From: Dechloromonas sp. A34
Lineage (GTDB): Bacteria; Pseudomonadota; Gammaproteobacteria; Burkholderiales; Rhodocyclaceae
Assembly (NCBI RefSeq): GCF_026261605.1
Contig: NZ_CP102486.1
Location: 992,001-1,056,000, forward strand
Direction: 5' to 3'
Length of the DNA: 64,000 bases
This document shows, piece by piece, positions 1-64,000 of the stretch. Position numbers and translations under genes: made by a program. The notes below the pieces were generated by a model that saw only the letters and a list, made by a program, of their open reading frames with translations, had not been told where the DNA came from and ran no database searches. Positions within the stretch are counted from its first letter, which is position 1; every line of letters starts with the position of its first letter.

Positions 1-107
1 ATGTACATGAAGGGCACCAGGGTCAGGCCGCCGCCGACGCCGAACAAGCCGGCCACGAAGCCGCCGAATATCCCGAGCAGGGGATAGGTCAACCACCAGA
101 GAGTCAT
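1..107 (-). CDS. TauE/SafE family sulfite/anion exporter, N-terminal fragment
   Basis: The minus strand from position 107 reads MTLWWLTYPLLGIFGGFVAG and continues into LFGVGGGLTLVPF. This is the usual first membrane helix of TauE/SafE permeases, with their glycine-rich GxGGG motif. The gene runs off the window, so only about 35 residues are visible. Its ATG shares one base with the TGA of the upstream EVE-domain gene, so the two are probably co-transcribed. The family exports sulfite, sulfoacetate or other small anions across the inner membrane; the substrate cannot be told from this fragment. Confidence 0.8.
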   Translation of the reverse strand, partial: MTLWWLTYPLLGIFGGFVAGLFGVGGGLTLVPFMY

Positions 108-571
108 CAGTTTTTCGCCAGAAGCCGGGTTATGCAAGCCCATTCTTCGGCTGTCACCGGCGTGATCGACAGCCGGTTGCCGCGGGCCAGGAGGCGCATG
201 GTAGCAAGTTCCGGGGTTTGCCGCAGTTCGGCCAGCGGCAGGTAGCGCGTCTTCTCTACGAAGCGGACGTCGCGCAGCAGCCAGCGTGGCTCTTCCGGTC
301 TCGACTTGGGGTCGAAATAGTGGCTGTCAGGGACGAACTGGGTGTCGTCCGGGTAGGGCTCGGAGCAGATCTCGCAAATGCCGGCGATGCCCGGAACGGC
401 GCAGCCCGAGTGGTAGAACAGCGCCCGGTCGCCGATCCGCATGCTGTCGCGCATGAAGTTGCGCGCCTGGTAATTGCGCACGCCAAACCAAGGAAGGGTC
501 TGCCCGGGGGCGGCTGCGAGGTCGTCGATCGAGACCTCGGCGGGCTCGGATTTCATCAGCCAGTAGTGCAT
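107..571 (-). CDS. EVE domain-containing protein
   Basis: This 154-residue protein starts MHYWLMKSEP, the usual opening of EVE-domain proteins of the thymocyte-nuclear-protein/YTH-like fold. It continues with the family signatures WFGVRNYQARNFMR and GDRALFYHSG. The whole protein is one domain of normal length. EVE domains bind modified bases in DNA or RNA (family knowledge), but this member's ligand is unknown. It lies downstream of the 6S RNA and its terminator, in the commonly conserved zapA-ssrS neighbourhood, and overlaps the start of the TauE gene by one base. Confidence 0.9.
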   Translation of the reverse strand: MHYWLMKSEPAEVSIDDLAAAPGQTLPWFGVRNYQARNFMRDSMRIGDRALFYHSGCAVPGIAGICEICSEPYPDDTQFVPDSHYFDPKSRPEEPRWLLRDVRFVEKTRYLPLAELRQTPELATMRLLARGNRLSITPVTAEEWACITRLLAKN

Positions 572-584
572 GTCGTGGTTTCGG

Positions 585-620
585 AAATGAAAACAGGTGG
601 CAGAAAATCTGCCACCTGTT
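585..620 (-). terminator. Rho-independent terminator behind 6S RNA
   Basis: Positions 592-620 form a perfect 13-bp inverted repeat (AACAGGTGGCAGA and its complement) with a three-base loop. On the minus strand it is followed by a T-rich tract (TTCATTT). It lies between the 6S RNA region and the EVE-domain gene and would end transcription coming from zapA/6S. Confidence 0.8.
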
Positions 621-627
621 GAAGGTA

Positions 628-805
628 GGCCCCCGCAAGTGCCGTCAGGCCGGCATCCTGAACCTGGGTCCAGAGTGGTCGCTTTCCCGTTGTATCAGGA
701 ACGCCTGGCTAGAGGCACTCACAACAACAACTTTACGGTCGGCAACCGATGCCAATTAGCATTGGTTCAAGGAATATATGGCCTAAACAAACACCGCAGG
801 GGACG
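628..805 (-). ncRNA. ssrS: 6S RNA (RNA polymerase regulator)
   Basis: No ORF fits this 270-base gap, which sits directly behind zapA, the classical position of ssrS. On the minus strand the two ends can pair: GTCCCC with GGGGGC, then GUG with CAC. A second stem pairs GGCC plus CCTTGAACC with GGTTCAGG plus GGCC. Between the arms lies a large internal bubble, the shape by which 6S RNA mimics an open promoter and sequesters sigma-70 polymerase. Length is about 178 nt, close to the usual 180-190. The ends are estimated from the closing stem and not mapped. A strong terminator follows. Confidence 0.8.
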
Positions 806-839
806 CTCGGCGGGCGGCACCGGGATCAGCAGTGGCGGA

Positions 840-1163
840 CTAGATGTCCAGTTGCTGCTGGGGTGCAAGCACGGTATCTATCCGTGCTCCCATGGCACCG
901 ATTCTACGCTTTGCGTCGGAAGTATCAACCGCTTCGGAGAATGTTTCTGACGGCCCGGAAAGGTGTTCGTGGGCGATGTTCAGCGCGGCCATCACGGCGA
1001 CGCGCTCGGCGATGGTGTTCTTGGTGCGCTGGGCGATTTCGCGCATCTTGCCGTCGACCAGATCGACCGCGGCGAGCAGGGCGTCGCGTTCTTCCGGCGT
1101 GCAGGCGACGCGGTATTCGCGGCCCATGATCTTGACATCGAGGAAATTCGGTTCGGTGCTCAT
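840..1163 (-). CDS. zapA: Cell division protein ZapA
   Basis: This 107-residue protein starts MSTEPNFLDVKIMGREYRVA. The first half is the small ZapA head (the DVxIMGREY motif), followed by LLAAVDLVDGKMREI and a C-terminal helical, coiled-coil part. ZapA binds FtsZ filaments and cross-links them at the Z ring in the cytoplasm. The gene follows the ZapB-like gene with a one-base gap and precedes the 6S RNA, the common proteobacterial arrangement. Length is normal. Confidence 0.93.
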   Translation of the reverse strand: MSTEPNFLDVKIMGREYRVACTPEERDALLAAVDLVDGKMREIAQRTKNTIAERVAVMAALNIAHEHLSGPSETFSEAVDTSDAKRRIGAMGARIDTVLAPQQQLDI

Positions 1164-1164
1164 C

Positions 1165-1371
1165 TCAGGCCTCCTCGGGCAGCTTGTCGACCAGGCCTTC
1201 GAGCCGCTCGCGGGCCGCGGTCATCGTCTGCCGCAGGTGAAGGCGTTCGGCTTCGGCCGCCGCCATCTGATTCTTCAGCACCTCGTTCTCGGCGCGCAAC
1301 TGGTGCACCAGGGCAACTGCCTGTTCGATCTTCGCTTCAAGCGCTTCGAGTTCCGTATTCATGGGCCGCAC
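1165..1371 (-). CDS. ZapB-like small coiled-coil protein (TIGR02449 type)
   Basis: Up to 68 residues, almost entirely one amphipathic coiled coil (LEALEAKIEQAVALVHQLRA and onward), ending LVDKLPEEA. The start could be position 1371 (MRPMNTEL) or the internal ATG at 1362 (MNTEL); the second matches the usual beginning of the family better. It sits directly upstream of zapA and is presumably co-expressed. Small coiled-coil proteins here are regarded as cell-division partners of ZapA; the exact role is inferred from context. Confidence 0.85.
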   Translation of the reverse strand: MRPMNTELEALEAKIEQAVALVHQLRAENEVLKNQMAAAEAERLHLRQTMTAARERLEGLVDKLPEEA

Positions 1372-1489
1372 TATAGTTGGGAAAATGCCGCATGGTCAAG
1401 GACTAAGCCTTTATTCTCAAAGTGGTTTATTGGAAGCGCTCAGGATTTTTCTGATGCGGCGCAACAACGATGCATGTAGAATTCGCGCC

Positions 1490-1670
1490 GTGTCAGGTGC
1501 TGTGCGAGGTTTCTCCAAGCGCAGTTAAACGGGAAAGCGGTGCGTCTCGCAAGAGACAAATCCGCTGCTGCCCCCGCAACGGTAAGCAAGTGCGGGCGCG
1601 TCAGAATGCCACTGGGTGACAACCTGGGAAGGCGACGCGCCAAGACTTGCGAGCCCGGATACCGGCCTGG
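1490..1670 (+). promoter_or_regulatory. Cobalamin (B12) riboswitch
   Basis: The leader before btuB carries the conserved pieces of the cobalamin aptamer in order: GGTGCTGTGCGAGG near 1495, TTAAACGGGAA near 1525, GCCACTGG near 1608, GGGAAGGCG near 1626, and the closing GAGCCCGGATACCGGCC at 1651-1667. Adenosylcobalamin binding to this element normally shuts off expression of the downstream genes. The start codon of btuB lies about 125 bases further on, leaving room for an expression platform. It is the likely common switch for the plus-strand gene run to 16183. Confidence 0.95.
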
Positions 1671-1793
1671 AACACAAGCGGAAGTGCCACGGGGCTGTGG
1701 TGCCGGTCGTGTGACCTGTCTTTCCTCCCCCATTGCGCTTCCTTGTCCATGCTATTCCGGCATGCGGGGACGCCCGCCGGGAAAGGAAGATCC

Positions 1794-3650
1794 ATGTATC
1801 CACGTTTCAAGCCGCTGGCCGCGCTGCTGCCACTCGTTTTCGCAACCCCGTCGCAAGCCGACACCCCGCTGCTGGTCGCCAGTCTCGACCCGGTGATGGT
1901 CACTGCCACCCGCCAGGAGATGCGCAGCTCGGAATTGCTCTCCGACGTCACCGTCGTCGAAAGCGAAGAACTGAAGCAGGCCGGCAATTCCACGCTGGGC
2001 GAAATCCTGTCGCGCCAGCCCGGCATCGAGTTCTACTCGCAGGGCAGCAATGGGGCGACCGGCAGCGTCTTCATGCGCGGCACGAGTAGCGGCCATACGC
2101 TGGTTCTGGTCGATGGCATGCGCGTCGGTTCGGCCTCGCTGGGGCAGATGTCCTCGTGGTCGCGCATTCCGGCCAGCCAGATCGAACGCATCGAAATCCT
2201 GCGCGGTCCGGCCTCCTCGTTGTACGGCAGCGATGCGATCGGCGGCGTGATCCAGATTTTCACGCGCACCGGCAAGGGTCCGTTCCAGGTCAATGCCGAA
2301 GCCGGCATCGGTTCCTACAACACTTCGACGCTCACTGCCGGTTTTTCGGGCAGTCAGGCCGACTGGCGTTATTCGCTGAATGCCTCGAGCTATCGGACCG
2401 ACGGCTTCAACAGCATCAAGAATCCCGCAAACAGTGCCTACAACAAGGATCGCGACGGCTTCGAGAACCAGAGCCTGAGCGGCAGCCTGGGCTATACCCT
2501 GGCCAAGGGCCACGAGGTCGGCGCCAGCTTCTTCTACAGCGACGGCGAAAGCCAGTACGACAGCGGTACGACCAAGACAGCGGCCGCCAAGGACTACCGC
2601 AACCTGCTGGCGGTCAGCAATTTCTCCACCTATCTGAAGAATGCCTTCACCAGCAACTGGACCAGCACGCTGCGCGCCGGCCATAGCACCGACGATTCGA
2701 AGAACACCACCAACGGCGTGCAGAACTCCTTGTTCCGCACTGACCAGGAACAATACGCCTGGCAGAACGACATCCGGACCGCGGTCGGCAATTTTCTGCT
2801 CGGCATCGAGCGTCTGGACCAGTCGGTTACCGGCACCGGCAATTTTCGCGTCACCGAGCGCACCGTCGATTCGGCGCTGGTCGGCTGGAACGGCAGTTAT
2901 CTGGCGCATCGCCTGCAGGCCAACCTGCGTTACGACAACAATTCGCAGTTCGGTGACAAGGCCACCGGTTCCGTAGCCTATGGCTACCGCCTGAATTCGA
3001 ACTGGCGGGCCAATGTAGGCTACGGCACGGCTTTCAAGGCACCGTCGTTCAACGATCTGTATTTTCCGAAGTCTGGCAAGTTTATCGGCAACCCTGACCT
3101 GCTACCGGAGTCATCACGCAATCGCGAGGCCTCTGTGCATTACGAGTCCGGCTTGCATCACGTCTCCTTGACGTGGTTCTTGAATAGCGTCGAGAACCTG
3201 ATCGTCTGGCCGAGTACCGGAGCTACGATCACGCCGGCGAATGTCAGCAATGCCCGCATCGAGGGTGCAACGCTAGCCTACGAGGGGCAGTTTGCCGGTT
3301 TCGACCTGCTTGCCAACTATAACTATCTCGACCCACGCGATACCGATACCAGTCGCCAACTGCCACGACGGGCCAGCAATTATGGAACGGTTTCGATTGG
3401 CCAGCAGATTGGGGCCTGGGAGTGGCGCGTTGAACAGTTTGCTAGCGACCGCCGTTTCAGCGACGATAAAAATTTGCTGAAACTGCATGGTTACTCGCTG
3501 ACCAATCTCTACGGTGCCTACAATTTTGGCCAGAACTGGTCGGTCTTCGCCCGGATCAACAACCTGTTTGACCGCAACTACGAAGTCGTCGCCGACTTCG
3601 CCACCCCCGGCACCAACGCCTTCGTCGGCGTCCGCTACAGCCCGAAGTAA
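1794..3650 (+). CDS. btuB: TonB-dependent vitamin B12 receptor BtuB
   Basis: About 618 residues. The ATG at 1794 follows GGAAAGGAAGA and gives a clean signal peptide (MYPRFKPLAALLPLVFATPSQA), so in-frame upstream starts inside the riboswitch are rejected. A TonB box-like segment (DPVMVTATR) leads into the plug domain (RQPGIEFYSQGSNGATG, VFMRGTSSGHTLVLVDGMRV, ERIEILRGPASSLYGSDAIGG). The rest is an outer-membrane beta-barrel of normal length. It imports corrinoids across the outer membrane using TonB energy. The riboswitch immediately upstream supports a B12 or corrinoid substrate. Confidence 0.93.
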   Translation: MYPRFKPLAALLPLVFATPSQADTPLLVASLDPVMVTATRQEMRSSELLSDVTVVESEELKQAGNSTLGEILSRQPGIEFYSQGSNGATGSVFMRGTSSGHTLVLVDGMRVGSASLGQMSSWSRIPASQIERIEILRGPASSLYGSDAIGGVIQIFTRTGKGPFQVNAEAGIGSYNTSTLTAGFSGSQADWRYSLNASSYRTDGFNSIKNPANSAYNKDRDGFENQSLSGSLGYTLAKGHEVGASFFYSDGESQYDSGTTKTAAAKDYRNLLAVSNFSTYLKNAFTSNWTSTLRAGHSTDDSKNTTNGVQNSLFRTDQEQYAWQNDIRTAVGNFLLGIERLDQSVTGTGNFRVTERTVDSALVGWNGSYLAHRLQANLRYDNNSQFGDKATGSVAYGYRLNSNWRANVGYGTAFKAPSFNDLYFPKSGKFIGNPDLLPESSRNREASVHYESGLHHVSLTWFLNSVENLIVWPSTGATITPANVSNARIEGATLAYEGQFAGFDLLANYNYLDPRDTDTSRQLPRRASNYGTVSIGQQIGAWEWRVEQFASDRRFSDDKNLLKLHGYSLTNLYGAYNFGQNWSVFARINNLFDRNYEVVADFATPGTNAFVGVRYSPK

Positions 3651-3656
3651 GCCGCC

Positions 3657-4634
3657 ATGCCGACCCGCCGCCGCGCTTTCCTGATTCTGCTCAGCCTCGG
3701 CCTGCTGGCTGCGGCCAGTTTCGGGCTGGCGCTGACGGTGGGTAGCTACAAGGTGGCGCCGGCCGATGTACTGGCCGCCTTGCTCGGCCATGAGGGTGGC
3801 GCCGGCGATGTCGTGCTGCAACTGCGCCTGCCGCGGGCGCTAGCCGGCTTTGCCTGCGGCGGGCTGCTGGCACTGGCCGGAGCGCTGATGCAGGTCCTGC
3901 TCCGTAATCCGCTGGCCGATCCCTATGTGCTGGGTATTTCCGGTGGCGCCGGCGTGGGGGCGATGTTCGGTATTTTACTCAGCCTGCCGGTGATCGGTAT
4001 CGACGGGCTGGCTTTCCTTGGCGCACTCGGCGCCATGTTGCTGGTGTTCGGGCTGGCGCATGGTGACGGCAGCTGGACGCAGACCCGCCTGCTGCTCACC
4101 GGTGTCATCGTCGCCGCCGGCTGCGGCGCGCTGGTCGCGCTGATGCTGGCCATCGCGCCGGAGCACAAGCTGCGTGGCATGTTGTTCTGGCTGATGGGCG
4201 ACCTCGGCCAGAGCGGCCAGTGGTGGCCGCCCGTCGCCGCATTGGGCGTCGCCCTGATTTTTGCCATGCCCTTCGCCCGCGAACTGAACTTGCTGGCGCG
4301 CGGCCTGATGCAGGCGCAGGCCCTGGGCGTGGCGGTCAACCGGCTGCGCTACGCGATCTATCTGCTTGCTTCGCTGGCCACCGCCGCCTCGGTGACGACG
4401 GCCGGCTCGATCGGCTTCGTCGGCCTCGTCGTGCCGCACCTGGTGCGGTTGACCACCGGCAACGACCAGCGCCTGCTATTGCCGGCCTCGGTGCTGGCCG
4501 GTGGTTCGCTGCTCGTGCTGGCCGATACGCTGGCCCGCACCATCATCGCGCCGCAGCAGTTGCCGGTCGGCGTGCTGACGGCGCTGATCGGTGTCCCGGT
4601 TTTCCTCTTCCTGTTATCCAGGCAGCCGAAATGA
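3657..4634 (+). CDS. FecCD-family ABC permease, probable corrinoid transporter (BtuC-like)
   Basis: This 325-residue polytopic membrane protein has the FecCD/BtuC signatures: LRLPRALAGFACGGLLALAG, QVLLRNPLADPYVLGISGGA near the N-terminus, and GSIGFVGLVVPHLVRL in the last third. It would form the inner-membrane channel of an ABC importer. It starts six bases after btuB and overlaps the ATPase gene by ATGA, so translation is probably coupled. No BtuF-type binding protein is encoded in the run, so the import system is incomplete here or borrows one from elsewhere. Confidence 0.92.
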   Translation: MPTRRRAFLILLSLGLLAAASFGLALTVGSYKVAPADVLAALLGHEGGAGDVVLQLRLPRALAGFACGGLLALAGALMQVLLRNPLADPYVLGISGGAGVGAMFGILLSLPVIGIDGLAFLGALGAMLLVFGLAHGDGSWTQTRLLLTGVIVAAGCGALVALMLAIAPEHKLRGMLFWLMGDLGQSGQWWPPVAALGVALIFAMPFARELNLLARGLMQAQALGVAVNRLRYAIYLLASLATAASVTTAGSIGFVGLVVPHLVRLTTGNDQRLLLPASVLAGGSLLVLADTLARTIIAPQQLPVGVLTALIGVPVFLFLLSRQPK

Positions 4635-5403
4635 GCCGGCCCTTGCTCGAAGCCCGGCAACTGGTCGTCGAAGTCGGCGGGCGTTGCGTCGTCGACCGCC
4701 TTGACGTGGCCGTCACCGCCGGCGAACGGCTGGCCATCCTCGGTCGCAACGGCGCTGGCAAATCGACGTTGTTGTCGACGCTGGCCGGTTTGCGTCCGGC
4801 GGCGGGCGGCGCCGTGCTGCTCGACGGCGAGGATTGCGCCCTGCTGCATCCGCGCCAGGCGGCCTTGCGCCGGCCTGGCTGGGGCAGTTCCAGGCCGATC
4901 CCTTTGGCTCGACGGTGCTCGAAACCGCAATCACCGGCCGCCACCCGCACCTCGGGCGCTGGGACTGGGAAAGCACGCGCGACGGCGAACTGGCGCGCGC
5001 CGCCTTGCAGGCCGTCGGCTTGCAGGGCATGGAGGCGCGGCAGATCCACACGCTCTCCGGCGGCGAACGCCAGCGCCTGGCGATCGCCACGCTGCTGACC
5101 CAGGCGGCGCCGCTCTACCTGCTCGACGAACCGCTGTCCCACCTCGACCTCAATCATCAAATGGCGGTGCTCGACCTGTTTGCCGGCACCGCGCGCGAGG
5201 GGGGCGCCGGCGTCGTCATGGTCCTGCACGACCCGGCTCTGGCCCACCGCTTCTGCGACCGTGCCCTGCTGCTGTACGGCGACGGTTGCACCGAAAGCGG
5301 CCCGGTCGACAGCATTTTGACGGCTGCCAAGCTGTCCGAACTCTACGGCTATGGCCTGCGGCAGATCGAAGATCGCGGCCATCGCTGCTTCATTCCGGAG
5401 TAA
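4631..5403 (+). CDS. ABC transporter ATP-binding protein, BtuD/FecE-like (frame broken near 4872)
   Basis: The ATG at 4631 overlaps the permease stop. The first frame gives LLEARQLVVEVGG and Walker A GRNGAGKST. The frame then changes near 4872, and the second frame gives FGSTVLETAITGRHPHLG, the signature LSGGERQRLA, Walker B LYLLDEPLSHLDL and the switch histidine region VMVLHDPAL. One extra G in the GG at 4872-4873 would restore a single protein of about 257 residues. As written, the product would be cut at about 155 residues. The same type of break occurs in other genes of this window, so I read it as a sequence error. It powers the upstream permease. Confidence 0.85.
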
Positions 5404-5405
5404 AT

Positions 5406-5993
5406 ATGATTTCCCACGAACAACGCATGCAGAAAAAGAAGGCCGTCATCGACGGCAAGATCGCCGGGGCGCAGGAAGAGCGCGGCGTGCTGGTGATCAA
5501 TACCGGCAACGGCAAAGGCAAGTCCTCGGCCGCCTTCGGCGTCGTCGCCCGCGCCCTCGGTCACGGCCTCAAGGTCGGCGTCGTGCAGTTCGTCAAGGGG
5601 CGTTCGGACACCGGCGAAGAAGCCTTTTTCCGGCAGCAGCCGAATGTCGCCTGGCACGTTGGCGGCGAAGGCTTTACCTGGGAAACCCAGGACAAGGAGC
5701 GCGACGCCCGGGCGGCACAGCACGCCTGGAGTGTCGCCTGCGAACACCTGGTCAACCCGGAAATCGGACTCGTCGTGCTCGACGAAATGACCTATGCCTT
5801 CAAGTACGGCTGGCTGGAACTCGACGAAGTCATCGCCAAGCTGCTGGCACGTCCGCACATGCAGCACGTCATCATCACCGGCCGCGCCGCACCGCAGTCC
5901 CTGCGCGACGTTGCCGACACGGTCAGCGACATCGGAATGGAGAAGCACGCCTTCCAGAGCGGCGTCAAGGCCATGCCCGGCCTCGAGTTCTGA
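5406..5993 (+). CDS. cobO: Cob(I)yrinic acid a,c-diamide adenosyltransferase
   Basis: This 195-residue protein has the CobO/BtuR P-loop INTGNGKGKSSAAFGV near residue 30. It also carries VGVVQFVKGR, the acidic segment VVLDEMTYAFKYGWLELDEV and VIITGRAAP, and ends GVKAMPGLEF. It transfers the adenosyl group of ATP to the cobalt of reduced corrinoids in the cytoplasm. The gene begins three bases after the ATPase stop. Sitting between uptake genes and corrinoid-modifying genes, it would adenosylate imported corrinoids for salvage or synthesis. Confidence 0.95.
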   Translation: MISHEQRMQKKKAVIDGKIAGAQEERGVLVINTGNGKGKSSAAFGVVARALGHGLKVGVVQFVKGRSDTGEEAFFRQQPNVAWHVGGEGFTWETQDKERDARAAQHAWSVACEHLVNPEIGLVVLDEMTYAFKYGWLELDEVIAKLLARPHMQHVIITGRAAPQSLRDVADTVSDIGMEKHAFQSGVKAMPGLEF

Positions 5994-6003
5994 GCCCGGA
6001 CCG

Positions 6004-7629
6004 ATGACGATCCTCTGCCGTTTCGCCTGCCTGCTGCTCCTTTCGGCTGCCGCCTGGGCGGCGGAAGCCGATGTCCTGTCCAGTATCCCGGCCAATATTC
6101 GGGCCGAGGCGCAGATCGTCCGCAGCGAGCGCGACGGGTACTGGGAAAAAGTGCTGCTGGTCAGTTTTCCCGAAGCGCGGCGGACGCTGTCGACCTCCGG
6201 TGGCTTGCTCGACGCGCGGGCGGCGCTGAACCATGCCGGCCACCCGCTGCTCTGGCAAAAGGTCGGCATGCGCTTCATGGGCCAGGATGGCCGGGGCGGC
6301 AAGGCTTATGCCGCACATGTCCACGAAAACATGGCCAAGCTATTGCATCTGGACAAGTCGGCGGTCGCCCGGATGTCCACGGCGGCCGACATGGACAACC
6401 TGGCGATCGTCACCAAGAGCTACGGCCCGCTGACCGTCACCGTGCTGGCGACAGCCGGTGCCAAGACCAATGCCATCCGCACCGGCGTGGACGAAGGGCG
6501 CTATATCGAGGACGAACTGCCGGCCGGCACGATCAACATCATAGTGCTGACCAATATCCGGCTGACCGACGCCGCGCTGGCGCGCGCCTTGATTACCGTG
6601 ACCGAAGGCAAGACGGCTGCCTTGCAGGATTTGAAAGTCCCGAGCACCTACACACCAGACGTGCAGGCGACGGGCACCGGTACCGACAGCATCATCGTCG
6701 TCTCCGGCACCATGGGGCCACAGGCTAGTTATACCGGCGGCCACAGCCGGATCGGCGAACTGATCGGCAAGGCCAGCTACGAAGCGGTGCTCGAAGCGCT
6801 CGGCAAGCAGAACGGCTTTTTCCTAGCGGGAGCCAAGCGTTTTGCGGCAGGTCCGGAAGCGCCGGCCAAGGCCCTGGATGCCCTGCGCATCGCCCTGCTT
6901 CATCTCGATGCCGTGCCCGGCGATGTCGCCGGCAACCGCGCCCGCATCGAGGCCGGCATCGCCGAGGCGGCCGGCCAGGGCGCCGACTGGATCATGACGC
7001 CGGAACTGGCCGAAACCGGCTACAACTTCGCGAGCCGCATCGGCACCGGCTGGATCGAGCCCTTTCCCGATGCCTGGATGAGCTCGCTGGCGGCGGTCGC
7101 CCGCGACAACCGGGTGGCGCTCTTCGTCGGCTTTGCCGAGCGCGATGGAAAGACTGGCAAATTCCATAATAGCGTCGCGGTGATCGACCGTGCCGGCGTG
7201 ATCCAGGGCGCCTACCGCAAGCAGCGGGTACATGGCGGCGCCGAAAGCTGGTCCACGCCCGGCGCCGGCGGCGCCCCCTTCATGGTCGATGGCATTCCGG
7301 TTGGCCTACTGATCTGCGCCGACACTTACAAGCCGGAACCGGCCGCTGACTATCGCCGGCAAGGCGCCGCCATCCTGCTCGCCCCGGCCAACTGGCCGCC
7401 GGTCGACGCCATGGGGCCGGGTGATCTCTGGGAGCGGCGCAGCCGCGAAACCGGCCTGCCGCTGATCGTCAACAACCGTACCGGGCGTGAGCCGGAACTC
7501 GATTTCTCGCGTGGCGAAAGCGTCGTCGCGGCCGGCGGCGAGCGGCTGTTCTCGTTCAGCTCCAGTCAGAGCCGCCTGTTTTATGTCGATTGGGATCGCG
7601 CTCAAGGCTTCAGCCAGCCTGCCCGATGA
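6004..7629 (+). CDS. Exported fusion: CbiZ-type adenosylcobinamide amidohydrolase + nitrilase/carbon-nitrogen hydrolase
   Basis: A 541-residue two-domain protein. Residues 1-20 (MTILCRFACLLLLSAAAWAA) look like a Sec signal peptide. Residues about 30-270 match CbiZ: DNLAIVTKSYGPLTVTVLAT, AGAKTNAIRTG, GTINIIVLTNIRLTDAAL, TEGKTAAL and ATGTGTDSIIVVSG. Residues about 290-535 are a nitrilase-superfamily domain with the Glu-Lys-Cys set visible at E334 (TPELAETGY), K406 (YRKQRVHGG) and C438 (LLICADTY). CbiZ cleaves the amide of adenosylcobinamide to give adenosylcobyric acid and is normally cytoplasmic; nitrilase relatives hydrolyse amides or nitriles. The export signal and the fusion are unusual. 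The stop codon overlaps the CobN-like start. Confidence 0.85.
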   Translation: MTILCRFACLLLLSAAAWAAEADVLSSIPANIRAEAQIVRSERDGYWEKVLLVSFPEARRTLSTSGGLLDARAALNHAGHPLLWQKVGMRFMGQDGRGGKAYAAHVHENMAKLLHLDKSAVARMSTAADMDNLAIVTKSYGPLTVTVLATAGAKTNAIRTGVDEGRYIEDELPAGTINIIVLTNIRLTDAALARALITVTEGKTAALQDLKVPSTYTPDVQATGTGTDSIIVVSGTMGPQASYTGGHSRIGELIGKASYEAVLEALGKQNGFFLAGAKRFAAGPEAPAKALDALRIALLHLDAVPGDVAGNRARIEAGIAEAAGQGADWIMTPELAETGYNFASRIGTGWIEPFPDAWMSSLAAVARDNRVALFVGFAERDGKTGKFHNSVAVIDRAGVIQGAYRKQRVHGGAESWSTPGAGGAPFMVDGIPVGLLICADTYKPEPAADYRRQGAAILLAPANWPPVDAMGPGDLWERRSRETGLPLIVNNRTGREPELDFSRGESVVAAGGERLFSFSSSQSRLFYVDWDRAQGFSQPAR

Positions 7630-10600
7630 GCCGGATGGGAGTCGTGCGCCGCCTGGTCGGCCTGCTGGCGCTTGCCATGCCGCTGCTGGCGCAGGCGGCG
7701 ACCCTGTTCGGGGTCGTCACCGAGCGCGCCGCACCGACCGCCATCGAAGCGGCGCACCGCCATCTGGCCGGGCATCCGAACGACCGCATCCTGCTGCGCA
7801 CGCCGGCCCAGATGATGGCGGCCAGCGACCGACAACTTGGCCAGTGGCTCGGCCAGGCTGACAGCGTGCTCGCCGTTTCGGTTTTCGGCGACCCGGCGCG
7901 CCGGCTGAAGGATGTGCTGGCACGGCACGCCAAGGCGCAGACGTCCATCCTGGCGATGAACGGCGAAGCCAGCCTGAACCTGATGAGCCGCGACGCGAGC
8001 GGCAACCTTAATCATTTCCCGGCCGAAACCCTGCGCCTGCTCGCCGCCGAGGAGCCGCCCGCCACCGCCCTGGCCGCCGCCGAGGCGCTGCCGACGGCCC
8101 GCCGCTGGCTGGCGGCGCGCCGCCTCTGGCAGGCCGGCGGGACGGAAAACACGGCCGCGCTGTTCGGCCATCTGCTCGACCCACGGACGAGCCTGCCGGC
8201 GGCCAAACCGGAGCCCCGGCTGCGCCTGCGCGTCGGTGAGCGGGAATTGAGCGACGCGGTGGCCTGGGGGCAGGCCGCCAGCCTCGGGCTGACGGCGGTG
8301 CCGACCGTGGTCGTCCTCGATCTTGCCAACATGGATGGCAGTGCCCCGGCCGCCCTCTGTCAGCGCATCAACCAGCAAGGCCTGCCCTGTGTGCAAGTGC
8401 TGAGCCGCTGGGGCGGCGCCTCGCGCCAGGCGCTGGAACGGCTGCCCGAACTGATTGCCCCGGCCCGGCCGGCGGCGCTGGTCGTGCTGCAGGATTTCGT
8501 CGTCGGCGCCGCCGAAGGGCGCGAGGCGGTGACCGAAGCCTTCAAGAAAATCGACGTGCCGGTGTTCAAGGCCATCCGCCTGAGCGAGCGTTTGGCGACG
8601 CAATGGCGGCTGTCGCCGGACGGCCTGCCGGCCGACTCGGTGCAGTACCGCGTCGCTCTGCCCGAGTTGCAGGGCATCGGCCAGCCGATCGTCGTCTCGG
8701 CACTCGGCAAGGCCCAGCCCGACCGCATGACCGGCATCGAGAGCCGGCCGCCGGTCACGCTGGCCGCCGAAGTCGACCGTCTGGCAGCCCGTATCGGCCG
8801 CTGGCTGACCTTGCGCGCCAAGGCCAACCGCGACAAGCGGATCGCCGTCATCTATTACAACCACCCGCCGGGCCGGCAGAACATCGGTGCCGACAATCTC
8901 GACGTGCCGGCTTCGCTGTTCGACATGTTGCAGGCGCTGAAGGCGGCCGGCTACGAGGTCGGCGAGCTGCCGGCCTCGCCCGAAGCGCTGCTCGACCGGA
9001 TCATGGCGCACGGCGTCAATCTGCCGGAAGACCGCGCCGCGCTGCGCGAATTGAGCGCTGCGGTCGACGGGGTCAAGGCTGCCGACTACGCCCGCTGGTT
9101 TGCGACATTGCCGGCGCGGGTGCAGGGTGAAATGACCGATGGTCCGCTCGGCCGCCTGCTCGCCGAAGTACTGGAAGCCGAGCAGGCCAACGAAAAGGCG
9201 GTCGGCCGCAAACGCGTCGATGCCGTGCTCAAGGAACTGCATCACCTGGTCGAGGGCGCCGACCATCCGAAACGCCAGGCGGCGATCCGCGACCTCAAGG
9301 CTTTGGAAGAAGGCTATCTCGCCTGCCTGGCCGATAGGCCCACCCGCCGTTGCGCCACGCAGGCCCCGCTCAGCCGCCGGCTGACCGGCTACGGCATCGA
9401 AGGCCTCAAAGGCTGGGGCGCCGCGCCGGGTAAGGTGATGGTCGAAGGCGGCCGGCTGCTGGTGCCGGGCATGACTTTCGGCAACGTCTTCATCGGCCCG
9501 CAGCCGCCGCGCGGCTGGGAAGTCGACGAGGAACTGCTGCATGCCAACACCAGCGTCACGCCGCCGCACCAGTACCTGGCCTTCTACCACTGGCTGCGCG
9601 ACCGCTTCCGGGCCGATGCTGTGGTCCATGTCGGTCGCCATTCGACCTACGAATTCCTGCCCGGCAAGGCCGTCGGCCTGGCCGCCGACGACTACCCGAG
9701 CCTGATCGCCGCCGATCTGCCCGGCATCTACCCCTACATTGTCGATGGCGTCGGCGAAGGCACGCAGGCCAAGCGCCGTGGCCTGGCCGTGATGGTCGAC
9801 CACCTGACCCCGCCGCTCGCCGCGACGCCGCTCTACGACCAGCTGCTGGCCTTGCGCCAGGTGGTCGAGAGCTTCGAGGCGGCCTCCAGCGAATCGCTCA
9901 AGGCCCAGGCGGCGCGGACCATGCGCGAGCAGGTCGTGGCCCTCAACCTCAAGGCCGAGCTCGAAGCCTCGATGGCCGACGTGCTGGCGGTGCGCGGCAT
10001 CGGTTTCGAGGCAGCCGACGACGACCTGCTGGCGCACGAAGTCGGCCATTACCTGACCAAACTGCAGGAAAAGTTCATGCCCTACGGTCTGCACATTTTC
10101 GGCCGCAACTGGAGCCAGCAAGCGCTGGACCTGATGCTCGATTCGATGAAGAAGGGCGGCATCGACGATCCGGCCATTTCCGCCAAACTCGCCGATTCGC
10201 CGCGCCTCGAAATGATTGGCCTGCTGGCCGGGCTGGACGGCCGCTACATCCCGCCGGGCAAGGGCAACGACCCGCTGCGCTCGCCGGAATCGCTGCCCAC
10301 CGGCCGCAATTTCCACGCCGTCGATGGCGACATCCTGCCGACCCGGGTCGGCTACCAACTTGGCGAAAAGCTGGCCGCGAAATCGGTGGCGCACGCCCCG
10401 AAGGAAGTCCCCTTGGGGGAGAGCAAATCGGATAAAGGCTCCGAAGGCGTCATCCTCTGGGCCTCGGATGCCGTGCGCGACGAAGGCGTCATGGTCGCCT
10501 TCGCGCTGGCCATGATGGGCGCGGAGCCGGTGTGGAACGCCCGCGGCATCGTCACCGACGTCCGCCTCAAGCCCGGCGCCGTGCGGCGCGACGTGATCGT

Positions 10601-11963
10601 CACCACCTCGGGCCTGTTCCGCGATCTCTACCCCAACCTCAACAACCTGATCGACCGCGCCGGCCGCCTGGCGCTGGCCGCCTCCGCCGCCGGCCTGGCC
10701 GAACGGCGACCGGAACTCAAGGAGGCGCTGGCCGCCGCCCTTGGCCCGGTATCGACCGCCCAGTGGGGCAGCGAGCCGGTCGGCGACAACCGCGTCGCCC
10801 GCGAATGGCAGAACCGCCTCGCCGCCCTCGAACAATCCGGCATGCCACGCCAGGAGGCCGGGCGCGCCGCCGCCCAGCGCATTTTTGGCGATGCGCCGGG
10901 CGCCTACGGCACCGGCGTCAATCGGCTGACCGAGCGCTCCGGCGCCTGGCGCGAACGTGACGAAATCGGCCGCGCCTACCGCAACCGCATGGGCCACGCC
11001 TACGGCCTCGACGAATCCGGCGAAGCCAGTCACGCCGCCTTCGACTCGGCGCTCGACGGTATCGCCCGCACCTATCACGGCCGGGCCAGCAACCTCTACG
11101 GTCTGCTCGACAACAACGACGCCTTCGACTACCTGGGCGGCCTGTCGCTAGCCATCGAAGGCCGTACCGGCCAGCCGCCGGAAGCCATGATCCTGCAGCA
11201 TGCCGAACCGGGCCGGGCCGATGTCGAGCCGCTGACCACGGCGCTGCTCGGCGAACTGCGTGGCCGCTTCCTCAACCCCGCCTGGCTGAAGCCGCTGATG
11301 GGCCACGGCTACGCCGGGGCGCGGACGATGGGCACCGAATTCCTCGAAAACCTCTGGGGCTGGCAGGTAACTCGCCCCGACCTGGTCAAGAACTGGGCCT
11401 GGGACGAGGTCAAGGCGGTCTATTTCGACGATTCGCAAAAGCTCGGCCTACCCGCTTTCCTCGGCCAGGGCCACAACGCCCACGTCAAGGCGCACATGCT
11501 GGCGATTTTCATGGTCGCCGCCGAAAAGGGCTTCTGGAAAGCTGACGCCGCCACCATCAAGCAGATGGGCGGCGAACTGGCCCGCCTGGTCGCCAAGAAC
11601 GGCCTGCCCGGCAGCGGCCACACGGCTCCCAATCACCCGATGTGGCAATGGCTGGCCCCGCAGCTCGACGCCGCCGAAGCCCTGGCCCTGGGTGTGACGC
11701 TGGCCAAGGCGCGCGGTGAAGTCGTTGCGGCAGCCCCAGCGGTCCGGGCAACCGCTACGGCCAATGCCCAATCGCCGGCAAATACCGGCGAACCCGCCGC
11801 TGCCCCGCCGGCGCCCGAAGCCGCCCCGCGCTATTACGAACTGACCGAACCCCCAGCGCCGGCGAGCGATCTCGTCGGCCGCACCCTCAACCTGCTCGGC
11901 CTGTTGGCCGCCAGCCTCGCCCTGTTCACGCTCGGCCTGTGGCGCGGCCGGCAGACCGCGTAA
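7626..11963 (+). CDS. CobN-like chelatase, exported and C-terminally membrane-anchored
   Basis: About 1445 residues. The ATG at 7626 overlaps the previous stop and gives a signal peptide (VVRRLVGLLALAMPLLAQAA). The body is a CobN/BchH-type large chelatase subunit: RIAVIYYNHPPGRQNIGADN, LLHANTSVTPPHQYLAFYHW, AVVHVGRHSTYEFLPGKAVG, PTGRNFHAVDGDILPTRVGY, TSGLFRDLYPNLNNLIDRA, ASNLYGLLDNNDAFDYLGGL and GQGHNAHVKAHMLAIF. After a Pro/Ala-rich linker the last 30 residues hold one transmembrane helix (LNLLGLLAASLALFTLGLW). Classical CobN is cytoplasmic and works with the ATPase subunits CobS and CobT; neither is encoded here. Topology suggests a periplasmic catalytic body. The chelated or removed metal, and whether the substrate is a corrinoid or another tetrapyrrole, are unknown. 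Confidence 0.88.
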   Translation: MSRMGVVRRLVGLLALAMPLLAQAATLFGVVTERAAPTAIEAAHRHLAGHPNDRILLRTPAQMMAASDRQLGQWLGQADSVLAVSVFGDPARRLKDVLARHAKAQTSILAMNGEASLNLMSRDASGNLNHFPAETLRLLAAEEPPATALAAAEALPTARRWLAARRLWQAGGTENTAALFGHLLDPRTSLPAAKPEPRLRLRVGERELSDAVAWGQAASLGLTAVPTVVVLDLANMDGSAPAALCQRINQQGLPCVQVLSRWGGASRQALERLPELIAPARPAALVVLQDFVVGAAEGREAVTEAFKKIDVPVFKAIRLSERLATQWRLSPDGLPADSVQYRVALPELQGIGQPIVVSALGKAQPDRMTGIESRPPVTLAAEVDRLAARIGRWLTLRAKANRDKRIAVIYYNHPPGRQNIGADNLDVPASLFDMLQALKAAGYEVGELPASPEALLDRIMAHGVNLPEDRAALRELSAAVDGVKAADYARWFATLPARVQGEMTDGPLGRLLAEVLEAEQANEKAVGRKRVDAVLKELHHLVEGADHPKRQAAIRDLKALEEGYLACLADRPTRRCATQAPLSRRLTGYGIEGLKGWGAAPGKVMVEGGRLLVPGMTFGNVFIGPQPPRGWEVDEELLHANTSVTPPHQYLAFYHWLRDRFRADAVVHVGRHSTYEFLPGKAVGLAADDYPSLIAADLPGIYPYIVDGVGEGTQAKRRGLAVMVDHLTPPLAATPLYDQLLALRQVVESFEAASSESLKAQAARTMREQVVALNLKAELEASMADVLAVRGIGFEAADDDLLAHEVGHYLTKLQEKFMPYGLHIFGRNWSQQALDLMLDSMKKGGIDDPAISAKLADSPRLEMIGLLAGLDGRYIPPGKGNDPLRSPESLPTGRNFHAVDGDILPTRVGYQLGEKLAAKSVAHAPKEVPLGESKSDKGSEGVILWASDAVRDEGVMVAFALAMMGAEPVWNARGIVTDVRLKPGAVRRDVIVTTSGLFRDLYPNLNNLIDRAGRLALAASAAGLAERRPELKEALAAALGPVSTAQWGSEPVGDNRVAREWQNRLAALEQSGMPRQEAGRAAAQRIFGDAPGAYGTGVNRLTERSGAWRERDEIGRAYRNRMGHAYGLDESGEASHAAFDSALDGIARTYHGRASNLYGLLDNNDAFDYLGGLSLAIEGRTGQPPEAMILQHAEPGRADVEPLTTALLGELRGRFLNPAWLKPLMGHGYAGARTMGTEFLENLWGWQVTRPDLVKNWAWDEVKAVYFDDSQKLGLPAFLGQGHNAHVKAHMLAIFMVAAEKGFWKADAATIKQMGGELARLVAKNGLPGSGHTAPNHPMWQWLAPQLDAAEALALGVTLAKARGEVVAAAPAVRATATANAQSPANTGEPAAAPPAPEAAPRYYELTEPPAPASDLVGRTLNLLGLLAASLALFTLGLWRGRQTA

Positions 11964-11979
11964 CCCCTAGGAGTCCCTG

Positions 11980-12414
11980 ATGACCGACCCGCACTCTTTC
12001 GCCTGGCTGCACGATGCCGTCACCTGGCTGCTCACCCCGGCCCTCGCCGCCTTGCTGCTGGCCTGCGCTATCGCGCTGATCGAGGCCGGCCTCGCCGTCG
12101 GCGAGCGCCTCTCCGGCCTCGCCCGGCTACAGGCCGCCGGCGACGTGGCGCGAGTCCAGGCCGTCGCCCGCCACCGGCTGGAGCGCGCCGACCTGCTCGC
12201 CCGCATCCCGCCCATGCTCGGCCTGATGGCCACCATCATCCCGCTCGGACCCGGTCTCGCCGCCCTCGGCAAGGGCGATCCGGCACAACTGGCCAGCGCC
12301 GTCACCGTCGCCTTCGACGCCACCGTGCTCGGCCTGGTCGCCGGTATCGCCGGCCTAGTCATCGGCAAGCTGCGCCGCCGCTGGTACGAAGAAGTGCTGG
12401 AGAACATGGAATGA
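11980..12414 (+). CDS. MotA/TolQ/ExbB-like proton channel family protein
   Basis: This 144-residue protein has three predicted membrane helices: LLTPALAALLLACAIALIEA, the PPMLGLMATIIPLGPGLAAL segment, and VTVAFDATVLGLVAGIAGLV before a basic tail. The Pro/Gly-rich second and Thr-containing third helices match the ExbB/TolQ/MotA pore helices, but the protein is shorter than typical ExbB. It follows the CobN-like gene by 16 bases and overlaps the DUF2149 gene by four. Its position suggests it forms an ion-conducting motor with DUF2149 that drives the CobN-like protein or the neighbouring TonB receptor. Confidence 0.85.
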   Translation: MTDPHSFAWLHDAVTWLLTPALAALLLACAIALIEAGLAVGERLSGLARLQAAGDVARVQAVARHRLERADLLARIPPMLGLMATIIPLGPGLAALGKGDPAQLASAVTVAFDATVLGLVAGIAGLVIGKLRRRWYEEVLENME

Positions 12415-12740
12415 GCGAGTTGCAAGCCCGTAAACGGCTGCGCCTCTACTCGAAGCTCGACGCCCGCTTCGACGACCGCGACGAGGACCCTCGCGCCAGC
12501 CTGGTCAACCTGGTCGATGTCATGCTGGTCTTCGCCTGCGGCCTGCTCGCCGCGCTGGCGGCCGGCACGCAGCAGGCCCTGAAAGCCCCGAAGCCGGTCG
12601 AAAAAGGCCAGCAGATCGAACGCCCGGCCAGCGGCATCACGCAGAACGGCAGCGGCTACGACCGGGTCGGCGAGGTGTTTCGCGATCCGAAGACCGGGAA
12701 ACTGGTCCTGATCGAACCGGCCGCCCAGCCGGCACAGTAA
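12411..12740 (+). CDS. DUF2149 protein with TolR/ExbD-like membrane anchor
   Basis: This 109-residue protein has a cytoplasmic basic N-terminus, one membrane helix and a periplasmic tail. The helix opening ASLVNLVDVMLVFACGLLAA closely parallels INVVPYIDVMLVLLVIFMV of the TolR encoded at 31.1-31.5 kb, including the membrane aspartate thought to carry protons in TolR/ExbD. The tail contains GYDRVGEVFRDPKTGKLVLI. DUF2149 has no established biochemical function. Paired with the ExbB-like gene upstream, I infer a TolR-like stator or rotor role for the CobN-like machine. Confidence 0.85.
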   Translation: MSELQARKRLRLYSKLDARFDDRDEDPRASLVNLVDVMLVFACGLLAALAAGTQQALKAPKPVEKGQQIERPASGITQNGSGYDRVGEVFRDPKTGKLVLIEPAAQPAQ

Positions 12741-12754
12741 TTATTTTTTCAGCC

Positions 12755-14847
12755 ATGAAGCACGCCTTATATCTCACGGCCACCCTCGTCGCCGTGCTTG
12801 CCAGCTCCGGTAGCGCCCAGGCCGCCGGCATCCCGACCCTCCAGGAAGTCACCGTCAACAGTGGCGCCCAAGACCTGACCGGCGTCGCCGACTCGGCGAC
12901 CGAAGGTACTGTCACCGCCAAGCAACTGGCCAACCGCCCGCTGCTGCGCCCGGCCGAAGTGCTCGAAACCGTGCCCGGCATGATCGTCACCCAGCATTCC
13001 GGCGACGGCAAGGCCAACCAGTATTTCCTGCGCGGCTTCAACCTCGACCATGGCAGCGACTTCTCGACCCACCTGATGGGGATGCCCGTCAACATGGTCA
13101 GTCACGCCCATGGCCAGGGCTACATGGACCTCAATTTCTTGATTCCCGAGCTGGTCGCCGGCATCAAGTACCGCAAGGGTGTCTACGCGGCGGAGGACGG
13201 CGATTTCGCGACCACCGGCAGCGCCCGCATCGACTATCTACGCTGGCTCGACAAGAGCTTTGTGGATATCGGCCTCGGTCAGCACCACTACCGCCGCCTA
13301 CTCGCCGCCGGTGGCCATAGCCAGGGCGACCTCAACCTGCTCGGCGCCCTTGAGGTGGCCGGCAACGACGGTCCGTGGGATCAGCCGGAGAATCTGGAAA
13401 AATTCAACGGTGTACTGCGTCTGACCTCGGGCACCGCCGCCAACGGCTTCGCGCTGACCGGCATGGCCTACCAGGCCGACTGGACGGCCACCGAACATGT
13501 GCCGGAACGCGCCATCACCAACGGCGAAATCGGCCGCTATGGCGCGTTGTCCGCTAACGATGGCGGCCATACCCACCGCTACAGCCTGTCCGGCGACTGG
13601 GCGAAAACCACCGAGGGCGGGGCCGGCAAGACCAACCTCTATGTCATCGACTACGGCCTGAACCTGTTCTCGGCGCCTTCCGGCTTCATCAGCGGCGCGC
13701 AGGGCGACCAGCATGAGCAGGCCGACCAGCGCACGCTCTGGGGCGGCCAGGCCAGCCAGAGCTGGCTTCTCGGCCCGGCCTGGCGGGACACCGAGCTCAC
13801 GGCCGGCCTGCAACTGCGCCACGACCGGATCGGCAAGGTCGGCCTGTACACCACCGAAAACCGTCGCCGTACCGGCATCGTGCGCGAAGACCGCATCGAG
13901 GAAACCGCCATCGCCGCGCTCTTCGAGGCGCGCACGCAATGGACCGGCTGGCTGCGTACCAGCCTCGGCCTGCGCCGCGACCAGATTCGCGCCCAGGCCA
14001 CCGCGCTGGCCGGCCAGTTCAACCTGGACAACGGCGGCTCGGCCAGCGCCGGGCAGACCAGCCCCAAGCTCGGTGTCGTCTTCGGTCCCTTCCAATTGCT
14101 CGGCCAAACCGAGTTCTACGCCAACTGGGGCCATGGCTTCCATAGCAACGATGCGCGTGGCGCCACGGCGCGCACCAATCCGCAGGACGGCTCGGCGGCC
14201 AAAGCCGTGCCGCTGATCGTCAAGGCCCGGGCAGCGAACTCGGCCTGCGGGTGGCGCCGCTGCGCGGCTGGAACAGCAGCCTGGCGGTCTGGCAGATGGA
14301 ACTGGCTTCGGAACTGGTCTTCATCGGCGACGAAGGGGTGACCGAGCCGAAAGGTGCCTCGCGCCGCCATGGTCTTGAATGGTCGAACTACATCACGCCG
14401 GCCGACGGCTGGATCGTCGATGCCGACCTCGCCTGGTCGCAGGCCCGCTTCCGGGACGCCAACCCGGACAACGGCGGGCGCCACGTACCGAACGCCATCC
14501 CGCTGACCGCCTCGCTCGGCCTCACGGCCGACCACGGCGGCCCGTGGTTCGGCGGCCTGCGCCTGCGCTACCTCGGAGCCTACGCGCTGGAAGAAACCGC
14601 CCAGCAGAAATCGACGGCCTTATGGATGGCCAATCTGAAAGCCGGCTACCGGGTCAGCCCCAAGTTACAGCTGACGCTGGACGTGCTCAACCTGTTCGAC
14701 CGCAAGGCCAACGACATCGAATACTGGGGTGGCGCCTGCACGCGCGGCGAAACGCTCGGTGGCACCTGCGGCGGCGGCATCGACGGCCGCCTGGTCCACC
14801 CGCTGGAACCGCGCACCGTTCGCCTCGGCCTGCGCGCCAGCTTCTGA
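12755..14847 (+). CDS. TonB-dependent receptor linked to CobN-like chelatase (frame broken at 14229-14231)
   Basis: The first frame encodes a signal peptide (MKHALYLTATLVAVLASSGS) and a plug with PAEVLETVPGMIVTQHSGDG and FLRGFNLDHGSDFSTHLMGM. It then has the His-rich NMVSHAHGQGYMDLNFLIPE and a long barrel. At 14229-14231 the reading frame jumps. The next frame continues smoothly through VAPLRGWNSSLAVWQMELAS and VLNLFDRKANDIEYW and ends VRLGLRASF, a typical terminal barrel strand. One more G in the GGG run restores a protein of about 697 residues. It is a second outer-membrane receptor in the B12-riboswitch run, probably for the substrate of the CobN-like system. Confidence 0.85.
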
Positions 14848-14902
14848 GCCGGCGCCGGCCCGGCTATCATCCCTCCCGCCAACGACAACCGAAACCACAT
14901 CC

Positions 14903-16183
14903 ATGCCCAGTTGCCCCGCGCTTCTTATTGCCGCCCCGGCCTCCGGCCAGGGCAAGACTACCGTCACCGCCGCGCTGGCTCGCCTGCATGCCCGCCAGGG
15001 GCGGCGCGTCACCGTCTTCAAGTGCGGTCCGGATTTTCTCGACCCGCAGATCCACGCCTTCGCCAGCGGCCGACCCTGCCAGAACCTGGATCTCGGCATG
15101 TGCGGCGAGGCCGACGCCCAGTGGCGCTTGGCCCGCGCCGCGGCCGACTCCGACCTCATTCTGGTCGAAGGCGTCATGGGCCTGTTCGACGGCACGCCCT
15201 CCGCGGCCGATATCGCACAGCGCTTCGGCATTCCGGTCATGGCCCTGATCGACGCCGGGGCGATGGCCCAGACCTTCGGTGCCGTCGCCCACGGTCTGGC
15301 GACCTACCGGCCCGGCCTGCCCTTTGCCGGCGTGCTCGCCAACCGGGTGGGCAGCGCCCGCCATACCGAGATGCTGCGCGACAGCCTGTCGCCCGGCATG
15401 GGCTGGTTCGGCGCCCTGCCGAAAAGCGGCGACAGCCTGCCTGAACGCCACCTCGGGCTGCTGCAGGCGGCCGAGATCACTGATCTCGCGGCTCGCCTCG
15501 ACAAGCTGGCCGATGCGCTGGCCGCCAGCGCCAGTGTCGATCTGCCACCGGCCGTCGAATTCGCCGAAGAGCCACCACAGGCCGTCGAAGCGCGGCTCGC
15601 CGGCCGGCGCATCGCCATCGCCCGTGACGCGGCCTATGGCTTCATCTATCCGGCCAACCTGGAAACCCTCAAGGACCTCGGCGCCGAACTGCACTTCTTC
15701 TCGCCGGTGGCCGGCGACCCGCTGCCCGACTGCGATGCGGTCTGGCTGCCCGGCGGCTACCCGGAATTGCACGCCGCCGCGCTGTCTGCCAACCAGCCGC
15801 TATGGACGGCGCTGCTCGCCCATGTCGATGCCGGCAAGCCGTTGCTCGCCGAATGCGGCGGCATGATGAGCCTGTTCGAAGAAGTCGTGGACAAGACCGG
15901 CCAGAGCCACCGCTTCGCCGGCCTGCTACCCGGCCGTTCGGTGATGCAGCAGCGCCTGGCGGCGCTCGGTACGCAGTTCGTCGAGCTTCCGGAAGGCCGC
16001 CTGGCCGGTCACACTTTTCATTACTCGAAGAGCGAAACGCCCTTGAACCCGCTCGTGCGCTCCATGACGCCCGACGGCCGGGCCGGCGAGGCGGTCTTTC
16101 GCCGCCAGCGGCTGACCGCCTCCTACGTCCATTTGTACTTCCCATCCAATCCCGCCGCCATCGGCGAACTGCTCGGTCCCTGA
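14903..16183 (+). CDS. cobB: Cobyrinate a,c-diamide synthase
   Basis: This 426-residue protein is CobB/CbiA in full. The N-terminal ATP domain has APASGQGKTTVTAALARLHA, the CGPDFLDPQIH motif and VEGVMGLFDG. The C-terminal class-I glutamine amidotransferase domain has VWLPGGYPELHA, the nucleophile C318 in LLAECGGMM, and the histidine in SYVHLYF. It amidates carboxylates a and c of the corrin ring using glutamine and ATP in the cytoplasm. The in-frame region before 14903 belongs to the TonB receptor, so the ATG at 14903 is chosen. It ends the corrinoid gene run. Confidence 0.93.
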   Translation: MPSCPALLIAAPASGQGKTTVTAALARLHARQGRRVTVFKCGPDFLDPQIHAFASGRPCQNLDLGMCGEADAQWRLARAAADSDLILVEGVMGLFDGTPSAADIAQRFGIPVMALIDAGAMAQTFGAVAHGLATYRPGLPFAGVLANRVGSARHTEMLRDSLSPGMGWFGALPKSGDSLPERHLGLLQAAEITDLAARLDKLADALAASASVDLPPAVEFAEEPPQAVEARLAGRRIAIARDAAYGFIYPANLETLKDLGAELHFFSPVAGDPLPDCDAVWLPGGYPELHAAALSANQPLWTALLAHVDAGKPLLAECGGMMSLFEEVVDKTGQSHRFAGLLPGRSVMQQRLAALGTQFVELPEGRLAGHTFHYSKSETPLNPLVRSMTPDGRAGEAVFRRQRLTASYVHLYFPSNPAAIGELLGP

Positions 16184-16284
16184 TGCTTCGATTTTTTGGG
16201 ATCAAGTATGCGGACTAATCTTGTTTTTGTAGTCGACGCGGTGCTGTAGACTACGTAGCGTAACTTTCATACATGGAGACACAG

Positions 16285-17154
16285 ATGAAAAACTTTGCCC
16301 TGATGGCTGCCGCGCTGGTGCTCGGCTTTACGCTGAGCGTCGGCGATGCCGAAGCCAAGCGCCTGGGTGGCGGCACTTCGTCCGGCATGCAACGCCAGTC
16401 GGTCACCCCGAGTACCCCGCCGTCGGCCGTCAAGCAGGCGCCGACCGCTGCCCCGGCCGCCGCCCCTGCAGCTCAACCCAAGCGCTCCTGGATGGGACCG
16501 CTGGCCGGTCTCGCTGCTGGTCTCGGTCTGGCCGCCCTGGCCTCGCACTTCGGCTTCGGTGAAGAGATGGCCAACATGCTGATGATCGGTCTGCTGATCA
16601 TGGCCGTGGTCATGGTGATCGGCTTCGTGATGCGCAAGAAAGCGGCGGCCAGCCAGCAAGGCGGCATGCAGTACGCCGGCGCCGGCCTCGGTGGCAAGCA
16701 GCCGCCGCAGCCGGAATTCACCCCGGCCGGCGGTTCTGCCTACGCTCCGGCAGCCGCAGCTGCTGCCACGGCCGCTTCGATCCCGGCCGGCTTCGATGTC
16801 GAAGCCTTCGTGCGCAACGCCAAGGTCAATTTCATTCGCCTGCAGGCCGCCAACGATGCCGGCAATCTGGACGATATCCGCGAGTTCACGACGCCCGAAA
16901 TGTTTGGTGAAATCAAGCTGGCGATGGCCGAGCGCGGTACTGTTGCCCAGGAAACCGATGTCGTTCAGCTCAATGCCGAGGTTCTCGACGTTGCCGAGGA
17001 AGCCAGCCGCTACGTGGTCAGCATCCGCTTCCACGGCCTGATCCGCGAGGAAAAGGATGCCGTGGCTGGGCCGTTCGATGAAATCTGGAACATGACCAAG
17101 CCGACCGACGGCAGCCGCGGCTGGACACTGGCCGGGATTCAGCAGGTCCAGTAA
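16285..17154 (+). CDS. Tim44-like domain membrane protein
   Basis: About 289 residues. The ATG at 16285 is preceded by GGAGA at proper spacing; an in-frame ATG at 16273 is less likely. It has a signal-like N-terminus (MKNFALMAAALVLGFTLSVG), a Pro/Ala linker and a glycine-rich hydrophobic hairpin (LAGLAAGLGLAALASHFGFG, then MLMIGLLIMAVVMVIGFVM). The C-terminal Tim44/MRPL45-type domain contains FDVEAFVRNAKVNFIRLQAA, LDDIREFTTPEMF and WTLAGIQQV. This arrangement is common in beta- and gammaproteobacteria, where the function is not established. A terminator follows. Confidence 0.88.
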   Translation: MKNFALMAAALVLGFTLSVGDAEAKRLGGGTSSGMQRQSVTPSTPPSAVKQAPTAAPAAAPAAQPKRSWMGPLAGLAAGLGLAALASHFGFGEEMANMLMIGLLIMAVVMVIGFVMRKKAAASQQGGMQYAGAGLGGKQPPQPEFTPAGGSAYAPAAAAAATAASIPAGFDVEAFVRNAKVNFIRLQAANDAGNLDDIREFTTPEMFGEIKLAMAERGTVAQETDVVQLNAEVLDVAEEASRYVVSIRFHGLIREEKDAVAGPFDEIWNMTKPTDGSRGWTLAGIQQVQ

Positions 17155-17177
17155 GCAGTACTTTTCGTAATTCAGTA

Positions 17178-17210
17178 AAGCCGGCGAGGGCGACCCCGCC
17201 GGCTTTTTTC
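17178..17210 (+). terminator. Rho-independent terminator after the Tim44-like gene
   Basis: AAGCCGGCG and its complement CGCCGGCTT flank a ten-base loop and are followed by a run of T. It lies 24 bases behind the Tim44-like stop and just before the end of the convergent selO gene. Confidence 0.85.
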
Positions 17211-17211
17211 G

Positions 17212-18711
17212 TTAACTGGAGCAGCTGACTTCCAGGCCGCTCGCCCAATCCGGCGGCAGCGCAGCGTAGTCCTCGAACTCGGGCTGCTCGGCGTAAGGAT
17301 TGCGCAGGCAGGTGAGCAGGCGCCGGACCTCGGAAAAGTCCTTCTCTTTCGCCTGGCGGATAGCCTTTTCGGCCAGCCAATTGCGCAGCACGTATTTCGG
17401 GTTGGCGGCGAGCATGGCCGCCTGGCGCTCGGCGTCGTCCCATGGGGTTTGTGCCAGGCGGGCGCGCCAGGTGGCGAGCCAGGCATCGCAGGCAGTACGG
17501 TCGACGAAAAGGTCGCGCAGCGCGGCATCGGTTTTTGCCGAATCCCTACCGTCGATCTCCGCCGGCAATCGGGACAGGGTGCGGAAGAACAGCGTGAAGT
17601 CCGGCCGGTGCTGTTGCAGCAGGCCGAAGGTCTGGCCGATGAAGGTCTCGTTGTCGTCGAGCGCCTCGCGCAGGCCGAGCTTGGCGCACATCAGGCGTTC
17701 GAAGGCGGCTTCGAAGGCCGTGCCGTAGGTGTCGTCGATCGCCTCGCGCGCCTGTTTCGGGCTCTTGATCAGCGGCAGGAAAGCTTCGGCCAGGCAGTAA
17801 AGATTCCACTGCGCGACATGCGGCTGGTTGCGGTAGGTATAGCGGCCCTGATGGTCGGAATGGTTGCAGATGTGGCCGGCGTCAAAAGCTTCCATGAAAC
17901 CGAAGGGGCCGTAGTCCAGCGTCAGGCCGAGGATGGACATGTTGTCGGTATTCATCACGCCGTGCATGAAGCCGACCGCCATCCAGTGGGCCATAAGCTC
18001 CCCGGTGCGGCGCGAGACGTCGCGCAGCAGGGCGTCGTAGGGATTCGCCGCTTCCCGGCATTCGGGGCGGAAGGTGTCGATGACGTAATCGGCCAGTTGC
18101 TGCAATTCCAGCCCGCGGTCGCGCGAGGCCCAGTGCTCGAAGGAACCGAAGCGGACGAAGCCGGGGGCGACGCGGGTGACGACGGCTGCCGTCTCGGTTT
18201 CCTCGCGGCGGATCGGTACATCGGCGCCGATCACGCACAACGCCCGGGTGGTCGGTATGCCGAGGCCGGCCATCGCTTCGGAACAGAGGAATTCGCGGAT
18301 CGACGAGCGCAGTACGGCGCGGCCGTCGGCGCCGCGCGAGTAGGGCGTGCGGCCCGCGCCCTTGAGCTGGATTTCCCAATGACCGCGCTCGTTGCGCAGG
18401 CCGCCCAGGAGGTGCGCCCGGCCGTCGCCCAGTTGCCCGGCCCAGATGCCGAACTGGTGGCCGGAATAGACCGCGGCGAGCGGGTCGGAGCCCGGCAGGA
18501 TGCGGTTGCCGGCGAATATTTCGGGAAACTCGGGGTGCTGCAACAACTCGGGTGACAAGCCGAGCAGTCCGGCCACCTCATCGCTGATGCCGACGACATA
18601 GGGTTCGGGCAGCGGCAGCGGGTTGAGGCGGGTGTAGAAGACTTCGGGCAGGGCGGCAAAACTATTGTCGAAGTCGGGCAGTTCGAGGGGCGGGAATTCC
18701 GGGGCGTTCAT
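17212..18711 (-). CDS. selO: Protein adenylyltransferase SelO (YdiU family)
   Basis: About 499 residues, using the internal ATG at 18711 ([20 protein letters not shown]), which matches the family start; an upstream in-frame start would add 23 residues without homology. It contains the SelO pseudokinase signatures [74 protein letters not shown] and [15 protein letters not shown]. The family transfers AMP to Ser/Thr/Tyr residues of proteins involved in redox balance. This bacterial copy ends in CSS, with a cysteine near the end as in selenocysteine-lacking members. Single gene, convergent with the Tim44-like gene. Confidence 0.95.
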
Positions 18712-18994
18712 CGGCGTTTTGTCGGGTTTCTGGCGAGAGATTCGGGTTCTACTGGCCGGCAGCAAATGGCATGCCGGCATGTCCGATGGTCAGAACACCA
18801 AATTGGCCGATGGTTCGCGACGCCAGAAGTTTCCGGCAGCCATGGCCAGCGCACGGAAAGTTACTCCTAAAAATATGGCAAATATGGTTTCGTGAGTTTT
18901 TTCACAGTCACAGTTGTCGATTTTCTTTACATCGTCAATTTCAATCGATTCGATTTATGGTTTAAGTTATTGTTAATTAGTATTTATTTATAAT
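18712..18994. other. Intergenic upstream region of selO and the PEP-CTERM gene
   Basis: About 280 bases between divergent genes, markedly AT-rich from 18870 onward. I see no convincing gene. The AT-rich half contains ATCGATTCGAT (18943-18956 area) and several TTT-rich stretches that could bind an enhancer-binding protein for the sigma-54-type promoter downstream, but no site can be defined from one sequence. Confidence 0.5.
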
Positions 18995-19010
18995 TGGCTA
19001 GTTTATTGCT
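18995..19010 (+). promoter_or_regulatory. Sigma-54 (-24/-12) type promoter of the PEP-CTERM gene
   Basis: The 16 bases TGGCTAGTTTATTGCT match the RpoN consensus TGGC-N7-TTGCW, with GG and GC at the required ten-base spacing. They sit about 45 bases before the ATG at 19055, leaving a leader of roughly 35 bases. PEP-CTERM genes are known in Rhodocyclales relatives to be driven by RpoN with the PrsK/PrsR two-component pair; those regulators are not in this window. Confidence 0.65.
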
Positions 19011-19054
19011 TGGTGTTATTCGATAACAACTTTGATAAATATGGAATTGCAATC

Positions 19055-19825
19055 ATGCTTAAAGCCTTAGCCTTCGGAACGCTTCTCGCCGTATCCACTC
19101 TCGTCAGCGCACACGTCGTGGTGGCGACCGACAATTTCGATACCTACGCCAGCGGTAATCTGAATCTGCAGAATGGCGGCAGCGGCTGGGCCGGCGGTTG
19201 GTCGGCGGGATCGGGCGCCGAGTCGGTGGTCAATCAGTCGGGCGATAACTGGCTAGCTTTCACCGGCAACAACAATACGGCTGCTACCCGCACACTTTCC
19301 TCGGCGCAAACCGACAAGGTCATCGTCGATTTCAACTTTCAGTATTCCGGCACGCTCAACGACAACGACTTTCTTGCCATCTGGTTCGGCTCGTCGATCG
19401 GACCCAATATCGGTCTCAAGGCAAATTGCGGTACCGGGAACTGTACCAATGACCTGTTCGCCCGTACCACCGGAAGCGCTGGCAGCTTCGCGCCGGGAAG
19501 CGATCTGGCTAGCAACACCAGTTATCACATCGCTGCCTACCTCTACAAATCACTGGCAAACAGTTCTTTTGATCGGATCGCTCTGTGGGTCAATCCGACG
19601 GCCGGCGAAATGGCTTCGCTCACCGGTTGGGATACCCTGTACTCGGGCGCATCCGGCCTTACTTCATTCACTGCCATCGGTGTCCGCACGGCCAACCTCG
19701 ATGCCGGCGACAGCATAAAGATCGACGATCTCCGCATCCAGACGATCCCGGAGCCGGGCTCCCTTGCCCTGCTGGGCGTGGCGATGATGGGGCTCGCTGC
19801 AGTCCGCCGGAAATTCAGTAAATAG
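19055..19825 (+). CDS. PEP-CTERM sorting domain-containing exported protein
   Basis: About 256 residues. The start at 19055 gives a signal peptide (MLKALAFGTLLAVSTLVSAH) and has GGA ten bases upstream; an in-frame start at 19010 would lie inside the promoter and is rejected. The middle looks like a beta-rich extracellular domain (DNFDTYASGNLNLQNGGSGW). The C-terminus is a textbook PEP-CTERM signal: IPEPGSLALLGVAMMGLAAV followed by RRKFSK. Exosortase cleaves such proteins and places them in the envelope or exopolysaccharide/floc matrix. No exosortase gene lies in the window. The specific role is unknown. Confidence 0.92.
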   Translation: MLKALAFGTLLAVSTLVSAHVVVATDNFDTYASGNLNLQNGGSGWAGGWSAGSGAESVVNQSGDNWLAFTGNNNTAATRTLSSAQTDKVIVDFNFQYSGTLNDNDFLAIWFGSSIGPNIGLKANCGTGNCTNDLFARTTGSAGSFAPGSDLASNTSYHIAAYLYKSLANSSFDRIALWVNPTAGEMASLTGWDTLYSGASGLTSFTAIGVRTANLDAGDSIKIDDLRIQTIPEPGSLALLGVAMMGLAAVRRKFSK

Positions 19826-19843
19826 ACAGGTGGTCAGCACATC

Positions 19844-19876
19844 GAAAAAGCCGCGACACGATTCGCGGCTTTTTTT
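19844..19876 (+). terminator. Rho-independent terminator after the PEP-CTERM gene
   Basis: AAAAGCCGCGA and TCGCGGCTTTT form an 11-bp stem with a six-base loop, followed by a run of T. It lies about 20 bases behind the stop codon. Confidence 0.9.
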
Positions 19877-20015
19877 CGCCGGCGGCATGGCCGGCTTTCC
19901 AAGCGTCATTCCGGCAGCCTCTCAGGACCCGGCAGTGAGGATGCGGTAGCGACCGCCAGTTTCAAGTCACGGGCAGGGCGACTAGAATGTCCTCCCGTTT
20001 CCGCCGCTCCTAACC

Positions 20016-20237
20016 ATGTCTCGCCGTTACCCCCTGTCCTTCCTCCTCCTCACCGCTCTCGCCATCCTCTGCCTGATCCCCGGCGTGCTCAGCGTGGCCG
20101 GATTCGGTGCGGTGATTCATCCCGTGCTTGACGATCCGATGGCCGGGTTGGCGTTCATCGTTTCCGCCGTCGCCCTGATTGGTTCCGGCGCTTTTCCGCT
20201 TGTGATCGAAAAACTCAAGGAAAACGAGGAGGTCTAG
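20016..20237 (+). CDS. Small two-helix membrane protein, unknown function
   Basis: 73 residues starting MSRRYPLSFLLLTALAILCL, with two predicted membrane helices (LSFLLLTALAILCLIPGVL and GLAFIVSAVALIGSGAFPLV) and a charged tail LKENEEV. Codon use and composition resemble the neighbours. The gene meets the YeeE/YedE gene tail to tail, with a four-base overlap. No family recognised; it could be a small membrane accessory protein. No strong Shine-Dalgarno is visible, which lowers confidence. Confidence 0.65.
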   Translation: MSRRYPLSFLLLTALAILCLIPGVLSVAGFGAVIHPVLDDPMAGLAFIVSAVALIGSGAFPLVIEKLKENEEV

Positions 20238-21337
20238 GCTTCCCGCATCAGTCGCCAGTACTGGAATTTCAGCGTCGCGGCAGCGCCGGCGACGATAGCC
20301 AGGAAGGTGAGGATGGAACCCAGGGCCAGCGTCGAGAACCCGGTGATGCCCTGGCCGACGGTGCAGCCCATGGCGACGACGCCGCCGAAACCCATCAGCG
20401 CCGCGCCGAGCAGATGGCTGGCGGTGTCTTCGACGCTGGCGAAACCTTCCCAACGGAAATTCCCGGTGAGCAGCGCCCAGGCGCCGGATCCGGCGATGAC
20501 GCCGAGCAGCGAGGCGATCCCGAAAGTCAGCTTGCGGCTGGTATCGGACCACAGCATCAGTAGTTCCAGCGCGTAGGCCTGCGGCGCGACGAAAGTCAGC
20601 GATTCCATGCGCCCGCTATTGGTGGCGAGGAAGGCTTCTTCCAGCGTGTCCGGGTGTTCGGCGAGATAGCCGAGGTGGCCGCTGACGTACCAGGCAGCGA
20701 CCACCGTCAGCCCGATGCCGAGGCCGCCGAGCAGGTTGTCGAAGGTCCAGAAATCGCGGTTGAGCAGACAGAAGGCAGTCAGCCCGCCGCCGATGGCGAG
20801 CACGGCGAGCCCGAAGGCGGTCTGCGGCTCCAGGCCGGCTGCGGTGAGTAGGGCCGGCAGGTCCTGTCCACCGGGGAAGGTGAGGGCCGCCTTTTCCAGG
20901 ACATTGACGCGAAAGGCGCCGAACACGCCGCGCAGGGTCATGTAGGCGACCAGACCGAGGACCAGGAAGACCACCACGGATTTGAGGTTGCCGGCGCCGA
21001 TGCGGATCAGCGTCTTCGAGCCGCAGCCGGAGGCGAGCACCATGCCGATGCCGAAGCAGAGGCCGCCGACCAGGTAGGACAGCCAGGTGAAATTGGGCGT
21101 CCGGTAGATCGACTTGCCGAGGTCGATCAGCCCGGCCGCATGCAGCGTCGCCGAGCCGAGGATGGCGACGCCGATGGCCAGCAGCCACATGCGCATGCGA
21201 CTCCAGTCGCCCATGTTGACGATGTCGGATACCGCGCCCATGGTGCAGAAATGCGTTTTCTGGCCGATCGCCCCGAAGGCGAAAGAGACGGCGAAGGCCA
21301 GCCAGAGGACGGTAGTCGACTGCGCGGCAAGGTCCAT
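20234..21337 (-). CDS. YeeE/YedE family transporter (thiosulfate/sulfur-species uptake, TsuA-like)
   Basis: This 367-residue membrane protein has about ten helices and the family's cysteine-bearing loops: GQKTHFCTMGAVSDIVNMGD near residue 25, GMVLASGCGSKTLIRIGAGN near 100, and VAMGCTVGQGITGFSTLALG near 330. These paired half-repeats with conserved cysteines are typical of TsuA/YeeE proteins that import thiosulfate or related sulfur species. Its start is two bases from the end of queC, in the same direction, so the two are probably co-transcribed. The sulfur substrate is inferred from the family. Confidence 0.9.
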   Translation of the reverse strand: MDLAAQSTTVLWLAFAVSFAFGAIGQKTHFCTMGAVSDIVNMGDWSRMRMWLLAIGVAILGSATLHAAGLIDLGKSIYRTPNFTWLSYLVGGLCFGIGMVLASGCGSKTLIRIGAGNLKSVVVFLVLGLVAYMTLRGVFGAFRVNVLEKAALTFPGGQDLPALLTAAGLEPQTAFGLAVLAIGGGLTAFCLLNRDFWTFDNLLGGLGIGLTVVAAWYVSGHLGYLAEHPDTLEEAFLATNSGRMESLTFVAPQAYALELLMLWSDTSRKLTFGIASLLGVIAGSGAWALLTGNFRWEGFASVEDTASHLLGAALMGFGGVVAMGCTVGQGITGFSTLALGSILTFLAIVAGAAATLKFQYWRLMREA

Positions 21338-21339
21338 GC

Positions 21340-22017
21340 TCAGGCCCGGTAGATCGTCGGGTCGGGCAGGCCGGCGGCGGCGAAGCCTTCGGCGCGCAGG
21401 CGGCAGGAATCGCAGACCCCGCAGGCGCGGCCCTGTTCGTCGGCCTGGTAGCAGGAGACGGTCAGCCCGTAGTCCACGCCCAGCGCGGCGCCGGTGCGGA
21501 TGATCTCGGCTTTGGAAAGATCAATCAGCGGCGCGTGGATGGCCAGCTTGACGCCCTCGACACCGGCCCTGGTGGCCAGATTGGCCATCTTTTCGAAAGC
21601 CGCCAAGTACTCCGGCCGGCAATCCGGGTAGCCGGAATAGTCGACGGCATTGATCCCGACGAAAATGTCGCGGCTACCAAGTACTTCGGCCCAGGCCAGG
21701 GCCAGCGACAGCATGATGGTGTTGCGGGCCGGCACGTAGGTGACCGGAATGCCCGGCTGGACGCCATCGACCGGGACGTCGATCTTGGCGTCGGTCAGCG
21801 CCGAACCGCCGAACTGGGCGAGGCAGAGATTGAGCACGCGATGCTCGACGGCGCCGAGGGCCTTGACCACCCGTTCGGCAGCCTGCAGTTCGGCGCAGTG
21901 GCGCTGGCCGTAATTGAACGACAGGCAATAACAGTCAAAACCCTGGCTGCGGGCAATGGCGAGGCAAGTGGCGGAATCGAGTCCACCGGAAAGGAGAACG
22001 ACGGCTGGCTTCATCAT
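21340..22017 (-). CDS. queC: 7-cyano-7-deazaguanine synthase QueC
   Basis: About 225 residues; the start is one of two adjacent ATG codons (22017 or 22014). The PP-loop ATPase motif [15 protein letters not shown] is at the N-terminus, followed by [27 protein letters not shown] and [19 protein letters not shown]. The zinc-binding cysteine cluster [17 protein letters not shown] is near the C-terminus. QueC converts 7-carboxy-7-deazaguanine to preQ0 with ATP and ammonia in queuosine synthesis. queE lies 5 kb away in the tol-pal run. Long in-frame sequence upstream of 22017 is antisense to livK and is not coding. Confidence 0.95.
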
Positions 22018-22116
22018 GGGGCGCGAATATACCTGAAATTCGACCGGCTTTGACCCGGTATCTGCTTGTTCCTGCGCTACAATTTGCCGCTTTCCATTGT
22101 CCTGCCGGAGATTTCG

Positions 22117-23283
22117 ATGATGCCTCGCCTGTCCGCCCTCGCCGCCGCGCTGATGCTTGCCGGTTCCGCTCACGCCGCCGATCAGATCAAGGTCGGCCTG
22201 GTGTCCACGCTGTCCGGTCCGGGCGCCGGCCTGGGGGTCGATATCCGCGACGGTTTCAACCTGGCGATGAAGCATCTGAGCGGCAAACTCGGCGGCCTGC
22301 CGGCCGAGGTGCTGATTGCCGACGACCAGCAGAGCCCGGATGTCGCCAAGCAGACCGCCGACAAGTTCCTGAAGAAGGACAAGGTCGATTTCATGACCGG
22401 CATCGTCTTCTCCAACATCATGCTCGCCGTCGGCCCGACCGTCTTCGAGAACAAGACCTTCTACATCTCGGCCAATGCCGGCCCCTCGCAGTACGCCGGG
22501 GAGCAATGCAATCCTTACTTCTTCAACGTCGCCTGGCAGAACGACAACCTCCACGAGGCAGTCGGCAAGGTGGTGCAGGACAAGGGGTTCAAGAACGTCG
22601 TGATCGTCACCCCGAACTACCCAGGCGGCAAGGATGCGGTCTCCGGCTTCAAGCGTTACTACAAGGGCAAGGTCGCCGACGAGGTGTATACCAAGCTCGG
22701 CCAGCTCGACTACGCCGCCGAACTGGCGCAGATCCGCGCCCTGAAACCGGATGCACTGTTTTTCTTCCTGCCCGGCGGCATGGGTATCAACTTCGTCAAG
22801 CAGTTCGTCGCCGCCGGCTTGTCGCGCGACACGCAGCTGTTCGCCCCCGGCTTCTCGGCCGACGAAGACGTGATCAAGGCGGTCGGCGCGCCGATGATGG
22901 GCATGTTCAACTCCTCGCACTGGGCACACGACATGGAAAATGCCGAAAACAAGCGTTTCGTCGCCGATTTCCAAAAGGAATACAACCGTCTGCCGTCGCT
23001 CTATGCCTCGCAGGGCTACGATGCAGCGCTGATGATGGACGCTGCCGTGCGCGACGTGAAAGGCAAGGTCGACGACAAGGCGGCATTGCAGAAGGCACTC
23101 GAAGCCAAACGCTTCAAGTCGGTACGCGGCGACTTTAGGTTCAACAGCAACCACTACCCGGTACAGAACTACTACTTGCGCGCCATCGGCAAGGATGCGC
23201 AGGGCCGGGTGACCAACAAGACCATGGGCACCATCTTCACGAATCACGCTGACGCTTATGTAAGTCAGTGCAAGATGAAGTGA
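22117..23283 (+). CDS. livK: Branched-chain amino acid-type ABC transporter substrate-binding protein
   Basis: About 388 residues, with a signal peptide ([20 protein letters not shown]) after CCGGAG at suitable spacing. The mature protein has the type-I periplasmic binding fold of LivK-like proteins: [37 protein letters not shown] and [20 protein letters not shown]. It is the periplasmic receptor for the four following genes. LivK relatives in betaproteobacteria often bind aromatic acids or other carboxylates rather than leucine, so the ligand is open. Divergent from queC with a 99-base gap. Confidence 0.9.
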
Positions 23284-24206
23284 CCCAGCTGGTTCTCGAG
23301 CAGGCCCTCAACGGCCTGCAGTTCGGGCTCATGCTGTTCCTGCTCGCCGCCGGGCTGACGCTGGTTTTCGGCATCATGGACTGCATCAACCTGGCGCATG
23401 GCTCGCTGTACATGGTCGGGGCCTACCTGGTCGCCGCCGCGGCGCAGGCCGCCGATTCATTCTGGATCGGGCTGGGCGCCGGGGTGGCCGGTACCGCGCT
23501 GCTCGGCCTGCTGCTCGAACTCTCCCTGTTTCGCCAGCTCTACAAACGCGACCACCTGTCGCAGGTGCTCGCCACTTTCGCACTGATCCTGATCGCCAAC
23601 GAGGCGGTACGCATGATCTGGGGCGCACAGCCGGTGCTGCTCAATCCGCCGGAGGCGCTGGCCGGCCCGGTCGAGTTTGCACTCTTCGGCGGCGACTTCT
23701 TCTACCCAGCCTACCGGCTGGTTATCATCGCTTTCGGCCTGGCCGTCGCCGGGCTGCTCTACCTGCTCGTCGCCAAGAGCCGGGTCGGCATGTGGGTGCG
23801 GGCCGGGGCCTCGAACCGGGAAATGACCGAAGCCCTGGGCATCAACGTGCGCGGCCTGTTCACCGCCGTCTTCGTCTTCGGCGCGGCGCTCTGCGCCCTG
23901 GCCGGCGGCCTGCTCGGGCCGCTGCTGGCGGTCCAGGTCGGGATGGGTGAGAGCGTGCTGATCGTCGCTTTCGTGGTCATCATCATCGGCGGCATCGGCT
24001 CGATCCGCGGTGCCCTGGTCGGCAGCCTGATCGTCGGTACCGTCGATACCCTGGGCCGGGCGCTGCTGCCGACCCTGCTGCGCGCCATCCTGCCGGCTGA
24101 CGTGGCGTCGACCCTCGGTCCGGCGCTGGCCTCGATCCTGATCTACCTGCTCATGGCCGGCATCCTGTTCTTCAAGCCGCAAGGCCTGTTCCCGGCGCGC
24201 GCCTGA
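23268..24206 (+). CDS. livH: Branched-chain amino acid-type ABC permease LivH
   Basis: About 312 residues with eight or more membrane helices. It has LivH hallmarks: [20 protein letters not shown] near the N-terminus, [20 protein letters not shown] in the EAA-like loop, and [20 protein letters not shown]. The start is a GTG, either 23268 or 23280. Both overlap or abut the end of livK, which indicates translational coupling. It forms half of the inner-membrane channel with LivM. Confidence 0.9.
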
Positions 24207-25153
24207 TGGCCTTCTATCGTCCCGCGCCCTGGCAGAAGCCGCTCGCCGTCGTGCTGCTCTTGGCCCTGCTCGCCTTGCCATCGGTACTGACCGCCTTCGG
24301 CCAGGAGTTCTACATCGGCTTTGCCACCCGAGTCCTGATCTTCGCGCTGGCCGCTTCCAGCCTCAACCTCGTGCTCGGCTTCGGCGGCATGTTTTCGCTC
24401 GGTCACGCCGCCTTCTTCGGGGCTGGCGCCTATGCGGCGGCGATCTGCCAGGGCAGCGGCATCGGCGAGGCGCTCTTGGCCTTGCCGCTCGCCATGCTCG
24501 CCGCCGGCCTGTTTGCGCTGCTGGTCGGGGCGATCAGCCTGCGCACGCGCGGCGTTTATTTCATCATGATCACTCTGGCCTTCGCCCAGATGGCCTACTA
24601 TCTGTTTATCTCGGCGCGCGCCTGGGGCGGCGACGACGGCCTGCCGCTGGCCGGGCGGATGACCCTGGGTGGCCTCAGCCTGTCCAGCGACAGCGCGCTG
24701 TTCTACGTCGCGCTTGGTTGCCTGGCGCTGGCCATCGGCTTTCTCGGCCGCTTGGCCGACGCCCGTTTCGGCCGAGTGATCCAGGCCATCCGCGAAAACG
24801 AGACGCGCATGGAAGCGCTCGGCTATCCGGTCTTCCGCTACCGCCTGATCTGTTTCGCGCTGGGCGGCGCCCTGGCCGGTCTGGCCGGCGCGCTGCTCGC
24901 CAACCTGACCGGGCTGGCCAGCCCCAACCTGCTGCAATGGACGCAGTCCGGCACGCTGCTGGTCATGGTCATCATCGGCGGTGTCGGCTACCTCTATGGC
25001 GGCGTGGTCGGGGCGGTGGTGCTGCTTGGCCTCGAGGAAGTGCTGTCTGGCTTCACGCTGCACTGGCATATCGGCCTCGGCCTGCTGCTGCTTGGCATCG
25101 TGCTCTTTGCCCCGAAGGGCGTTGCTGCGCTGTTCGGCAAGCCGCATGGCTGA
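24206..25153 (+). CDS. livM: Branched-chain amino acid-type ABC permease LivM
   Basis: This 315-residue membrane protein has the LivM signatures LIFALAASSLNLVLGFGGMF, SLGHAAFFGAGAYAAAI, AIRENETRMEALGYPVFRYR and VMVIIGGVGYLYGGVVGAVV. Its start overlaps the LivH stop by one base, and its end overlaps livG by eight. It pairs with LivH as the second permease subunit. Confidence 0.92.
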   Translation: MAFYRPAPWQKPLAVVLLLALLALPSVLTAFGQEFYIGFATRVLIFALAASSLNLVLGFGGMFSLGHAAFFGAGAYAAAICQGSGIGEALLALPLAMLAAGLFALLVGAISLRTRGVYFIMITLAFAQMAYYLFISARAWGGDDGLPLAGRMTLGGLSLSSDSALFYVALGCLALAIGFLGRLADARFGRVIQAIRENETRMEALGYPVFRYRLICFALGGALAGLAGALLANLTGLASPNLLQWTQSGTLLVMVIIGGVGYLYGGVVGAVVLLGLEEVLSGFTLHWHIGLGLLLLGIVLFAPKGVAALFGKPHG

Positions 25154-25901
25154 CGCGCTGCTCGAAGTCCGCCGGTTGTCGCGCCGCTTTGCCGCGGTCG
25201 ACGCGCTGCAGGGCGTCGATTTCAGCGTCGAGGCCGGCGAGGTGCATGCCCTGATCGGACCCAACGGCGCCGGCAAGACGACCTTCATTCACCACGTTTC
25301 CGGGGCGCTGCAGCCGGACTCAGGCAGCGTCTATTTTGCCGGCCGCGACGTCACCCGGCTGAGCATGCACCAGCGGGTCGCCGCCGGCATGGCGCGCTCC
25401 TATCAGATCACCAACGTCTTCCTCGGCCTCTCGGCGCTCGACAACGTGGCGCTGGCCGTGCAGGGGCGGGCCGATGCCGGCAGTAGTTTCCGCTTCTGGC
25501 GGCCGGTGAAGAGCGAAACGACGCTGTTTGATGAGGCGCAGGGCTATCTCGAGCAGGTCGGCCTGCAATCCAAGGCCGACATCGTGGCCGGCAATTTGTC
25601 GCACGGCGAGCAGCGGGCGCTGGAACTGGCCATGGCGCTGGCGACGAAGCCGCAATTGTTGCTCCTCGACGAACCGATGGCCGGCACCGGCCCCGAGGAG
25701 TCGGCGCGGATGATCGAACTGATCGAGCATCTCGCCCGCCACGTCACCATTCTGTTGGTCGAGCACGACATGGCGGCGGTCTTCCGACTGGCAGACCGCA
25801 TCTCGGTGCTGGTCAACGGCCGGCTGATCTGTACCGGCACGCCGGATGACGTGAAAAACGATGCCGGCGTACGCCGTGCCTATCTCGGGGACCACGCTTG
25901 A
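25146..25901 (+). CDS. livG: ABC transporter ATP-binding protein LivG
   Basis: About 251 residues from the ATG at 25146, inside the end of livM. Walker A is GPNGAGKTT, followed by the LivG-type RSYQITNVFLGLSALDNVAL. The signature is LSHGEQRALELAMAL (LSHGE in place of LSGGQ, usual for LivG), Walker B LLLLDEPMAGTGPEE, and the H-loop LLVEHDMAAVF. It hydrolyses ATP for the LivKHM importer. Confidence 0.92.
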   Translation: MADALLEVRRLSRRFAAVDALQGVDFSVEAGEVHALIGPNGAGKTTFIHHVSGALQPDSGSVYFAGRDVTRLSMHQRVAAGMARSYQITNVFLGLSALDNVALAVQGRADAGSSFRFWRPVKSETTLFDEAQGYLEQVGLQSKADIVAGNLSHGEQRALELAMALATKPQLLLLDEPMAGTGPEESARMIELIEHLARHVTILLVEHDMAAVFRLADRISVLVNGRLICTGTPDDVKNDAGVRRAYLGDHA

Positions 25902-26608
25902 GCACCCTGCTCGAAGTCAGCGGCCTGGAAGTCGCCTATGGGCCGAGCCAGGTGCTGTTCGGCCTTGATCTGGCGATGGAAGAAGGCGCGGCGGCCACCC
26001 TGCTCGGCCGCAACGGCATGGGCAAGACGACGACGCTGCGCGCGATCTGCGGTTTGCAGCCGGTCAAGGCCGGGACCATCCGTTTCGCCGGCGAACGCAT
26101 CGACGGCTGGCGGCCGGATCGCATCGGCCGGGCCGGCATCGCGCTGGTGCCGGAAGGCCGGCAGTGCTTTCCCAACCTGACCGTCGACGAGCATCTGGTG
26201 GCTTTTTTCGCCAACCGTCGTGGCGTCGGCACGCCATGGACGCCGGCCCGCGTCTACGAACTCTTTCCTCGCCTATGCGAACGCCGGCGCAACCTCGGCA
26301 ACCAACTCTCGGGCGGCGAACAGCAGATGCTGGCTATCGGCCGCGCCCTGGTCACCAACCCGCGCCTGCTGATTCTCGACGAAGCCACCGAGGGCCTCGC
26401 CCCGCTGGTCCGCGACGAGATATGGGTCTGCCTGGCCCGCTTGCGGGCGGCCGGGCAAAGCATCCTGGTCATCGACAAATACGTCGAAAAGCTGATTGCC
26501 CTGGCCGACCAGCACACCATCGTCGAACGAGGCCAGGTGGTTTGGCGCGGGACGTCGACCGAGCTGGCCGCCGATCACGGCATCTGGCACCGCTATCTGG
26601 GAATCTAG
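25898..26608 (+). CDS. livF: ABC transporter ATP-binding protein LivF
   Basis: 236 residues, with a TTG start at 25898 that shares bases with the LivG stop. Walker A is GRNGMGKTTT, with ERIDGWRPDRIGRAGIALVP and EGRQCFPNLTV of the LivF type, signature LSGGEQQMLAIGRALV, and Walker B LLILDEATEGLAPL. The switch histidine position reads VIDKYVEKL, an Asp-Lys in place of the usual histidine, as in many LivF proteins. The TAG stop lies in the first copy of the 31-bp palindromic repeat. Confidence 0.92.
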   Translation: MSTLLEVSGLEVAYGPSQVLFGLDLAMEEGAAATLLGRNGMGKTTTLRAICGLQPVKAGTIRFAGERIDGWRPDRIGRAGIALVPEGRQCFPNLTVDEHLVAFFANRRGVGTPWTPARVYELFPRLCERRRNLGNQLSGGEQQMLAIGRALVTNPRLLILDEATEGLAPLVRDEIWVCLARLRAAGQSILVIDKYVEKLIALADQHTIVERGQVVWRGTSTELAADHGIWHRYLGI

Positions 26609-26635
26609 TACCACTAAGGCAAACGCTTGCACTAG
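26605..26635. repeat. 31-bp CTAG-bounded palindromic repeat, copy 1
   Basis: 31 bases beginning CTAGTACCA and ending TTGCACTAG, with a centre that includes AAGGCAAA. The copies at 32707 and 62866 have the same length and strong identity. The arms pair imperfectly; pairing is better on the minus strand, where G-U pairs replace mismatches. Its first CTAG supplies the TAG stop of livF. It may act as a terminator-like or REP-like element; no known family recognised. Confidence 0.7.
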
Positions 26636-26726
26636 GGTGGCGGCAATGGCGGCCTGAGCAGGTTCTGCTCGAAGGCCGCGAAAGGCATCAGCCTGGGCGG
26701 TGGTGATGCCGTGAATGATGAAGCGG

Positions 26727-27089
26727 TCAGGGTTTGGTCAAAAGGGAGATTTCGCGTTCGAGCAGGGCTTCGTCGCCAAGATTCAGTGCAACCAGGCGAC
26801 GCAGATGCGTCACACTGTCGAGGTCGATCTCGCGGCAGGCCAGCCCGTAGTAGCTGCCCTGATGATGGACGATGGTGCTTTCCATGCGGATACTCGACGC
26901 AGCGTCGGCCAGCTGGATTTCCAGGGCACAGTTGCTGCCGACGGTGACGAACAGTTCGTCTTGCGGGCGGATCAGAGCGCCTTTCAGCGACAGGTCGACG
27001 ACTTCGACCACAAATTCGCCATTCGGGAGAAAAACACGCGCTTCGGTCTTGAATGGAATGCGAGTGAACTGGCGGCGATTTTGCGTCAT
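26727..27089 (-). CDS. PilZ domain protein
   Basis: 120 residues. It has the cyclic-di-GMP binding pattern of PilZ: RRQFTRIPF (RxxxR) at the N-terminus and DLSLKGALI (D/NxSxxG) about 25 residues later, then a beta-barrel core. Single-domain PilZ proteins act as c-di-GMP-responsive adaptors in the cytoplasm. It starts 13 bases after the queE stop, so it may be the last gene of the ybgC-tol-pal-queE run. Confidence 0.88.
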   Translation of the reverse strand: MTQNRRQFTRIPFKTEARVFLPNGEFVVEVVDLSLKGALIRPQDELFVTVGSNCALEIQLADAASSIRMESTIVHHQGSYYGLACREIDLDSVTHLRRLVALNLGDEALLEREISLLTKP

Positions 27090-27102
27090 GGTTGTCCCCT
27101 GT

Positions 27103-27741
27103 TTATTTTCCCTTCATGTTACCCCAAAGCAGTTTGTGCAACTGCATCTGGAAGCGCACGTTCAGGCCGTCTTCGAGAATCCAGCTTGCGAGGTCGGCAG
27201 CTTCGACGAGCCCTTGGGCTGGAGAAAGGAGAACCGGGCACAAGGCATCCAGCCGGTGCTGGTGCAATACGTCGCGCGCCCATTCGTAATCGGCCCGCGA
27301 GGCGATGACGATCTTGATTTCGTCGCGCGGGTTCAGGAACTTCAGGTTTTCCCAGCGGTTCCTGGCCGACTCGGCGGAATCCGGGGCCTTGAGGTCCATG
27401 ATCCGCGATACTCGCGGATCGACGGCGGCGATGTCGAGGGCGCCCGAGGTTTCCAGCGAAACGTCGTAACCGGCGTCGCACAGGGCACTCAGCAGGGGCT
27501 GGCATTCCTTCTGGGCGAGCGGCTCGCCACCGGTGACGCAGACCTGGCGGGCGGGATATTTCGCGACCTCGGCCAGGATCGACTCGATGCTGGCCGACTC
27601 ACCACCGGTGAAACTGTAGGTCGTGTCGCACCAGACGCAACGTAGCGGGCAGCCGGTCAGGCGGATAAAGACCGTCGGCAAGCCGACGCGCGAGGCCTCT
27701 CCCTGCAGGGAGAAGAAAATTTCGGTGAGGCGCAAGGCCAA
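27103..27741 (-). CDS. queE: 7-carboxy-7-deazaguanine synthase QueE
   Basis: This 212-residue radical-SAM enzyme begins MALRLTEIFFSLQGEASRVG. The 4Fe-4S cluster motif is CPLRCVWC (CxxxCxxC), with IRLTGCPLRC and VCVTGGEPLAQ. It converts carboxytetrahydropterin to 7-carboxy-7-deazaguanine in queuosine synthesis. It abuts cpoB with no gap, as in many proteobacteria where queE closes the tol-pal cluster. Confidence 0.95.
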   Translation of the reverse strand: MALRLTEIFFSLQGEASRVGLPTVFIRLTGCPLRCVWCDTTYSFTGGESASIESILAEVAKYPARQVCVTGGEPLAQKECQPLLSALCDAGYDVSLETSGALDIAAVDPRVSRIMDLKAPDSAESARNRWENLKFLNPRDEIKIVIASRADYEWARDVLHQHRLDALCPVLLSPAQGLVEAADLASWILEDGLNVRFQMQLHKLLWGNMKGK

Positions 27742-28491
27742 TTACTTCTTCTTCAGGCGCGTTTTGGCGGATTCGGCAGCCGGCGAGGTCGGGTACTTGG
27801 CGATCACCGTTTCCAGCGAGCGCTTGACGCCGGTCGGGTTGCCCAGTTCCTGCTGGCAGGTGGCGATCGCCAGCCAGGCATCGGGCGCCTTGGCACTGTC
27901 GGCGTACTTGGTGGTGACCACGCTCTGCGCCTCGATCGCCTTGGTGCAGTTGTGCTGGGCGTACCAGGCATTGCCCAGCCAGTACTGGGCATTGGGGGCC
28001 AGCGAACTGTCCGGGTATTTCTGGACGAATCCGCCGAAACTGGCGGCGGCTTCCTTGTATTTTGCTGCCTTGAACTGGTTCAGGGCGGCTTCGTATTCCT
28101 GGCCTTCGCGGGCCGGTTCGCCCGCTGGTTTTGCATTGGCAGGCGTGCCGTTGCCGGCCGGATCGCTCGAGGCGGTGGCGGCAGGTGGCGTTTCATACTT
28201 GCGCAGGCGCGAGTCGAGGTCGAGATAGAAATCCTGCTGGCGCTTCTTGGCGGTTTCCAGCTCGTAATTCAGGGTTTCGACCTGGCCCCGCAGGCGGGCG
28301 ATTTCTTCGGCCTGGCGCTGGATCTGGCTGGCCAGATCCAGCTGGGCCTTGGCTTGCTGGTCGAATCGCGCCTCGGTCTTGATCTTCAGATCGGTAACCT
28401 GGCGACGCGCTTCTTCGTCGTCGAAAACGCCGGCCTGGGCCTGTACGGCGCCCAGGGCGGCAATCAGAAGGGCGATTCGAACCGGGCGCAT
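27742..28491 (-). CDS. cpoB: Cell division coordinator CpoB (YbgF, tol-pal associated)
   Basis: 249 residues: a signal peptide (MRPVRIALLIAALGAVQAQA), a coiled-coil trimerisation segment (LDLASQIQRQAEEIARLRGQ), a Pro/Ala linker, then TPR repeats (EYEAALNQFKAAKYKEAAAS, FVQKYPDSSLAPNAQYWLGN, AIATCQQELGNPTGVKRSLE). The periplasmic protein links PBP1B and the Tol complex during division. It lies two bases after pal. Confidence 0.93.
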   Translation of the reverse strand: MRPVRIALLIAALGAVQAQAGVFDDEEARRQVTDLKIKTEARFDQQAKAQLDLASQIQRQAEEIARLRGQVETLNYELETAKKRQQDFYLDLDSRLRKYETPPAATASSDPAGNGTPANAKPAGEPAREGQEYEAALNQFKAAKYKEAAASFGGFVQKYPDSSLAPNAQYWLGNAWYAQHNCTKAIEAQSVVTTKYADSAKAPDAWLAIATCQQELGNPTGVKRSLETVIAKYPTSPAAESAKTRLKKK

Positions 28492-28493
28492 GC

Positions 28494-29039
28494 TTAGAAC
28501 TCGCCGCGACCGTCGGCAGCCTTGTAGAGGATGTCGGCGCGACGGTTTTCAGACCAGGCGCTTTCGTCGTGACCGGCATTCTTCGGCTTTTCTTCGCCGA
28601 GGCTGACCGATTCGACCTGCTCTTCCTTGGCGCCGAGCAGAACCAGCGAACGCTTCACGGCGTCCGAGCGCTTCTGGCCGAGCGACAGGTTGTATTCACG
28701 GCTGCCGCGCTCGTCGGTATTGCCCTGGAGCAGAACCTTGAAGCCACGGTTGGCGACCAGGTACTTGGCGTGGGCGGCAACCAGATCCTGGTAGTCGGCC
28801 TTGATGTCGTACTTGTCGAGATCGAAGTAGATGCTGCGCTGGGCCAGCTTGCTCTTCGGGTCGGTCAGTTCGCGCGGCAGGCCGTTGGCATCGACGCCGC
28901 CGGCAACGACCGGAGCAACCCCGGTGCTGCTGCCGCTACTGCGCGATTCGACGGGGGCGCCGCCTTCGTCGGGAATCGGGGTGGAACTACAACCCAGGAT
29001 AAGGGCGGACAGCAGGGCGGGAATAAGCAGTTTGTTCAT
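28494..29039 (-). CDS. pal: Peptidoglycan-associated lipoprotein Pal
   Basis: 181 residues. The lipobox LILGC gives lipidation at Cys17. After a Ser/Gly linker comes the OmpA-like domain: SIYFDLDKYDIKADYQDLVA, LLQGNTDERGSREYNLSLGQ, KRSDAVKRSLVLLGA and NRRADILY. Pal binds peptidoglycan from the outer membrane and TolB. It lies between tolB and cpoB in the standard order. Confidence 0.96.
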   Translation of the reverse strand: MNKLLIPALLSALILGCSSTPIPDEGGAPVESRSSGSSTGVAPVVAGGVDANGLPRELTDPKSKLAQRSIYFDLDKYDIKADYQDLVAAHAKYLVANRGFKVLLQGNTDERGSREYNLSLGQKRSDAVKRSLVLLGAKEEQVESVSLGEEKPKNAGHDESAWSENRRADILYKAADGRGEF

Positions 29040-29057
29040 GGAGTTCTCCGGTGAGGA

Positions 29058-30344
29058 TTATTTGAAAAACGGACCCCAGGCCGGTTCGCGCACATCACCT
29101 GCGGCGACCGAGAGGCGTTGTTTGATCCTGCCATCGCTGGAAACAGCCGACAGTACGCCGCGCCCGCCGATTTCGGTGGCGATCAGGATCATGCGGCTAT
29201 TGGGTGCGAAACTGGGGGATTCGTCCTTGTTCGAGTCGGTCAGCACCTGAACCTGGCGGCTGGCCAGATCCATTGCGGTGAGCTGGAAGCGGCCTTCGCG
29301 GCGGCTGATGAAGGCGAGGGTCTTGCCGTCGGCCGAGGGGCGCGGCGAAACGTTGTAGCTGCCTTCAAAGGAAACGCGCTGAACATCGCCGCCACCGGCG
29401 CCCATCCGATAGATTTGCGGGCTGCCGCCGCGGTCGGAGGTAAAATAGATACTGCCGTCGGGAGCGTAGCGCGGTTCGGTGTCGATGCCCGACGAGTTGG
29501 TCAGGCGTTGCGGTCCGCCGCTGCCATCGGCATTGACGACATAAATCTGGGAATTGCCGTCCTTGGACATGACAACGGCCAGCCGGCGACCATCGGGCGA
29601 CCAGGCTGGCGCCGAATTCGAGCCTTTCTGGTTGGCGACGATGTGGCGCTGGCCAGTCGCCAGCGAATGGACATAAACGATCGGCTTCTTCTTCTCGAAG
29701 GAGACATAGGCCAGCTTGCTGCCATCCGGCGACCAGGCCGGCGAGATGATCGGTTCGGTCGAGGTCAGCGCAGTGGCGGCACCTTGGCCATCGGCATCGG
29801 CAATCTGTAACAGGAACTGGCCGCGGTTTTTGACGACGTAGGCGATCCGGGTGGAGAAGACGCCCTTTTCACCGGTCAGCTTTTCGTAGATGTAATCGGC
29901 GATGCGGTGACCGGCGGCACGCAGTTGCTCGTTGCTGGTCACGTAAGCGGCACCGCCCAGGGAAACTGCTTTTTGCGTGTCGTAAATGCGGAAGCGGGCT
30001 TCCATCCGTCCATCCGGGCTGCGCGCCAGGCTGCCGGCGGCCAGTGCGTCGGCGCCCCGGCCTTTCCAGTCGGCGTGATTGATCGGGGAATTCTCGTCGA
30101 GAGCGACGCCGGTCGTGTCGACCAGCTTGAACAGGCCGCTGCGCTCGAGGTCGGAACGCACCGTCGCGGTGACGATGCGCGACGCCGCGCCATCGCCGAC
30201 GAAATCGGCGATCGCCACCGGGATCCGGTTGGCCCCGGCGCCGGTAATCTCGATCGAAAGCTGAGCCTGGGCGAGACTTGCTGTCAACAGGGCCAACGTC
30301 AGGAAAATGCGGCGTGAAATGCTGGGCATTGGGTTCATTTTCAT
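29058..30344 (-). CDS. tolB: Tol-Pal system periplasmic protein TolB
   Basis: About 428 residues, counted from the ATG at 30344; 30338 and 30329 are alternatives, and the latter trims to MPSISRRIFLTLALL. After the signal peptide (ending ASLAQAQ) comes the N-terminal anticodon-binding-like domain (RIVTATVRSDLERSGLFKLV). A six-bladed beta-propeller follows, with repeats such as ISPAWSPDGSKLAYVSFEKK, SAPAWSPDGRRLAVVMSKDG and PSFAPNSRMILIATE. TolB works in the periplasm with Pal and TolA. It has no strong Shine-Dalgarno at any of the three starts. Confidence 0.94.
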   Translation of the reverse strand: MKMNPMPSISRRIFLTLALLTASLAQAQLSIEITGAGANRIPVAIADFVGDGAASRIVTATVRSDLERSGLFKLVDTTGVALDENSPINHADWKGRGADALAAGSLARSPDGRMEARFRIYDTQKAVSLGGAAYVTSNEQLRAAGHRIADYIYEKLTGEKGVFSTRIAYVVKNRGQFLLQIADADGQGAATALTSTEPIISPAWSPDGSKLAYVSFEKKKPIVYVHSLATGQRHIVANQKGSNSAPAWSPDGRRLAVVMSKDGNSQIYVVNADGSGGPQRLTNSSGIDTEPRYAPDGSIYFTSDRGGSPQIYRMGAGGGDVQRVSFEGSYNVSPRPSADGKTLAFISRREGRFQLTAMDLASRQVQVLTDSNKDESPSFAPNSRMILIATEIGGRGVLSAVSSDGRIKQRLSVAAGDVREPAWGPFFK

Positions 30345-30360
30345 AAGGTTTCGCGCGATT

Positions 30361-31130
30361 TTACTCTTCAAACGGCTTGTACTTGATTTCCAGCGAGCGT
30401 TGGAACAATGACGGGTCATCCGGCTTCGGCAAAGGCGAGGATTTCAGGATCGCGCGCTCAATGGCGGTATCCAGTGCGGCATTGCCACTGGAGCGTTTCA
30501 GCTTGACGGCGAGAACCTCACCGGAAGGCAATTGACTGACTTCGAAGATTGCCTCGGGGTTCCCCTGAATGCTGGGGGCAGCACGATGTTGCCACGTACC
30601 TTGCCGCGTATCTTGCTGGCGTAGTCGGCCATTCCTCGCTTGCTGGCGGAGGCCCGCTGTTCGGCCTCGGCTGCAGCGGCCATCCGGGCCTGCGTACTGG
30701 CGGTGGAGCGCTGTTTTTCTTCGCGTTCGAGCATTTCTTTGAACGGGTCGACCCGGGGCTCGGGTTTCTTCGGTTCGGGTTTTGGTTCCGGTTTTTTCGG
30801 TTCCGGCTTGGGCGGCTCGGGTTTCTTCGGTTCCGGCTTTTTTTCCTGCTTGATCGCAATGTCCGGTTTTTTGGGCGGGGGTGGTTCGGGCTTCGGTTCG
30901 ACCTTGGGAATCGGTTTCGGCTCCGGCTTCACTTCCGGTGGAGGGGGCGGCGGCGGAACGTAGGTTGCCGGGGTTGGTTGGGCCGACCACAGTTCGACCT
31001 CCATCACTTCCGGCTTGCTGCTTTTCCATTGCACGCCGAGGAAGAGGAATACCAGCAGCCCGACGTGCACCAGGATGGTGAAGGTCAGTGCGTATTTCTT
31101 GCCGGGTTCTTCGCGAATTTGGTCGATCAT
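30361..31130 (-). CDS. tolA: Cell envelope integrity protein TolA (frame broken at 30574-30578)
   Basis: The N-terminal frame begins MIDQIREEPGKKYALTFTIL with one membrane anchor, then a long Pro/Lys/Glu-rich spacer (PKPEPPPPKKPDIAIKQEKK) and ADYASKIRGKVRGNIVLPP. At the GGGGG run 30574-30578 the frame changes. The second frame then carries the TolA C-terminal domain: IQGNPEAIFEVSQLPSGEVL, AVKLKRSSGNAALDTAIERA and SLEIKYKPFEE. One more C on the coding strand joins them into about 256 residues. TolA spans the periplasm and transmits TolQR motion. An essential-type tol operon makes a real pseudogene unlikely. Confidence 0.9.
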
Positions 31131-31136
31131 GGATCG

Positions 31137-31538
31137 TTACTTGGCGGCGGTTTCCAGGCCGACTTTCTGGAATCCGGCGCGTTTGGCTTCGTCCAGCACT
31201 TCGATGACATTCTTGTAGGGCGCTTCCTTGTCGCCGGCGATCAGGATGGGCATCTTGTCGTCGGCTTCCTTCAGGCTGACCAGCTGACTCTTCAGCTCTT
31301 TGAGACCCTTGATCTTTTTCTCCTTGCCGTCGACATCGAAGATCGACAGCGCGCCGTCTTCCTTGACTTGCACCTTGACGTACTTGTCCGGCTTCTGCGG
31401 CGCCGTTCCTGCCGCCGGCAGATCCACCGAGCCGGTGGTCATCATCGGCGTCGCCACCATGAAGATGACGAGCAGCACGAGCATGACGTCGATGTAGGGG
31501 ACGACGTTGATTTCGTTTTTCAGGCGGCGTTGGCGCAT
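31137..31538 (-). CDS. tolR: Biopolymer transport protein TolR
   Basis: 133 residues with the TolR/ExbD anchor INVVPYIDVMLVLLVIFMVA, including the membrane aspartate, and a periplasmic domain (YVKVQVKEDGALSIFDVDGK, ILIAGDKEAPYKNVIEVLDE). It forms the proton-driven motor with TolQ. It sits three bases downstream of tolQ. Confidence 0.95.
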   Translation of the reverse strand: MRQRRLKNEINVVPYIDVMLVLLVIFMVATPMMTTGSVDLPAAGTAPQKPDKYVKVQVKEDGALSIFDVDGKEKKIKGLKELKSQLVSLKEADDKMPILIAGDKEAPYKNVIEVLDEAKRAGFQKVGLETAAK

Positions 31539-31541
31539 GGC

Positions 31542-32219
31542 TTAACGCATCTGCCGTTGCAGGATGTTGGAGAACTCTTCCATGAACGACTCGTAGCGCG
31601 TCGCCAGGCGGTCGATATCGTGCGAGAAGCGGTTGTAGGCGAGGACCGCGGGAATTGCCGCGAACAGGCCGATGGCGGTGGCGACCAGCGCCTCGGCGAT
31701 GCCCGGGGCGACCGAAGCGAGGGTCGCCTGGCCGACGTTGGAGAGGCCGCGGAAGGCATGCATGATGCCCCAGACGGTGCCGAACAGGCCGATGTACGGG
31801 CTGACCGAGCCGACCGAGGCGAGGAAGGCGAGGTGGGCTTCCAGCGCATCCATTTCGCGCTGGTAGGTGGCGCGCATGGCGCGGCGCGAGCCGTCGACAA
31901 TGTCCTTGGGGTCAAGGTTCTTCTGGCCCTTGAGCTTGGTGAATTCGCGGAAGCCGGCCTCGAAGATACGCTCCATGGAGCCGGCATGGTGGCGGTCGTT
32001 GACCGCGCTGTTGAAGAGGTTATTGAGGTCGCCACCGGACCAGAAATCGCGCTCGAAGGTCTCGGTTTTGGTGCGCGCCAGGCGCACCGAGAACCACTTC
32101 ATGAAAATGTAGTACCAGGACATGAAGGAGACACCGGCCAGCAGGAGCATCACGGCCTGAACGACGGCGCTGGCTTCGAGAATCAGATGGAAGATGGAAA
32201 GGTCCTGAGTGACGTTCAT
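31542..32219 (-). CDS. tolQ: Proton channel subunit TolQ
   Basis: 225 residues and three membrane helices: AVVQAVMLLLAGVSFMSWYY, ASVGSVSPYIGLFGTVWGIM and ATLASVAPGIAEALVATAIG, which continues LFAAIPAVLAYN. These are the standard TolQ pore motifs. It overlaps the ybgC stop by four bases. Confidence 0.96.
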   Translation of the reverse strand: MNVTQDLSIFHLILEASAVVQAVMLLLAGVSFMSWYYIFMKWFSVRLARTKTETFERDFWSGGDLNNLFNSAVNDRHHAGSMERIFEAGFREFTKLKGQKNLDPKDIVDGSRRAMRATYQREMDALEAHLAFLASVGSVSPYIGLFGTVWGIMHAFRGLSNVGQATLASVAPGIAEALVATAIGLFAAIPAVLAYNRFSHDIDRLATRYESFMEEFSNILQRQMR

Positions 32220-32638
32220 TTAAGCGTTTCCAGTTTGCTGTGCAGGAATTCGGGAATGGCGGAGGGCGTCATGGTGGCCATGTTGACGCAGGCGATCTCG
32301 ACGGTGCCGGTGACCAGTTCTTCGTCGCCGCGGCGGACGTGCTGGCGGAAGACAACGCGGACGCGGGTCAGTTTTTCGACTTCGAGACCGACCGTCAGCT
32401 CGTCGTCGAGGCGGGCGGGCTTCAGGTATTCGCAACTCGCCTTGCGGGCGACGAAGCCGATCCCGGCATCGGCCGCCAGTTGCGACTGGTCATGCCCGGC
32501 AAAGCGCATCCACTCGGTACGGCAACGTTCGAAGAACTTCAGGTAATTGGCGTAGTAAACAACCCCGCCGGCGTCCGTATCCTCGTAATAAACCCGAACG
32601 GGGATCGAGAAGGCGTTGGGCTTTGGCTCAAATTTCAT
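32216..32638 (-). CDS. ybgC: Tol-Pal associated acyl-CoA thioesterase YbgC
   Basis: 140 residues with the hotdog-fold thioesterase signature VRVYYEDTDAGGVVYYANYL (the catalytic Asp is in the DTDAGG motif) and KFFERCRTEWMR. It hydrolyses acyl-CoA thioesters in the cytoplasm. It is the first gene of the tol-pal run, as usual. Confidence 0.95.
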   Translation of the reverse strand: MKFEPKPNAFSIPVRVYYEDTDAGGVVYYANYLKFFERCRTEWMRFAGHDQSQLAADAGIGFVARKASCEYLKPARLDDELTVGLEVEKLTRVRVVFRQHVRRGDEELVTGTVEIACVNMATMTPSAIPEFLHSKLETLK

Positions 32639-32706
32639 CGCGGAATTTTACCTTGCAATGCAGCATTATTCTGTAACGGTATGTTTCTGAGCCCATCGTC
32701 GGCGAA

Positions 32707-32737
32707 CTAGTACCATAAAGGCAAAGGCTGGTACTAG
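32707..32737. repeat. 31-bp CTAG-bounded palindromic repeat, copy 2
   Basis: The most regular of the three copies: CTAGTACCA at the left pairs perfectly with TGGTACTAG at the right over 9 bp, around a 13-base centre containing AAAGGCAAAGG. Its right CTAG supplies the TAG stop of the minus-strand cytochrome gene (32734-32736). It lies upstream of ybgC, so it could also serve as a boundary before the tol operon. Confidence 0.75.
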
Positions 32738-33345
32738 CGGCGTTGTTTCTTCTTGATCACCGGCTTGGCCTCTGCGTACTGTTCCTGGCTGGCAAAAAAG
32801 TGGGCAGCGGCGTCGAGGTCGTCGCTGCTCAGGCCCTTGAATGCTTCGTCCTGCAGGAAGCCGAACTTGCGCTTGCCGCTGACGAACAGGCGGGTCTGCG
32901 CCAGCATGTAATCGAGCGACTGGGCAGCCATCAGGGGGGCGTCCTTGTCGGCTTCCCGTCCGTTGTCGGGGTGGCATTCGGCGCAGCGGTTGCGATAAAC
33001 CTCCTCGCCGCGGGCCTGCTTGGCCGGATCGACTTCCTGTTTTGGGCGAATGGCGCGAATCCCGGCGTAATGCCCGGCGATAACGGCAAGATCGCTGCTC
33101 GATAGTTCGGCTGGGATGTGAGTGGCAACAGTGGTCGGCAGGCGCCCTTTCTGCAGCTTGCCGATGGCGTCGGCAAGGTAGGCTTCCAGTTGTCCGTTGA
33201 GGTGCGGCAGGCCGGGGCCGGTAGCCAGGCCGTCGCTGCCGTGGCAACGGGAGCAATGCTGTTCGACAAGCGCAGCAGCGTCGGCAGCGAGGGCAGGGGC
33301 GCCGGCCAGACAAAGCAGGGAAATCAGAATTTGACGGAATTTCAT
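32734..33345 (-). CDS. Di-haem cytochrome c (cytochrome c4-like)
   Basis: 203 residues from the ATG at 33345, which has GGAG seven bases upstream. A signal peptide (MKFRQILISLLCLAGAPALA) is followed by two class-I c-haem sites, CSRCH (LVEQHCSRCHGSDGLATGPG) and CAECH (VYRNRCAECHPDNGREADKD). This matches two fused cytochrome c domains of the c4/c553 type that shuttle electrons in the periplasm. It is divergent from the cytochrome c-prime-like gene. Its stop lies in the second palindromic repeat. Confidence 0.9.
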   Translation of the reverse strand: MKFRQILISLLCLAGAPALAADAAALVEQHCSRCHGSDGLATGPGLPHLNGQLEAYLADAIGKLQKGRLPTTVATHIPAELSSSDLAVIAGHYAGIRAIRPKQEVDPAKQARGEEVYRNRCAECHPDNGREADKDAPLMAAQSLDYMLAQTRLFVSGKRKFGFLQDEAFKGLSSDDLDAAAHFFASQEQYAEAKPVIKKKQRR

Positions 33346-33411
33346 GGAATCTCCGGGGGCGAACTCGTGGCAGAATTGACAATTAGCCATCGCATTTTAC
33401 CGGAGAGGACA

Positions 33412-33888
33412 ATGATGACCGGAGCCCGAAGCCTCCTTCTATCGGTCTTTGCCGCCATCGGCCTGCAACTGCCCGCCCCAGCCTCCGCGCAAGCGACCCG
33501 CTACGAAGAGCCGATCCGTTATCGTCAGGCGGTGATGACCCTGGTCAAGCGCCATTACGACCAGGTTTCAGGAATGGTCAAGGGCAAGCTGCCGTTCAAT
33601 CGCGAGGAGCTGAATCGCCATGCCGCCTATCTCGAGATGCTGTCGCGGGTCAGCCTGGATGGCTTCGTCGCCGGATCGCACGAGGGCAACACCAAGGCCC
33701 GTCCCGAAATCTGGAAGGAATGGGCGCGCTATCGCGGGCTCAACGAGAAGTTCCAGGCCGAAACGACACGCCTCAAGGAGATTGCTCGTGCTGGCTCGCC
33801 GGATGCGGTCAAGGCAGTTGTCGCCGATCTGACCAAAGTCTGCAAGAGCTGCCACGACGATTTCAAGGATTCGTCCGTCGGCAGCTGA
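33412..33888 (+). CDS. Cytochrome c-prime / c556 family protein
   Basis: 158 residues from the ATG at 33412 (GGAGAGGA upstream). A signal peptide ends at APASAQA. The helical body (RYRQAVMTLVKRHYDQVSGM, ARYRGLNEKFQAETTRLKEI) carries a single haem site near the C-terminus, CKSCHDDF, the layout of four-helix-bundle cytochromes c-prime. The periplasmic role may be electron transfer or binding of small gases such as NO; which is not visible. It converges on ruvB. Confidence 0.88.
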   Translation: MMTGARSLLLSVFAAIGLQLPAPASAQATRYEEPIRYRQAVMTLVKRHYDQVSGMVKGKLPFNREELNRHAAYLEMLSRVSLDGFVAGSHEGNTKARPEIWKEWARYRGLNEKFQAETTRLKEIARAGSPDAVKAVVADLTKVCKSCHDDFKDSSVGS

Positions 33889-33903
33889 GCCGCTGGCGCC
33901 GGC

Positions 33904-34959
33904 TCAGGAATCGGCGAGCAGGTCGCGGACGACGGCGCTGTTCGGTTCGGCCAGTCCGAGGTGGCGGTAGATGGCCGGCGTCGCGATGCGGCCGCGCAGG
34001 GTGCGTTGCAGGTAGCCTTGCTGGATCAGGTAGGGTTCGAGCACGTCCTCGATCGTGTCGCGTGCCTCGCCGATCGCCGCTGCCAGATTGTCCACGCCGA
34101 CCGGGCCGCCGCCGAACTTGTCGATCACCGCCGAGAGCAGCTTGCGGTCCATGATGTCGAGCCCGGCCGCGTCGACGTCGAGCATGGCCAGTGCCGCGTC
34201 AGCCACCGGGCTGGTGATCCGGCCGTCGGCCTTGACCTCGGCGTAGTCGCGGACCCGGCGCAGCAGGCGGTTGGCGATTCGCGGCGTGCCGCGCGAGCGC
34301 TTGGCGATCTCCAGGGCGCCAGCGGCATCGATCGGTGCGTTGAGCAGCGTCGCCGAGCGGCTGACGATGCTTTGCAGTTCCTCGGCGTTATAGAACTCGA
34401 GGCGGGCGACGATGCCGAAGCGGTCGCGCAACGGGTTGGTCAGCATGCCGGCCCGGGTCGTCGCGCCGACCAGCGTGAATGGCGGCAGATCGAGCTTGAC
34501 CGAACGGGCGGCCGGGCCTTCGCCGATCATGATGTCGATCTGGAAGTCTTCCAGTGCCGGGTAGAGGATTTCCTCGACGACCGGACTCAGGCGGTGGATT
34601 TCGTCGATGAACAGCACGTCGTGCGGTTCGAGATTGGTCAGGATGGCGGCCAGATCGCCGGCGCGTTCGAGCACCGGGCCGGAAGTCGAGCGCAGGTTGA
34701 CGCCCATTTCGGCGGCGACGATATGGGCCAGCGTCGTCTTACCCAGGCCGGGCGGGCCGAAGAGCAGCACGTGGTCGAGCGAATCGCCGCGGTTGCGGGC
34801 GGCCTGGATGAAGATTTCCAGTTGTTCGCGAATCTTGACCTGGCCGGTGTAGTCGGCCAGGCGCTTGGGGCGCAGGGCGCGTTCGAGCGCCTCTTCCTGA
34901 ACGGATTTGGCCTGCGGTGCGATGATTCGCTCAGCTACCAGCTTGTCGGTCTCGATCAT
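33904..34959 (-). CDS. ruvB: Holliday junction helicase RuvB
   Basis: 351 residues from the ATG at 34959, overlapping the stop of the AI-2E-family gene. It has the RuvB signatures [11 protein letters not shown], Walker [14 protein letters not shown], Walker [17 protein letters not shown], the sensor region [20 protein letters not shown], and the C-terminal winged helix ([20 protein letters not shown]). The hexameric motor drives branch migration with RuvA. Confidence 0.96.
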
Positions 34960-36014
34960 GTCGATTTTTCCTCGCGCGTCCAGCGGCTGAGCAGCATGTG
35001 GCCGAGGGCGAGCAGCACCGGGCCGAGAAAGATGCCGATGAAGCCGAAGACCAGTACGCCACCGAGCACGCCGAGGCCGATCAGCAGAATCGAAATGCCG
35101 GCGCCGCGGGAGATCAGAATCGGTTTGACGAAATTGTCGATGCTGCTGATGACGAAAAGCCCGTAGAGCACCATGAAGATCGCCCAGCCTGTCTGCTCCT
35201 GACCCCACAGCCAGGCGGCGGCACCGCCCCAGATCAGCGGCGGCCCGATCGGGATCATCGACAGGAAAAAGATCGCAAAGCCGAGCAGCATGGCGCCCGG
35301 TACGCCAGCAATCAGAAAGCCGATCATCGCCACCGTGCCCTGGGCGGCGGCGGTGCCGACAATGCCGAGCATGACGCCGACCACGGTGTCGCGTGTCTTG
35401 TCGAGGATTTCCTCGCCCAGTTCGCCGCCCAGCTTGCGGGCGCCGACATAGAGTGCGTGGCTGACTTTCGCCCCGTCGCGATATAGAAAGAAGATCACGA
35501 ACAGCACCAGCGCCAACTGCAGCAGGCCGTTGGCGGCAATCCCGCCGAGCGCCAGGGCGAATTGGCGGAGCGGGGCGACCATTTGCTTGAGCAGATCATT
35601 CAGTTCGTCCCGGTTGCTGGCGACCTGGTGCCAGAAGTGATCGATTTCCGTCCCGATGAAGGGCAGGCCGCTGAGCCAGGCCGGTGGGTCGAGCAGCAAG
35701 CCCTGCTCGACATAGGGCTTGGCGAAGTCGAGCAGCTTGTCGGCGCCGTTGGCCAGCGAAGCGGCCAGGAAAACCATCGGCAACAGCATGATCAGCACCA
35801 GCAGCAGGGTCATCAGCGTCGCGCCGAGGGCGTCACGCCCGCCGAGCCGGGGCAGCAGCTTTTCCGAATAATAAGGCCAGGTGCAGGCCCAGACCACGAA
35901 GGCGAAGAGCACGGCGCCGATGAAAGGCAGCAGCACGGCGATACAGCCGACGATCAGCAGCACCACCAGCGCGATCTGCGCCAGCCGGCGGGGATTCTCT
36001 TCGGAGAACATCAC
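34956..36014 (-). CDS. AI-2E family transporter (PerM/YdiK-like)
   Basis: 352 residues and about eight helices. It has AI-2E features: [20 protein letters not shown] at the N-terminus, [39 protein letters not shown] and [19 protein letters not shown]. It overlaps ruvA and ruvB by four bases on each side, so it is embedded in the ruv operon. The substrate is unknown; family members have been linked to autoinducer-2 export or Na+/Li+ efflux. Confidence 0.9.
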
Positions 36015-36589
36015 GCTTTCGACAGCATCTTGAGGGCCTGGCGGATGCCGTCCGAAGTCCCGATGTCGGGCGGCAGCTGTTTCATCGCGGCCGCGGCTTC
36101 CTTCTCGTTGTAGCCGAGGGCGAGCAGGGCATTGGCGATGTCGTGCTTGGCGTCGTCGGCGACTGCATGCAGCGATACGCCGGTGGTTTCGGCGAGCTTG
36201 CCCTTGAGTTCGAGCAGCAGGCGCTCGGCCGTCTTCTTGCCGATGCCGGGAATCTTGATCAGGCGGCCGAGTTCCTGTTGCGCCACGGCTGCCGCGAGAT
36301 CGCCGACCGAGAGGCCGGAGAGCACCGACAACGCCGTGCGGGCGCCGATCCCGGAGACCTTCAGCAACTGGCGGAAGGCAAAGCGTTCGCCTTCGCTGAG
36401 GAAGCCATACAGATAGTGCCCGTCTTCGCGCACCGCAAAATGGGTCAGCAATTTGGTCTTCTCGCCCGCCGCTGGCAGGTTGTAGAAGGTGCTCATCGGG
36501 ACATCGATTTCATAACCGACACCATTCACATCGAGCACGATCTGTGGGGGATTCTTTTCGGCGAGGATGCCGGTCAGTCTTCCGATCAT
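36011..36589 (-). CDS. ruvA: Holliday junction branch migration protein RuvA
   Basis: 192 residues starting [20 protein letters not shown] with the OB-fold, then the two helix-hairpin-helix motifs [20 protein letters not shown] and [20 protein letters not shown]. The C-terminal domain that contacts RuvB follows ([20 protein letters not shown]). Normal length. Confidence 0.96.
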
Positions 36590-36638
36590 TTCGGGGCAAT
36601 CTCTTTCTGGAAAAAGTACTGTATTTTCACACAGGGCC

Positions 36639-37172
36639 TCATCCTATCAGTCGCCCGCCGCGAACGCGATAGCCGGCGGTCGCCAAGGCCCCCAAACCCT
36701 GCCCGCCATGGGCGTGGCAAATGGCGCAGGCCAGGGCGTCGGCGGCATCGGCGGTCGGCGCGCCGGTCAGGCTCAAGAGTCTGACCACCATGTGCTGGAC
36801 CTGTTCCTTGGCCGCCTTGCCCTGGCCAACTACCGCTTGCTTGACCTGCAGCGCCGTGTATTCGGCGACCGGCAGGTCGGCATGAACCAGCGCGCTGAGC
36901 GCCGCGCCGCGGGCCTGGCCGAGCAGCAAGGTCGATTGCGGATTGACGTTCACAAAGACCTTTTCCACCGCCGCCTGGTTCGGCTGATAGGTGGCGATCA
37001 CCTCGCTGATTCCGGCGAACAGCGTCTTGATGCGTTCCGGCAGCGACTGCTTGTCGTTCGACTTGATGCAGCCGCTGGCGACGTAGAGTAACTGGTTGCC
37101 GTGCTTCTCGATGACCCCAAAGCCGGTCACGCGCAGACCAGGGTCGATGCCGAGGATGCGCGGGGCGCTCAT
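36639..37172 (-). CDS. ruvC: Holliday junction resolvase RuvC
   Basis: 177 residues with the RuvC catalytic acids in place: D in [17 protein letters not shown] in [20 protein letters not shown], and D in [16 protein letters not shown]. It cleaves Holliday junctions symmetrically. The start overlaps the upstream DMT transporter stop by four bases, and a 49-base gap separates it from ruvA. Confidence 0.96.
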
Positions 37173-38020
37173 TTCGAGCGCGCCACGAGATAGACGCCGC
37201 TGACGGCCAGCAACATGCCGAATCCGGCAACCAGGCTCAATTGTTCGCCGAACATCAGCCAGGCGATCACCGCCGTTGACAGTGGCGTCAGGTAAAAGAG
37301 GCTGGCGACGTTAACCGCACTGCCGCCGCGGATCAGCAGGTTCAACAGGCTGATTGCCCCGATCGAGAGAACCAGCACCAGCCAGCCCAGGGCAAAGACG
37401 AAATCGCCGGTCCATTCGATGCGAAAGTCTTCGAACAGGGTGACGGCGATGGCAGTCAGCACGGCGGTCGGCACGAACTGGATGACCGACCCGGTGCGCA
37501 GGTCGAACTGGGCACAGAAACGCTTCTGGTAAAGCGTGCCGGCGGTAATGCCGAGCAGGGCGACGAGGGCGGGAATCAGCATCGGCCCCAGTCCGGCATC
37601 GCCGAACTTCCCGGAAACGACCAGCCCGACCCCGACGAAACCGAGGGCCAGGCCGCCCCACTGCCGGCCGCTGACTTTTTCACCGAGCAGCCAGCCGGCA
37701 CCGAGCGCCGTCAGCAAGGGCTGCATGCCGACGACCAGGGCTGTTACGCCGGCTGGCAGGCCATGCTTGATGGCGACAAAGACGCCGCCGAGGTAGATGG
37801 CATGCACGAGCACGCCGGAGACGCCGATATGCAGCCACTGCCGCGGCGCTTTCGGCCATGGAGCCCGCGTCGCCAGCGCGATCGCCGTCATCAGCCCGAT
37901 CACCAGGCCGTAGCGGGTGAGCAGGAAGGACAGCGGCTCGGCATAGGGCAGGCCGTACTTGGCGCCGATGAAACCGGTGCTCCACAGGAAGACGAAGAAG
38001 AAGGGGTAGAGTTGCGGCAC
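37169..38020 (-). CDS. EamA/DMT-family transporter
   Basis: 283 residues and ten predicted helices in two EamA repeats ([60 protein letters not shown]). A probable metabolite exporter of the inner membrane; substrate unknown. Translationally coupled to ruvC by a four-base overlap. Confidence 0.88.
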
Positions 38021-38093
38021 GGGGCTTTCCAGGGCAAGGCGACGGGCTGCCCGGCGGGGCGGACGCTAGATGAACGGCGGTGGTGGAAACAAC

Positions 38094-38118
38094 GAAGCCC
38101 GTTGGCTGCACGGGCTTC
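38094..38118 (-). terminator. Probable terminator after the hemerythrin gene
   Basis: GAAGCCCGT and its complement form a 9-bp stem around a seven-base loop (38094-38118), 26 bases beyond the hemerythrin stop. On the minus strand the stem is followed by GTTGTTTCC, a weak T tract. Confidence 0.6.
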
Positions 38119-38143
38119 AGTGGGGCTGGCCGGCCAGGATGCA

Positions 38144-38599
38144 TCAGGAGCCGGGAGCGGCGTTGATGTCGAGCAACTGGGCGGCGAAGGGTTGGTCTTC
38201 CTCGCGGATGTGGCGTTCGAACCAGATTTCCAGGTAACGCAGAAAACTGAAAACGTCGCGCTGTCCGCTGAGTACCACGCTGGCCCAGCCGGTCAGAGTG
38301 GTCAAGGTGTCATTGTGCGCCTTGGTATGGTCCGAGAACTCGATCCGGGTTGCCTGAGCGATGCGCTCTTCGGTTTTGAAATGCTCGCGCAGATAGCCCA
38401 GCAATTCTTCCACCACCGTCCGGGGCAGTTCGTTTTGCTCGACGCAGAGAAACTTCAGGTTCTCGATGCGGTAGAAAATGCCTTCATGCTGCGCATCGAC
38501 TTCAGGAATTCCCAGAATCAACAGTTCGGGCAGCAGGCCGCGGGAGGAAATGTCCATGTCGTTCGTTACATCCTGTTCGGCGGGTGGCGTGAATGCCAA
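38144..38599 (-). CDS. Bacteriohemerythrin
   Basis: Up to 151 residues from a TTG at 38599; an ATG at 38557 (MDISSRGLL) would give 137. The hemerythrin di-iron ligands are visible: H in EVDAQHEGIF, H and E in LREHFKTEE, two H in FSDHTKAHND, and H and D in FERHIREED. Single-domain hemerythrins bind O2 for storage, delivery or sensing in microaerobic bacteria. Upstream is yebC, 68 bases away, same direction. Confidence 0.9.
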   Translation of the reverse strand: MAFTPPAEQDVTNDMDISSRGLLPELLILGIPEVDAQHEGIFYRIENLKFLCVEQNELPRTVVEELLGYLREHFKTEERIAQATRIEFSDHTKAHNDTLTTLTGWASVVLSGQRDVFSFLRYLEIWFERHIREEDQPFAAQLLDINAAPGS

Positions 38600-38667
38600 T
38601 GTCCCATCCCGGCAGTGTAGAAGAGCGGCCCGGGTTTTCCAAGCCGCTCTGCAGGTGGCAGATCGAC

Positions 38668-39393
38668 TTACTCGTCCATTACCGCCGTCGTGTAGATCTC
38701 CTGGACATCGTCCAGGTTCTCCAGCGCGTCGAGCAGTTTCTGCATCCGGACGGCATCCTCGCCGGTGAATTCGTTTTCGCTTTCCGGCTTCATCGTGACT
38801 TCACCGAATTCCGGCTTGAAGCCGGCGGCTTCGAGGGCGTCCTTGACGGTGATGAAGTCGGCCGGCCCGGTGATCACTTCGATCGAGCCGTCGTCGTTGG
38901 TATTCACGTCCTCGGCACCGGCCTCGATGGCGGCATCCATCAGTGCCGCCTCGTCGGTGCCCGGGGCGAAGATCATCTGGCCGCAATGCTTGAACTGGAA
39001 GACCACGGAACCTTCGGTGCCCATGTTGCCGCCGTACTTGTTGAAAGCGTGGCGGACTTCGGCGACGGTGCGGGTCTTGTTGTCGGTCAGGCAGTCGACC
39101 ATGATCGCCGCGCCGCCGATCCCGTAGCCTTCGTAGCGGATCTCGACGTAATCGACGCCTTCAAGTTCGCCGGTGCCCTTCTTGATGGCGGTGTCGATCT
39201 TGTCCTTGGGCATGTTGACGCCTTTGGCCTTATCCACCGCGACGCGCAGGCGCGGGTTGAAGCCGGCGTCGCCGCCGCCCATCTTGGCGGCAACGGTGAT
39301 TTCCTTGGCGATCTTGGAGAAGGCGGCGCCGCGCTTCTCGTCCTGGCGACCCTTGCGATGCTGGATATTGGCCCATTTACTATGTCCGGCCAT
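38668..39393 (-). CDS. yebC: YebC/PmpR family transcription/translation regulator
   Basis: 241 residues starting [20 protein letters not shown], the invariant start of the family. It continues with [60 protein letters not shown] and [14 protein letters not shown]. YebC proteins act as DNA-binding regulators and have been linked to relief of ribosome stalling. They commonly sit just upstream of ruvC, as here. Confidence 0.96.
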
Positions 39394-39568
39394 AGCGATT
39401 ACCTTTCGGGAGAGATATCTGAATGTCGAAAGGCGCGATTTTACTCGACCCGGCAACGCAGGGGAAAAGCTTCCGACTGAATGCCTCTTGGCCTGGATGG
39501 TCAAACCGGTTAAAAATGACGTTTGCCCGAGCTTTACTTACCCAATTTCCTATATCGAGCCCCAGACC

Positions 39569-41197
39569 ATGAGCGAACCTCTCTATCTAGCCAAATCCGA
39601 AGAGGGCTACCCGGCCCTGCTGCCGCAGATGGCCAACCGCCACGGCCTGATCACCGGCGCCACCGGCACCGGCAAGACGGTGACCCTGCAGTCGATGGCC
39701 GAACGGCTCTCCTTCGCCGGCGTGCCGGTCTTCATGGCCGACGTCAAGGGCGACCTCTCGGGCATGGGCGCCGCCGGCACGCCCTCGGAAAAGCTGCTCA
39801 AGCGGATCGCCGATCTTGGCCTCGACGGTTTCGCCCCCTACGCCAATCCGGTCGCCTTCTGGGATGTCTTCGGTGAAGGCGGGGTACCGATCCGCGCTAC
39901 GGTTTCCGACATGGGCCCGCTGCTCCTGTCGCGCCTGCTCAACCTCAACGACACCCAAGGCGGCGTCTTGCAACTGGTCTTCAAGATTGCCGACGACCAG
40001 GGGCTGCTGCTGCTCGACCTCAAGGACCTGCGTGCCATGGTCCAGCACGTCGGCGACAACGCCAAGGATTTCACCACCGAATACGGCAACGTCGCCGCCG
40101 CCTCGATCGGCGCCATCCAGCGCGGCCTGCTGACGCTGGAAGAGCAGGGCGGTGACATCTTCTTCGGCGAGCCGATGCTCGACATCCACGACCTGATGAA
40201 GGTCGACGAGAACGGGCGCGGCGTCATCAACGTGCTGTCCGCCGAGAAACTGATCCACGCCCCGGCGCTGTATTCCACCTTCCTGCTCTGGCTGCTCGCC
40301 GAACTGTTCGAGCAGTTGCCGGAAGCCGGCGACCTCGACAAGCCCAAGCTGGTCTTCTTCTTTGACGAAGCGCATTTGTTGTTCAGCGATGCGCCGCAGG
40401 CGCTGACCGACAAGGTCGAGCAGGTCGTCCGCCTGATCCGCTCGAAGGGCGTCGGCGTCTATTTCGTCACCCAGAACCCGCTCGACGTCCCGGAAAAGAT
40501 CCTCGGCCAGCTCGGCAACCGCGTTCAGCACGCGCTGCGCGCCTTCACGCCGCGTGACCAGAAGGCCGTGCAGGCGGCGGCGCAAACCATGCGCGCCAAC
40601 CCCAAGTTCGACGCCGCGACGGCGATCACCGAACTCGGCGTCGGCGAGGCGCTGGTTTCCTTCCTCGACGAAAAGGGCCGTCCCGCCGTCGTCGAGCGCA
40701 GCATGATCTTCCCGCCCGCTTCGCGTCTCGGGCCGCTGAGCGCCGAAGAGCGCCAGGCGATCATCCAGGCCTCGTCGCTGCTCGCCACCTATGGCCAGAC
40801 CGTCGACCGCGAATCGGCCTACGAACTCCTGCGCGGCAAGCCGGCGGCAAGGCAACCGGCACCGGGCGCCATTCCCGCGCCGCCGGCCGGCAGCGGTGGC
40901 CTGAATGCCAACGACTGGGGCAATAGCTCCGGGCAGCAGGCCACGCCCCGTCCCGCACCGGCGCCGCAGCCGCGGCAAAGCGAGCCGGCAGCTCAGGAAA
41001 GTGCGGGGGGCGGCATCCTGGGCAGCCTTGGCGATCTACTCGGCGGCAGCACCGGGCCGCGCGGCGGCCGTCGCGAAGGCATACTGGAAGCCGCCGCCAA
41101 GAGCGCGGCGCGCGGCATGGCCAGTACCGTCGGCCGCTCGGTCGGGCAACAAATCCTGCGTGGTGTCCTGGGCTCGATCCTCGGCGGGCGTCGCTGA
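39569..41197 (+). CDS. HerA-like / YjgR-family (DUF853) ATPase
   Basis: 542 residues from the ATG at 39569. Walker [21 protein letters not shown] near residue 30, [16 protein letters not shown], Walker [21 protein letters not shown], and the HerA arginine/sensor region [20 protein letters not shown]. The C-terminal 130 residues are a Pro/Ala/Gly-rich linker and a tail ([20 protein letters not shown]) typical of YjgR proteins. HerA/FtsK-type hexameric ATPases pump DNA; YjgR's own role is not established. A small unknown gene with a nuclease-like motif follows after 55 bases. Confidence 0.9.
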
Positions 41198-41252
41198 CCC
41201 TGGCTATGAACTCCCGTTCTGCCCCCGCCATCTGAGTAGCCATTGGCAAGCC

Positions 41253-41837
41253 ATGCCCGGCGACCGTCCGACCAGCATCTTCGGTTACATCGAGCGCTCG
41301 CAGAAACGAGGCTATGCCTCGTTTTTCGAGTGGCCGCTGGATCGCAATCTGGCCGAACTGGGCGTCGTCAATTACCTGGTCGCCTCCATGGAAGCGGACC
41401 GCCAGACTCTGTTCGAGAACATCCAGAGTCGCGGCCGGGGCAACGACCCACCGGATTGCGAAGCGACCGATCACGAAGGCCGGCGCGTCGCCATCGAAGT
41501 CACCGAACTGGTCGATCCCAAGGGTATCGCCAACTACCAGGCGGGGCGCATCGGCGAATGGGCGGTGTGGTCCCGGGACAGCTTCCTGGCCGGCATTACG
41601 GATCGTCTGGCCGCCAAGGCCAAGCGCACCGGGGCTTTGAAGGACGGCCCCTACCCGGGTGGCTACGCGGTGGTGATCTTCACCGACGAGCCGCATTTGA
41701 ATCAGGCCGCCGTCAATTCCTATCTCAAGGGCCATCGCTTCCCGGCCTTCGACGGCCTGGCGATGGCCTTTCTGCTCCTCGGTTACGATCCCGCCATCAA
41801 GCGTTGCCCGTGGTTTCGCTTGCGGCTAGCCGACTAG
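41253..41837 (+). CDS. Unknown protein with a PD-(D/E)xK-like motif
   Basis: 194 residues from the ATG at 41253, starting MPGDRPTSIFGYIERSQKRG. No family recognised by name. Residues 67-85 read PDCEATDHEGRRVAIEVTEL, which resembles the restriction-fold core (Asp68, Glu82), although the usual lysine is Thr84. The rest is alpha/beta with a Pro/Gly-rich turn (GPYPGGYAVVIFTDEP). It follows the HerA-like ATPase in the same direction and ends two bases before the convergent hydrolase gene. Nuclease function is inference only. Confidence 0.75.
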   Translation: MPGDRPTSIFGYIERSQKRGYASFFEWPLDRNLAELGVVNYLVASMEADRQTLFENIQSRGRGNDPPDCEATDHEGRRVAIEVTELVDPKGIANYQAGRIGEWAVWSRDSFLAGITDRLAAKAKRTGALKDGPYPGGYAVVIFTDEPHLNQAAVNSYLKGHRFPAFDGLAMAFLLLGYDPAIKRCPWFRLRLAD

Positions 41838-41838
41838 C

Positions 41839-42753
41839 TCAGCCCTGCCCGGGCGCCAGCGTCTCCAGCGGTATCCGCGATTGCTCGCCATCGCGCAGCC
41901 AGGCCAGCGACTCCTGCCACAGGGTGTCGCGGAAGCGGCTGTTGAAATAGCCGAAGTGACCGATCGCCGGGCTGCCGATGCTGTCCGGCGATATCCGCAC
42001 ATGCTGGCGTGGCGCGTTGCGGTAATAGGCGAGTAGCCGGTGCAGGGCGGCCGGCGTGCCGAAGGGGTCGTCGTGCAGGCCGATGGCGAGCAGTTCGCCG
42101 CGCATTTCCGGAAAGTGGCGCAGCGGATCGTCGCCGGCCAGACGTTGGTGCCGATAGGCCTGCTCCAGCGAAGCCGGGCGCCGCGCCCACTCGTAAGCGG
42201 CGCCGGCCGGCAGGTCCTCGTGCCAGCCCAGGCGGCGCGCCGGGAAATAGCCGCAAAGCGCAGTCAGCGCCGGCATCAGCAAATGCCAGCGCAGCCACAT
42301 CAGGGCCTTGCCCGGCCCGTAGTCGCGCCAGTAGGCATACTGGGCGCCCACCGTCAGCGCCCGCTCGACCCGGCCGGCCGCTGGTGCCAGGCCGAGCAGC
42401 AGGCCGCCGATGCTGTGGCCGACGACGCGCAGCGGCCGCCCGGGAAAGAAACGCTGCGCCTGACGCAGGGCGGCATCGCAGTCGTAGCGTCCCCAGTCGA
42501 GCTTGGTGATCTGCCGCCAGCGGCGCAGGCTACCCTGGCGCGAGGCGCCGATGCCGCGGTAGTCGTAGGTCAGCACGGCCATGCCGTGTTCGGCCAGGAA
42601 GGCGGCATAGCGATGGTAGTACTCGGCCTTGACTGCGGTTGCCGGGTTGATCACGACCACCGCCTCGGTCGGCCCGACAGAGGGCCAGAGGTGGGCGGCC
42701 AGCCGGTAACCGTCGGCGGCGACCAGGACCAGCGCCTGCGGCCGCTCGTTCAT
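41839..42753 (-). CDS. Alpha/beta hydrolase, YheT/serine-hydrolase type
   Basis: About 304 residues from the ATG at 42753, overlapping the DUF2917 stop. The hydrolase core includes VVVINPATAVKAEYYHRYAA, the oxyanion region LTYDYRGIGASRQGSLRR and the nucleophile elbow RVVGHSIGGLLLGLAP (GHSIG). A probable catalytic Asp is in GLHDDPFGTP and His in IGHFGYF. An esterase/lipase-like cytoplasmic enzyme; substrate unknown. Confidence 0.88.
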   Translation of the reverse strand: MNERPQALVLVAADGYRLAAHLWPSVGPTEAVVVINPATAVKAEYYHRYAAFLAEHGMAVLTYDYRGIGASRQGSLRRWRQITKLDWGRYDCDAALRQAQRFFPGRPLRVVGHSIGGLLLGLAPAAGRVERALTVGAQYAYWRDYGPGKALMWLRWHLLMPALTALCGYFPARRLGWHEDLPAGAAYEWARRPASLEQAYRHQRLAGDDPLRHFPEMRGELLAIGLHDDPFGTPAALHRLLAYYRNAPRQHVRISPDSIGSPAIGHFGYFNSRFRDTLWQESLAWLRDGEQSRIPLETLAPGQG

Positions 42754-43007
42754 GCCCGGCTCCCGGCCGTGGTGCAGAAGCAGAGGCGGGCGCCGGCCAG
42801 CGTCGACAGCGCGACCTCGATGCCCGGGCGCAGCGGCCATTGGTCGCCAGCCTGCAGGATGCTGTCCTCGGGGCTGCCGCTTTCGGTCAGCCAGACTTCG
42901 CCGGCCTCGCACACCAGGCGACCGGTGCCGGTGACGACCAGGGTTTCGCGGCGCTGCAACTGTACATACAGCGGTGTCGTGTTGGCGGCTTGCAGGATCG
43001 GGAACAT
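42750..43007 (-). CDS. DUF2917 family protein
   Basis: 85 residues from the ATG at 43007, which has GGAGG eight bases upstream; an in-frame ATG at 43022 lacks such a site. It contains LQRRETLVVTGTGRLVCEAG and EVWLTESGSPEDSILQAGDQ, the cupin-like pattern of DUF2917 proteins. These are commonly found next to LysR regulators in betaproteobacteria. Function unknown. It is divergent from the LysR gene at 43138 and coupled to the hydrolase. Confidence 0.85.
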   Translation of the reverse strand: MFPILQAANTTPLYVQLQRRETLVVTGTGRLVCEAGEVWLTESGSPEDSILQAGDQWPLRPGIEVALSTLAGARLCFCTTAGSRA

Positions 43008-43137
43008 TTTCCTATCCTCCATTAATGAGATTTATACATGCCGGAATAGCCCGGCGCTCAGCCTCACTCTATGAACAGACGGCTGTTTCGACAAACGGAA
43101 TATCAGCATCAATGACATGCATTGAACGCATAAATCC

Positions 43138-44069
43138 ATGAGCATCGACCTGCGTCGCCTGCCCCCGCTCGACCACCTCCGCGGCTTCGTCGCCGCCGCC
43201 CGCCATGCCAGCTTCACCAAGGCCGGTGCCGCGCTGTTCCTGAGCCAGTCGGCGATCAGCCGGCAGGTCCAGGCGCTGGAGGCGCAGCTCGGCACGCCGC
43301 TCTTCCGGCGCAGCACGCGGCGTCTGCACCTGACGCCGGCCGGCGAAACCCTCTACCGGGCCGCGCTCGACGCCTTCACCGTACTCGACGAGGCCGTGCG
43401 CGAGATTGCCGCGCCGCGCCATCGTCCCGGCGTGACCCTGTCGACTTCGATCGGCTTCGCCGCCCTTTGGCTGGTCCCCCGCCTCGCCGGCTTCCAGGCC
43501 GTGCACCCGGAAATTGGTGTCCGCCTTTCCGCCGAAAACCGCGTCGTCGACCTCGAACTCGACGATGTCGATCTCGCCATCCGCTACTGCGCCCCGGCCG
43601 ATGCCCCGGCCGGCAGCCGCCGGTTGTTTGTCGAAGCCCTGCTGCCGGTCATCGGCCCGGCCTGCATGCCCGTCTGCCGGCGGTCGCCGGCCTCGACCGC
43701 GACACCCTGGGCCAGCTGACCTTGCTCGCCTTCGAGGACGACACGGCCACGGCCGAACCCCGCCTGGGCTGGGAGGCCTGGCTCAAGCCGCTCGGCCTCG
43801 CCGCCAGCGACGCCCGCGGCTGCCTGCAATTCAACCACTACGATCAATGCATCGCCGCGGCGCTGGCCGGGCAGGGCGTCGCTCTCGGCCGCGAGCCGCT
43901 GATTCGCGACCACCTCGCCGACGGCCGCCTGATCGCCCTGGCACCGCCCCGCCCGGAGCCGGAACGCGCTTACTATCTGCTGGCTGGCCCGAGTGCCGAC
44001 CGAGCGGCCGTCGCCGCCTTCACCGCCTGGCTGCTCGGCCAGACCGACGCCGCCCCGACCCAGGAATAA
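43138..44069 (+). CDS. LysR-family transcriptional regulator, GcvA-like (frame broken at 43669-43671)
   Basis: The first frame gives the winged helix-turn-helix (LPPLDHLRGFVAAARHASFT, KAGAALFLSQSAISRQVQAL) and the first part of the sensor domain (TLSTSIGFAALWLVPRLAGF). At the CCC run 43669-43671 the frame shifts. The continuation is RLPAVAGLDRDTLGQLTLLA, CIAAALAGQGVALGREPLIR and AAVAAFTAWLLGQ. One added C gives about 310 residues, normal for GcvA/AmpR-type LysR. It is divergent from DUF2917/hydrolase, its likely target, and is followed by a second LysR gene. Confidence 0.85.
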
Positions 44070-44071
44070 GC

Positions 44072-44941
44072 ATGCGCGACCTGCCGCCGCTCCATACCCT
44101 GCCCGCCTTCGAGGCCGCCGCCCGCCTCGGCAGCTTCCTCGCCGCCGCCGAAGCCCTGCACCTGACGCCCTCGGCGATCAGCCACCGCATCCGCCTGCTC
44201 GAAGATCACCTCGGCCAGCCCCTGTTCGAACGCCGCCATCGGGCCGTCGTCCTCACCGCCAGCGGGCGCCGCTATCTGGCCGTGGTCCGCGACATGCTGT
44301 GGCGGCTCGACGAGGCCAGCGGCCTGCTGCGCGCCCCGCAGCGCGAACGGCTGCGCATCTCGGCGGCACCGGCGCTGGCCAGCAAGTGGCTGGTCGGCCG
44401 CGTCGCCGCCTATCAGGATACTCATCCCGATATCGAATTCACCCTCGGCACCGCCACCGGCCTCGCACCGCTGCTCGCCGGCGAAGCCGACATCGGCCTG
44501 CGCTACGGCGAGGAGGAATGGCCCGGCCTGCTCGCCTGGAAGCTGTTCGAGGAGCGCGTCTTCCCGGTCTGCAGCCCGGCCCTGGCGGCCGGGCTGGCCA
44601 GCCCGCAGGACCTCGACCACCGCCGCCTGCTGCGCCACCCGCTGCTCTCCTGGCAGCGCTGGTTCGCCGCCGCCGGCGTCAGCCACCCCGAACCGTCGAT
44701 CGGCCCGCTCTACGAGGACGCGCTGCTGATGCTCGAAGCTGCCGTCGCCGGCCACGGCGTGGCCCTGATGGCCGGCTCGCTGGCCGCGCCCTATCTGGCG
44801 GAAGGCCGCCTGGTCCGCCCCTTCGCGCAGGATTGCGCCGACCGCTGCTTCTACGTCGTCGCCCCGCCGGCCATCCAGGACCGGCCGGCGGCGATGGCCT
44901 TCATCCGCTGGCTTGTCCGTGGCGCGCACGACGTGATTTAG
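44072..44941 (+). CDS. LysR-family transcriptional regulator, GcvA-like
   Basis: 289 residues from the ATG at 44072, two bases after the preceding LysR stop. The HTH is LPAFEAAARLGSFLAAAEAL with HLTPSAISHRIRLLEDHLGQ. The sensor domain has LRISAAPALASKWLVGRVAA, GEADIGLRYGEEEWPGLLAW and AVAGHGVALMAG. The frame is intact. Tandem GcvA-like regulators may have arisen by duplication and probably form one operon. Confidence 0.92.
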   Translation: MRDLPPLHTLPAFEAAARLGSFLAAAEALHLTPSAISHRIRLLEDHLGQPLFERRHRAVVLTASGRRYLAVVRDMLWRLDEASGLLRAPQRERLRISAAPALASKWLVGRVAAYQDTHPDIEFTLGTATGLAPLLAGEADIGLRYGEEEWPGLLAWKLFEERVFPVCSPALAAGLASPQDLDHRRLLRHPLLSWQRWFAAAGVSHPEPSIGPLYEDALLMLEAAVAGHGVALMAGSLAAPYLAEGRLVRPFAQDCADRCFYVVAPPAIQDRPAAMAFIRWLVRGAHDVI

Positions 44942-45234
44942 GGCGGCCGGGGACGGCGAGCCATCGGCAGCGCCCGGTCGATTTGCTGACGGATGGCGGG
45001 CGCCTATCCGCTCGACATGACGGATACCCTTCGTTATGCTGGCCCGATTCCGGCGCACCGCTCGTCACAGCGCCGCGCCGTGTTTCAGCGCCGGCTATCC
45101 TCGGCAATAATTTATCAACCCGTGGGGGGCGCCAGTCTGGGCGGCCGTCTTTGACTGATGTGCCAGCCAAGATAGAGAGCGTGTTGCCAGAATGTGTGGC
45201 GTATTTGCGGTCTACTTCACGTTGGGCTTGAGTC
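44942..45234 (+). other. Intergenic region before the cassette-like genes
   Basis: About 290 bases with no gene I can support. Composition changes from GC-rich to more mixed near 45100. No integrase, attI or matching left-hand attC end is visible. Confidence 0.5.
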
Positions 45235-45777
45235 ATGAACTGGCAACTGATTACCGATTCCGAAATGTCGAACTTGACAGTGTCGCAGCGCTTCTTCGAA
45301 TACGCCATAGCGTATCGAAACGCCGCCTCGGCAATGTGCAACTCTATGGTGGAGACCCAAAGTTTGCGGACCTGGCCAAATGCGAATGTTGTCTTGCTGT
45401 TGGCAGCGCATTCGACCGAACTCTTCTTGAAGGGGGCCATATTGGCCCGTGATCCATCGGCGAAAATTGAGCATCACTTTCTTGATTCACTAGGTACCGA
45501 ATACAAGCGCCTGTTCTCGGAATCGCAGTTTGATTGGGAAATTCCATTTAGAACCGAGTGGGGTGATTTGTCTGAAGCCGAGATTCAAGCGGCACGAAAG
45601 ACTTCACCGGTTCCAAGCATGCTCTACAGATACCCTGTGTCAAAAGGCGGAAAAGAGTGGAACGGTGCTTTTGGCTTTGAAGCAGGTTCTTTCATGGAGG
45701 TTCTGGATCAAGTGGATCGAGACTTTCAAAGAATTATGGGGCATATCGCCCAACCCTCAGTTCCAGCGGATGCCTAA
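45235..45777 (+). CDS. Cassette-like hypothetical protein, possibly HEPN-type
   Basis: 180 residues starting MNWQLITDSEMSNLTVSQRF. Composition is lower in GC than the flanks. The segment VVLLLAAHSTELFLKGAILA resembles the helical core of HEPN-like proteins (a His/Glu-bearing helix), but the RNase RxxxxH motif is not clear. The stop codon lies inside GCCTAAC, the start of an attC-like site, which is typical of integron gene cassettes. Function unknown. Confidence 0.75.
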   Translation: MNWQLITDSEMSNLTVSQRFFEYAIAYRNAASAMCNSMVETQSLRTWPNANVVLLLAAHSTELFLKGAILARDPSAKIEHHFLDSLGTEYKRLFSESQFDWEIPFRTEWGDLSEAEIQAARKTSPVPSMLYRYPVSKGGKEWNGAFGFEAGSFMEVLDQVDRDFQRIMGHIAQPSVPADA

Positions 45778-45804
45778 CGGCGCCGCTGAACAATAACGTT
45801 AGGC
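45772..45804 (+). other. Short attC-like recombination site
   Basis: GCCTAAC (RYYYAAC) at 45772-45778 and GTTAGGC (GTTRRRY) at 45798-45804 are exact complementary core sites of an integron attC. They are 33 bases apart end to end, shorter than the usual 57 or more, so this may be a shortened or deleted attC. It separates two accessory genes. Confidence 0.5.
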
Positions 45805-45808
45805 ACCT

Positions 45809-46225
45809 ATGGTGATGTTCCGCTATCTCGCCGCAACCGCGATCACGTTGGGAATGGGGGGTTACGTGTTGGCCGATGGCTCAATAGCCTTCGCCGCAAA
45901 GAGCGAGTACCAACGGTGCCTTCGGGAAACAGAGCGTGCTAGAAAGGAATGCACATTCGGCGGTTGCGGAAATATCTTGGGCTCCTGCTATGAACGTGAA
46001 ATCACCGTTATCGAGACCGACAGCGAAAAACTCACGCAATCTCTACAGTCGAAGAAATGTGCATTGCAAGCAATTCAGTTGAGTACCAACTTCGCGACCC
46101 TCCAAGAAGCAAACTCGAAAATCGATGCGCTGAGTGGCTCATGGTCAGAATTTGACCTCAGAGTAAGAACTTCTCTACTCAAGAATCACGCGTTGCATCT
46201 TCTTGCAAAGGAATGCGGTGCCTAA
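45809..46225 (+). CDS. Cassette-like hypothetical exported protein
   Basis: 138 residues starting MVMFRYLAATAITLGMGGYV, with a signal peptide ending near YVLADG or SIAFAA. The mature part is cysteine-containing: CLRETERARKECTFGGCGNI, then CYERE, ALQAI and a final KECGA. The spacing vaguely recalls LprI/DUF1311 envelope proteins, but not enough to assign it. The TAA stop lies in the GCCTAAC of the following attC-like site. Function unknown. Confidence 0.7.
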   Translation: MVMFRYLAATAITLGMGGYVLADGSIAFAAKSEYQRCLRETERARKECTFGGCGNILGSCYEREITVIETDSEKLTQSLQSKKCALQAIQLSTNFATLQEANSKIDALSGSWSEFDLRVRTSLLKNHALHLLAKECGA

Positions 46226-46315
46226 CCACTCGGCCAACCGGACCACCGAGAAGCTGCGCTTCTCGCTTCCCTCCGCGCTGCGCGCTTCGGTGGCCGGTTA
46301 CCTCAAACGTGATGC
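46220..46315 (+). other. attC-like recombination site (96 bp)
   Basis: It begins GCCTAAC at 46220-46226 and ends with GTGATGC (one mismatch from GTTRRRY) at 46309-46315. Between them, inner arms at 46232-46253 and 46284-46302 are complementary (GGCCAACCGG, CCACCGA, AAGC against their complements), with single unpaired bases. This is the hallmark of a folded attC. The combination with the preceding gene's stop codon supports an integron-type cassette. Confidence 0.65.
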
Positions 46316-46567
46316 TTTTGTCTGCCGCAGCAAATCTCACTGCTGGTTGTTGCGAGGAGCGCAAGCAGTCATTTAGGTCCACAGGGTGGACGTGAGCGTC
46401 AGTTGATAGGCGCTGGCTGTCGGCATTTCGCGATTGATAACCACCAACCCGGCGCTTCCCGGCGCCGTCGTTGCGGCTAAACTGCGCCTTTCGGCGACTG
46501 GCTTGCCAGCGCCTTCCACTGCCCGGCTCGGCGTCAGACCGGGCCAAGCCTCAGCCAGGACCCGTAC
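46316..46567 (+). other. Intergenic region before mrcA
   Basis: About 250 bases. No gene, no clear promoter and no terminator that I can support; composition returns to GC-rich from about 46440. Confidence 0.5.
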
Positions 46568-48904
46568 GTGAGCTTCTTCTCGACCGCCGTCAGTTTTCTT
46601 GCCTTGCCCTTTGCCGCAGCCAGTTACCGCAACGACCTGCGGCGAACGCTCATCGCGGCGAGCGCCGATGTCGTCCTGGTGCTGTTTGTGCTGGTCGGCG
46701 CCATGCTCGCCACCGTCCTGCCCAGCCTGCCGGCATTCGATGTCGTTACCGACTATCGGCCCAAGATCCCCTTGCGGATTTATACGGCCGATGGCGCGCT
46801 GCTCGGGGAGTTCGGCGATGAGCACCGGGACTTCACGCCGATCAAGGAGATTCCCCCGGTCTTGAAGGAGGCGCTGTTGGCGATCGAGGATGCACGCTTC
46901 TACGAGCATGGCGGCGTCGATTACCGCGGGGTTGCGCGGGCGCTGGTGGCCGACCTGACCGGCGGTTTTCGTCAGGGTGCCTCGACGATCACCATGCAGG
47001 TGGCGCGCACTTTCTTCCTCTCGCAGGAAAAAACCGTGAAGCGCAAATTGACCGAAGTCGTGCTGGCCTACCGCATCGAATCGGCCTTGAGCAAGGACCA
47101 GATCCTCGAGCTCTACATGAACCAGATCTACCTCGGCCAGCGCACGCACGGCTTTGCCAGCGCCGCCCGCACCTATTTCAAGAAGCGCCTCCCGGAGCTG
47201 ACCCTGGCCGAAGCGGCTATGCTGGCTGGCATCCCGCAAAACCCGGCCAAGCACAATCCGGCAGTCAATCCGGTACGGGCCAAGGCCCGCCAGGAGCTTG
47301 TCCTGAAGCGCATGTTGCACCTGGGCAAGATCACCCCGGCGCAATTTGATGAGGCCGTCGGCCAGGCGCTCAAGATCGGCCACAGCCTGCAGTTCGAGGC
47401 CCATGCCGACCACGTCGCCGAGATGGTGCGCCAGGAGCTCTATGCGCAATACAAGGGCGAGGTCTACACCCAGGGCTTCAATGTCTATACCACGCTCGAC
47501 AAGGCCGAGCAGAACGCAGCCTACGACTCGGTCCGGCGCAATGTGCTGGCCTACGACCAGCGTCATGGCTACCGCGGGCCGGAAGGTTTTGTCGAGCTGC
47601 CGGACGATCCCGACGAACAGGAGGATGCCATCGACCGGGCCCTGGCCAAGCATCCCGGCAGCGACAACCTGATCGCGGCCGTCGTCACCGAAGTCTCCGC
47701 CAAGCGCGTACGCGCCGAACCGGCCTCCGGCGACACGCTGGAAATCAAGGGCGACGGGCTGCGCTTTGCCGCCCGCGCCCTGCAGGCGAACGCCAAAATG
47801 GATATCAAGATTCGGGTCGGTTCGGTGATCCGCGTCAGCCAGGACGCCAAGGGCCGGTGGTCGATCGCGCAGATGCCGGAAGTCGATGCCGCTTTCGTCG
47901 CCTTGAACGCCGAGGATGGTTCTTACCGGGCCCTGGTCGGCGGCTTCGACTTTGCGCGCAATCAGTTCAACCATGTCACCAGCGCCTGGCGCCAGCCGGG
48001 GTCGAGCATCAAGCCCTTCGTCTATTCGGCCGCACTGGAAAAGGGCTTTTCACCGGCCACCTTGATGAACGATGCGCCGCTCTCGCTGCCCGGCGGCGAA
48101 GGCGGCCAGCCCTGGGAGCCCCGCAACGACGACGGCTTCGATGGCCCGATCAGCCTGCGCGAGGCCCTGGCCCGCTCCAAGAACGTCGTCGCGGTCCGCC
48201 TGCTGCAAGCCATCTCGCCGCAATATGCGCGCGACTATCTGCAACGCTTCGGTTTCGATGCCGCCAAACATCCGGCCAATCTGACCATGGTCCTGGGTAG
48301 CGGCTCGGTCACCCCGCTGCAGATGGCCGACGCCTACGCGGTGTTCGCCAACGGTGGGTACAAGGTCACTCCCTGGCTGATCCAGAAGGTCACCGATGCC
48401 CGCGGCACCGTGCTGTGGGAGGCACCACCGCCGTCAGCCAGGCAGCAAGAGCAACGGGCCATCGACCCCCGCAACGCCTTCATCATCGACAGCATGCTGC
48501 GCGAGGTGGTCAGAAGCGGTACTGGCGCCCTGGCGAGCCAGCGCCTGGGACGCAACGACCTGGCCGGCAAGACCGGCACCACCAGCGACGCGGTCGATGG
48601 CTGGTTTGCCGGCTACTCCGGGAACGTCGTGGCCGTTTCGTGGATGGGGCACGACCAGCCCAAATCGCTGGGTGGCCGTGAATTTGGCGCGACCCTGGCG
48701 CTACCGATCTGGATCGACTACATGCGCCAGGCCCTGTCCGGCAAGCCGCCCAGCGAAAGAAAGCCGCCGCCCGGCGTCTCCAACGTCGACGGGGACTGGC
48801 TTTACGATGAATTCAAGGGCGACGACGGGGTCAAGGCCCTGGATGTCGAAGTGTCGCCGCTCAAATCCATTTTCGACACCATACGGAAGATGTTCGGCGG
48901 CTGA
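46568..48904 (+). CDS. mrcA: Penicillin-binding protein 1A (bifunctional peptidoglycan synthase)
   Basis: 778 residues from a GTG at 46568. One N-terminal membrane anchor (ASADVVLVLFVLVGAMLATV) precedes the GT51 glycosyltransferase domain (AIEDARFYEHGGVDYRGVAR, FRQGASTITMQVARTFFLSQ, ELYMNQIYLGQRTHGFASAA). An OB-like insert follows, then the transpeptidase domain with SxxK at Ser479-Lys482 (QPGSSIKPF), the SKN motif in ALARSKN, and KTGT starting at Lys668. It polymerises and cross-links peptidoglycan in the periplasm. It converges on the methyltransferase gene. Confidence 0.94.
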   Translation: MSFFSTAVSFLALPFAAASYRNDLRRTLIAASADVVLVLFVLVGAMLATVLPSLPAFDVVTDYRPKIPLRIYTADGALLGEFGDEHRDFTPIKEIPPVLKEALLAIEDARFYEHGGVDYRGVARALVADLTGGFRQGASTITMQVARTFFLSQEKTVKRKLTEVVLAYRIESALSKDQILELYMNQIYLGQRTHGFASAARTYFKKRLPELTLAEAAMLAGIPQNPAKHNPAVNPVRAKARQELVLKRMLHLGKITPAQFDEAVGQALKIGHSLQFEAHADHVAEMVRQELYAQYKGEVYTQGFNVYTTLDKAEQNAAYDSVRRNVLAYDQRHGYRGPEGFVELPDDPDEQEDAIDRALAKHPGSDNLIAAVVTEVSAKRVRAEPASGDTLEIKGDGLRFAARALQANAKMDIKIRVGSVIRVSQDAKGRWSIAQMPEVDAAFVALNAEDGSYRALVGGFDFARNQFNHVTSAWRQPGSSIKPFVYSAALEKGFSPATLMNDAPLSLPGGEGGQPWEPRNDDGFDGPISLREALARSKNVVAVRLLQAISPQYARDYLQRFGFDAAKHPANLTMVLGSGSVTPLQMADAYAVFANGGYKVTPWLIQKVTDARGTVLWEAPPPSARQQEQRAIDPRNAFIIDSMLREVVRSGTGALASQRLGRNDLAGKTGTTSDAVDGWFAGYSGNVVAVSWMGHDQPKSLGGREFGATLALPIWIDYMRQALSGKPPSERKPPPGVSNVDGDWLYDEFKGDDGVKALDVEVSPLKSIFDTIRKMFGG

Positions 48905-48917
48905 GTCCGGAAGCGTT

Positions 48918-49581
48918 TCAGGCGGTGCGCGGCTGACCGGGGTTGCGGGCCTGGTCGGACCGCTTGCGCCAGACGCTGGCCAGCCAGGGCTGTTGCGCCA
49001 GCGGCAAGCCGGCCGGGCGATAGTAGTGCTCCAACTCCAGAAACCCGGCCGTTTCGAGAAAACCGCGCCATGCCGCGAGGTCGTGAAAGACCCCGTATCG
49101 CCCCTGACTCCAGCCTTCCTCGTTATTCCCCGGGGATTCGAGGTGAACAGGACACCCTCCGGGCGGAGCGCAGCATGCAACTCGCTCAGCACGCCCGGCA
49201 ACGCCTGGCGCGGCACATGGAATAGCGAAGCGTTGGCGAAGATGCCGTCGAAGTGGCCGGCGGGCAGCTGCAGGGCGAGGAAATCCTGCTCCCACACTGA
49301 GCAGCCGCTGTGCTCACGCGCCATGGCAACGAGTTGCGGCGAGCCGTCGAGGCCAACCGCCTCATGCCCCAAGGCGCGGAATGCCGCCAGATCACGCCCG
49401 GACCGCAGCCGAAATCGAGAATGTGCCACGGCAGCGCGCCGCGCATGTGGCGCAGCAGCGCCTCAATGTTCTGCTTCACATCGTGGTCGCGCGTCCCTTC
49501 CCAAAACTCCGCAGCACGCACGTTGTAGTGGGCGAGGGTCTTCGCGCTGATCTCACTCAGGTCTTCAAGCCGTGATGTCAT
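48918..49581 (-). CDS. SAM-dependent methyltransferase (two frame breaks, 49397-49399 and 49128-49131)
   Basis: From the ATG at 49581 the first frame reads MTSRLEDLSEISAKTLAHYN, then EFWEGTRDHDVKQNIEALLR and the SAM-binding LPWHILDFGCGPG. The second frame gives RDLAAFRALGHEAVGLDGSP, VWEQDFLALQLPAGHFDGIF and ALRPEGVLFTSNPRG. The third gives NNEEGWSQGRYGVFHDLAAW and ends WRKRSDQARNPGQPRTA. One extra G at each of two G runs (coding strand) rebuilds a normal class-I methyltransferase of about 221 residues. Substrate unknown. Confidence 0.8.
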
Positions 49582-50402
49582 CGCCTTCCTTCGCTGGCTG
49601 GTTGAAGGTAAGTGGCGTGTGGTTTGAGGCACCTCCAGGCGCTCGCCGGTGTCGTTTGACCGGAAGATTGACGATTCGTTTTGTGTCCTCGGTTCGGAGC
49701 GGCTGATCCAACTGAGCGCCAGCAGTCTAAATCTTCGCGTCAGTAGATCATCTGGGGCTGTATGACGTGCCTGATCGTCACGCGCTCCGGTCATCCGGCT
49801 TTTCCTGGAGCAGAAAAAGCGCCGAATGATCGAAATCAGGAAGCCTTAGTGGCTGAAGTCGGTCAGGAGTGGTGGCCCCCGAAAAAATCGCTCCGTAGCG
49901 GACACTGGCGCTGCCCGCATGATTACTGATTGATAAGGAGGTTCGAACGGGATAATCTCCATGTCATTAAAGGCCTTGGAGGTGATTCTGTCGGTCCGTA
50001 GTATTAGCAATAACCCAGACGTTTCTGCGTCTGAATAACCGTTAGATTTCTTCAGGGCGGTAGTCACTCACACATGCTTACATTGAGCGGAGTTAGCATA
50101 TGAAAAATAGATTTGTGCTCCGAAACTCAGTATTAGCTTATTAAAAGCACCAGAATTATTGCCAGTGCATAGACTCAATGGTGGAACTGGGACAAGCCAC
50201 GAATTCAATATTCACTAGTTTGTGGAGAGCCTGATGTTCGCCTTCCTGTAGGCACCTACATGTTTGGATACGAACCAACATGTGTTTCTCCAATTAGCGA
50301 TACGGAAGCAGTAATTTCCCCTGAAATCTAACATCTCAATCCGCCGAATCTGGCAAAAGCCGCGCAGTCCTGTGATTTACAACGTCATCTACAAGAAAAA
50401 CC
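49582..50402. other. Gene-poor accessory intergenic region
   Basis: About 820 bases, AT-rich from 49800 on. A 73-codon minus-strand ORF at 49846-50067 (starting MTTALKKSNGYSDAETSGLL) has no recognisable family and no good Shine-Dalgarno. A small hairpin, CAGACG/CGTCTG at 50016-50033, is followed by GTTAGAT but has no partner site. I see nothing else. Confidence 0.45.
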
Positions 50403-51478
50403 ATGATCCGCTACTCATATAAACTTTACCTCTACGCTGTGTCGACTATTACGCTCATCGGGTCAACCTGTTGGTTCGTGTCTGATCCTTCCTGGGAGCC
50501 GGGATTGGCTTCATTCACGGCACTCTGTGCCTGCATAGCATCATTTGTAGGCATCCTTAATGATCAGTTTAATTTTGGGGAATCTCAACGGATATCAAAA
50601 ATTTCGTCCGGTAAGGATTTTGAATTGATTTCCACCGAGGTGCAAAGCGCGCTTTTTTCATTTACAGATCTGAAAAGCAATCCAAAAAATGACGTGGAAC
50701 GAATTCTTATTGGTGCATATGGCGTCCTATTCAGGAGGCTGAAACTTCTGTCTATTACAAGTAATGGCGATTTGAAGGCTGTGTCCGATCGGGCCGAAGC
50801 ATTCCTAAAAAGTATTGCATTTACAGCAAAAGCGGATGTGCAATTTTGTGGAGATTGGAAGGCCGAGGGAGCCAGAACAATCGTGCAATTGGCTTAGGAA
50901 AAACTCTAGAAAATATTGAATTGTTTAGGGTTGAAGAATCGGGTGGCACTGCCAAGGCAGAGCCCGTTCGTAAAGCTACCAGCTCCTTGATTTTGATTAA
51001 GGCGAGACGAGGTGGGGAACCGGTATTTCTGTTGCGTTGGTCGGATGCCTGGGGCGGGTACTATTGGTTCGTCGGTGGCATTCAAGAACTAAATGAGTCG
51101 GCTGATGAATGTGCGGTGCGTGAATTAAATGAGGAGCTTTCAGTATCCACGAAGTGCATTAGAAGTATGACAAAACTATTGAGTGTTCCGGATCGAAGGA
51201 TTTCGTCAAGGATGCGCGTTTTTACAGAGTACTTTTATAACGTTTACTCCGTGGCTTTGGATGATGATGGAACTTGTTCTGCATTGTTAATAGCTGAGCC
51301 AGTTATCCAGAAAACTATAAAAGGCGGACATCCTTATAATCAGCGATGCAAGTGGCACACTTGGGCTGAAATTAAGTCTTCTGTTAGTTTGATGAAGGAT
51401 GCTGGAGCGGTTGTTCAAGCTATAGAGGCTTATGGCGTGGACAGAATTCCCTTGAGCATCACTGATGATGTCATATGA
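50403..51478 (+). CDS. Two-transmembrane + Nudix hydrolase protein, possibly one gene split by a frame break near 50891
   Basis: Two overlapping frames. The first (50403-50897, 164 residues) starts MIRYSYKLYLYAVSTITLIG, with two membrane helices (the second is SFTALCACIASFVGILNDQF) and a helical cytoplasmic part. The second (open from a TTG at 50846 to 51478) carries a Nudix domain, with the box GGIQELNESADECAVRELNEEL (Gx5Ex7RExxEE, final Gly replaced by Ser). One added base near 50891-50892 would fuse them into about 358 residues. It is AT-rich relative to neighbours. The layout recalls the 2TM-Nudix effectors (Cap16) of CBASS anti-phage systems, but no nucleotide cyclase is nearby. Alternatively these are two separate genes. 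Confidence 0.6.
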
Positions 51479-51790
51479 GTGATGCGCAACTTAATGGCTA
51501 ACCGGTTGCTCGAGCCGACTGCCCGTTGGCAAGCCTCCGTCAGCATTCCCAATGCTAAGTATTTTTGCTATGGGCAGGGTCATGCCGTAGAAAAATCAAT
51601 TGAGCCAATAGCTATTTGGTCGAGTGACGTCTGATTGAGCAGCCCAGCACGAGGCGGTCCATATGTCCAATCTAGGATGGTTTTGGTATTCAGCCAAGCC
51701 GAGTGCAATGGCGCAGGGGAAGGGATGGTGCGAACGCATGGAGGCTAGGCTTTGTCGTTCGCTGTAACGCATTATGCTGCAAGGCGCGAC
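51479..51790. other. Intergenic region between Nudix and pyruvyltransferase-like genes
   Basis: About 310 bases, AT-rich at first and turning GC-rich after 51780. It contains a small palindrome around CGGTTGCTCGAGCCG. No gene or terminator that I can support. Confidence 0.4.
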
Positions 51791-52768
51791 GTGAATCGGC
51801 CCATCGTCTTCTTCGGCGCCTTTGATCGCCACAATTTTGGCGACATCCTGCTCGGGCATGTCGCCGCCGCCGAATGCGAGGCCGGCGAAGGGACGTTTGC
51901 CGGACTAGCCGCTCGTGACCTGACGGCTTGGGGTGGGCAGCGCATTGCGGCGCTCGACTCATGGCCGGTGCCGCTGAACCTGATCCACGTCGGCGGGGAG
52001 TTGCTCGACTGCTACGCGGCTCAGGCCGCTTATATGCTGGATGAGCCGGGGTTGTGCTGGCGGCGGCAGGCGCCTTACGTGGTGGCCCGGCACGAACTGC
52101 CCACTGGTTCGGTTGTCGAGTTCCGGGCGGTCGGTGGCGTTGGGCTGGACGAGCGCGATGTCGGTTTCCGCGCCGAGGTCTTGGCTGCGTTGGCGGAGGC
52201 CGGGAGTGTCAGCGTGCGCGAGCGGACGACGCAGGCGCTGTTGCGCGCCGCCGGGATCGATGCCCCGTTGGTGCCGGACCCGGTGACCCGGATTGGCGAA
52301 CGCTTCGGGGCGCGCATCCGGGCGCGGATTCGGCGTCGCGATCCCTATCTCGCCGTCCAGTTTGCCGCCGAGTGCGCAGACGATGCAACGCTGGCGGCGT
52401 TCGCCCGTGGCCTCGAGCGTCTTGGCCTACCCGTCGTGCTCTTCCGGGCCGGGGCCGCGCTGTGGCACGACGCGCTCGAACCCTATCGCCGCCTGGCGGC
52501 GCGTTCAGTGCTGCCGATGGAAATATTCGTGTCGCTCGATGTCTGGGACATTTGCGCCCTGATTGCAGGCAGCCGCGGCTATGTCGGGACCAGTCTGCAC
52601 GGTCGCCTGGTCGCCGAAGCCTTCGCCGTGCCGGCGCTCAGTCTCGAACGCGAAGCGGGGGCGGCCAGGAAGCTGCGCGCCTATCTGGCTACTTGGTCGC
52701 CGGGCTGCGTGCCGCTGGCGCCGGAGGTTTTCGCCGATGGTGGCTTCATCTTCCCGCCGTCGCGCTGA
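51791..52768 (+). CDS. Polysaccharide pyruvyltransferase family protein
   Basis: 325 residues from a GTG at 51791 (MNRPIVFFGAFDRHNFGDIL); the in-frame extension to 51752 lacks homology. It has the family features: an N-terminal GxFDRHNFGDxL nucleotide-fold opening, GSVSVRERTTQALLRAAGID, PLVPDPVTRIG, and the C-terminal GSRGYVGTSLHGRLVAEAFA (the TSLHG motif). Such enzymes add pyruvyl or related groups to surface glycans, or act as related glycan-modifying transferases. The gene stands alone here, so the target is unknown. Confidence 0.85.
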   Translation: MNRPIVFFGAFDRHNFGDILLGHVAAAECEAGEGTFAGLAARDLTAWGGQRIAALDSWPVPLNLIHVGGELLDCYAAQAAYMLDEPGLCWRRQAPYVVARHELPTGSVVEFRAVGGVGLDERDVGFRAEVLAALAEAGSVSVRERTTQALLRAAGIDAPLVPDPVTRIGERFGARIRARIRRRDPYLAVQFAAECADDATLAAFARGLERLGLPVVLFRAGAALWHDALEPYRRLAARSVLPMEIFVSLDVWDICALIAGSRGYVGTSLHGRLVAEAFAVPALSLEREAGAARKLRAYLATWSPGCVPLAPEVFADGGFIFPPSR

Positions 52769-53065
52769 GCAGAGCGCGGCGAACCCGCCCGGCTGCGAGC
52801 GCTGGCCGGCCAGGCGATGTTGGATGCGCCATGCCGCCGGTTCGCGTCCGGCCAACGGCGAGTATTACGCATGAATTTAATTCAATCGACAGCTCGTCAA
52901 TTCGTTTGAAGCCGCATCAAGCCGCCGGCATTCTTTCCTCACCGCCATCCTCCGCCTGACGCCCGCCTACCCGGCACCGGCCACCACGGACCCCGCCGCG
53001 CCCACACCTTGGCGCGCTCTGCCGACCGGTTCGCCGGTCGATTTCAGGATTTCGAGGAGAACATC
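52769..53065 (+). other. Intergenic region before ilvE
   Basis: About 300 bases without a supported gene. It ends with GAGGAGA at 53053-53059, the Shine-Dalgarno of ilvE. Confidence 0.5.
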
Positions 53066-53980
53066 ATGCAAGACCGCGACGGTTTCATCTGGCTCGACGG
53101 CCAGTGGCTGCCCTGGCGCGATGCCAAGGTGCACGTGCTGACCCATACCCTGCATTACGGTTACGGTTGTTTCGAAGGCCTGCGCGCTTACGAAACGGCC
53201 GACGGGCCGGCCATCTTCCGGCTTGACGAGCATTTGCGACGGCTCGAGGATTCGGCCCACATTCTCGCCATCGACCTGCCTTTCGACCGGGCGACGCTGG
53301 CCGCCGCCTGCCGTGAGGCGGTCAGCAGCAACGGCCTGAGCGCGGCCTACATCCGGCCGCTGGTCTTTCTCGGCGCCGAGAAGCTCGGCGTCGATCCGGC
53401 CGGGGCGGCGACGCATGTCATGGTCGCCGCCTGGTCGTGGGGCGCCTATCTCGGCGGCAAGGCGCTGGATGAGGGGATTCGCGTTCGCGTCTCGTCCTAT
53501 GCCCGGCATCACCCCAACGTCCAGATGTGCCGGGCCAAGGCCATTTCGACCTATGCGAACTCCATCCTCGCCGTCCGCGAGGCGAGGCGCGACGGCTACG
53601 ACGAGGCGCTGCTGCTCGACACCGACGGCTATGTCGCCGAAGGTTCCAGCGAGAACATCTTCGTCGTGCGCGATGGCGAACTGCTGCAGCCGGAAACCAC
53701 CTCGGCGCTCGACGGCATCACCCGGCGCACGGTTTGCGCGCTGGCCGCCGATCTCGGGCTGGCCGTGCGCAGCAAGCGGATCACGCGCGACGAGCTGTAT
53801 TGCGCCGACGAAATCTTCCTGAGCGGGACGGCGGCCGAGATCACCCCAGTGGTCGAGGTCGATCGCCGGCGCATCGGCAGCGGCCGGCCGGGGGCGCTGA
53901 CCCGCCGGTTGCAGCAGGCCTTCTTCGCTTGCGTGCGCGGCGAGCTGCCGGAACGCCGGGGATGGCTGACGGCGGTTTGA
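53066..53980 (+). CDS. ilvE: Branched-chain amino acid aminotransferase
   Basis: 304 residues from the ATG at 53066 with a strong GAGGAGA seven bases upstream. The class-IV PLP aminotransferase pattern is complete: VLTHTLHYGYGCFEGLRAYE, AYIRPLVFLG, the PLP lysine K158 in MCRAKAISTYANS, LLLDTDGYVAEGSSENIFVV, SALDGITRRTV and EIFLSGTAAEITPVVEVD. It makes and degrades valine, leucine and isoleucine. Slightly short of C-terminal length but intact. Confidence 0.93.
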   Translation: MQDRDGFIWLDGQWLPWRDAKVHVLTHTLHYGYGCFEGLRAYETADGPAIFRLDEHLRRLEDSAHILAIDLPFDRATLAAACREAVSSNGLSAAYIRPLVFLGAEKLGVDPAGAATHVMVAAWSWGAYLGGKALDEGIRVRVSSYARHHPNVQMCRAKAISTYANSILAVREARRDGYDEALLLDTDGYVAEGSSENIFVVRDGELLQPETTSALDGITRRTVCALAADLGLAVRSKRITRDELYCADEIFLSGTAAEITPVVEVDRRRIGSGRPGALTRRLQQAFFACVRGELPERRGWLTAV

Positions 53981-54033
53981 GGAGGCGGCCAAGCAGCGTA
54001 ACATTAGCGTTTTCTAATTTAATTGGAGTCCCC

Positions 54034-54600
54034 ATGAAAACCTTCCTTCCCGTTGCATTGCTGCTCGCCGCCTTGCCGGCACTGGCCCAGGATCTTGCCG
54101 CGCTGACCGCCGACACCAAAAAGACCGTCCTGCCAGTCGTCCCCAAGGTGGTCGCCGCCATGCAGGAAGCCGTCGCCGAGAAGGGCGTGGCGGGGGCCAT
54201 CCCGGTCTGCAAGGAGACGGCGCCGCAACTGATCAAGGCCAAGCGCGCCGAGACCGGCTGGGACATTCGCCGCGTCAGCCTGAAGACGCGCAATGCCGAG
54301 CGCGCCACGCCGGACTTGTGGGAGGCTCGCCAACTGGCCGATTTCAATATCCGCGCCGCCAATGGCGAAAAGCCGGAGACGCTGGAAAAGAGCGAGATCG
54401 TACAGATCGGCGGCAAGCCGGTGTTGCGCTACATGAAAGCGTTGCCAGTCGCCGATGTCTGCCTGAAATGCCACGGCCCGGTCGACGGCATGGAAGCCGG
54501 CCTGTCGGCCAAGCTGGCCGAAAGCTACCCGCACGATCAGGCGACCGGCTATGTCAAGGGCCAGATTCGCGGCGCGCTGACGGTCAAGCGCCCGCTGTAA
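54034..54600 (+). CDS. DUF3365 (Tll0287-like) haem-containing exported protein
   Basis: 188 residues from the ATG at 54034 (GGAG upstream). A signal peptide (MKTFLPVALLLAALPALAQ) leads to a DUF3365 domain with IPVCKETAPQLIKAKRAETG, RRVSLKTRNAERATPDLWEA and a single c-haem site, DVCLKCHGPVDGM. Members are periplasmic haem proteins proposed as redox or signal sensors. It overlaps the convergent LysR gene by 17 bases. Confidence 0.9.
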   Translation: MKTFLPVALLLAALPALAQDLAALTADTKKTVLPVVPKVVAAMQEAVAEKGVAGAIPVCKETAPQLIKAKRAETGWDIRRVSLKTRNAERATPDLWEARQLADFNIRAANGEKPETLEKSEIVQIGGKPVLRYMKALPVADVCLKCHGPVDGMEAGLSAKLAESYPHDQATGYVKGQIRGALTVKRPL

Positions 54601-55494
54601 TGGCGCCGCCCTTGCCGGCCAGATGGTCGAAGAGGGCGGCAGCGGCCGGGCCGAGTGCGGCGCGCGAGCGGATGCACAGTTGCAGGTCGCGCGGCGCCCA
54701 GTCGTCGGTGATGTGCACGATCGCCAGTCCACGGCCCGGGCTTACCGAAGAGAGCGGCACCATGCCGATCCCGACGTCGGCCGTCACCATCCGGCAGACG
54801 GCATTGAAGCTGCGGACCTGGATGCGGACATCGAGCTGCCCACCGAGCCGGGCGGCAGCATTCATCATGAAGGTGTGAATGGCGCTGCCAGCGTGCAGGC
54901 AGACGAAGGGTTCGGCCAGCACTTCGGCAAAGGCCACCGTTTCACGCCCCGCCAGGGGGTGCCCGGCGGGGACGATGAGCACTAGCCGGTCGCGCCGGTA
55001 GGGCTGGGTTTGCAGTCCGGCCAGCCCGGGGCCGGCGGCGACGACGCCGATTTCCACCTGCCCGGCCGCCACCGCCTGAATGATCGCCGGGCTGGGTTGT
55101 TCCTCGAGGCAGAGCCGGATGCGCGGATGGTCGCGCAGGAAATCGCCGAGGTCTTCCGGCAGAAAACAGTTGATCGCATTGGTGTTGGCGAACACCGTGA
55201 CCTGGCTGAGCACGCGGCTGGCGTAGGGGGCGAGGTCGGCATGCATCTGTTCGAGCTGGGCGAAAACCTGGCGGGCGTGGCGGAGCAGGGATTCGCCGGC
55301 CGGGTCGGGGTCAGGCCGCGGTGGTGGCGGGTGAATAGCGGCGTGCCGAGCCCCGCCTCGAGCTGGGTCAGGCGGTGGCTGGCCGACGACGGGGCGAGAT
55401 GGATCTGGGCCGCGGCGCGGGTCAGGCTGCCGTTGTCGGCAATCGCCGCCACCAGTCGCAGGTCGGGAAGGTCGTAGACCATGGTTTCGTCCAT
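54584..55494 (-). CDS. LysR-family transcriptional regulator (frame broken at 55302-55304)
   Basis: The HTH is in the first frame: MDETMVYDLPDLRLVAAIAD with GSLTRAAAQIHLAPSSASHR. At the GGG run 55302-55304 (CCC on the coding strand) the frame changes. The second frame continues from ESLLRHARQVFAQLEQMHAD through VFANTNAINCFLPEDLGDFL, PFVCLHAGSAIHTFMMNAAA and VTADVGIGMVPLSSVSPGRG. One added C gives about 303 residues. It is divergent from the DMT transporter at 55643, its likely target, and an inverted repeat lies between them. Confidence 0.85.
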
Positions 55495-55508
55495 AACGAA
55501 TGCTGGCT

Positions 55509-55550
55509 TTGAATAATACCAATTGCCAAGCCGCTGTGTGGCGTATTCAA
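55509..55550. promoter_or_regulatory. Possible LysR binding site (inverted repeat TTGAATA/TATTCAA)
   Basis: TTGAATA at 55509-55515 and its exact complement TATTCAA at 55544-55550 lie in the 148-base gap between the divergent LysR and DMT transporter genes. The 28-base separation is larger than a simple T-N11-A box, so it may be two half-sites. Low confidence without related sequences to compare. Confidence 0.35.
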
Positions 55551-55642
55551 TAGCATCTCGACGCCCACTGGACGGTCATGTCCGGTCCGGGTAGTGGGTA
55601 ATCCCGGTCGGCTTTGCCATGTAAATCGTTTGTTTAAATCGA

Positions 55643-56569
55643 ATGCCCCGCCGCATGACCGAAAAACACAATTACCGCCTGGGTTTCTGGCTCGCCATCG
55701 GCGCCGCGTTCGGCTTTTCGGCCAAGGCGATTTTTGTCAAGCTGGCCTATCTCGTGCCGGCGGCCGGCGCCGGGCTGTCGCCGGTCGATGCCGTCACCTT
55801 GCTCGCCCTGCGCATGGCGTTCGCCGCACCGGCATTCGGGATTGCGGCGCTGAGGACGCGCAGCGCAGCCAGCCTGAGTGGGCGGCAATGGGCCGCCCTG
55901 GTCGTGGTCGGGCTGGCCGGTTACTACGGCGCCAGCATTCTCGACTTCTGGGGTCTGATGTTCATTTCCGCCGGCCTCGAGCGGCTGATCCTGTACACCT
56001 ATCCGACCTTGACCGTACTGCTTGGTGTGGTGTTTTTTGCCAAGCAACTGACCAGCCGCGAGATTCTCGCCTTGGTCCTGACCTACGCCGGCATCGCCGC
56101 CGCCTTCGCCCACGATCTCAACCTGGCGAGCGACACCTCCGCGGTGTGGACCGGAGCGGCCCTGGTCTTCGCGTCGAGCCTCTCGTACGCCGTCTATCTC
56201 GCTGGCGGTGGGCAACTGATCGCCCGTCTGGGCAGCGGGCGGTTCACGGCGCTGGCCATGGCGGTCGCCACCGGCGCGACCTTCCTGCACTACCTGGTGG
56301 CCCGGCCGTGGGACGAGGTCTTGCGGCAGCCATGGCCGATCTATGCCCTGGCCGCCGGCATGGCCCTGGTGTCGACGGTCATTCCGGTCTTCATGCAATC
56401 GGCGGCGATCAAGGCCATCGGGGCCGGCCGCGCCTCGATGGTCGGCATGATCGGGCCGCTGCTCACCATCCTGCTCGGCTGGCTGGTGCTGGATGAAAGC
56501 CTGTCGCTCTGGCAGCTTGTCGGCTCGGGTTTTGTGGTGCTCGGGGTGATCCTGATCGGTCGTCGCTGA
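55643..56569 (+). CDS. EamA/DMT-family transporter
   Basis: 308 residues from 55643 (a second in-frame ATG at 55655 is possible). Ten helices in two EamA repeats: GFWLAIGAAFGFSAKAIFVK, GLERLILYTYPTLTVLLGVV, VSTVIPVFMQSAAIKAIGAG and GPLLTILLGWLVLDESLSLW. An inner-membrane exporter of unknown substrate, divergent from a LysR regulator that probably controls it. Confidence 0.88.
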   Translation: MPRRMTEKHNYRLGFWLAIGAAFGFSAKAIFVKLAYLVPAAGAGLSPVDAVTLLALRMAFAAPAFGIAALRTRSAASLSGRQWAALVVVGLAGYYGASILDFWGLMFISAGLERLILYTYPTLTVLLGVVFFAKQLTSREILALVLTYAGIAAAFAHDLNLASDTSAVWTGAALVFASSLSYAVYLAGGGQLIARLGSGRFTALAMAVATGATFLHYLVARPWDEVLRQPWPIYALAAGMALVSTVIPVFMQSAAIKAIGAGRASMVGMIGPLLTILLGWLVLDESLSLWQLVGSGFVVLGVILIGRR

Positions 56570-56618
56570 GCGGCCGTGCAGCCCGGTTGGCGACCGAGTG
56601 CAGCGCAACGGGGCGGGA

Positions 56619-57713
56619 TCAGACGCGTTCTTCGACCGCGCGCACCCGTGCCGTCGGCGAAACAGCTTCGGGGAACTCGGCAGCCAGTTTGGCCGGATCG
56701 ATCAGCGGGGTCGGCGCGACAAAATCGCTGAGGCGCACCGAGGCGATCAGCGCAGCATAGACCGGATCGAGCTGAAGATCGGCGCTTCGTGTGACCGAGT
56801 TGGCCAGCAGATTCTGCAGCGCGATGGTGGCGGCCGAAGCGCGGCGATCGGCCGCCTGCGTGTCGGCACTGGCGTCTGCCGCCGCTGCGCTCGGGGCGGG
56901 GGCGGCTGCAGGCACGACGGTGTTGGTCGGCACGGCGGTTTCCGGTGCGGTAGTGGCCGCTGTCGTGGTGCCTGGCGGCGTGGTGGGGGTGGCCGCCAGC
57001 AACTCGTCTAGCGTCGCCACGGGCGCTGCGGGCGTCAGTTCGAACAGGGTGTTCTGATCGAGCGCCGCAGTTGTCGTGGCCGCCACCTGCGCCAACCGGG
57101 CCTCGGCCAGCGAGGCATCGGCGGCCTGGCTTTCGAAGCTGTTCAGTTGTGCGCTCAGGGCGTCAATGGCCTGATCGAGCAGGCCCTGGGTGCCGACCGG
57201 GTCGGCCGTGCTGGCGGCATCGAGAATCTGCTGGTCGATGCTCAGCAGCGGAGCGCCGGTGGTCGGTGAGGGCGCGGTCTGGATGCCGATGCCGAGCAGG
57301 CTGTCGAAGTCCGAACTGGCGGCGGTGAGGGCGGTCGCCGCCACTTCGTTGAGCGTCGGGGAGAGCGGCGCCGCCGGCAAGGCGTCGGGTGCCGTAACGA
57401 ACAGGGTTTGCAGACCGGCAACGTTGTCCTGCAAGGCGTTGAAGCTGGCGACCAGGCGCTGGGCTGCGGCTTGGGCGCTCTCCGGCGTAGCTGGATCAGT
57501 GGTTTGCGGGGCGCTCAGCTGGTTTTCCGTGGTCGCGACGGCGGATAGCAACTGGCCGGTAATGGAGAGGTCGACCAGGCTCGAGAAGCTGCTCGCCGTT
57601 GCCGGGCTGGTGGTCGTCGACACGACAATCGGGGTCGGCGAACTCAGCAGCGGAAATGCCACCGGGGCGACGGTGGAAAAGCCGATGGGCGGAACGGAAA
57701 TTGATATGGCCAA
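56619..57713 (-). CDS. Ala/Thr-rich protein with FliD-like segments, unknown function
   Basis: About 364 residues from a TTG at 57713 preceded by GGAGG at a seven-base spacing; the longer reading to 57803 is rejected. It starts MAISISVPPIGFSTVAPVAF, low in charged residues. The middle (RLVASFNALQDNVAGLQTLF, LLGIGIQTAPSPTTGAPLLS, ALSAQLNSFESQAADASLAE) resembles the C-terminal spacing of flagellar cap proteins. A Thr/Ala/Pro-rich tail follows. No flagellar genes are in the window. Function not assigned. Confidence 0.65.
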   Translation of the reverse strand: MAISISVPPIGFSTVAPVAFPLLSSPTPIVVSTTTSPATASSFSSLVDLSITGQLLSAVATTENQLSAPQTTDPATPESAQAAAQRLVASFNALQDNVAGLQTLFVTAPDALPAAPLSPTLNEVAATALTAASSDFDSLLGIGIQTAPSPTTGAPLLSIDQQILDAASTADPVGTQGLLDQAIDALSAQLNSFESQAADASLAEARLAQVAATTTAALDQNTLFELTPAAPVATLDELLAATPTTPPGTTTAATTAPETAVPTNTVVPAAAPAPSAAAADASADTQAADRRASAATIALQNLLANSVTRSADLQLDPVYAALIASVRLSDFVAPTPLIDPAKLAAEFPEAVSPTARVRAVEERV

Positions 57714-57856
57714 GGTTGATCCTCCAAGGCTTGAAGCCTCGTTGAATCTTTGGACAACGGAGCGGAGCCGTGGGTTCAGTGCGTGCCTCGAGCGGCAGCG
57801 CAATTCCCATCGTTAGCCGAAGATGATATGCCGCGCTTCGGGTTAGAATCGGGCGC

Positions 57857-58246
57857 ATGATCGGAATCCTACTCATCACCCATGGCAGCTACGGCGAGGC
57901 ACTCGTGCAGAACGCCTGTCATGTGCTGAACAAGCGCCCGGTTCAACTCAATCAGCTCGGCGTCGCCGCCCAGGACGATCCGCTCGACCTGATGCCGCTG
58001 GCGCGTCAGATGCTTGGTCTGGTCGACAACGGCAAGGGCGTCCTGGTGCTCACCGACATCTTCGGTGCCAGTCCGGCCAACCTCGCCCACAAACTGCTCG
58101 ACCCTGGTCGCATCGAAGGCCTGACCGGCGTCAATCTGCCCATGCTGCTGCGTGCCCTGACCTATCGCGAAAAGGGGATGGAAGTCCTGCTCCAGCGCGC
58201 CAGGGATGGCGGACGCGATGGCGTTTTCAACATGCTGGACCACTGA
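57857..58246 (+). CDS. PTS EIIA component, mannose-family (EIIA-Man-like)
   Basis: 129 residues starting MIGILLITHGSYGEALVQNA; the phosphorylated histidine is H9 in THG. It has VLVLTDIFGASPANLAHKLL, typical of EIIA-Man. It is followed directly by ptsH and ptsI with no EIIB/EIIC in view. This matches the regulatory, non-transporting PTS of betaproteobacteria, in which EIIA phosphorylation signals carbon or nitrogen status. Confidence 0.93.
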   Translation: MIGILLITHGSYGEALVQNACHVLNKRPVQLNQLGVAAQDDPLDLMPLARQMLGLVDNGKGVLVLTDIFGASPANLAHKLLDPGRIEGLTGVNLPMLLRALTYREKGMEVLLQRARDGGRDGVFNMLDH

Positions 58247-58247
58247 A

Positions 58248-58517
58248 ATGCTGACCAGAGACACCGAAATCATCAACAAACTGGGCCTGCATGCCCGGGC
58301 CTCGGCCAAGCTGACCCAGCTTGCCGCCAAATACAAGTGCGAGGTCTGGATGTCCAAGGGGGCGCGGCGCATCAACGCCAAGAGCATCATGGGCGTGATG
58401 ATGCTGGCCGCCGGCAAGGGTTCCAAAATCACCGTCGAAACCGATGGCGCGGACGAGGCAGAGGCGATGGACGCCCTGCTCGCGCTGATCGCCGACTGTT
58501 TTGGCGAAGGCGAGTAG
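58248..58517 (+). CDS. ptsH: Phosphocarrier protein HPr
   Basis: 89 residues from the ATG at 58248. The phosphorylation site is His15 in NKLGLHARASAKLTQLA. The regulatory serine region is INAKSIMGVMMLAAGKGSKI. It passes phosphate from enzyme I to EIIA. It lies one base behind the EIIA gene and four bases before ptsI. Confidence 0.95.
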   Translation: MLTRDTEIINKLGLHARASAKLTQLAAKYKCEVWMSKGARRINAKSIMGVMMLAAGKGSKITVETDGADEAEAMDALLALIADCFGEGE

Positions 58518-58521
58518 CTAC

Positions 58522-60267
58522 ATGAGCTTTACCCTTCACGGTCGGGGTGTTTCGGGAGGGATCGCCATCGGGCGGGCCTTGCTGATGTCGCACGCGACGC
58601 TGGAGGTGTCGCACCTGACCGTTGCGCCGCGCATGGTCGACAAGGAGATTGCCCGTTTCGATGCCGCGGTGAGGGTCGTCAAGGAAGAGCTGGAAGCCAT
58701 GAAGGGCGCGACCGAGCATGCGCCGGCCGAACTCTCGGCCTTCATCGACATCCACACCATGTTCCTGGAGGACCCGGAACTGATCGACAAGCCGCGCGAG
58801 ATCATCCGCGAGCGGCGATGCAATGCCGAATGGGCGCTGGTCCAGCAGATGGAGCACTTGGTCCGCCAGTTCGAACAGTTCGACGACGTCTACCTGCGCG
58901 AGCGCAAGCTCGATGTCCGCCAGGTCGTCGAGCGCGTCATCAAGGAACTGCTCGGCCATCCCAGCCGCGCCGTGATGCGCGCCGGCAAGGGGGTCAAGGA
59001 AGAGCAGCTGATCGTGGTCGCCCACGACCTGTCGCCGGCCGACGTCATTACCTTCAAGGAACACCGCTTCGCTTCCTTCATCACCGACGTTGGCGGTGCC
59101 ACCTCGCATACGGCGATCTTGGCGCGCAGCATGGCGATCCCCTCGGTGGTCGGCATGGAAAATGCCCGCTCGCTGATCCGCGACGGCGAGCTGCTGATCG
59201 TCGATGGCCAGCGCGGCGTCGTCATCGTCAATCCCGACCCGCGTGTGCTGGATGAATACAAGCTCCGCAAGAACCAGATCGAGCTTGAGGAAACCAAGCT
59301 CAAGCGCCTGAAGACGGCCAAGTCGCAGACCATCGACGGCGTCCAGGTGCAGCTGTTCGCCAATATCGAACTGCCCGGTGACATCCCCGAAGCCCTGGAA
59401 GGCGGAGCCGAAGGCGTTGGCCTGTTCCGCACCGAATTTCTCTTCCTCGACCGCGGCGACATGCCCGACGAGCGCGAGCAGTACGAGGCCTACAAGCGGG
59501 TGGTCAAGGGCATGGCTGGACGGCCGGTGACCATTCGCACCTTCGATCTCGGCAACGACAAGGACCTGCGTCCCGATTCCAGCTTCGGCGACCGCGTCAA
59601 GACCAATCCGGCCCTCGGCCGGCGGGCCATCCGCCTGTCGCTGGCCGAGCCGCAGATGTTCCAGACGCAGTTGCGGGCCATCCTGCGTGCCTCGAAATAC
59701 GGGCCGATCAAGCTCTTGATCCCGATGCTCGCCCATGCCCACGAGATCGACCAGACGCTGGCCGCGCTGGAGCAGGCCAAATCCAGCCTGCGCGGCGAGA
59801 AGATCACCTTCGACGAGAACATCGAGGTCGGCGGCATGATCGAAATCCCGGCCGCCGCGCTGGCTATCGGCCTTTTCCTGCGTCGGCTCGATTTCCTCTC
59901 GATCGGCACCAACGACCTGATCCAGTACACGCTGGCCATCGACCGTTCCGACGAACAGGTGTCCTCGCTCTACGACCCGCTGCACCCGGCGGTGCTGATG
60001 CTGCTCGCCCACACCATTACCAGTGCCGAGAAGGTTGGAGTCCCGGTCTCGGTGTGCGGCGAAATGGCCGGCGACCCCAAGCTGACCCGCCTCTTCCTCG
60101 GCATGGGGCTGCGCATCTTCTCGATGCATCCGTCGCAGATCCTCAAGGTCAAGAACCGGGTCCTCAAGGCCGATGTCAGCGATATTGCCCCCACCGTCCG
60201 CCGCATGCTGCGCCTCGAAGAGCCGGGCAAGCTGCGCGAGGCGCTGGAAAAGCTCAACGCTTCCTGA
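58522..60267 (+). CDS. ptsI: PTS enzyme I (phosphoenolpyruvate-protein phosphotransferase)
   Basis: 581 residues from the ATG at 58522 ([20 protein letters not shown]). The active histidine is His196 in [20 protein letters not shown]. The PEP-binding domain has [46 protein letters not shown] and the active-site cysteine region [10 protein letters not shown]. It takes phosphate from PEP and hands it to HPr. Confidence 0.96.
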
Positions 60268-60272
60268 GTGCC

Positions 60273-60610
60273 ATGACGACCGGTAGCGCCTGGTTCGTAT
60301 TGTTCATCGCCGGCCTCTGCGAAATCGGCTGGGCGGTCGGGCTCAAATATACCGCGGGCTTCAGCCGCTTGTGGCCGTCGGTTGCCACGCTGGTGGCGAT
60401 GGCGGCCAGCGTCGTGCTGCTCGCCTGGTCGTTGAAGGTGCTGCCGCTGGGCACTGCCTATGCGGTGTGGACCGGGATCGGCGCGGTCGGCACGGCGATT
60501 CTCGGCATCTTCCTGTTCGGGAGTCGCGGGAAGTGGCGCGCCTGGTCAGCATCGGGCTGATCGTCGCCGGTATTGTCGGGCTCAAGCTGCTGACCCCGGA
60601 CAGCCACTGA
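60273..60610 (+). CDS. sugE: SugE/SMR-family small multidrug (guanidinium-type) exporter (frame broken at 60519-60521)
   Basis: From the ATG at 60273 the first frame gives four-helix SMR sequence: [20 protein letters not shown] (with the key membrane glutamate), [20 protein letters not shown] and LGIFLFG. At the GGG run 60519-60521 the frame jumps to [20 protein letters not shown], then LKLLTPDSH. One extra G restores a normal protein of about 112 residues. SugE/Gdx members export guanidinium or quaternary cations. It starts five bases after ptsI. Confidence 0.88.
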
Positions 60611-60611
60611 G

Positions 60612-62054
60612 TTACATCAGGAACAGCGTTGCCAGCCCGAGGAAGATGAAGAAGCCGCCGGAGTCGGTCAGGGCAGTGATCATCACCGAGCCGCCGATGG
60701 CCGGATCGGCGCCGAATTTCTGACGGAGCAGCGGGATGCCGACGCCGGCCGAGGCGGCGAGCAGCAGGTTCAGGGTCATCGCCGCCGTCATCACGATACC
60801 GAGTTTGAAGCTGCCGTAGAGCCACCAGGCGGCGATGCCAAGCAGGCCGCCCCAGATCAGGCCGTTGATGCTGGCGACGCCGAGTTCCTTGCGCAGCAGG
60901 CGGCGCATGGCGTCCGGTTGGACCTGGCCCATGGCGATGGCGCGGACGATCATGGTGATCGTCTGGTTGCCCGAGTTGCCGCCGATGCCGGCGACGATCG
61001 GCATCAGCGCGGCAAGCGCCACCAGCTTTTCGATCGAATCCTCGAAGGCGCCGATGACGCGGGAGGCGACGAAGGCGGTGACCAGATTGACGGCCAGCCA
61101 GGCCCAGCGGTTTTTCACCGAGTCCCAGACCGAGGCGAAAATGTCTTCTTCCTCGCGCAGACCGGCCTGAGCCAATTGCTCGTGCTCGGCTTCTTCGCGG
61201 ATGTAGTCCACCACCTCGTTGACCGTCACACGGCCGACCAGCTTGCCCGCCGGATCGACCACCGGGGCCGACACCAGGTCGTAGCGTTCGAAGGCCTTGG
61301 CGGCCTCGTCGGCCAGATCGTCAGGTTCGAGTTCGACAAAATCGGTCTGCATCAGGGCACCGACTTCGACCTCGATCTCGTTGACCAGCAGGATATTCAG
61401 CGGCAGCACGCCTTTGAGGCGCTCGTCGCGGTCGATCACGAACAGCTGGTCGGTGTGGTCGGGCAGTTCGTCGAAGCGGCGCAGGTAGCGGAGCACGACT
61501 TCGAGGGTGACGTCCTCGCGCACGGTGACCATGTCGAAGTCCATGATCGAGCCGACCGAGTCTTCCGGGTAGGACATCGCGGCGCGCAGTTGCTCGCGTT
61601 CCTCGACCGAGAGGCCGCGGAAGACATCGTCGATAACGCCCTGCGGCAAGTCGGGGGCGAGGTCGGCCAGCTCGTCGGCGTCGAGCGTCTCGGCGGCGGC
61701 GACCAGCTCGGTGCGCTCCATCGAGTCGATCAGGGTCTCGCGGACGGCATCCGAGACTTCGAGCAGGATCTCGCCTTCGCGCTCGGCTTTGACCAGGTCC
61801 CAGGCGATTAGACGTTCGTCGAGCGGCAGCGCCTCGAGGATGTAGGCGATGTCGGCCGGGTGCATCGGCTCCAGCTTGTGCTGGAGTTCGTGCAGATGCT
61901 GCTTGTGGACGATCTCCTCGACCACGTCGTGGCGCGGCCCCTCCTGCCGGTGCACCAGTTCCTCGACCAGCTTGTGCCGGGCGAGCAGGGTCTGCACCTC
62001 GGCGAGGCGCTCCTGCAAGTCGTCGGTGTCGGTCAGCTGGGCTTCTTCGCTCAT
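60612..62054 (-). CDS. mgtE: Magnesium transporter MgtE
   Basis: About 480 residues from the ATG at 62054 (MSEEAQLTDTDDLQERLAEV); an in-frame ATG at 62081 would add nine. It has the MgtE N-domain (EPMHPADIAYILEALPLDER, PDLPQGVIDDVFRGLSVEER), CBS pair (SVGSIMDFDMVTVREDVTLE, LVGRVTVNEVVDYIREEAEH) and five membrane helices with MPIVAGIGGNSGNQTITMIV and MITALTDSGGFFIFLGLATL. It is a gated Mg2+ channel of the inner membrane; the N and CBS domains sense intracellular Mg2+. It converges on sugE. Confidence 0.94.
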   Translation of the reverse strand: MSEEAQLTDTDDLQERLAEVQTLLARHKLVEELVHRQEGPRHDVVEEIVHKQHLHELQHKLEPMHPADIAYILEALPLDERLIAWDLVKAEREGEILLEVSDAVRETLIDSMERTELVAAAETLDADELADLAPDLPQGVIDDVFRGLSVEEREQLRAAMSYPEDSVGSIMDFDMVTVREDVTLEVVLRYLRRFDELPDHTDQLFVIDRDERLKGVLPLNILLVNEIEVEVGALMQTDFVELEPDDLADEAAKAFERYDLVSAPVVDPAGKLVGRVTVNEVVDYIREEAEHEQLAQAGLREEEDIFASVWDSVKNRWAWLAVNLVTAFVASRVIGAFEDSIEKLVALAALMPIVAGIGGNSGNQTITMIVRAIAMGQVQPDAMRRLLRKELGVASINGLIWGGLLGIAAWWLYGSFKLGIVMTAAMTLNLLLAASAGVGIPLLRQKFGADPAIGGSVMITALTDSGGFFIFLGLATLFLM

Positions 62055-62145
62055 GGTGCGGTGCCGCAAAAGGTCAGCCATTTTAGCATCCGCCGCATGT
62101 CAGGGCTTTGACAAAATCGCCGCTTGAAGCAACCCGGAACGCGGT

Positions 62146-62841
62146 TTACGGAACCTCGGTCCCCGGCATGCGGCCGAGGATGATCGCCGTCTTGCGACCG
62201 AGGCCGGCGGCGCCGCGATTGCGGTCGTAGTAACGCGGGTTCGGCACCATCCCGGCCAGGCGCGCCGCCTGCTCGGGGCCGAGCTGGGCGGCGCCGATGT
62301 TGTAGTAATGGCGGGCGGCTGCCTCGGCGCCGAAAACGCCGTTACCCCACTCGATCACGTTCAGGTAGACCTCGAGAATCCGCCGTTTGCTCCACAGGTT
62401 TTCCAGCATCAGCGTGATGATCGCTTCCTCGGCCTTGCGCACATATGACTTGGTCGGCGTCAGGAAAAGGTTTTTCGCCAATTGCTGACTGATGGTCGAA
62501 CCGCCGGCCGCGAAGCGTTTCCGTTTCTGGTTCTTTTCCATGGCTTTCTGCATGCCTTCCCAGTCGAAGCCTTCATGATCGACGAACTTGGCGTCTTCGG
62601 CCGCGACGATGGCGCGTTTCAGGTGGATGGAAATCCGCTCGTAGGGTACCCACTGTTTCTTCAACTGGGCATCCGGTTTCTTTTCTCGTAACTCGCCGAG
62701 GCGGATTTCCATGAAGCGCGTCGTGCCCGGGTTGCCCCAGCCCCAGAACAGCACCCAGCCGAGCAGCCAGAGCTGCCAGGCGAGAAAAAGCCCGAGCAGG
62801 CCGAGCAGGGCCCATTTGACGTAGTGGCCGACGATTCTCAT
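62146..62841 (-). CDS. mtgA: Monofunctional biosynthetic peptidoglycan transglycosylase MtgA
   Basis: 231 residues. One N-terminal membrane helix (WALLGLLGLFLAWQLWLLGW) is followed by a GT51 domain with the catalytic glutamate in AIVAAEDAKFVDHEGFDWEG, STISQQLAKNLFLTPTKSYV, ENLWSKRRILEVYLNVIEWG and GVFGAEAAARHYYNIGAAQL. It polymerises lipid II into glycan chains. Normal MtgA length, no transpeptidase domain. Confidence 0.94.
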   Translation of the reverse strand: MRIVGHYVKWALLGLLGLFLAWQLWLLGWVLFWGWGNPGTTRFMEIRLGELREKKPDAQLKKQWVPYERISIHLKRAIVAAEDAKFVDHEGFDWEGMQKAMEKNQKRKRFAAGGSTISQQLAKNLFLTPTKSYVRKAEEAIITLMLENLWSKRRILEVYLNVIEWGNGVFGAEAAARHYYNIGAAQLGPEQAARLAGMVPNPRYYDRNRGAAGLGRKTAIILGRMPGTEVP

Positions 62842-62865
62842 CGGGACAACTGGGGCGCCGGCCGC

Positions 62866-62896
62866 CTAGTACCACAAGGACAAAGGCAGGCACTAG
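62866..62896. repeat. 31-bp CTAG-bounded palindromic repeat, copy 3
   Basis: It begins CTAGTACCA and ends AGGCACTAG, with centre CAAGGACAAAGGC, the same length as copies 1 and 2. On the minus strand the arms pair over eight bases, including one G-U. Its right CTAG supplies the TAG stop of gabD (62893-62895). Confidence 0.7.
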
Positions 62897-64000
62897 CCAT
62901 TGATGTCGAAGCAGAGGTATTTGACTTCCAGGTATTCCTCAATGCCGTAGGCCGAACCTTCGCGCCCGATGCCGGACTGCTTGATGCCGCCGAAGGGGGC
63001 GACCTCGTTCGAAATCAGGCCGGTATTGATGCCGACCATGCCGTATTCCAGCGCCTCGCTGACTCGCCAGCAGCGGCCGATGTCGCGGCTGAAGAAATAG
63101 GCGGCCAAGCCGAATTCGGTATCGTTGGCCATCGCGATGGCCTGCTGCTCGGTGTCGAAGCGGAAGAGCGGGGCGACCGGACCGAAGGTTTCCTCGCGCG
63201 CCACCTTCATCTCGGTCGTGACATCGGCCAGCACGGTCGGCTGGTAGAAGTTGCCACCCAGGGCGTGGCGGGCGCCGCCGCTGAGCACGCGGGCGCCCTT
63301 GCTCAGTGCATCGGCGACATGGGCCTCGACCTTGGCCAGGCCGGCGGCGTTGATCAGCGGCCCCTGGGTGACACCGGCCTCGGTGCCGGGGCCGACCTTG
63401 AGGCTGCGGCTCTTTTCGGCCAGCTTGGCAGCGAATTCCTCGTAGATGCCCGACTGCACCAGGAAGCGGTTGGCGCAGACGCAGGTCTGGCCGGTGTTGC
63501 GGTACTTGGCGGTGATCGCGCCATCGACTGCGGCATCGACATCGGCGTCGTCGAAGACGATGAAGGGGGCGTTGCCGCCCAGTTCGAGTGACAGCTTTTT
63601 GACAGTCGGAGCGCTCTGCGCCATCAGCAGGCGGCCGACGGCGGTCGAACCGGTGAAGGAGAGCTTGCGGACGATCGGGCTGGCGGTCAGTTCGCCGCCG
63701 ATGGCCTGCGGGTTGCCGGTCACGACGTTGAAGACGCCGGCCGGGAATCCTGCCTGTTCGGCCAGGGCGGCCAGGGCCAGCGCGGTTAATGGCGTCGCCT
63801 CGGCCGGCTTGACGACCACCGGGCAGCCGGCGGCGAGCGCCGGGGCCACCTTGCGGGTGATCATCGCGAGCGGGAAATTCCACGGCGTGATCGCGGCGCA
63901 GACGCCGATCGGCTGCTTGATGACCACCAGGCGCTTGTCGGCGGTCGGGCTGGGGATGCTTTCACCGTAAGTGCGCTTGCCTTCCTCGGCGAACCATTCG
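62893..64000 (-). CDS. gabD: NAD(P)-dependent succinate-semialdehyde dehydrogenase (5' end beyond window)
   Basis: About 369 C-terminal residues of an aldehyde dehydrogenase. The visible part starts [20 protein letters not shown] and includes [35 protein letters not shown], the catalytic Glu in [20 protein letters not shown], the catalytic Cys in [25 protein letters not shown] and [20 protein letters not shown]. The cysteine pair CVC and [12 protein letters not shown] end are typical of GabD, which oxidises succinate semialdehyde to succinate. The start lies beyond 64000. Confidence 0.9.

Follow-up and report, generated by a model that had tools for sequence, protein, structure and literature searches.

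A B12-riboswitch-controlled operon of Dechloromonas sp. A34 with a predicted exported CobN-like protein and an ExbB-like/DUF2149 pair, a candidate proton-driven corrinoid chelatase

The 64,000-nucleotide stretch of Dechloromonas sp. A34 DNA that we analysed (the window) contains a corrinoid salvage operon controlled by a B12 riboswitch, in which genes for a CobN-like protein, an ExbB-like protein and a DUF2149 protein form a triad (Table 1). The known class-I chelatases are powered by ATP. Together with related sets in bacteria and archaea, the triad suggests that metal can be moved into or out of B12-like rings by membrane energy and not by ATP. Our best reading, to which we give slightly less than an even chance, is a BtuS/HmuS-type enzyme worked by the proton-motive force on corrinoids; its coupling, substrate and direction are what we infer. 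The cited papers are drawn on through excerpts of their texts.

Table 1. Features of the corrinoid salvage operon (window positions)
Feature	Position	Strand	Evidence
Cobalamin riboswitch, 5' of operon	1478..1684	+	Rfam RF00174, 113.6 bits, E 1.1e-27
BtuB-type TonB-dependent receptor	1794..3650	+	Pfam Plug and barrel; best NCBIfam TonB-B12 E 3.5e-126, under its cut-off
BtuC-type ABC permease	3657..4634	+	Best NCBIfam BtuC E 3.6e-68, under its cut-off
BtuD-type ABC ATPase, split over two frames	4631..5403	+	ORFs; family assigned by eye
CobO/BtuR corrinoid adenosyltransferase	5406..5993	+	PF02572 E 2.9e-58
CbiZ-carbon-nitrogen hydrolase fusion, N-terminal signal-like segment	6004..7629	+	PF01955 E 2.1e-50, PF00795 E 3.8e-25
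CobN-like protein, predicted exported, B12 branch of BtuS/HmuS clade	7626..11963	+	PF02514 E 4.5e-242, tree, AF2 model
Signal-like segment of CobN-like protein	7626..7697	+	Hydrophobic residues 4-22; end set by eye
His672 codon, counterpart of HmuS catalytic His538	9639..9641	+	Alignment columns
Asp1165 codon, counterpart of HmuS His1209	11118..11120	+	Alignment columns
C-terminal membrane anchor of CobN-like protein	11871..11927	+	Residues 1416-1434, hydropathy
ExbB-like proton-channel protein	11980..12414	+	PF01618 E 6.9e-9; three hydrophobic segments
DUF2149 protein, single anchor with Asp36	12411..12740	+	PF09919 E 5.7e-9
Second TonB-dependent receptor, split over two frames	12755..14847	+	Plug and barrel on two ORFs
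CobB/CbiA cobyrinic acid a,c-diamide synthase	14903..16183	+	NF002204 442.8 bits vs cut-off 254

Operon and genome content

The Rfam match upstream of the first receptor bears out the corrinoid context that the initial annotation had drawn from a B12 riboswitch. By ORF coordinates, the ATG of the CobN-like gene overlaps the stop of the preceding gene and the DUF2149 ATG overlaps the stop of the ExbB-like gene. Hydropathy gives the CbiZ fusion a hydrophobic stretch at residues 1-19 and two weaker inner ones. Riboswitch scans of the window and 21 loci, archaeal loci excluded, placed a cobalamin riboswitch at six of the seven B12-branch loci, and CobB and CobO lie nearby at five of six (the window, L034, L035, L037 and L038), the exception being L036, where the contig ends. 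Together with a BtuF-CbiZ-CobN fusion in a related clade (P0240), these neighbours point to a corrinoid as the substrate.

The window's CobN-like protein is the sole CobN found in the 4.76-Mb genome. The absence of CobS and CobT, remarked on earlier for the window, extends to this entire genome, where neither was found, and we therefore rejected the idea that they are encoded elsewhere. Nor was CbiC/CobH found in this genome; CbiC is missing from all six B12-branch genomes, yet CbiB is present in all six. Because CobS, CobT and CbiC/CobH are absent, the corrin ring is not makeable by known routes, and a CobN serving de novo B12 synthesis was rejected on the lack of CbiC.

The CobN-like protein and its relatives

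Counted from the ATG at 7626 the CobN-like ORF has 1445 residues, while its PF02514 E-value was obtained with the ORF starting at the upstream TTG at 7590. When a hydrophobic segment is taken as a 19-residue stretch at a threshold of 1.6, the protein has segments at both ends (Table 1) and none elsewhere, which agrees with the signal-like segment and C-terminal anchor of the initial annotation. Among the best 120 of 1283 homologues, hydropathy finds the N-terminal segment in 108, the C-terminal one in 116 and at least one of them in all 120; the threshold is by itself not specific, since the most hydrophobic interior stretch in these 120 reaches a median of 1.5. The sequence thus predicts that the body of the protein is exported across the inner membrane and stays anchored on its outer side.

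Scores against the NCBIfam CobN equivalogs fall below their cut-offs (588 bits at best against 1619, and 506 against 822 for TIGR02257). An AF2 model of residues 245-1400 (pLDDT 85, pTM 0.86) matches the structures of HmuS, CobN and ChlH, with HmuS as the top Foldseek match. The superfamily motif HFGTHG is replaced by HxGRHST in each of the 120 close homologues (best 120 of 1283) and in six of seven B12-branch tree rows, the Marinobacter row having Y first, and the catalytic histidine at the His672 position is kept in all seven by alignment.

For the phylogeny, 66 rows were aligned, with only four of the 78 haloarchaeal rows kept and L162 left out; 16 of the 66 were dropped from the tree as near-copies, and a quick search with SH-aLRT support was used. 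The motor-linked CobN proteins, HmuS included, fall in a single clade of 39 rows (SH-aLRT 99), outside which stand classical CobN (8 rows, SH-aLRT 100) and BchH (3 rows, 100). The kinship with HmuS that had been proposed from the gene set is upheld by this tree. Much like HmuS in the hmuYRSTUV locus of Bacteroidota, the protein carries an anchor at each end and the catalytic histidine (His538 in HmuS, His672 here), and its gene is accompanied by ExbB-like, DUF2149 and TonB receptor genes; unlike at that locus, a B12 riboswitch and cob genes surround it. The HmuS haem ligands Met79 and His254 are replaced by Val86 and Asp290 in a divergent aligned region, and LSLDHxxEFMGG with His1209 becomes LLDNNDAFDYLGG with Asp1165. 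Classical CobN likewise has Asp at the His1209 position. So do 11 of 15 other bacterial motor-linked rows and 25 of 29 archaeal ones, and it is therefore no corrin mark. An HmuS-type haem enzyme was rejected, as the haem-specific residues of HmuS are missing in the B12 branch.

In excerpts of PMC12583661, HmuS removes iron from haem, and the recombinant enzyme does so with NADH, without HmuU/HmuV, though it completes only 1-2 turnovers. BtuS, described by Rodionov et al. in 2003 as a third type of CobN, is an exported protein already published (via PMC6460266); it too is CobN-like and predicted to be exported and anchored, with predicted metalloporphyrin salvage as a BtuS feature, and motor coupling, archaeal triads and a B12 branch of corrin auxotrophs are not mentioned in the excerpted account of PMC6460266. 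The PF02514 body is shared with the classical CobN of CobNST, but the classical CobN and BchH rows have no C-terminal anchor or motor and several lie beside annotated ATPase-type genes, whereas the present genome has no CobS/CobT and the body is predicted by hydropathy to be non-cytoplasmic. The Pseudomonas aeruginosa operon PA1922-PA1925, compared by its description alone in the part of PMC4542158 available, likewise holds receptor, CobN, ExbD-labelled and hypothetical genes, although under Zur/zinc control. Titles and abstract openings among the matches listed in our literature search, which left subscription literature mostly uncovered, hold no claim of proton-driven chelation by this triad.

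The ExbB-like/DUF2149 pair and its recurrence

The initial annotation had an ExbB-like gene followed by a DUF2149 gene with a TolR-like membrane aspartate, and both assignments stand. The ExbB-like protein scores 36 bits against a PF01618 cut-off of 22.9, and its Thr85 and Thr115 align with both conserved threonines of ExbB/TolQ, which we take to line the pore. An equivalent of Thr85 is found in all 25 aligned ExbB-like rows; the second threonine, at the Thr115 position, is missing in eight of the 25. The DUF2149 protein has one hydrophobic segment with Asp36 inside it, a position that is acidic in 28 of 28 aligned DUF2149 proteins (Asp in 27, Glu in one), and its membrane stretch LVDVMLVFAC resembles YIDVMLVLLV of the TolR encoded within the same window. 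A Pfam scan at E 0.001 gave the DUF2149 match alone and no ExbD/TolR domain (PF02472), and the DUF2149 profile has no ExbD match in the PDB up to E 10. The pair therefore resembles the ExbB-ExbD and TolQ-TolR motors in its channel with threonines and its membrane-aspartate pattern, but differs from them in lacking a detectable ExbD domain and in having CobN, and not TonB or TolA, as its neighbour.

Counted from DUF2149 loci outward and not from CobN genes, all 18 DUF2149 loci found in 398 genomes of the phylum carry the three genes side by side. In archaea, 40 regions were hand-picked from DUF2149 places in 91 positive genomes of 294 searched (L171 is cut by a contig end), Methanosarcina acetivorans, the named control, being positive for DUF2149 and CobN. 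The triad is present in 29 of the 40, and ten have the DUF2149/ExbB-like pair without CobN, one adjoining an S-layer protein gene, which makes the pair a general module. By hydropathy, all 52 CobN rows adjoining the pair have at least one end anchor and 45 have both, and 86 of the 89 other CobN rows have none. Motor and anchor are both lacking in all 78 haloarchaeal CobN rows (of 80 haloarchaeal loci examined, two lack a closed CobN ORF longer than 900 aa), and the Marinobacter B12-type CobN has no C-terminal anchor and no motor pair within the region examined.

Mechanism and alternatives

In the mechanism that we propose, a class-I tetrapyrrole chelatase body would be held in the periplasm by its C-terminal anchor, and the ExbB-like channel and DUF2149 would make up a proton-driven motor that replaces the ATPase partners CobS/CobT. 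Protons passing Asp36 of DUF2149 and the ExbB-like threonines would set DUF2149 in motion. Either the short periplasmic tail of DUF2149 or its contact with the CobN anchor would then open and close the cavity of the chelatase, allowing ring and metal to be exchanged. The ring would be a corrinoid brought in by the TonB receptors and possibly trimmed beforehand by the exported-looking CbiZ-amidase. Most likely, cobalt would be put into metal-free or wrongly metallated corrinoids, after which BtuCD would import the metallated product and CobB, CobO and CbiB would rebuild the cobamide. Cobalt insertion or metal correction is favoured over cobalt harvest, a direction that we infer because the operon is B12-controlled and because cobalt resists removal from corrins unless the ligand is destroyed (excerpt of PMC6771967). 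The wider proposition, that a class-I chelatase run by the proton-motive force inserts cobalt into scavenged corrinoids in the periplasm in this branch, and that the same engine with altered specificity acts on haem and perhaps on zinc and nickel ligands in bacteria and, in methanogens, on tetrapyrroles, we regard as possible but doubtful.

Several observations touch on the direction and on the best reading as a whole. The distribution of CbiC and CbiB over the B12-branch genomes speaks for insertion, as does the existence in nature of cobalt-free corrinoids, made by some purple sulfur bacteria (excerpt of PMC6771967). Against the best reading are HmuS, the nearest biochemically studied protein, which removes metal and works motor-free in vitro (excerpts of PMC12583661), and the B. 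fragilis btuS1 btuS2 double mutant, in which PPIX is still formed (excerpt of PMC6460266). The CobN-less archaeal pairs, the motor-less Marinobacter CobN, the missing second threonines, the assignment of anchors by hydropathy and the receptors near most phylum loci also count against it.

The same motor could instead assist a dechelatase that strips corrinoid cobalt as a cobalt source, in the way that HmuS of the same clade takes iron out of haem (PMC12583661, excerpts), which we think unlikely. A possible metal transporter adjoins two relatives (DUF2162 at locus L022 and an annotated urease accessory protein in Runella), the similar P. aeruginosa set is under Zur (PMC4542158, in part), and L022 carries the ATP-independent CbiK beside CobN, as if released metal were used; the CobN-like protein could supply cobalt there. 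However, control here is by B12 and not cobalt, and stripping a scarce vitamin at low B12 makes little sense. An emptied ring would not be refillable by known means without CobS/CobT and CbiC, no cobalt transporter is found among the operon genes typed by Pfam/NCBIfam, and cobalt is hard to take from corrins without destroying the ring (PMC6771967, excerpt).

Altered motif HxGRHST, the co-purification of CobN with its corrin substrate (PMC7689651, excerpt) and a BtuF-CbiZ-CobN fusion in a related clade (P0240) would also suit a corrinoid carrier, whose CobN fold binds the incoming corrinoid and whose motor drives its release or handover to BtuCD with the metal unchanged. The retained catalytic histidine and the conserved chelatase body make such a carrier improbable. 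To our knowledge, moreover, ordinary B12 uptake needs no CobN-like protein.

It is quite improbable that the pair energises the adjacent TonB-dependent receptors and has nothing to do with CobN. HmuU/HmuV are so described in excerpts of PMC12583661 and PMC10100974, and receptors, recognised by similarity to the window's BtuB, lie near 16 of the 18 phylum loci. However, one operon at L022 has the canonical-family TonB, ExbB and ExbD besides the DUF2149/ExbB-like pair and CobN, ExbD-family proteins over the cut-off are encoded elsewhere in all six B12-branch genomes, and DUF2149 itself has no detectable ExbD domain. Archaea have no outer membrane, yet they keep the pair with CobN. The archaeal triads, together with the separate TonB-ExbB-ExbD set of L022, tie the motor pair more to CobN than to TonB receptors. 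That the protein belongs to an ordinary ATP-dependent cobaltochelatase served by an atypical AAA protein is hardly credible, as there is no CobS/CobT, the CobN body is predicted to be exported, and the weak ChlID-model matches (at most 31.8 bits in G000 and 42.9 over the six B12-branch genomes) lie far under the 779-bit cut-off, which none of the six genomes exceeds, and also arise in 13 of 14 control genomes, so that a ChlID-type partner elsewhere in the genome was rejected.

If the proton-driven reading is true, a bacterial and archaeal clade has swapped the ATPase for a proton-channel pair, which would be a novel way of powering metal-tetrapyrrole chemistry. Such coupling could explain why recombinant HmuS halts after 1-2 turnovers (PMC12583661), and the reading questions the published role of HmuU/HmuV in energising the TonB receptor (PMC12583661, PMC10100974) and offers a role for the archaeal CobN proteins, whose use is called unclear in PMC12583661, as far as the excerpts of these papers go. 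Corrin auxotrophs would gain a route to cobalt-free corrinoids made by others, completing B12 from metal-free rings.

Anchors, predicted export and the adjacent putative motor

The CobN-like protein of the corrinoid-salvage run had been read in the initial annotation as having an exported body, and predicted export is borne out by hydropathy, which is not a trained predictor: at the threshold used, hydrophobic segments lie at residues 4-22 and 1416-1434 and nowhere else. Among the matches listed, 120/120 close homologues have an end segment of this kind at one end or both, as do 119 of the 120 listed relatives of the CobN of L022, an operon from a genome that is 67% complete and was assigned to the window's phylum; within these proteins the strongest interior stretch reaches a median of 1.5 in the window set and 1.19 in the L022 set. 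The C-terminal ends of classical CobN, in 78 haloarchaeal rows, do not exceed 0.56. Among the matches listed, the nearest named homologues of the window's protein come from Rhodocyclales, Azonexus, Noviherbaspirillum and Dechloromonas, and those of the L022 CobN carry Desulfobacterales names.

Features of the window and, in the last four lines, of fetched regions of other genomes
Sequence	Feature	Position	Strand	Remark
Window	6S RNA	626-805	minus	52 bits
Window	Corrinoid-salvage gene set	1478-16183	plus	One run, in order: cobalamin riboswitch, BtuB-type receptor, BtuC, BtuD, CobO, CbiZ-amidase, CobN-like, ExbB-like, DUF2149, second receptor, CobB
Window	BtuD-type ATPase gene	4631-5403	plus	Reading split over two frames; sequencing error or decay
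Window	CbiZ-carbon-nitrogen hydrolase fusion	6004-7629	plus	Signal-like segment at start
Window	CobN-like	7626-11963	plus	Intact ORF
Window	ExbB-like	11980-12414	plus	Intact ORF
Window	DUF2149	12411-12740	plus	Intact ORF
Window	Second TonB receptor gene	12755-14847	plus	Reading split over two frames; sequencing error or decay
Window	tolQ-tolR-tolA-tolB cluster	~29.5-33 kb	minus	TolR by family match, others by eye
L034	Small membrane protein	5609-6283
L035	Small membrane protein	14089-14697
L037	Small membrane protein	5008-5580
L037	Small membrane protein	16868-17437

The motor accompanies the anchors in CobN rows. Across all fetched loci, with a fixed threshold of 1.5 and the motor scored as an ExbB-like gene plus DUF2149 within 3 kb, 45 of the 52 motor-adjacent rows carry both anchors and 7 carry one, and anchors are absent from 86 of the 89 rows without the pair. 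Three rows break the pattern: a Marinobacter protein shows just the N-terminal segment, in a Streptantibioticus protein this segment is borderline, and in an archaeal tandem the second CobN carries both anchors, with its motor more than 3 kb away. The fetched region of a Marinobacter sp. M3C plasmid (L039) holds a riboswitch, cobB, cobO, cobQ, bluB and a B12-type CobN, with no C-terminal anchor, ExbB or DUF2149; there, anchor and motor are both absent.

Distribution and phylogeny of the triad

Of 398 genomes searched in the window's phylum, 17 carry DUF2149 and all of these (17/17) have CobN; at 18/18 loci DUF2149 stands beside both CobN and an ExbB-like gene, with a TonB receptor near 16. It is present in 91 of 294 genomes of the archaeal phylum of Halobacteria; two haloarchaea whose CobN is classical gave no match to it, and Methanosarcina acetivorans, used as a control, matched both families. 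Forty archaeal regions of our own selection all contain an ExbB-like neighbour, together with a CobN-like ORF of more than 900 aa in 29, a CobN fragment in 1 and no CobN in 10. Since these 10 pairs lack CobN and S-layer-type neighbours occur among them, the motor is modular, with further exported proteins among those it serves. In the CobN-less L154 a surface-layer protein (PF07752) adjoins the proton motor, and in L157, L170 and L182 the large, exported-looking neighbours resemble it by eye. DUF2149 is listed as TolQ-linked in a methanogen set (PMC9425974). On a Runella slithyformis plasmid (L043) the triad and a TonB receptor lie among hypF, hypC, hypD, hypE and a gene annotated as a urease accessory protein, surroundings that suggest a nickel version.

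In a tree of 50 rows and 1250 columns (quick search, no bootstrap), three groups come apart: BchH (3 rows, SH-aLRT 100), classical CobN (8 rows, SH-aLRT 100) and the motor-linked set (39 rows, SH-aLRT 99). The phylogeny proposed initially thus puts the window's protein in a motor-linked clade with HmuS, apart from classical CobN. The B12 branch, which includes the window's protein and the Marinobacter row, forms one clade (7 rows, SH-aLRT 100); how this branch, HmuS and the remaining motor-linked rows branch relative to one another is not settled by this tree. The motor label requires three changes, L029 and L193 have long branches, and composition deviates in 41/50 rows.

What the putative motor may drive

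The ExbB-like family matches ExbB/TolQ structures weakly (E about 1e-3); its invariant Thr85 and the window protein's own Thr115 align with their two conserved threonines, the second of which is missing in 8/25 aligned rows. DUF2149 shares with ExbD a membrane-helix acid, kept in 28/28 aligned rows, but differs in that neither the Pfam scan nor the DUF2149 profile search detected an ExbD domain. By these tests it lies outside the ExbD family, and it may act in an ExbD-like way. The in-window tol cluster is a handy comparator for its membrane segment.

The pair might instead energise a TonB receptor, as is reported for HmuU/HmuV in haem uptake (PMC12583661, PMC10100974). The activity of HmuS in vitro without HmuU/HmuV, amounting to only 1-2 turnovers, also counts against a motor serving the CobN-type enzyme (PMC12583661); for P. 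gingivalis HmuS, NADH and an inner membrane fraction are described as raising activity, and the authors allow that HmuT, HmuU and HmuV may be involved (PMC13227078). However, the triad is kept in archaea, which have no outer membrane. ExbD-family genes exceed the cut-off in 6/6 B12-branch genomes, the window genome having three, one of them the TolR of its tol cluster. L022 holds its own TonB, ExbD and ExbB besides the triad. Receptor energising is for these reasons improbable as a general role. The L022 operon comprises a cobalamin riboswitch, the canonical TonB/ExbB/ExbD, BtuF, CbiK, CobN-like, BtuF-CbiZ, DUF2149, ExbB-like, a DUF2162 transporter and a TonB receptor.

Corrinoids as probable substrate and the likely direction of metal transfer

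The absence of CobS and CobT from the window, noted initially, extends to the whole genome, a single 4.76-Mb contig with one CobN copy, where a search found neither of them, nor CbiC/CobH. In the six B12-branch genomes (own included), CbiC and a ChlID-type partner over cut-off are found in 0/6 and CbiB in 6/6. Judged by gene content, these organisms could rebuild corrinoids and lack the ring-making step common to known routes, so that a part for the CobN-like protein in de novo B12 synthesis is unlikely. Because the CbiZ-hydrolase fusion begins with a signal-like segment, corrinoid trimming may be periplasmic. The database protein P0240 fuses a BtuF-type domain, CbiZ and CobN and ties a related clade to extracytoplasmic corrinoids. 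Small look-alike membrane proteins stand beside cob genes in L034, L035 and L037; a scan of three of these four yielded no Pfam match, and we take them to be possible BtuM-type corrinoid transporters.

HmuS residue numbers (PMC12583661) were mapped onto Bacteroides finegoldii HmuS as M79, H254 and H538. The B12 branch shares the catalytic histidine with HmuS (7/7 rows) but differs at the Met79, His254 and His1209 positions, which hold V or L, D and D, respectively. At the His1209 position D is found in 10/10 classical CobN rows, in 11/15 other bacterial and in 25/29 archaeal motor-linked rows, and BchH has H in 2/3 and Q in 1/3. By this alignment the D argues against a HmuS-like haem site; being common in other motor-linked rows, it is not evidence for corrin.

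Corrin cobalt is reported to resist removal unless the ring is destroyed, and some purple sulfur bacteria to make cobalt-free corrinoids (PMC6771967). Given the B12 control and no known refill of a stripped ring, cobalt harvest is less likely than insertion of cobalt or correction of the metal. The direction is kept tentative, since the known relative HmuS removes metal (PMC12583661).

BtuS was proposed in 2003 as a third CobN type, as told by PMC6460266, which also describes predicted export for Bacteroides BtuS proteins. Operons resembling hmu with a cobalamin riboswitch are reported, for example in B. fragilis (PMC10100974), as are M. barkeri BtuS proteins, with no mention of the operon around them (PMC10846266). 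Both this kind of CobN and its predicted export were thus known before, and the B12 branch is a variant. No earlier claim of the cross-domain triad or of its energy-coupling meaning was found in the titles and abstract openings searched; as far as that literature goes, what is new here is the triad across domains and what it may mean for energy coupling.
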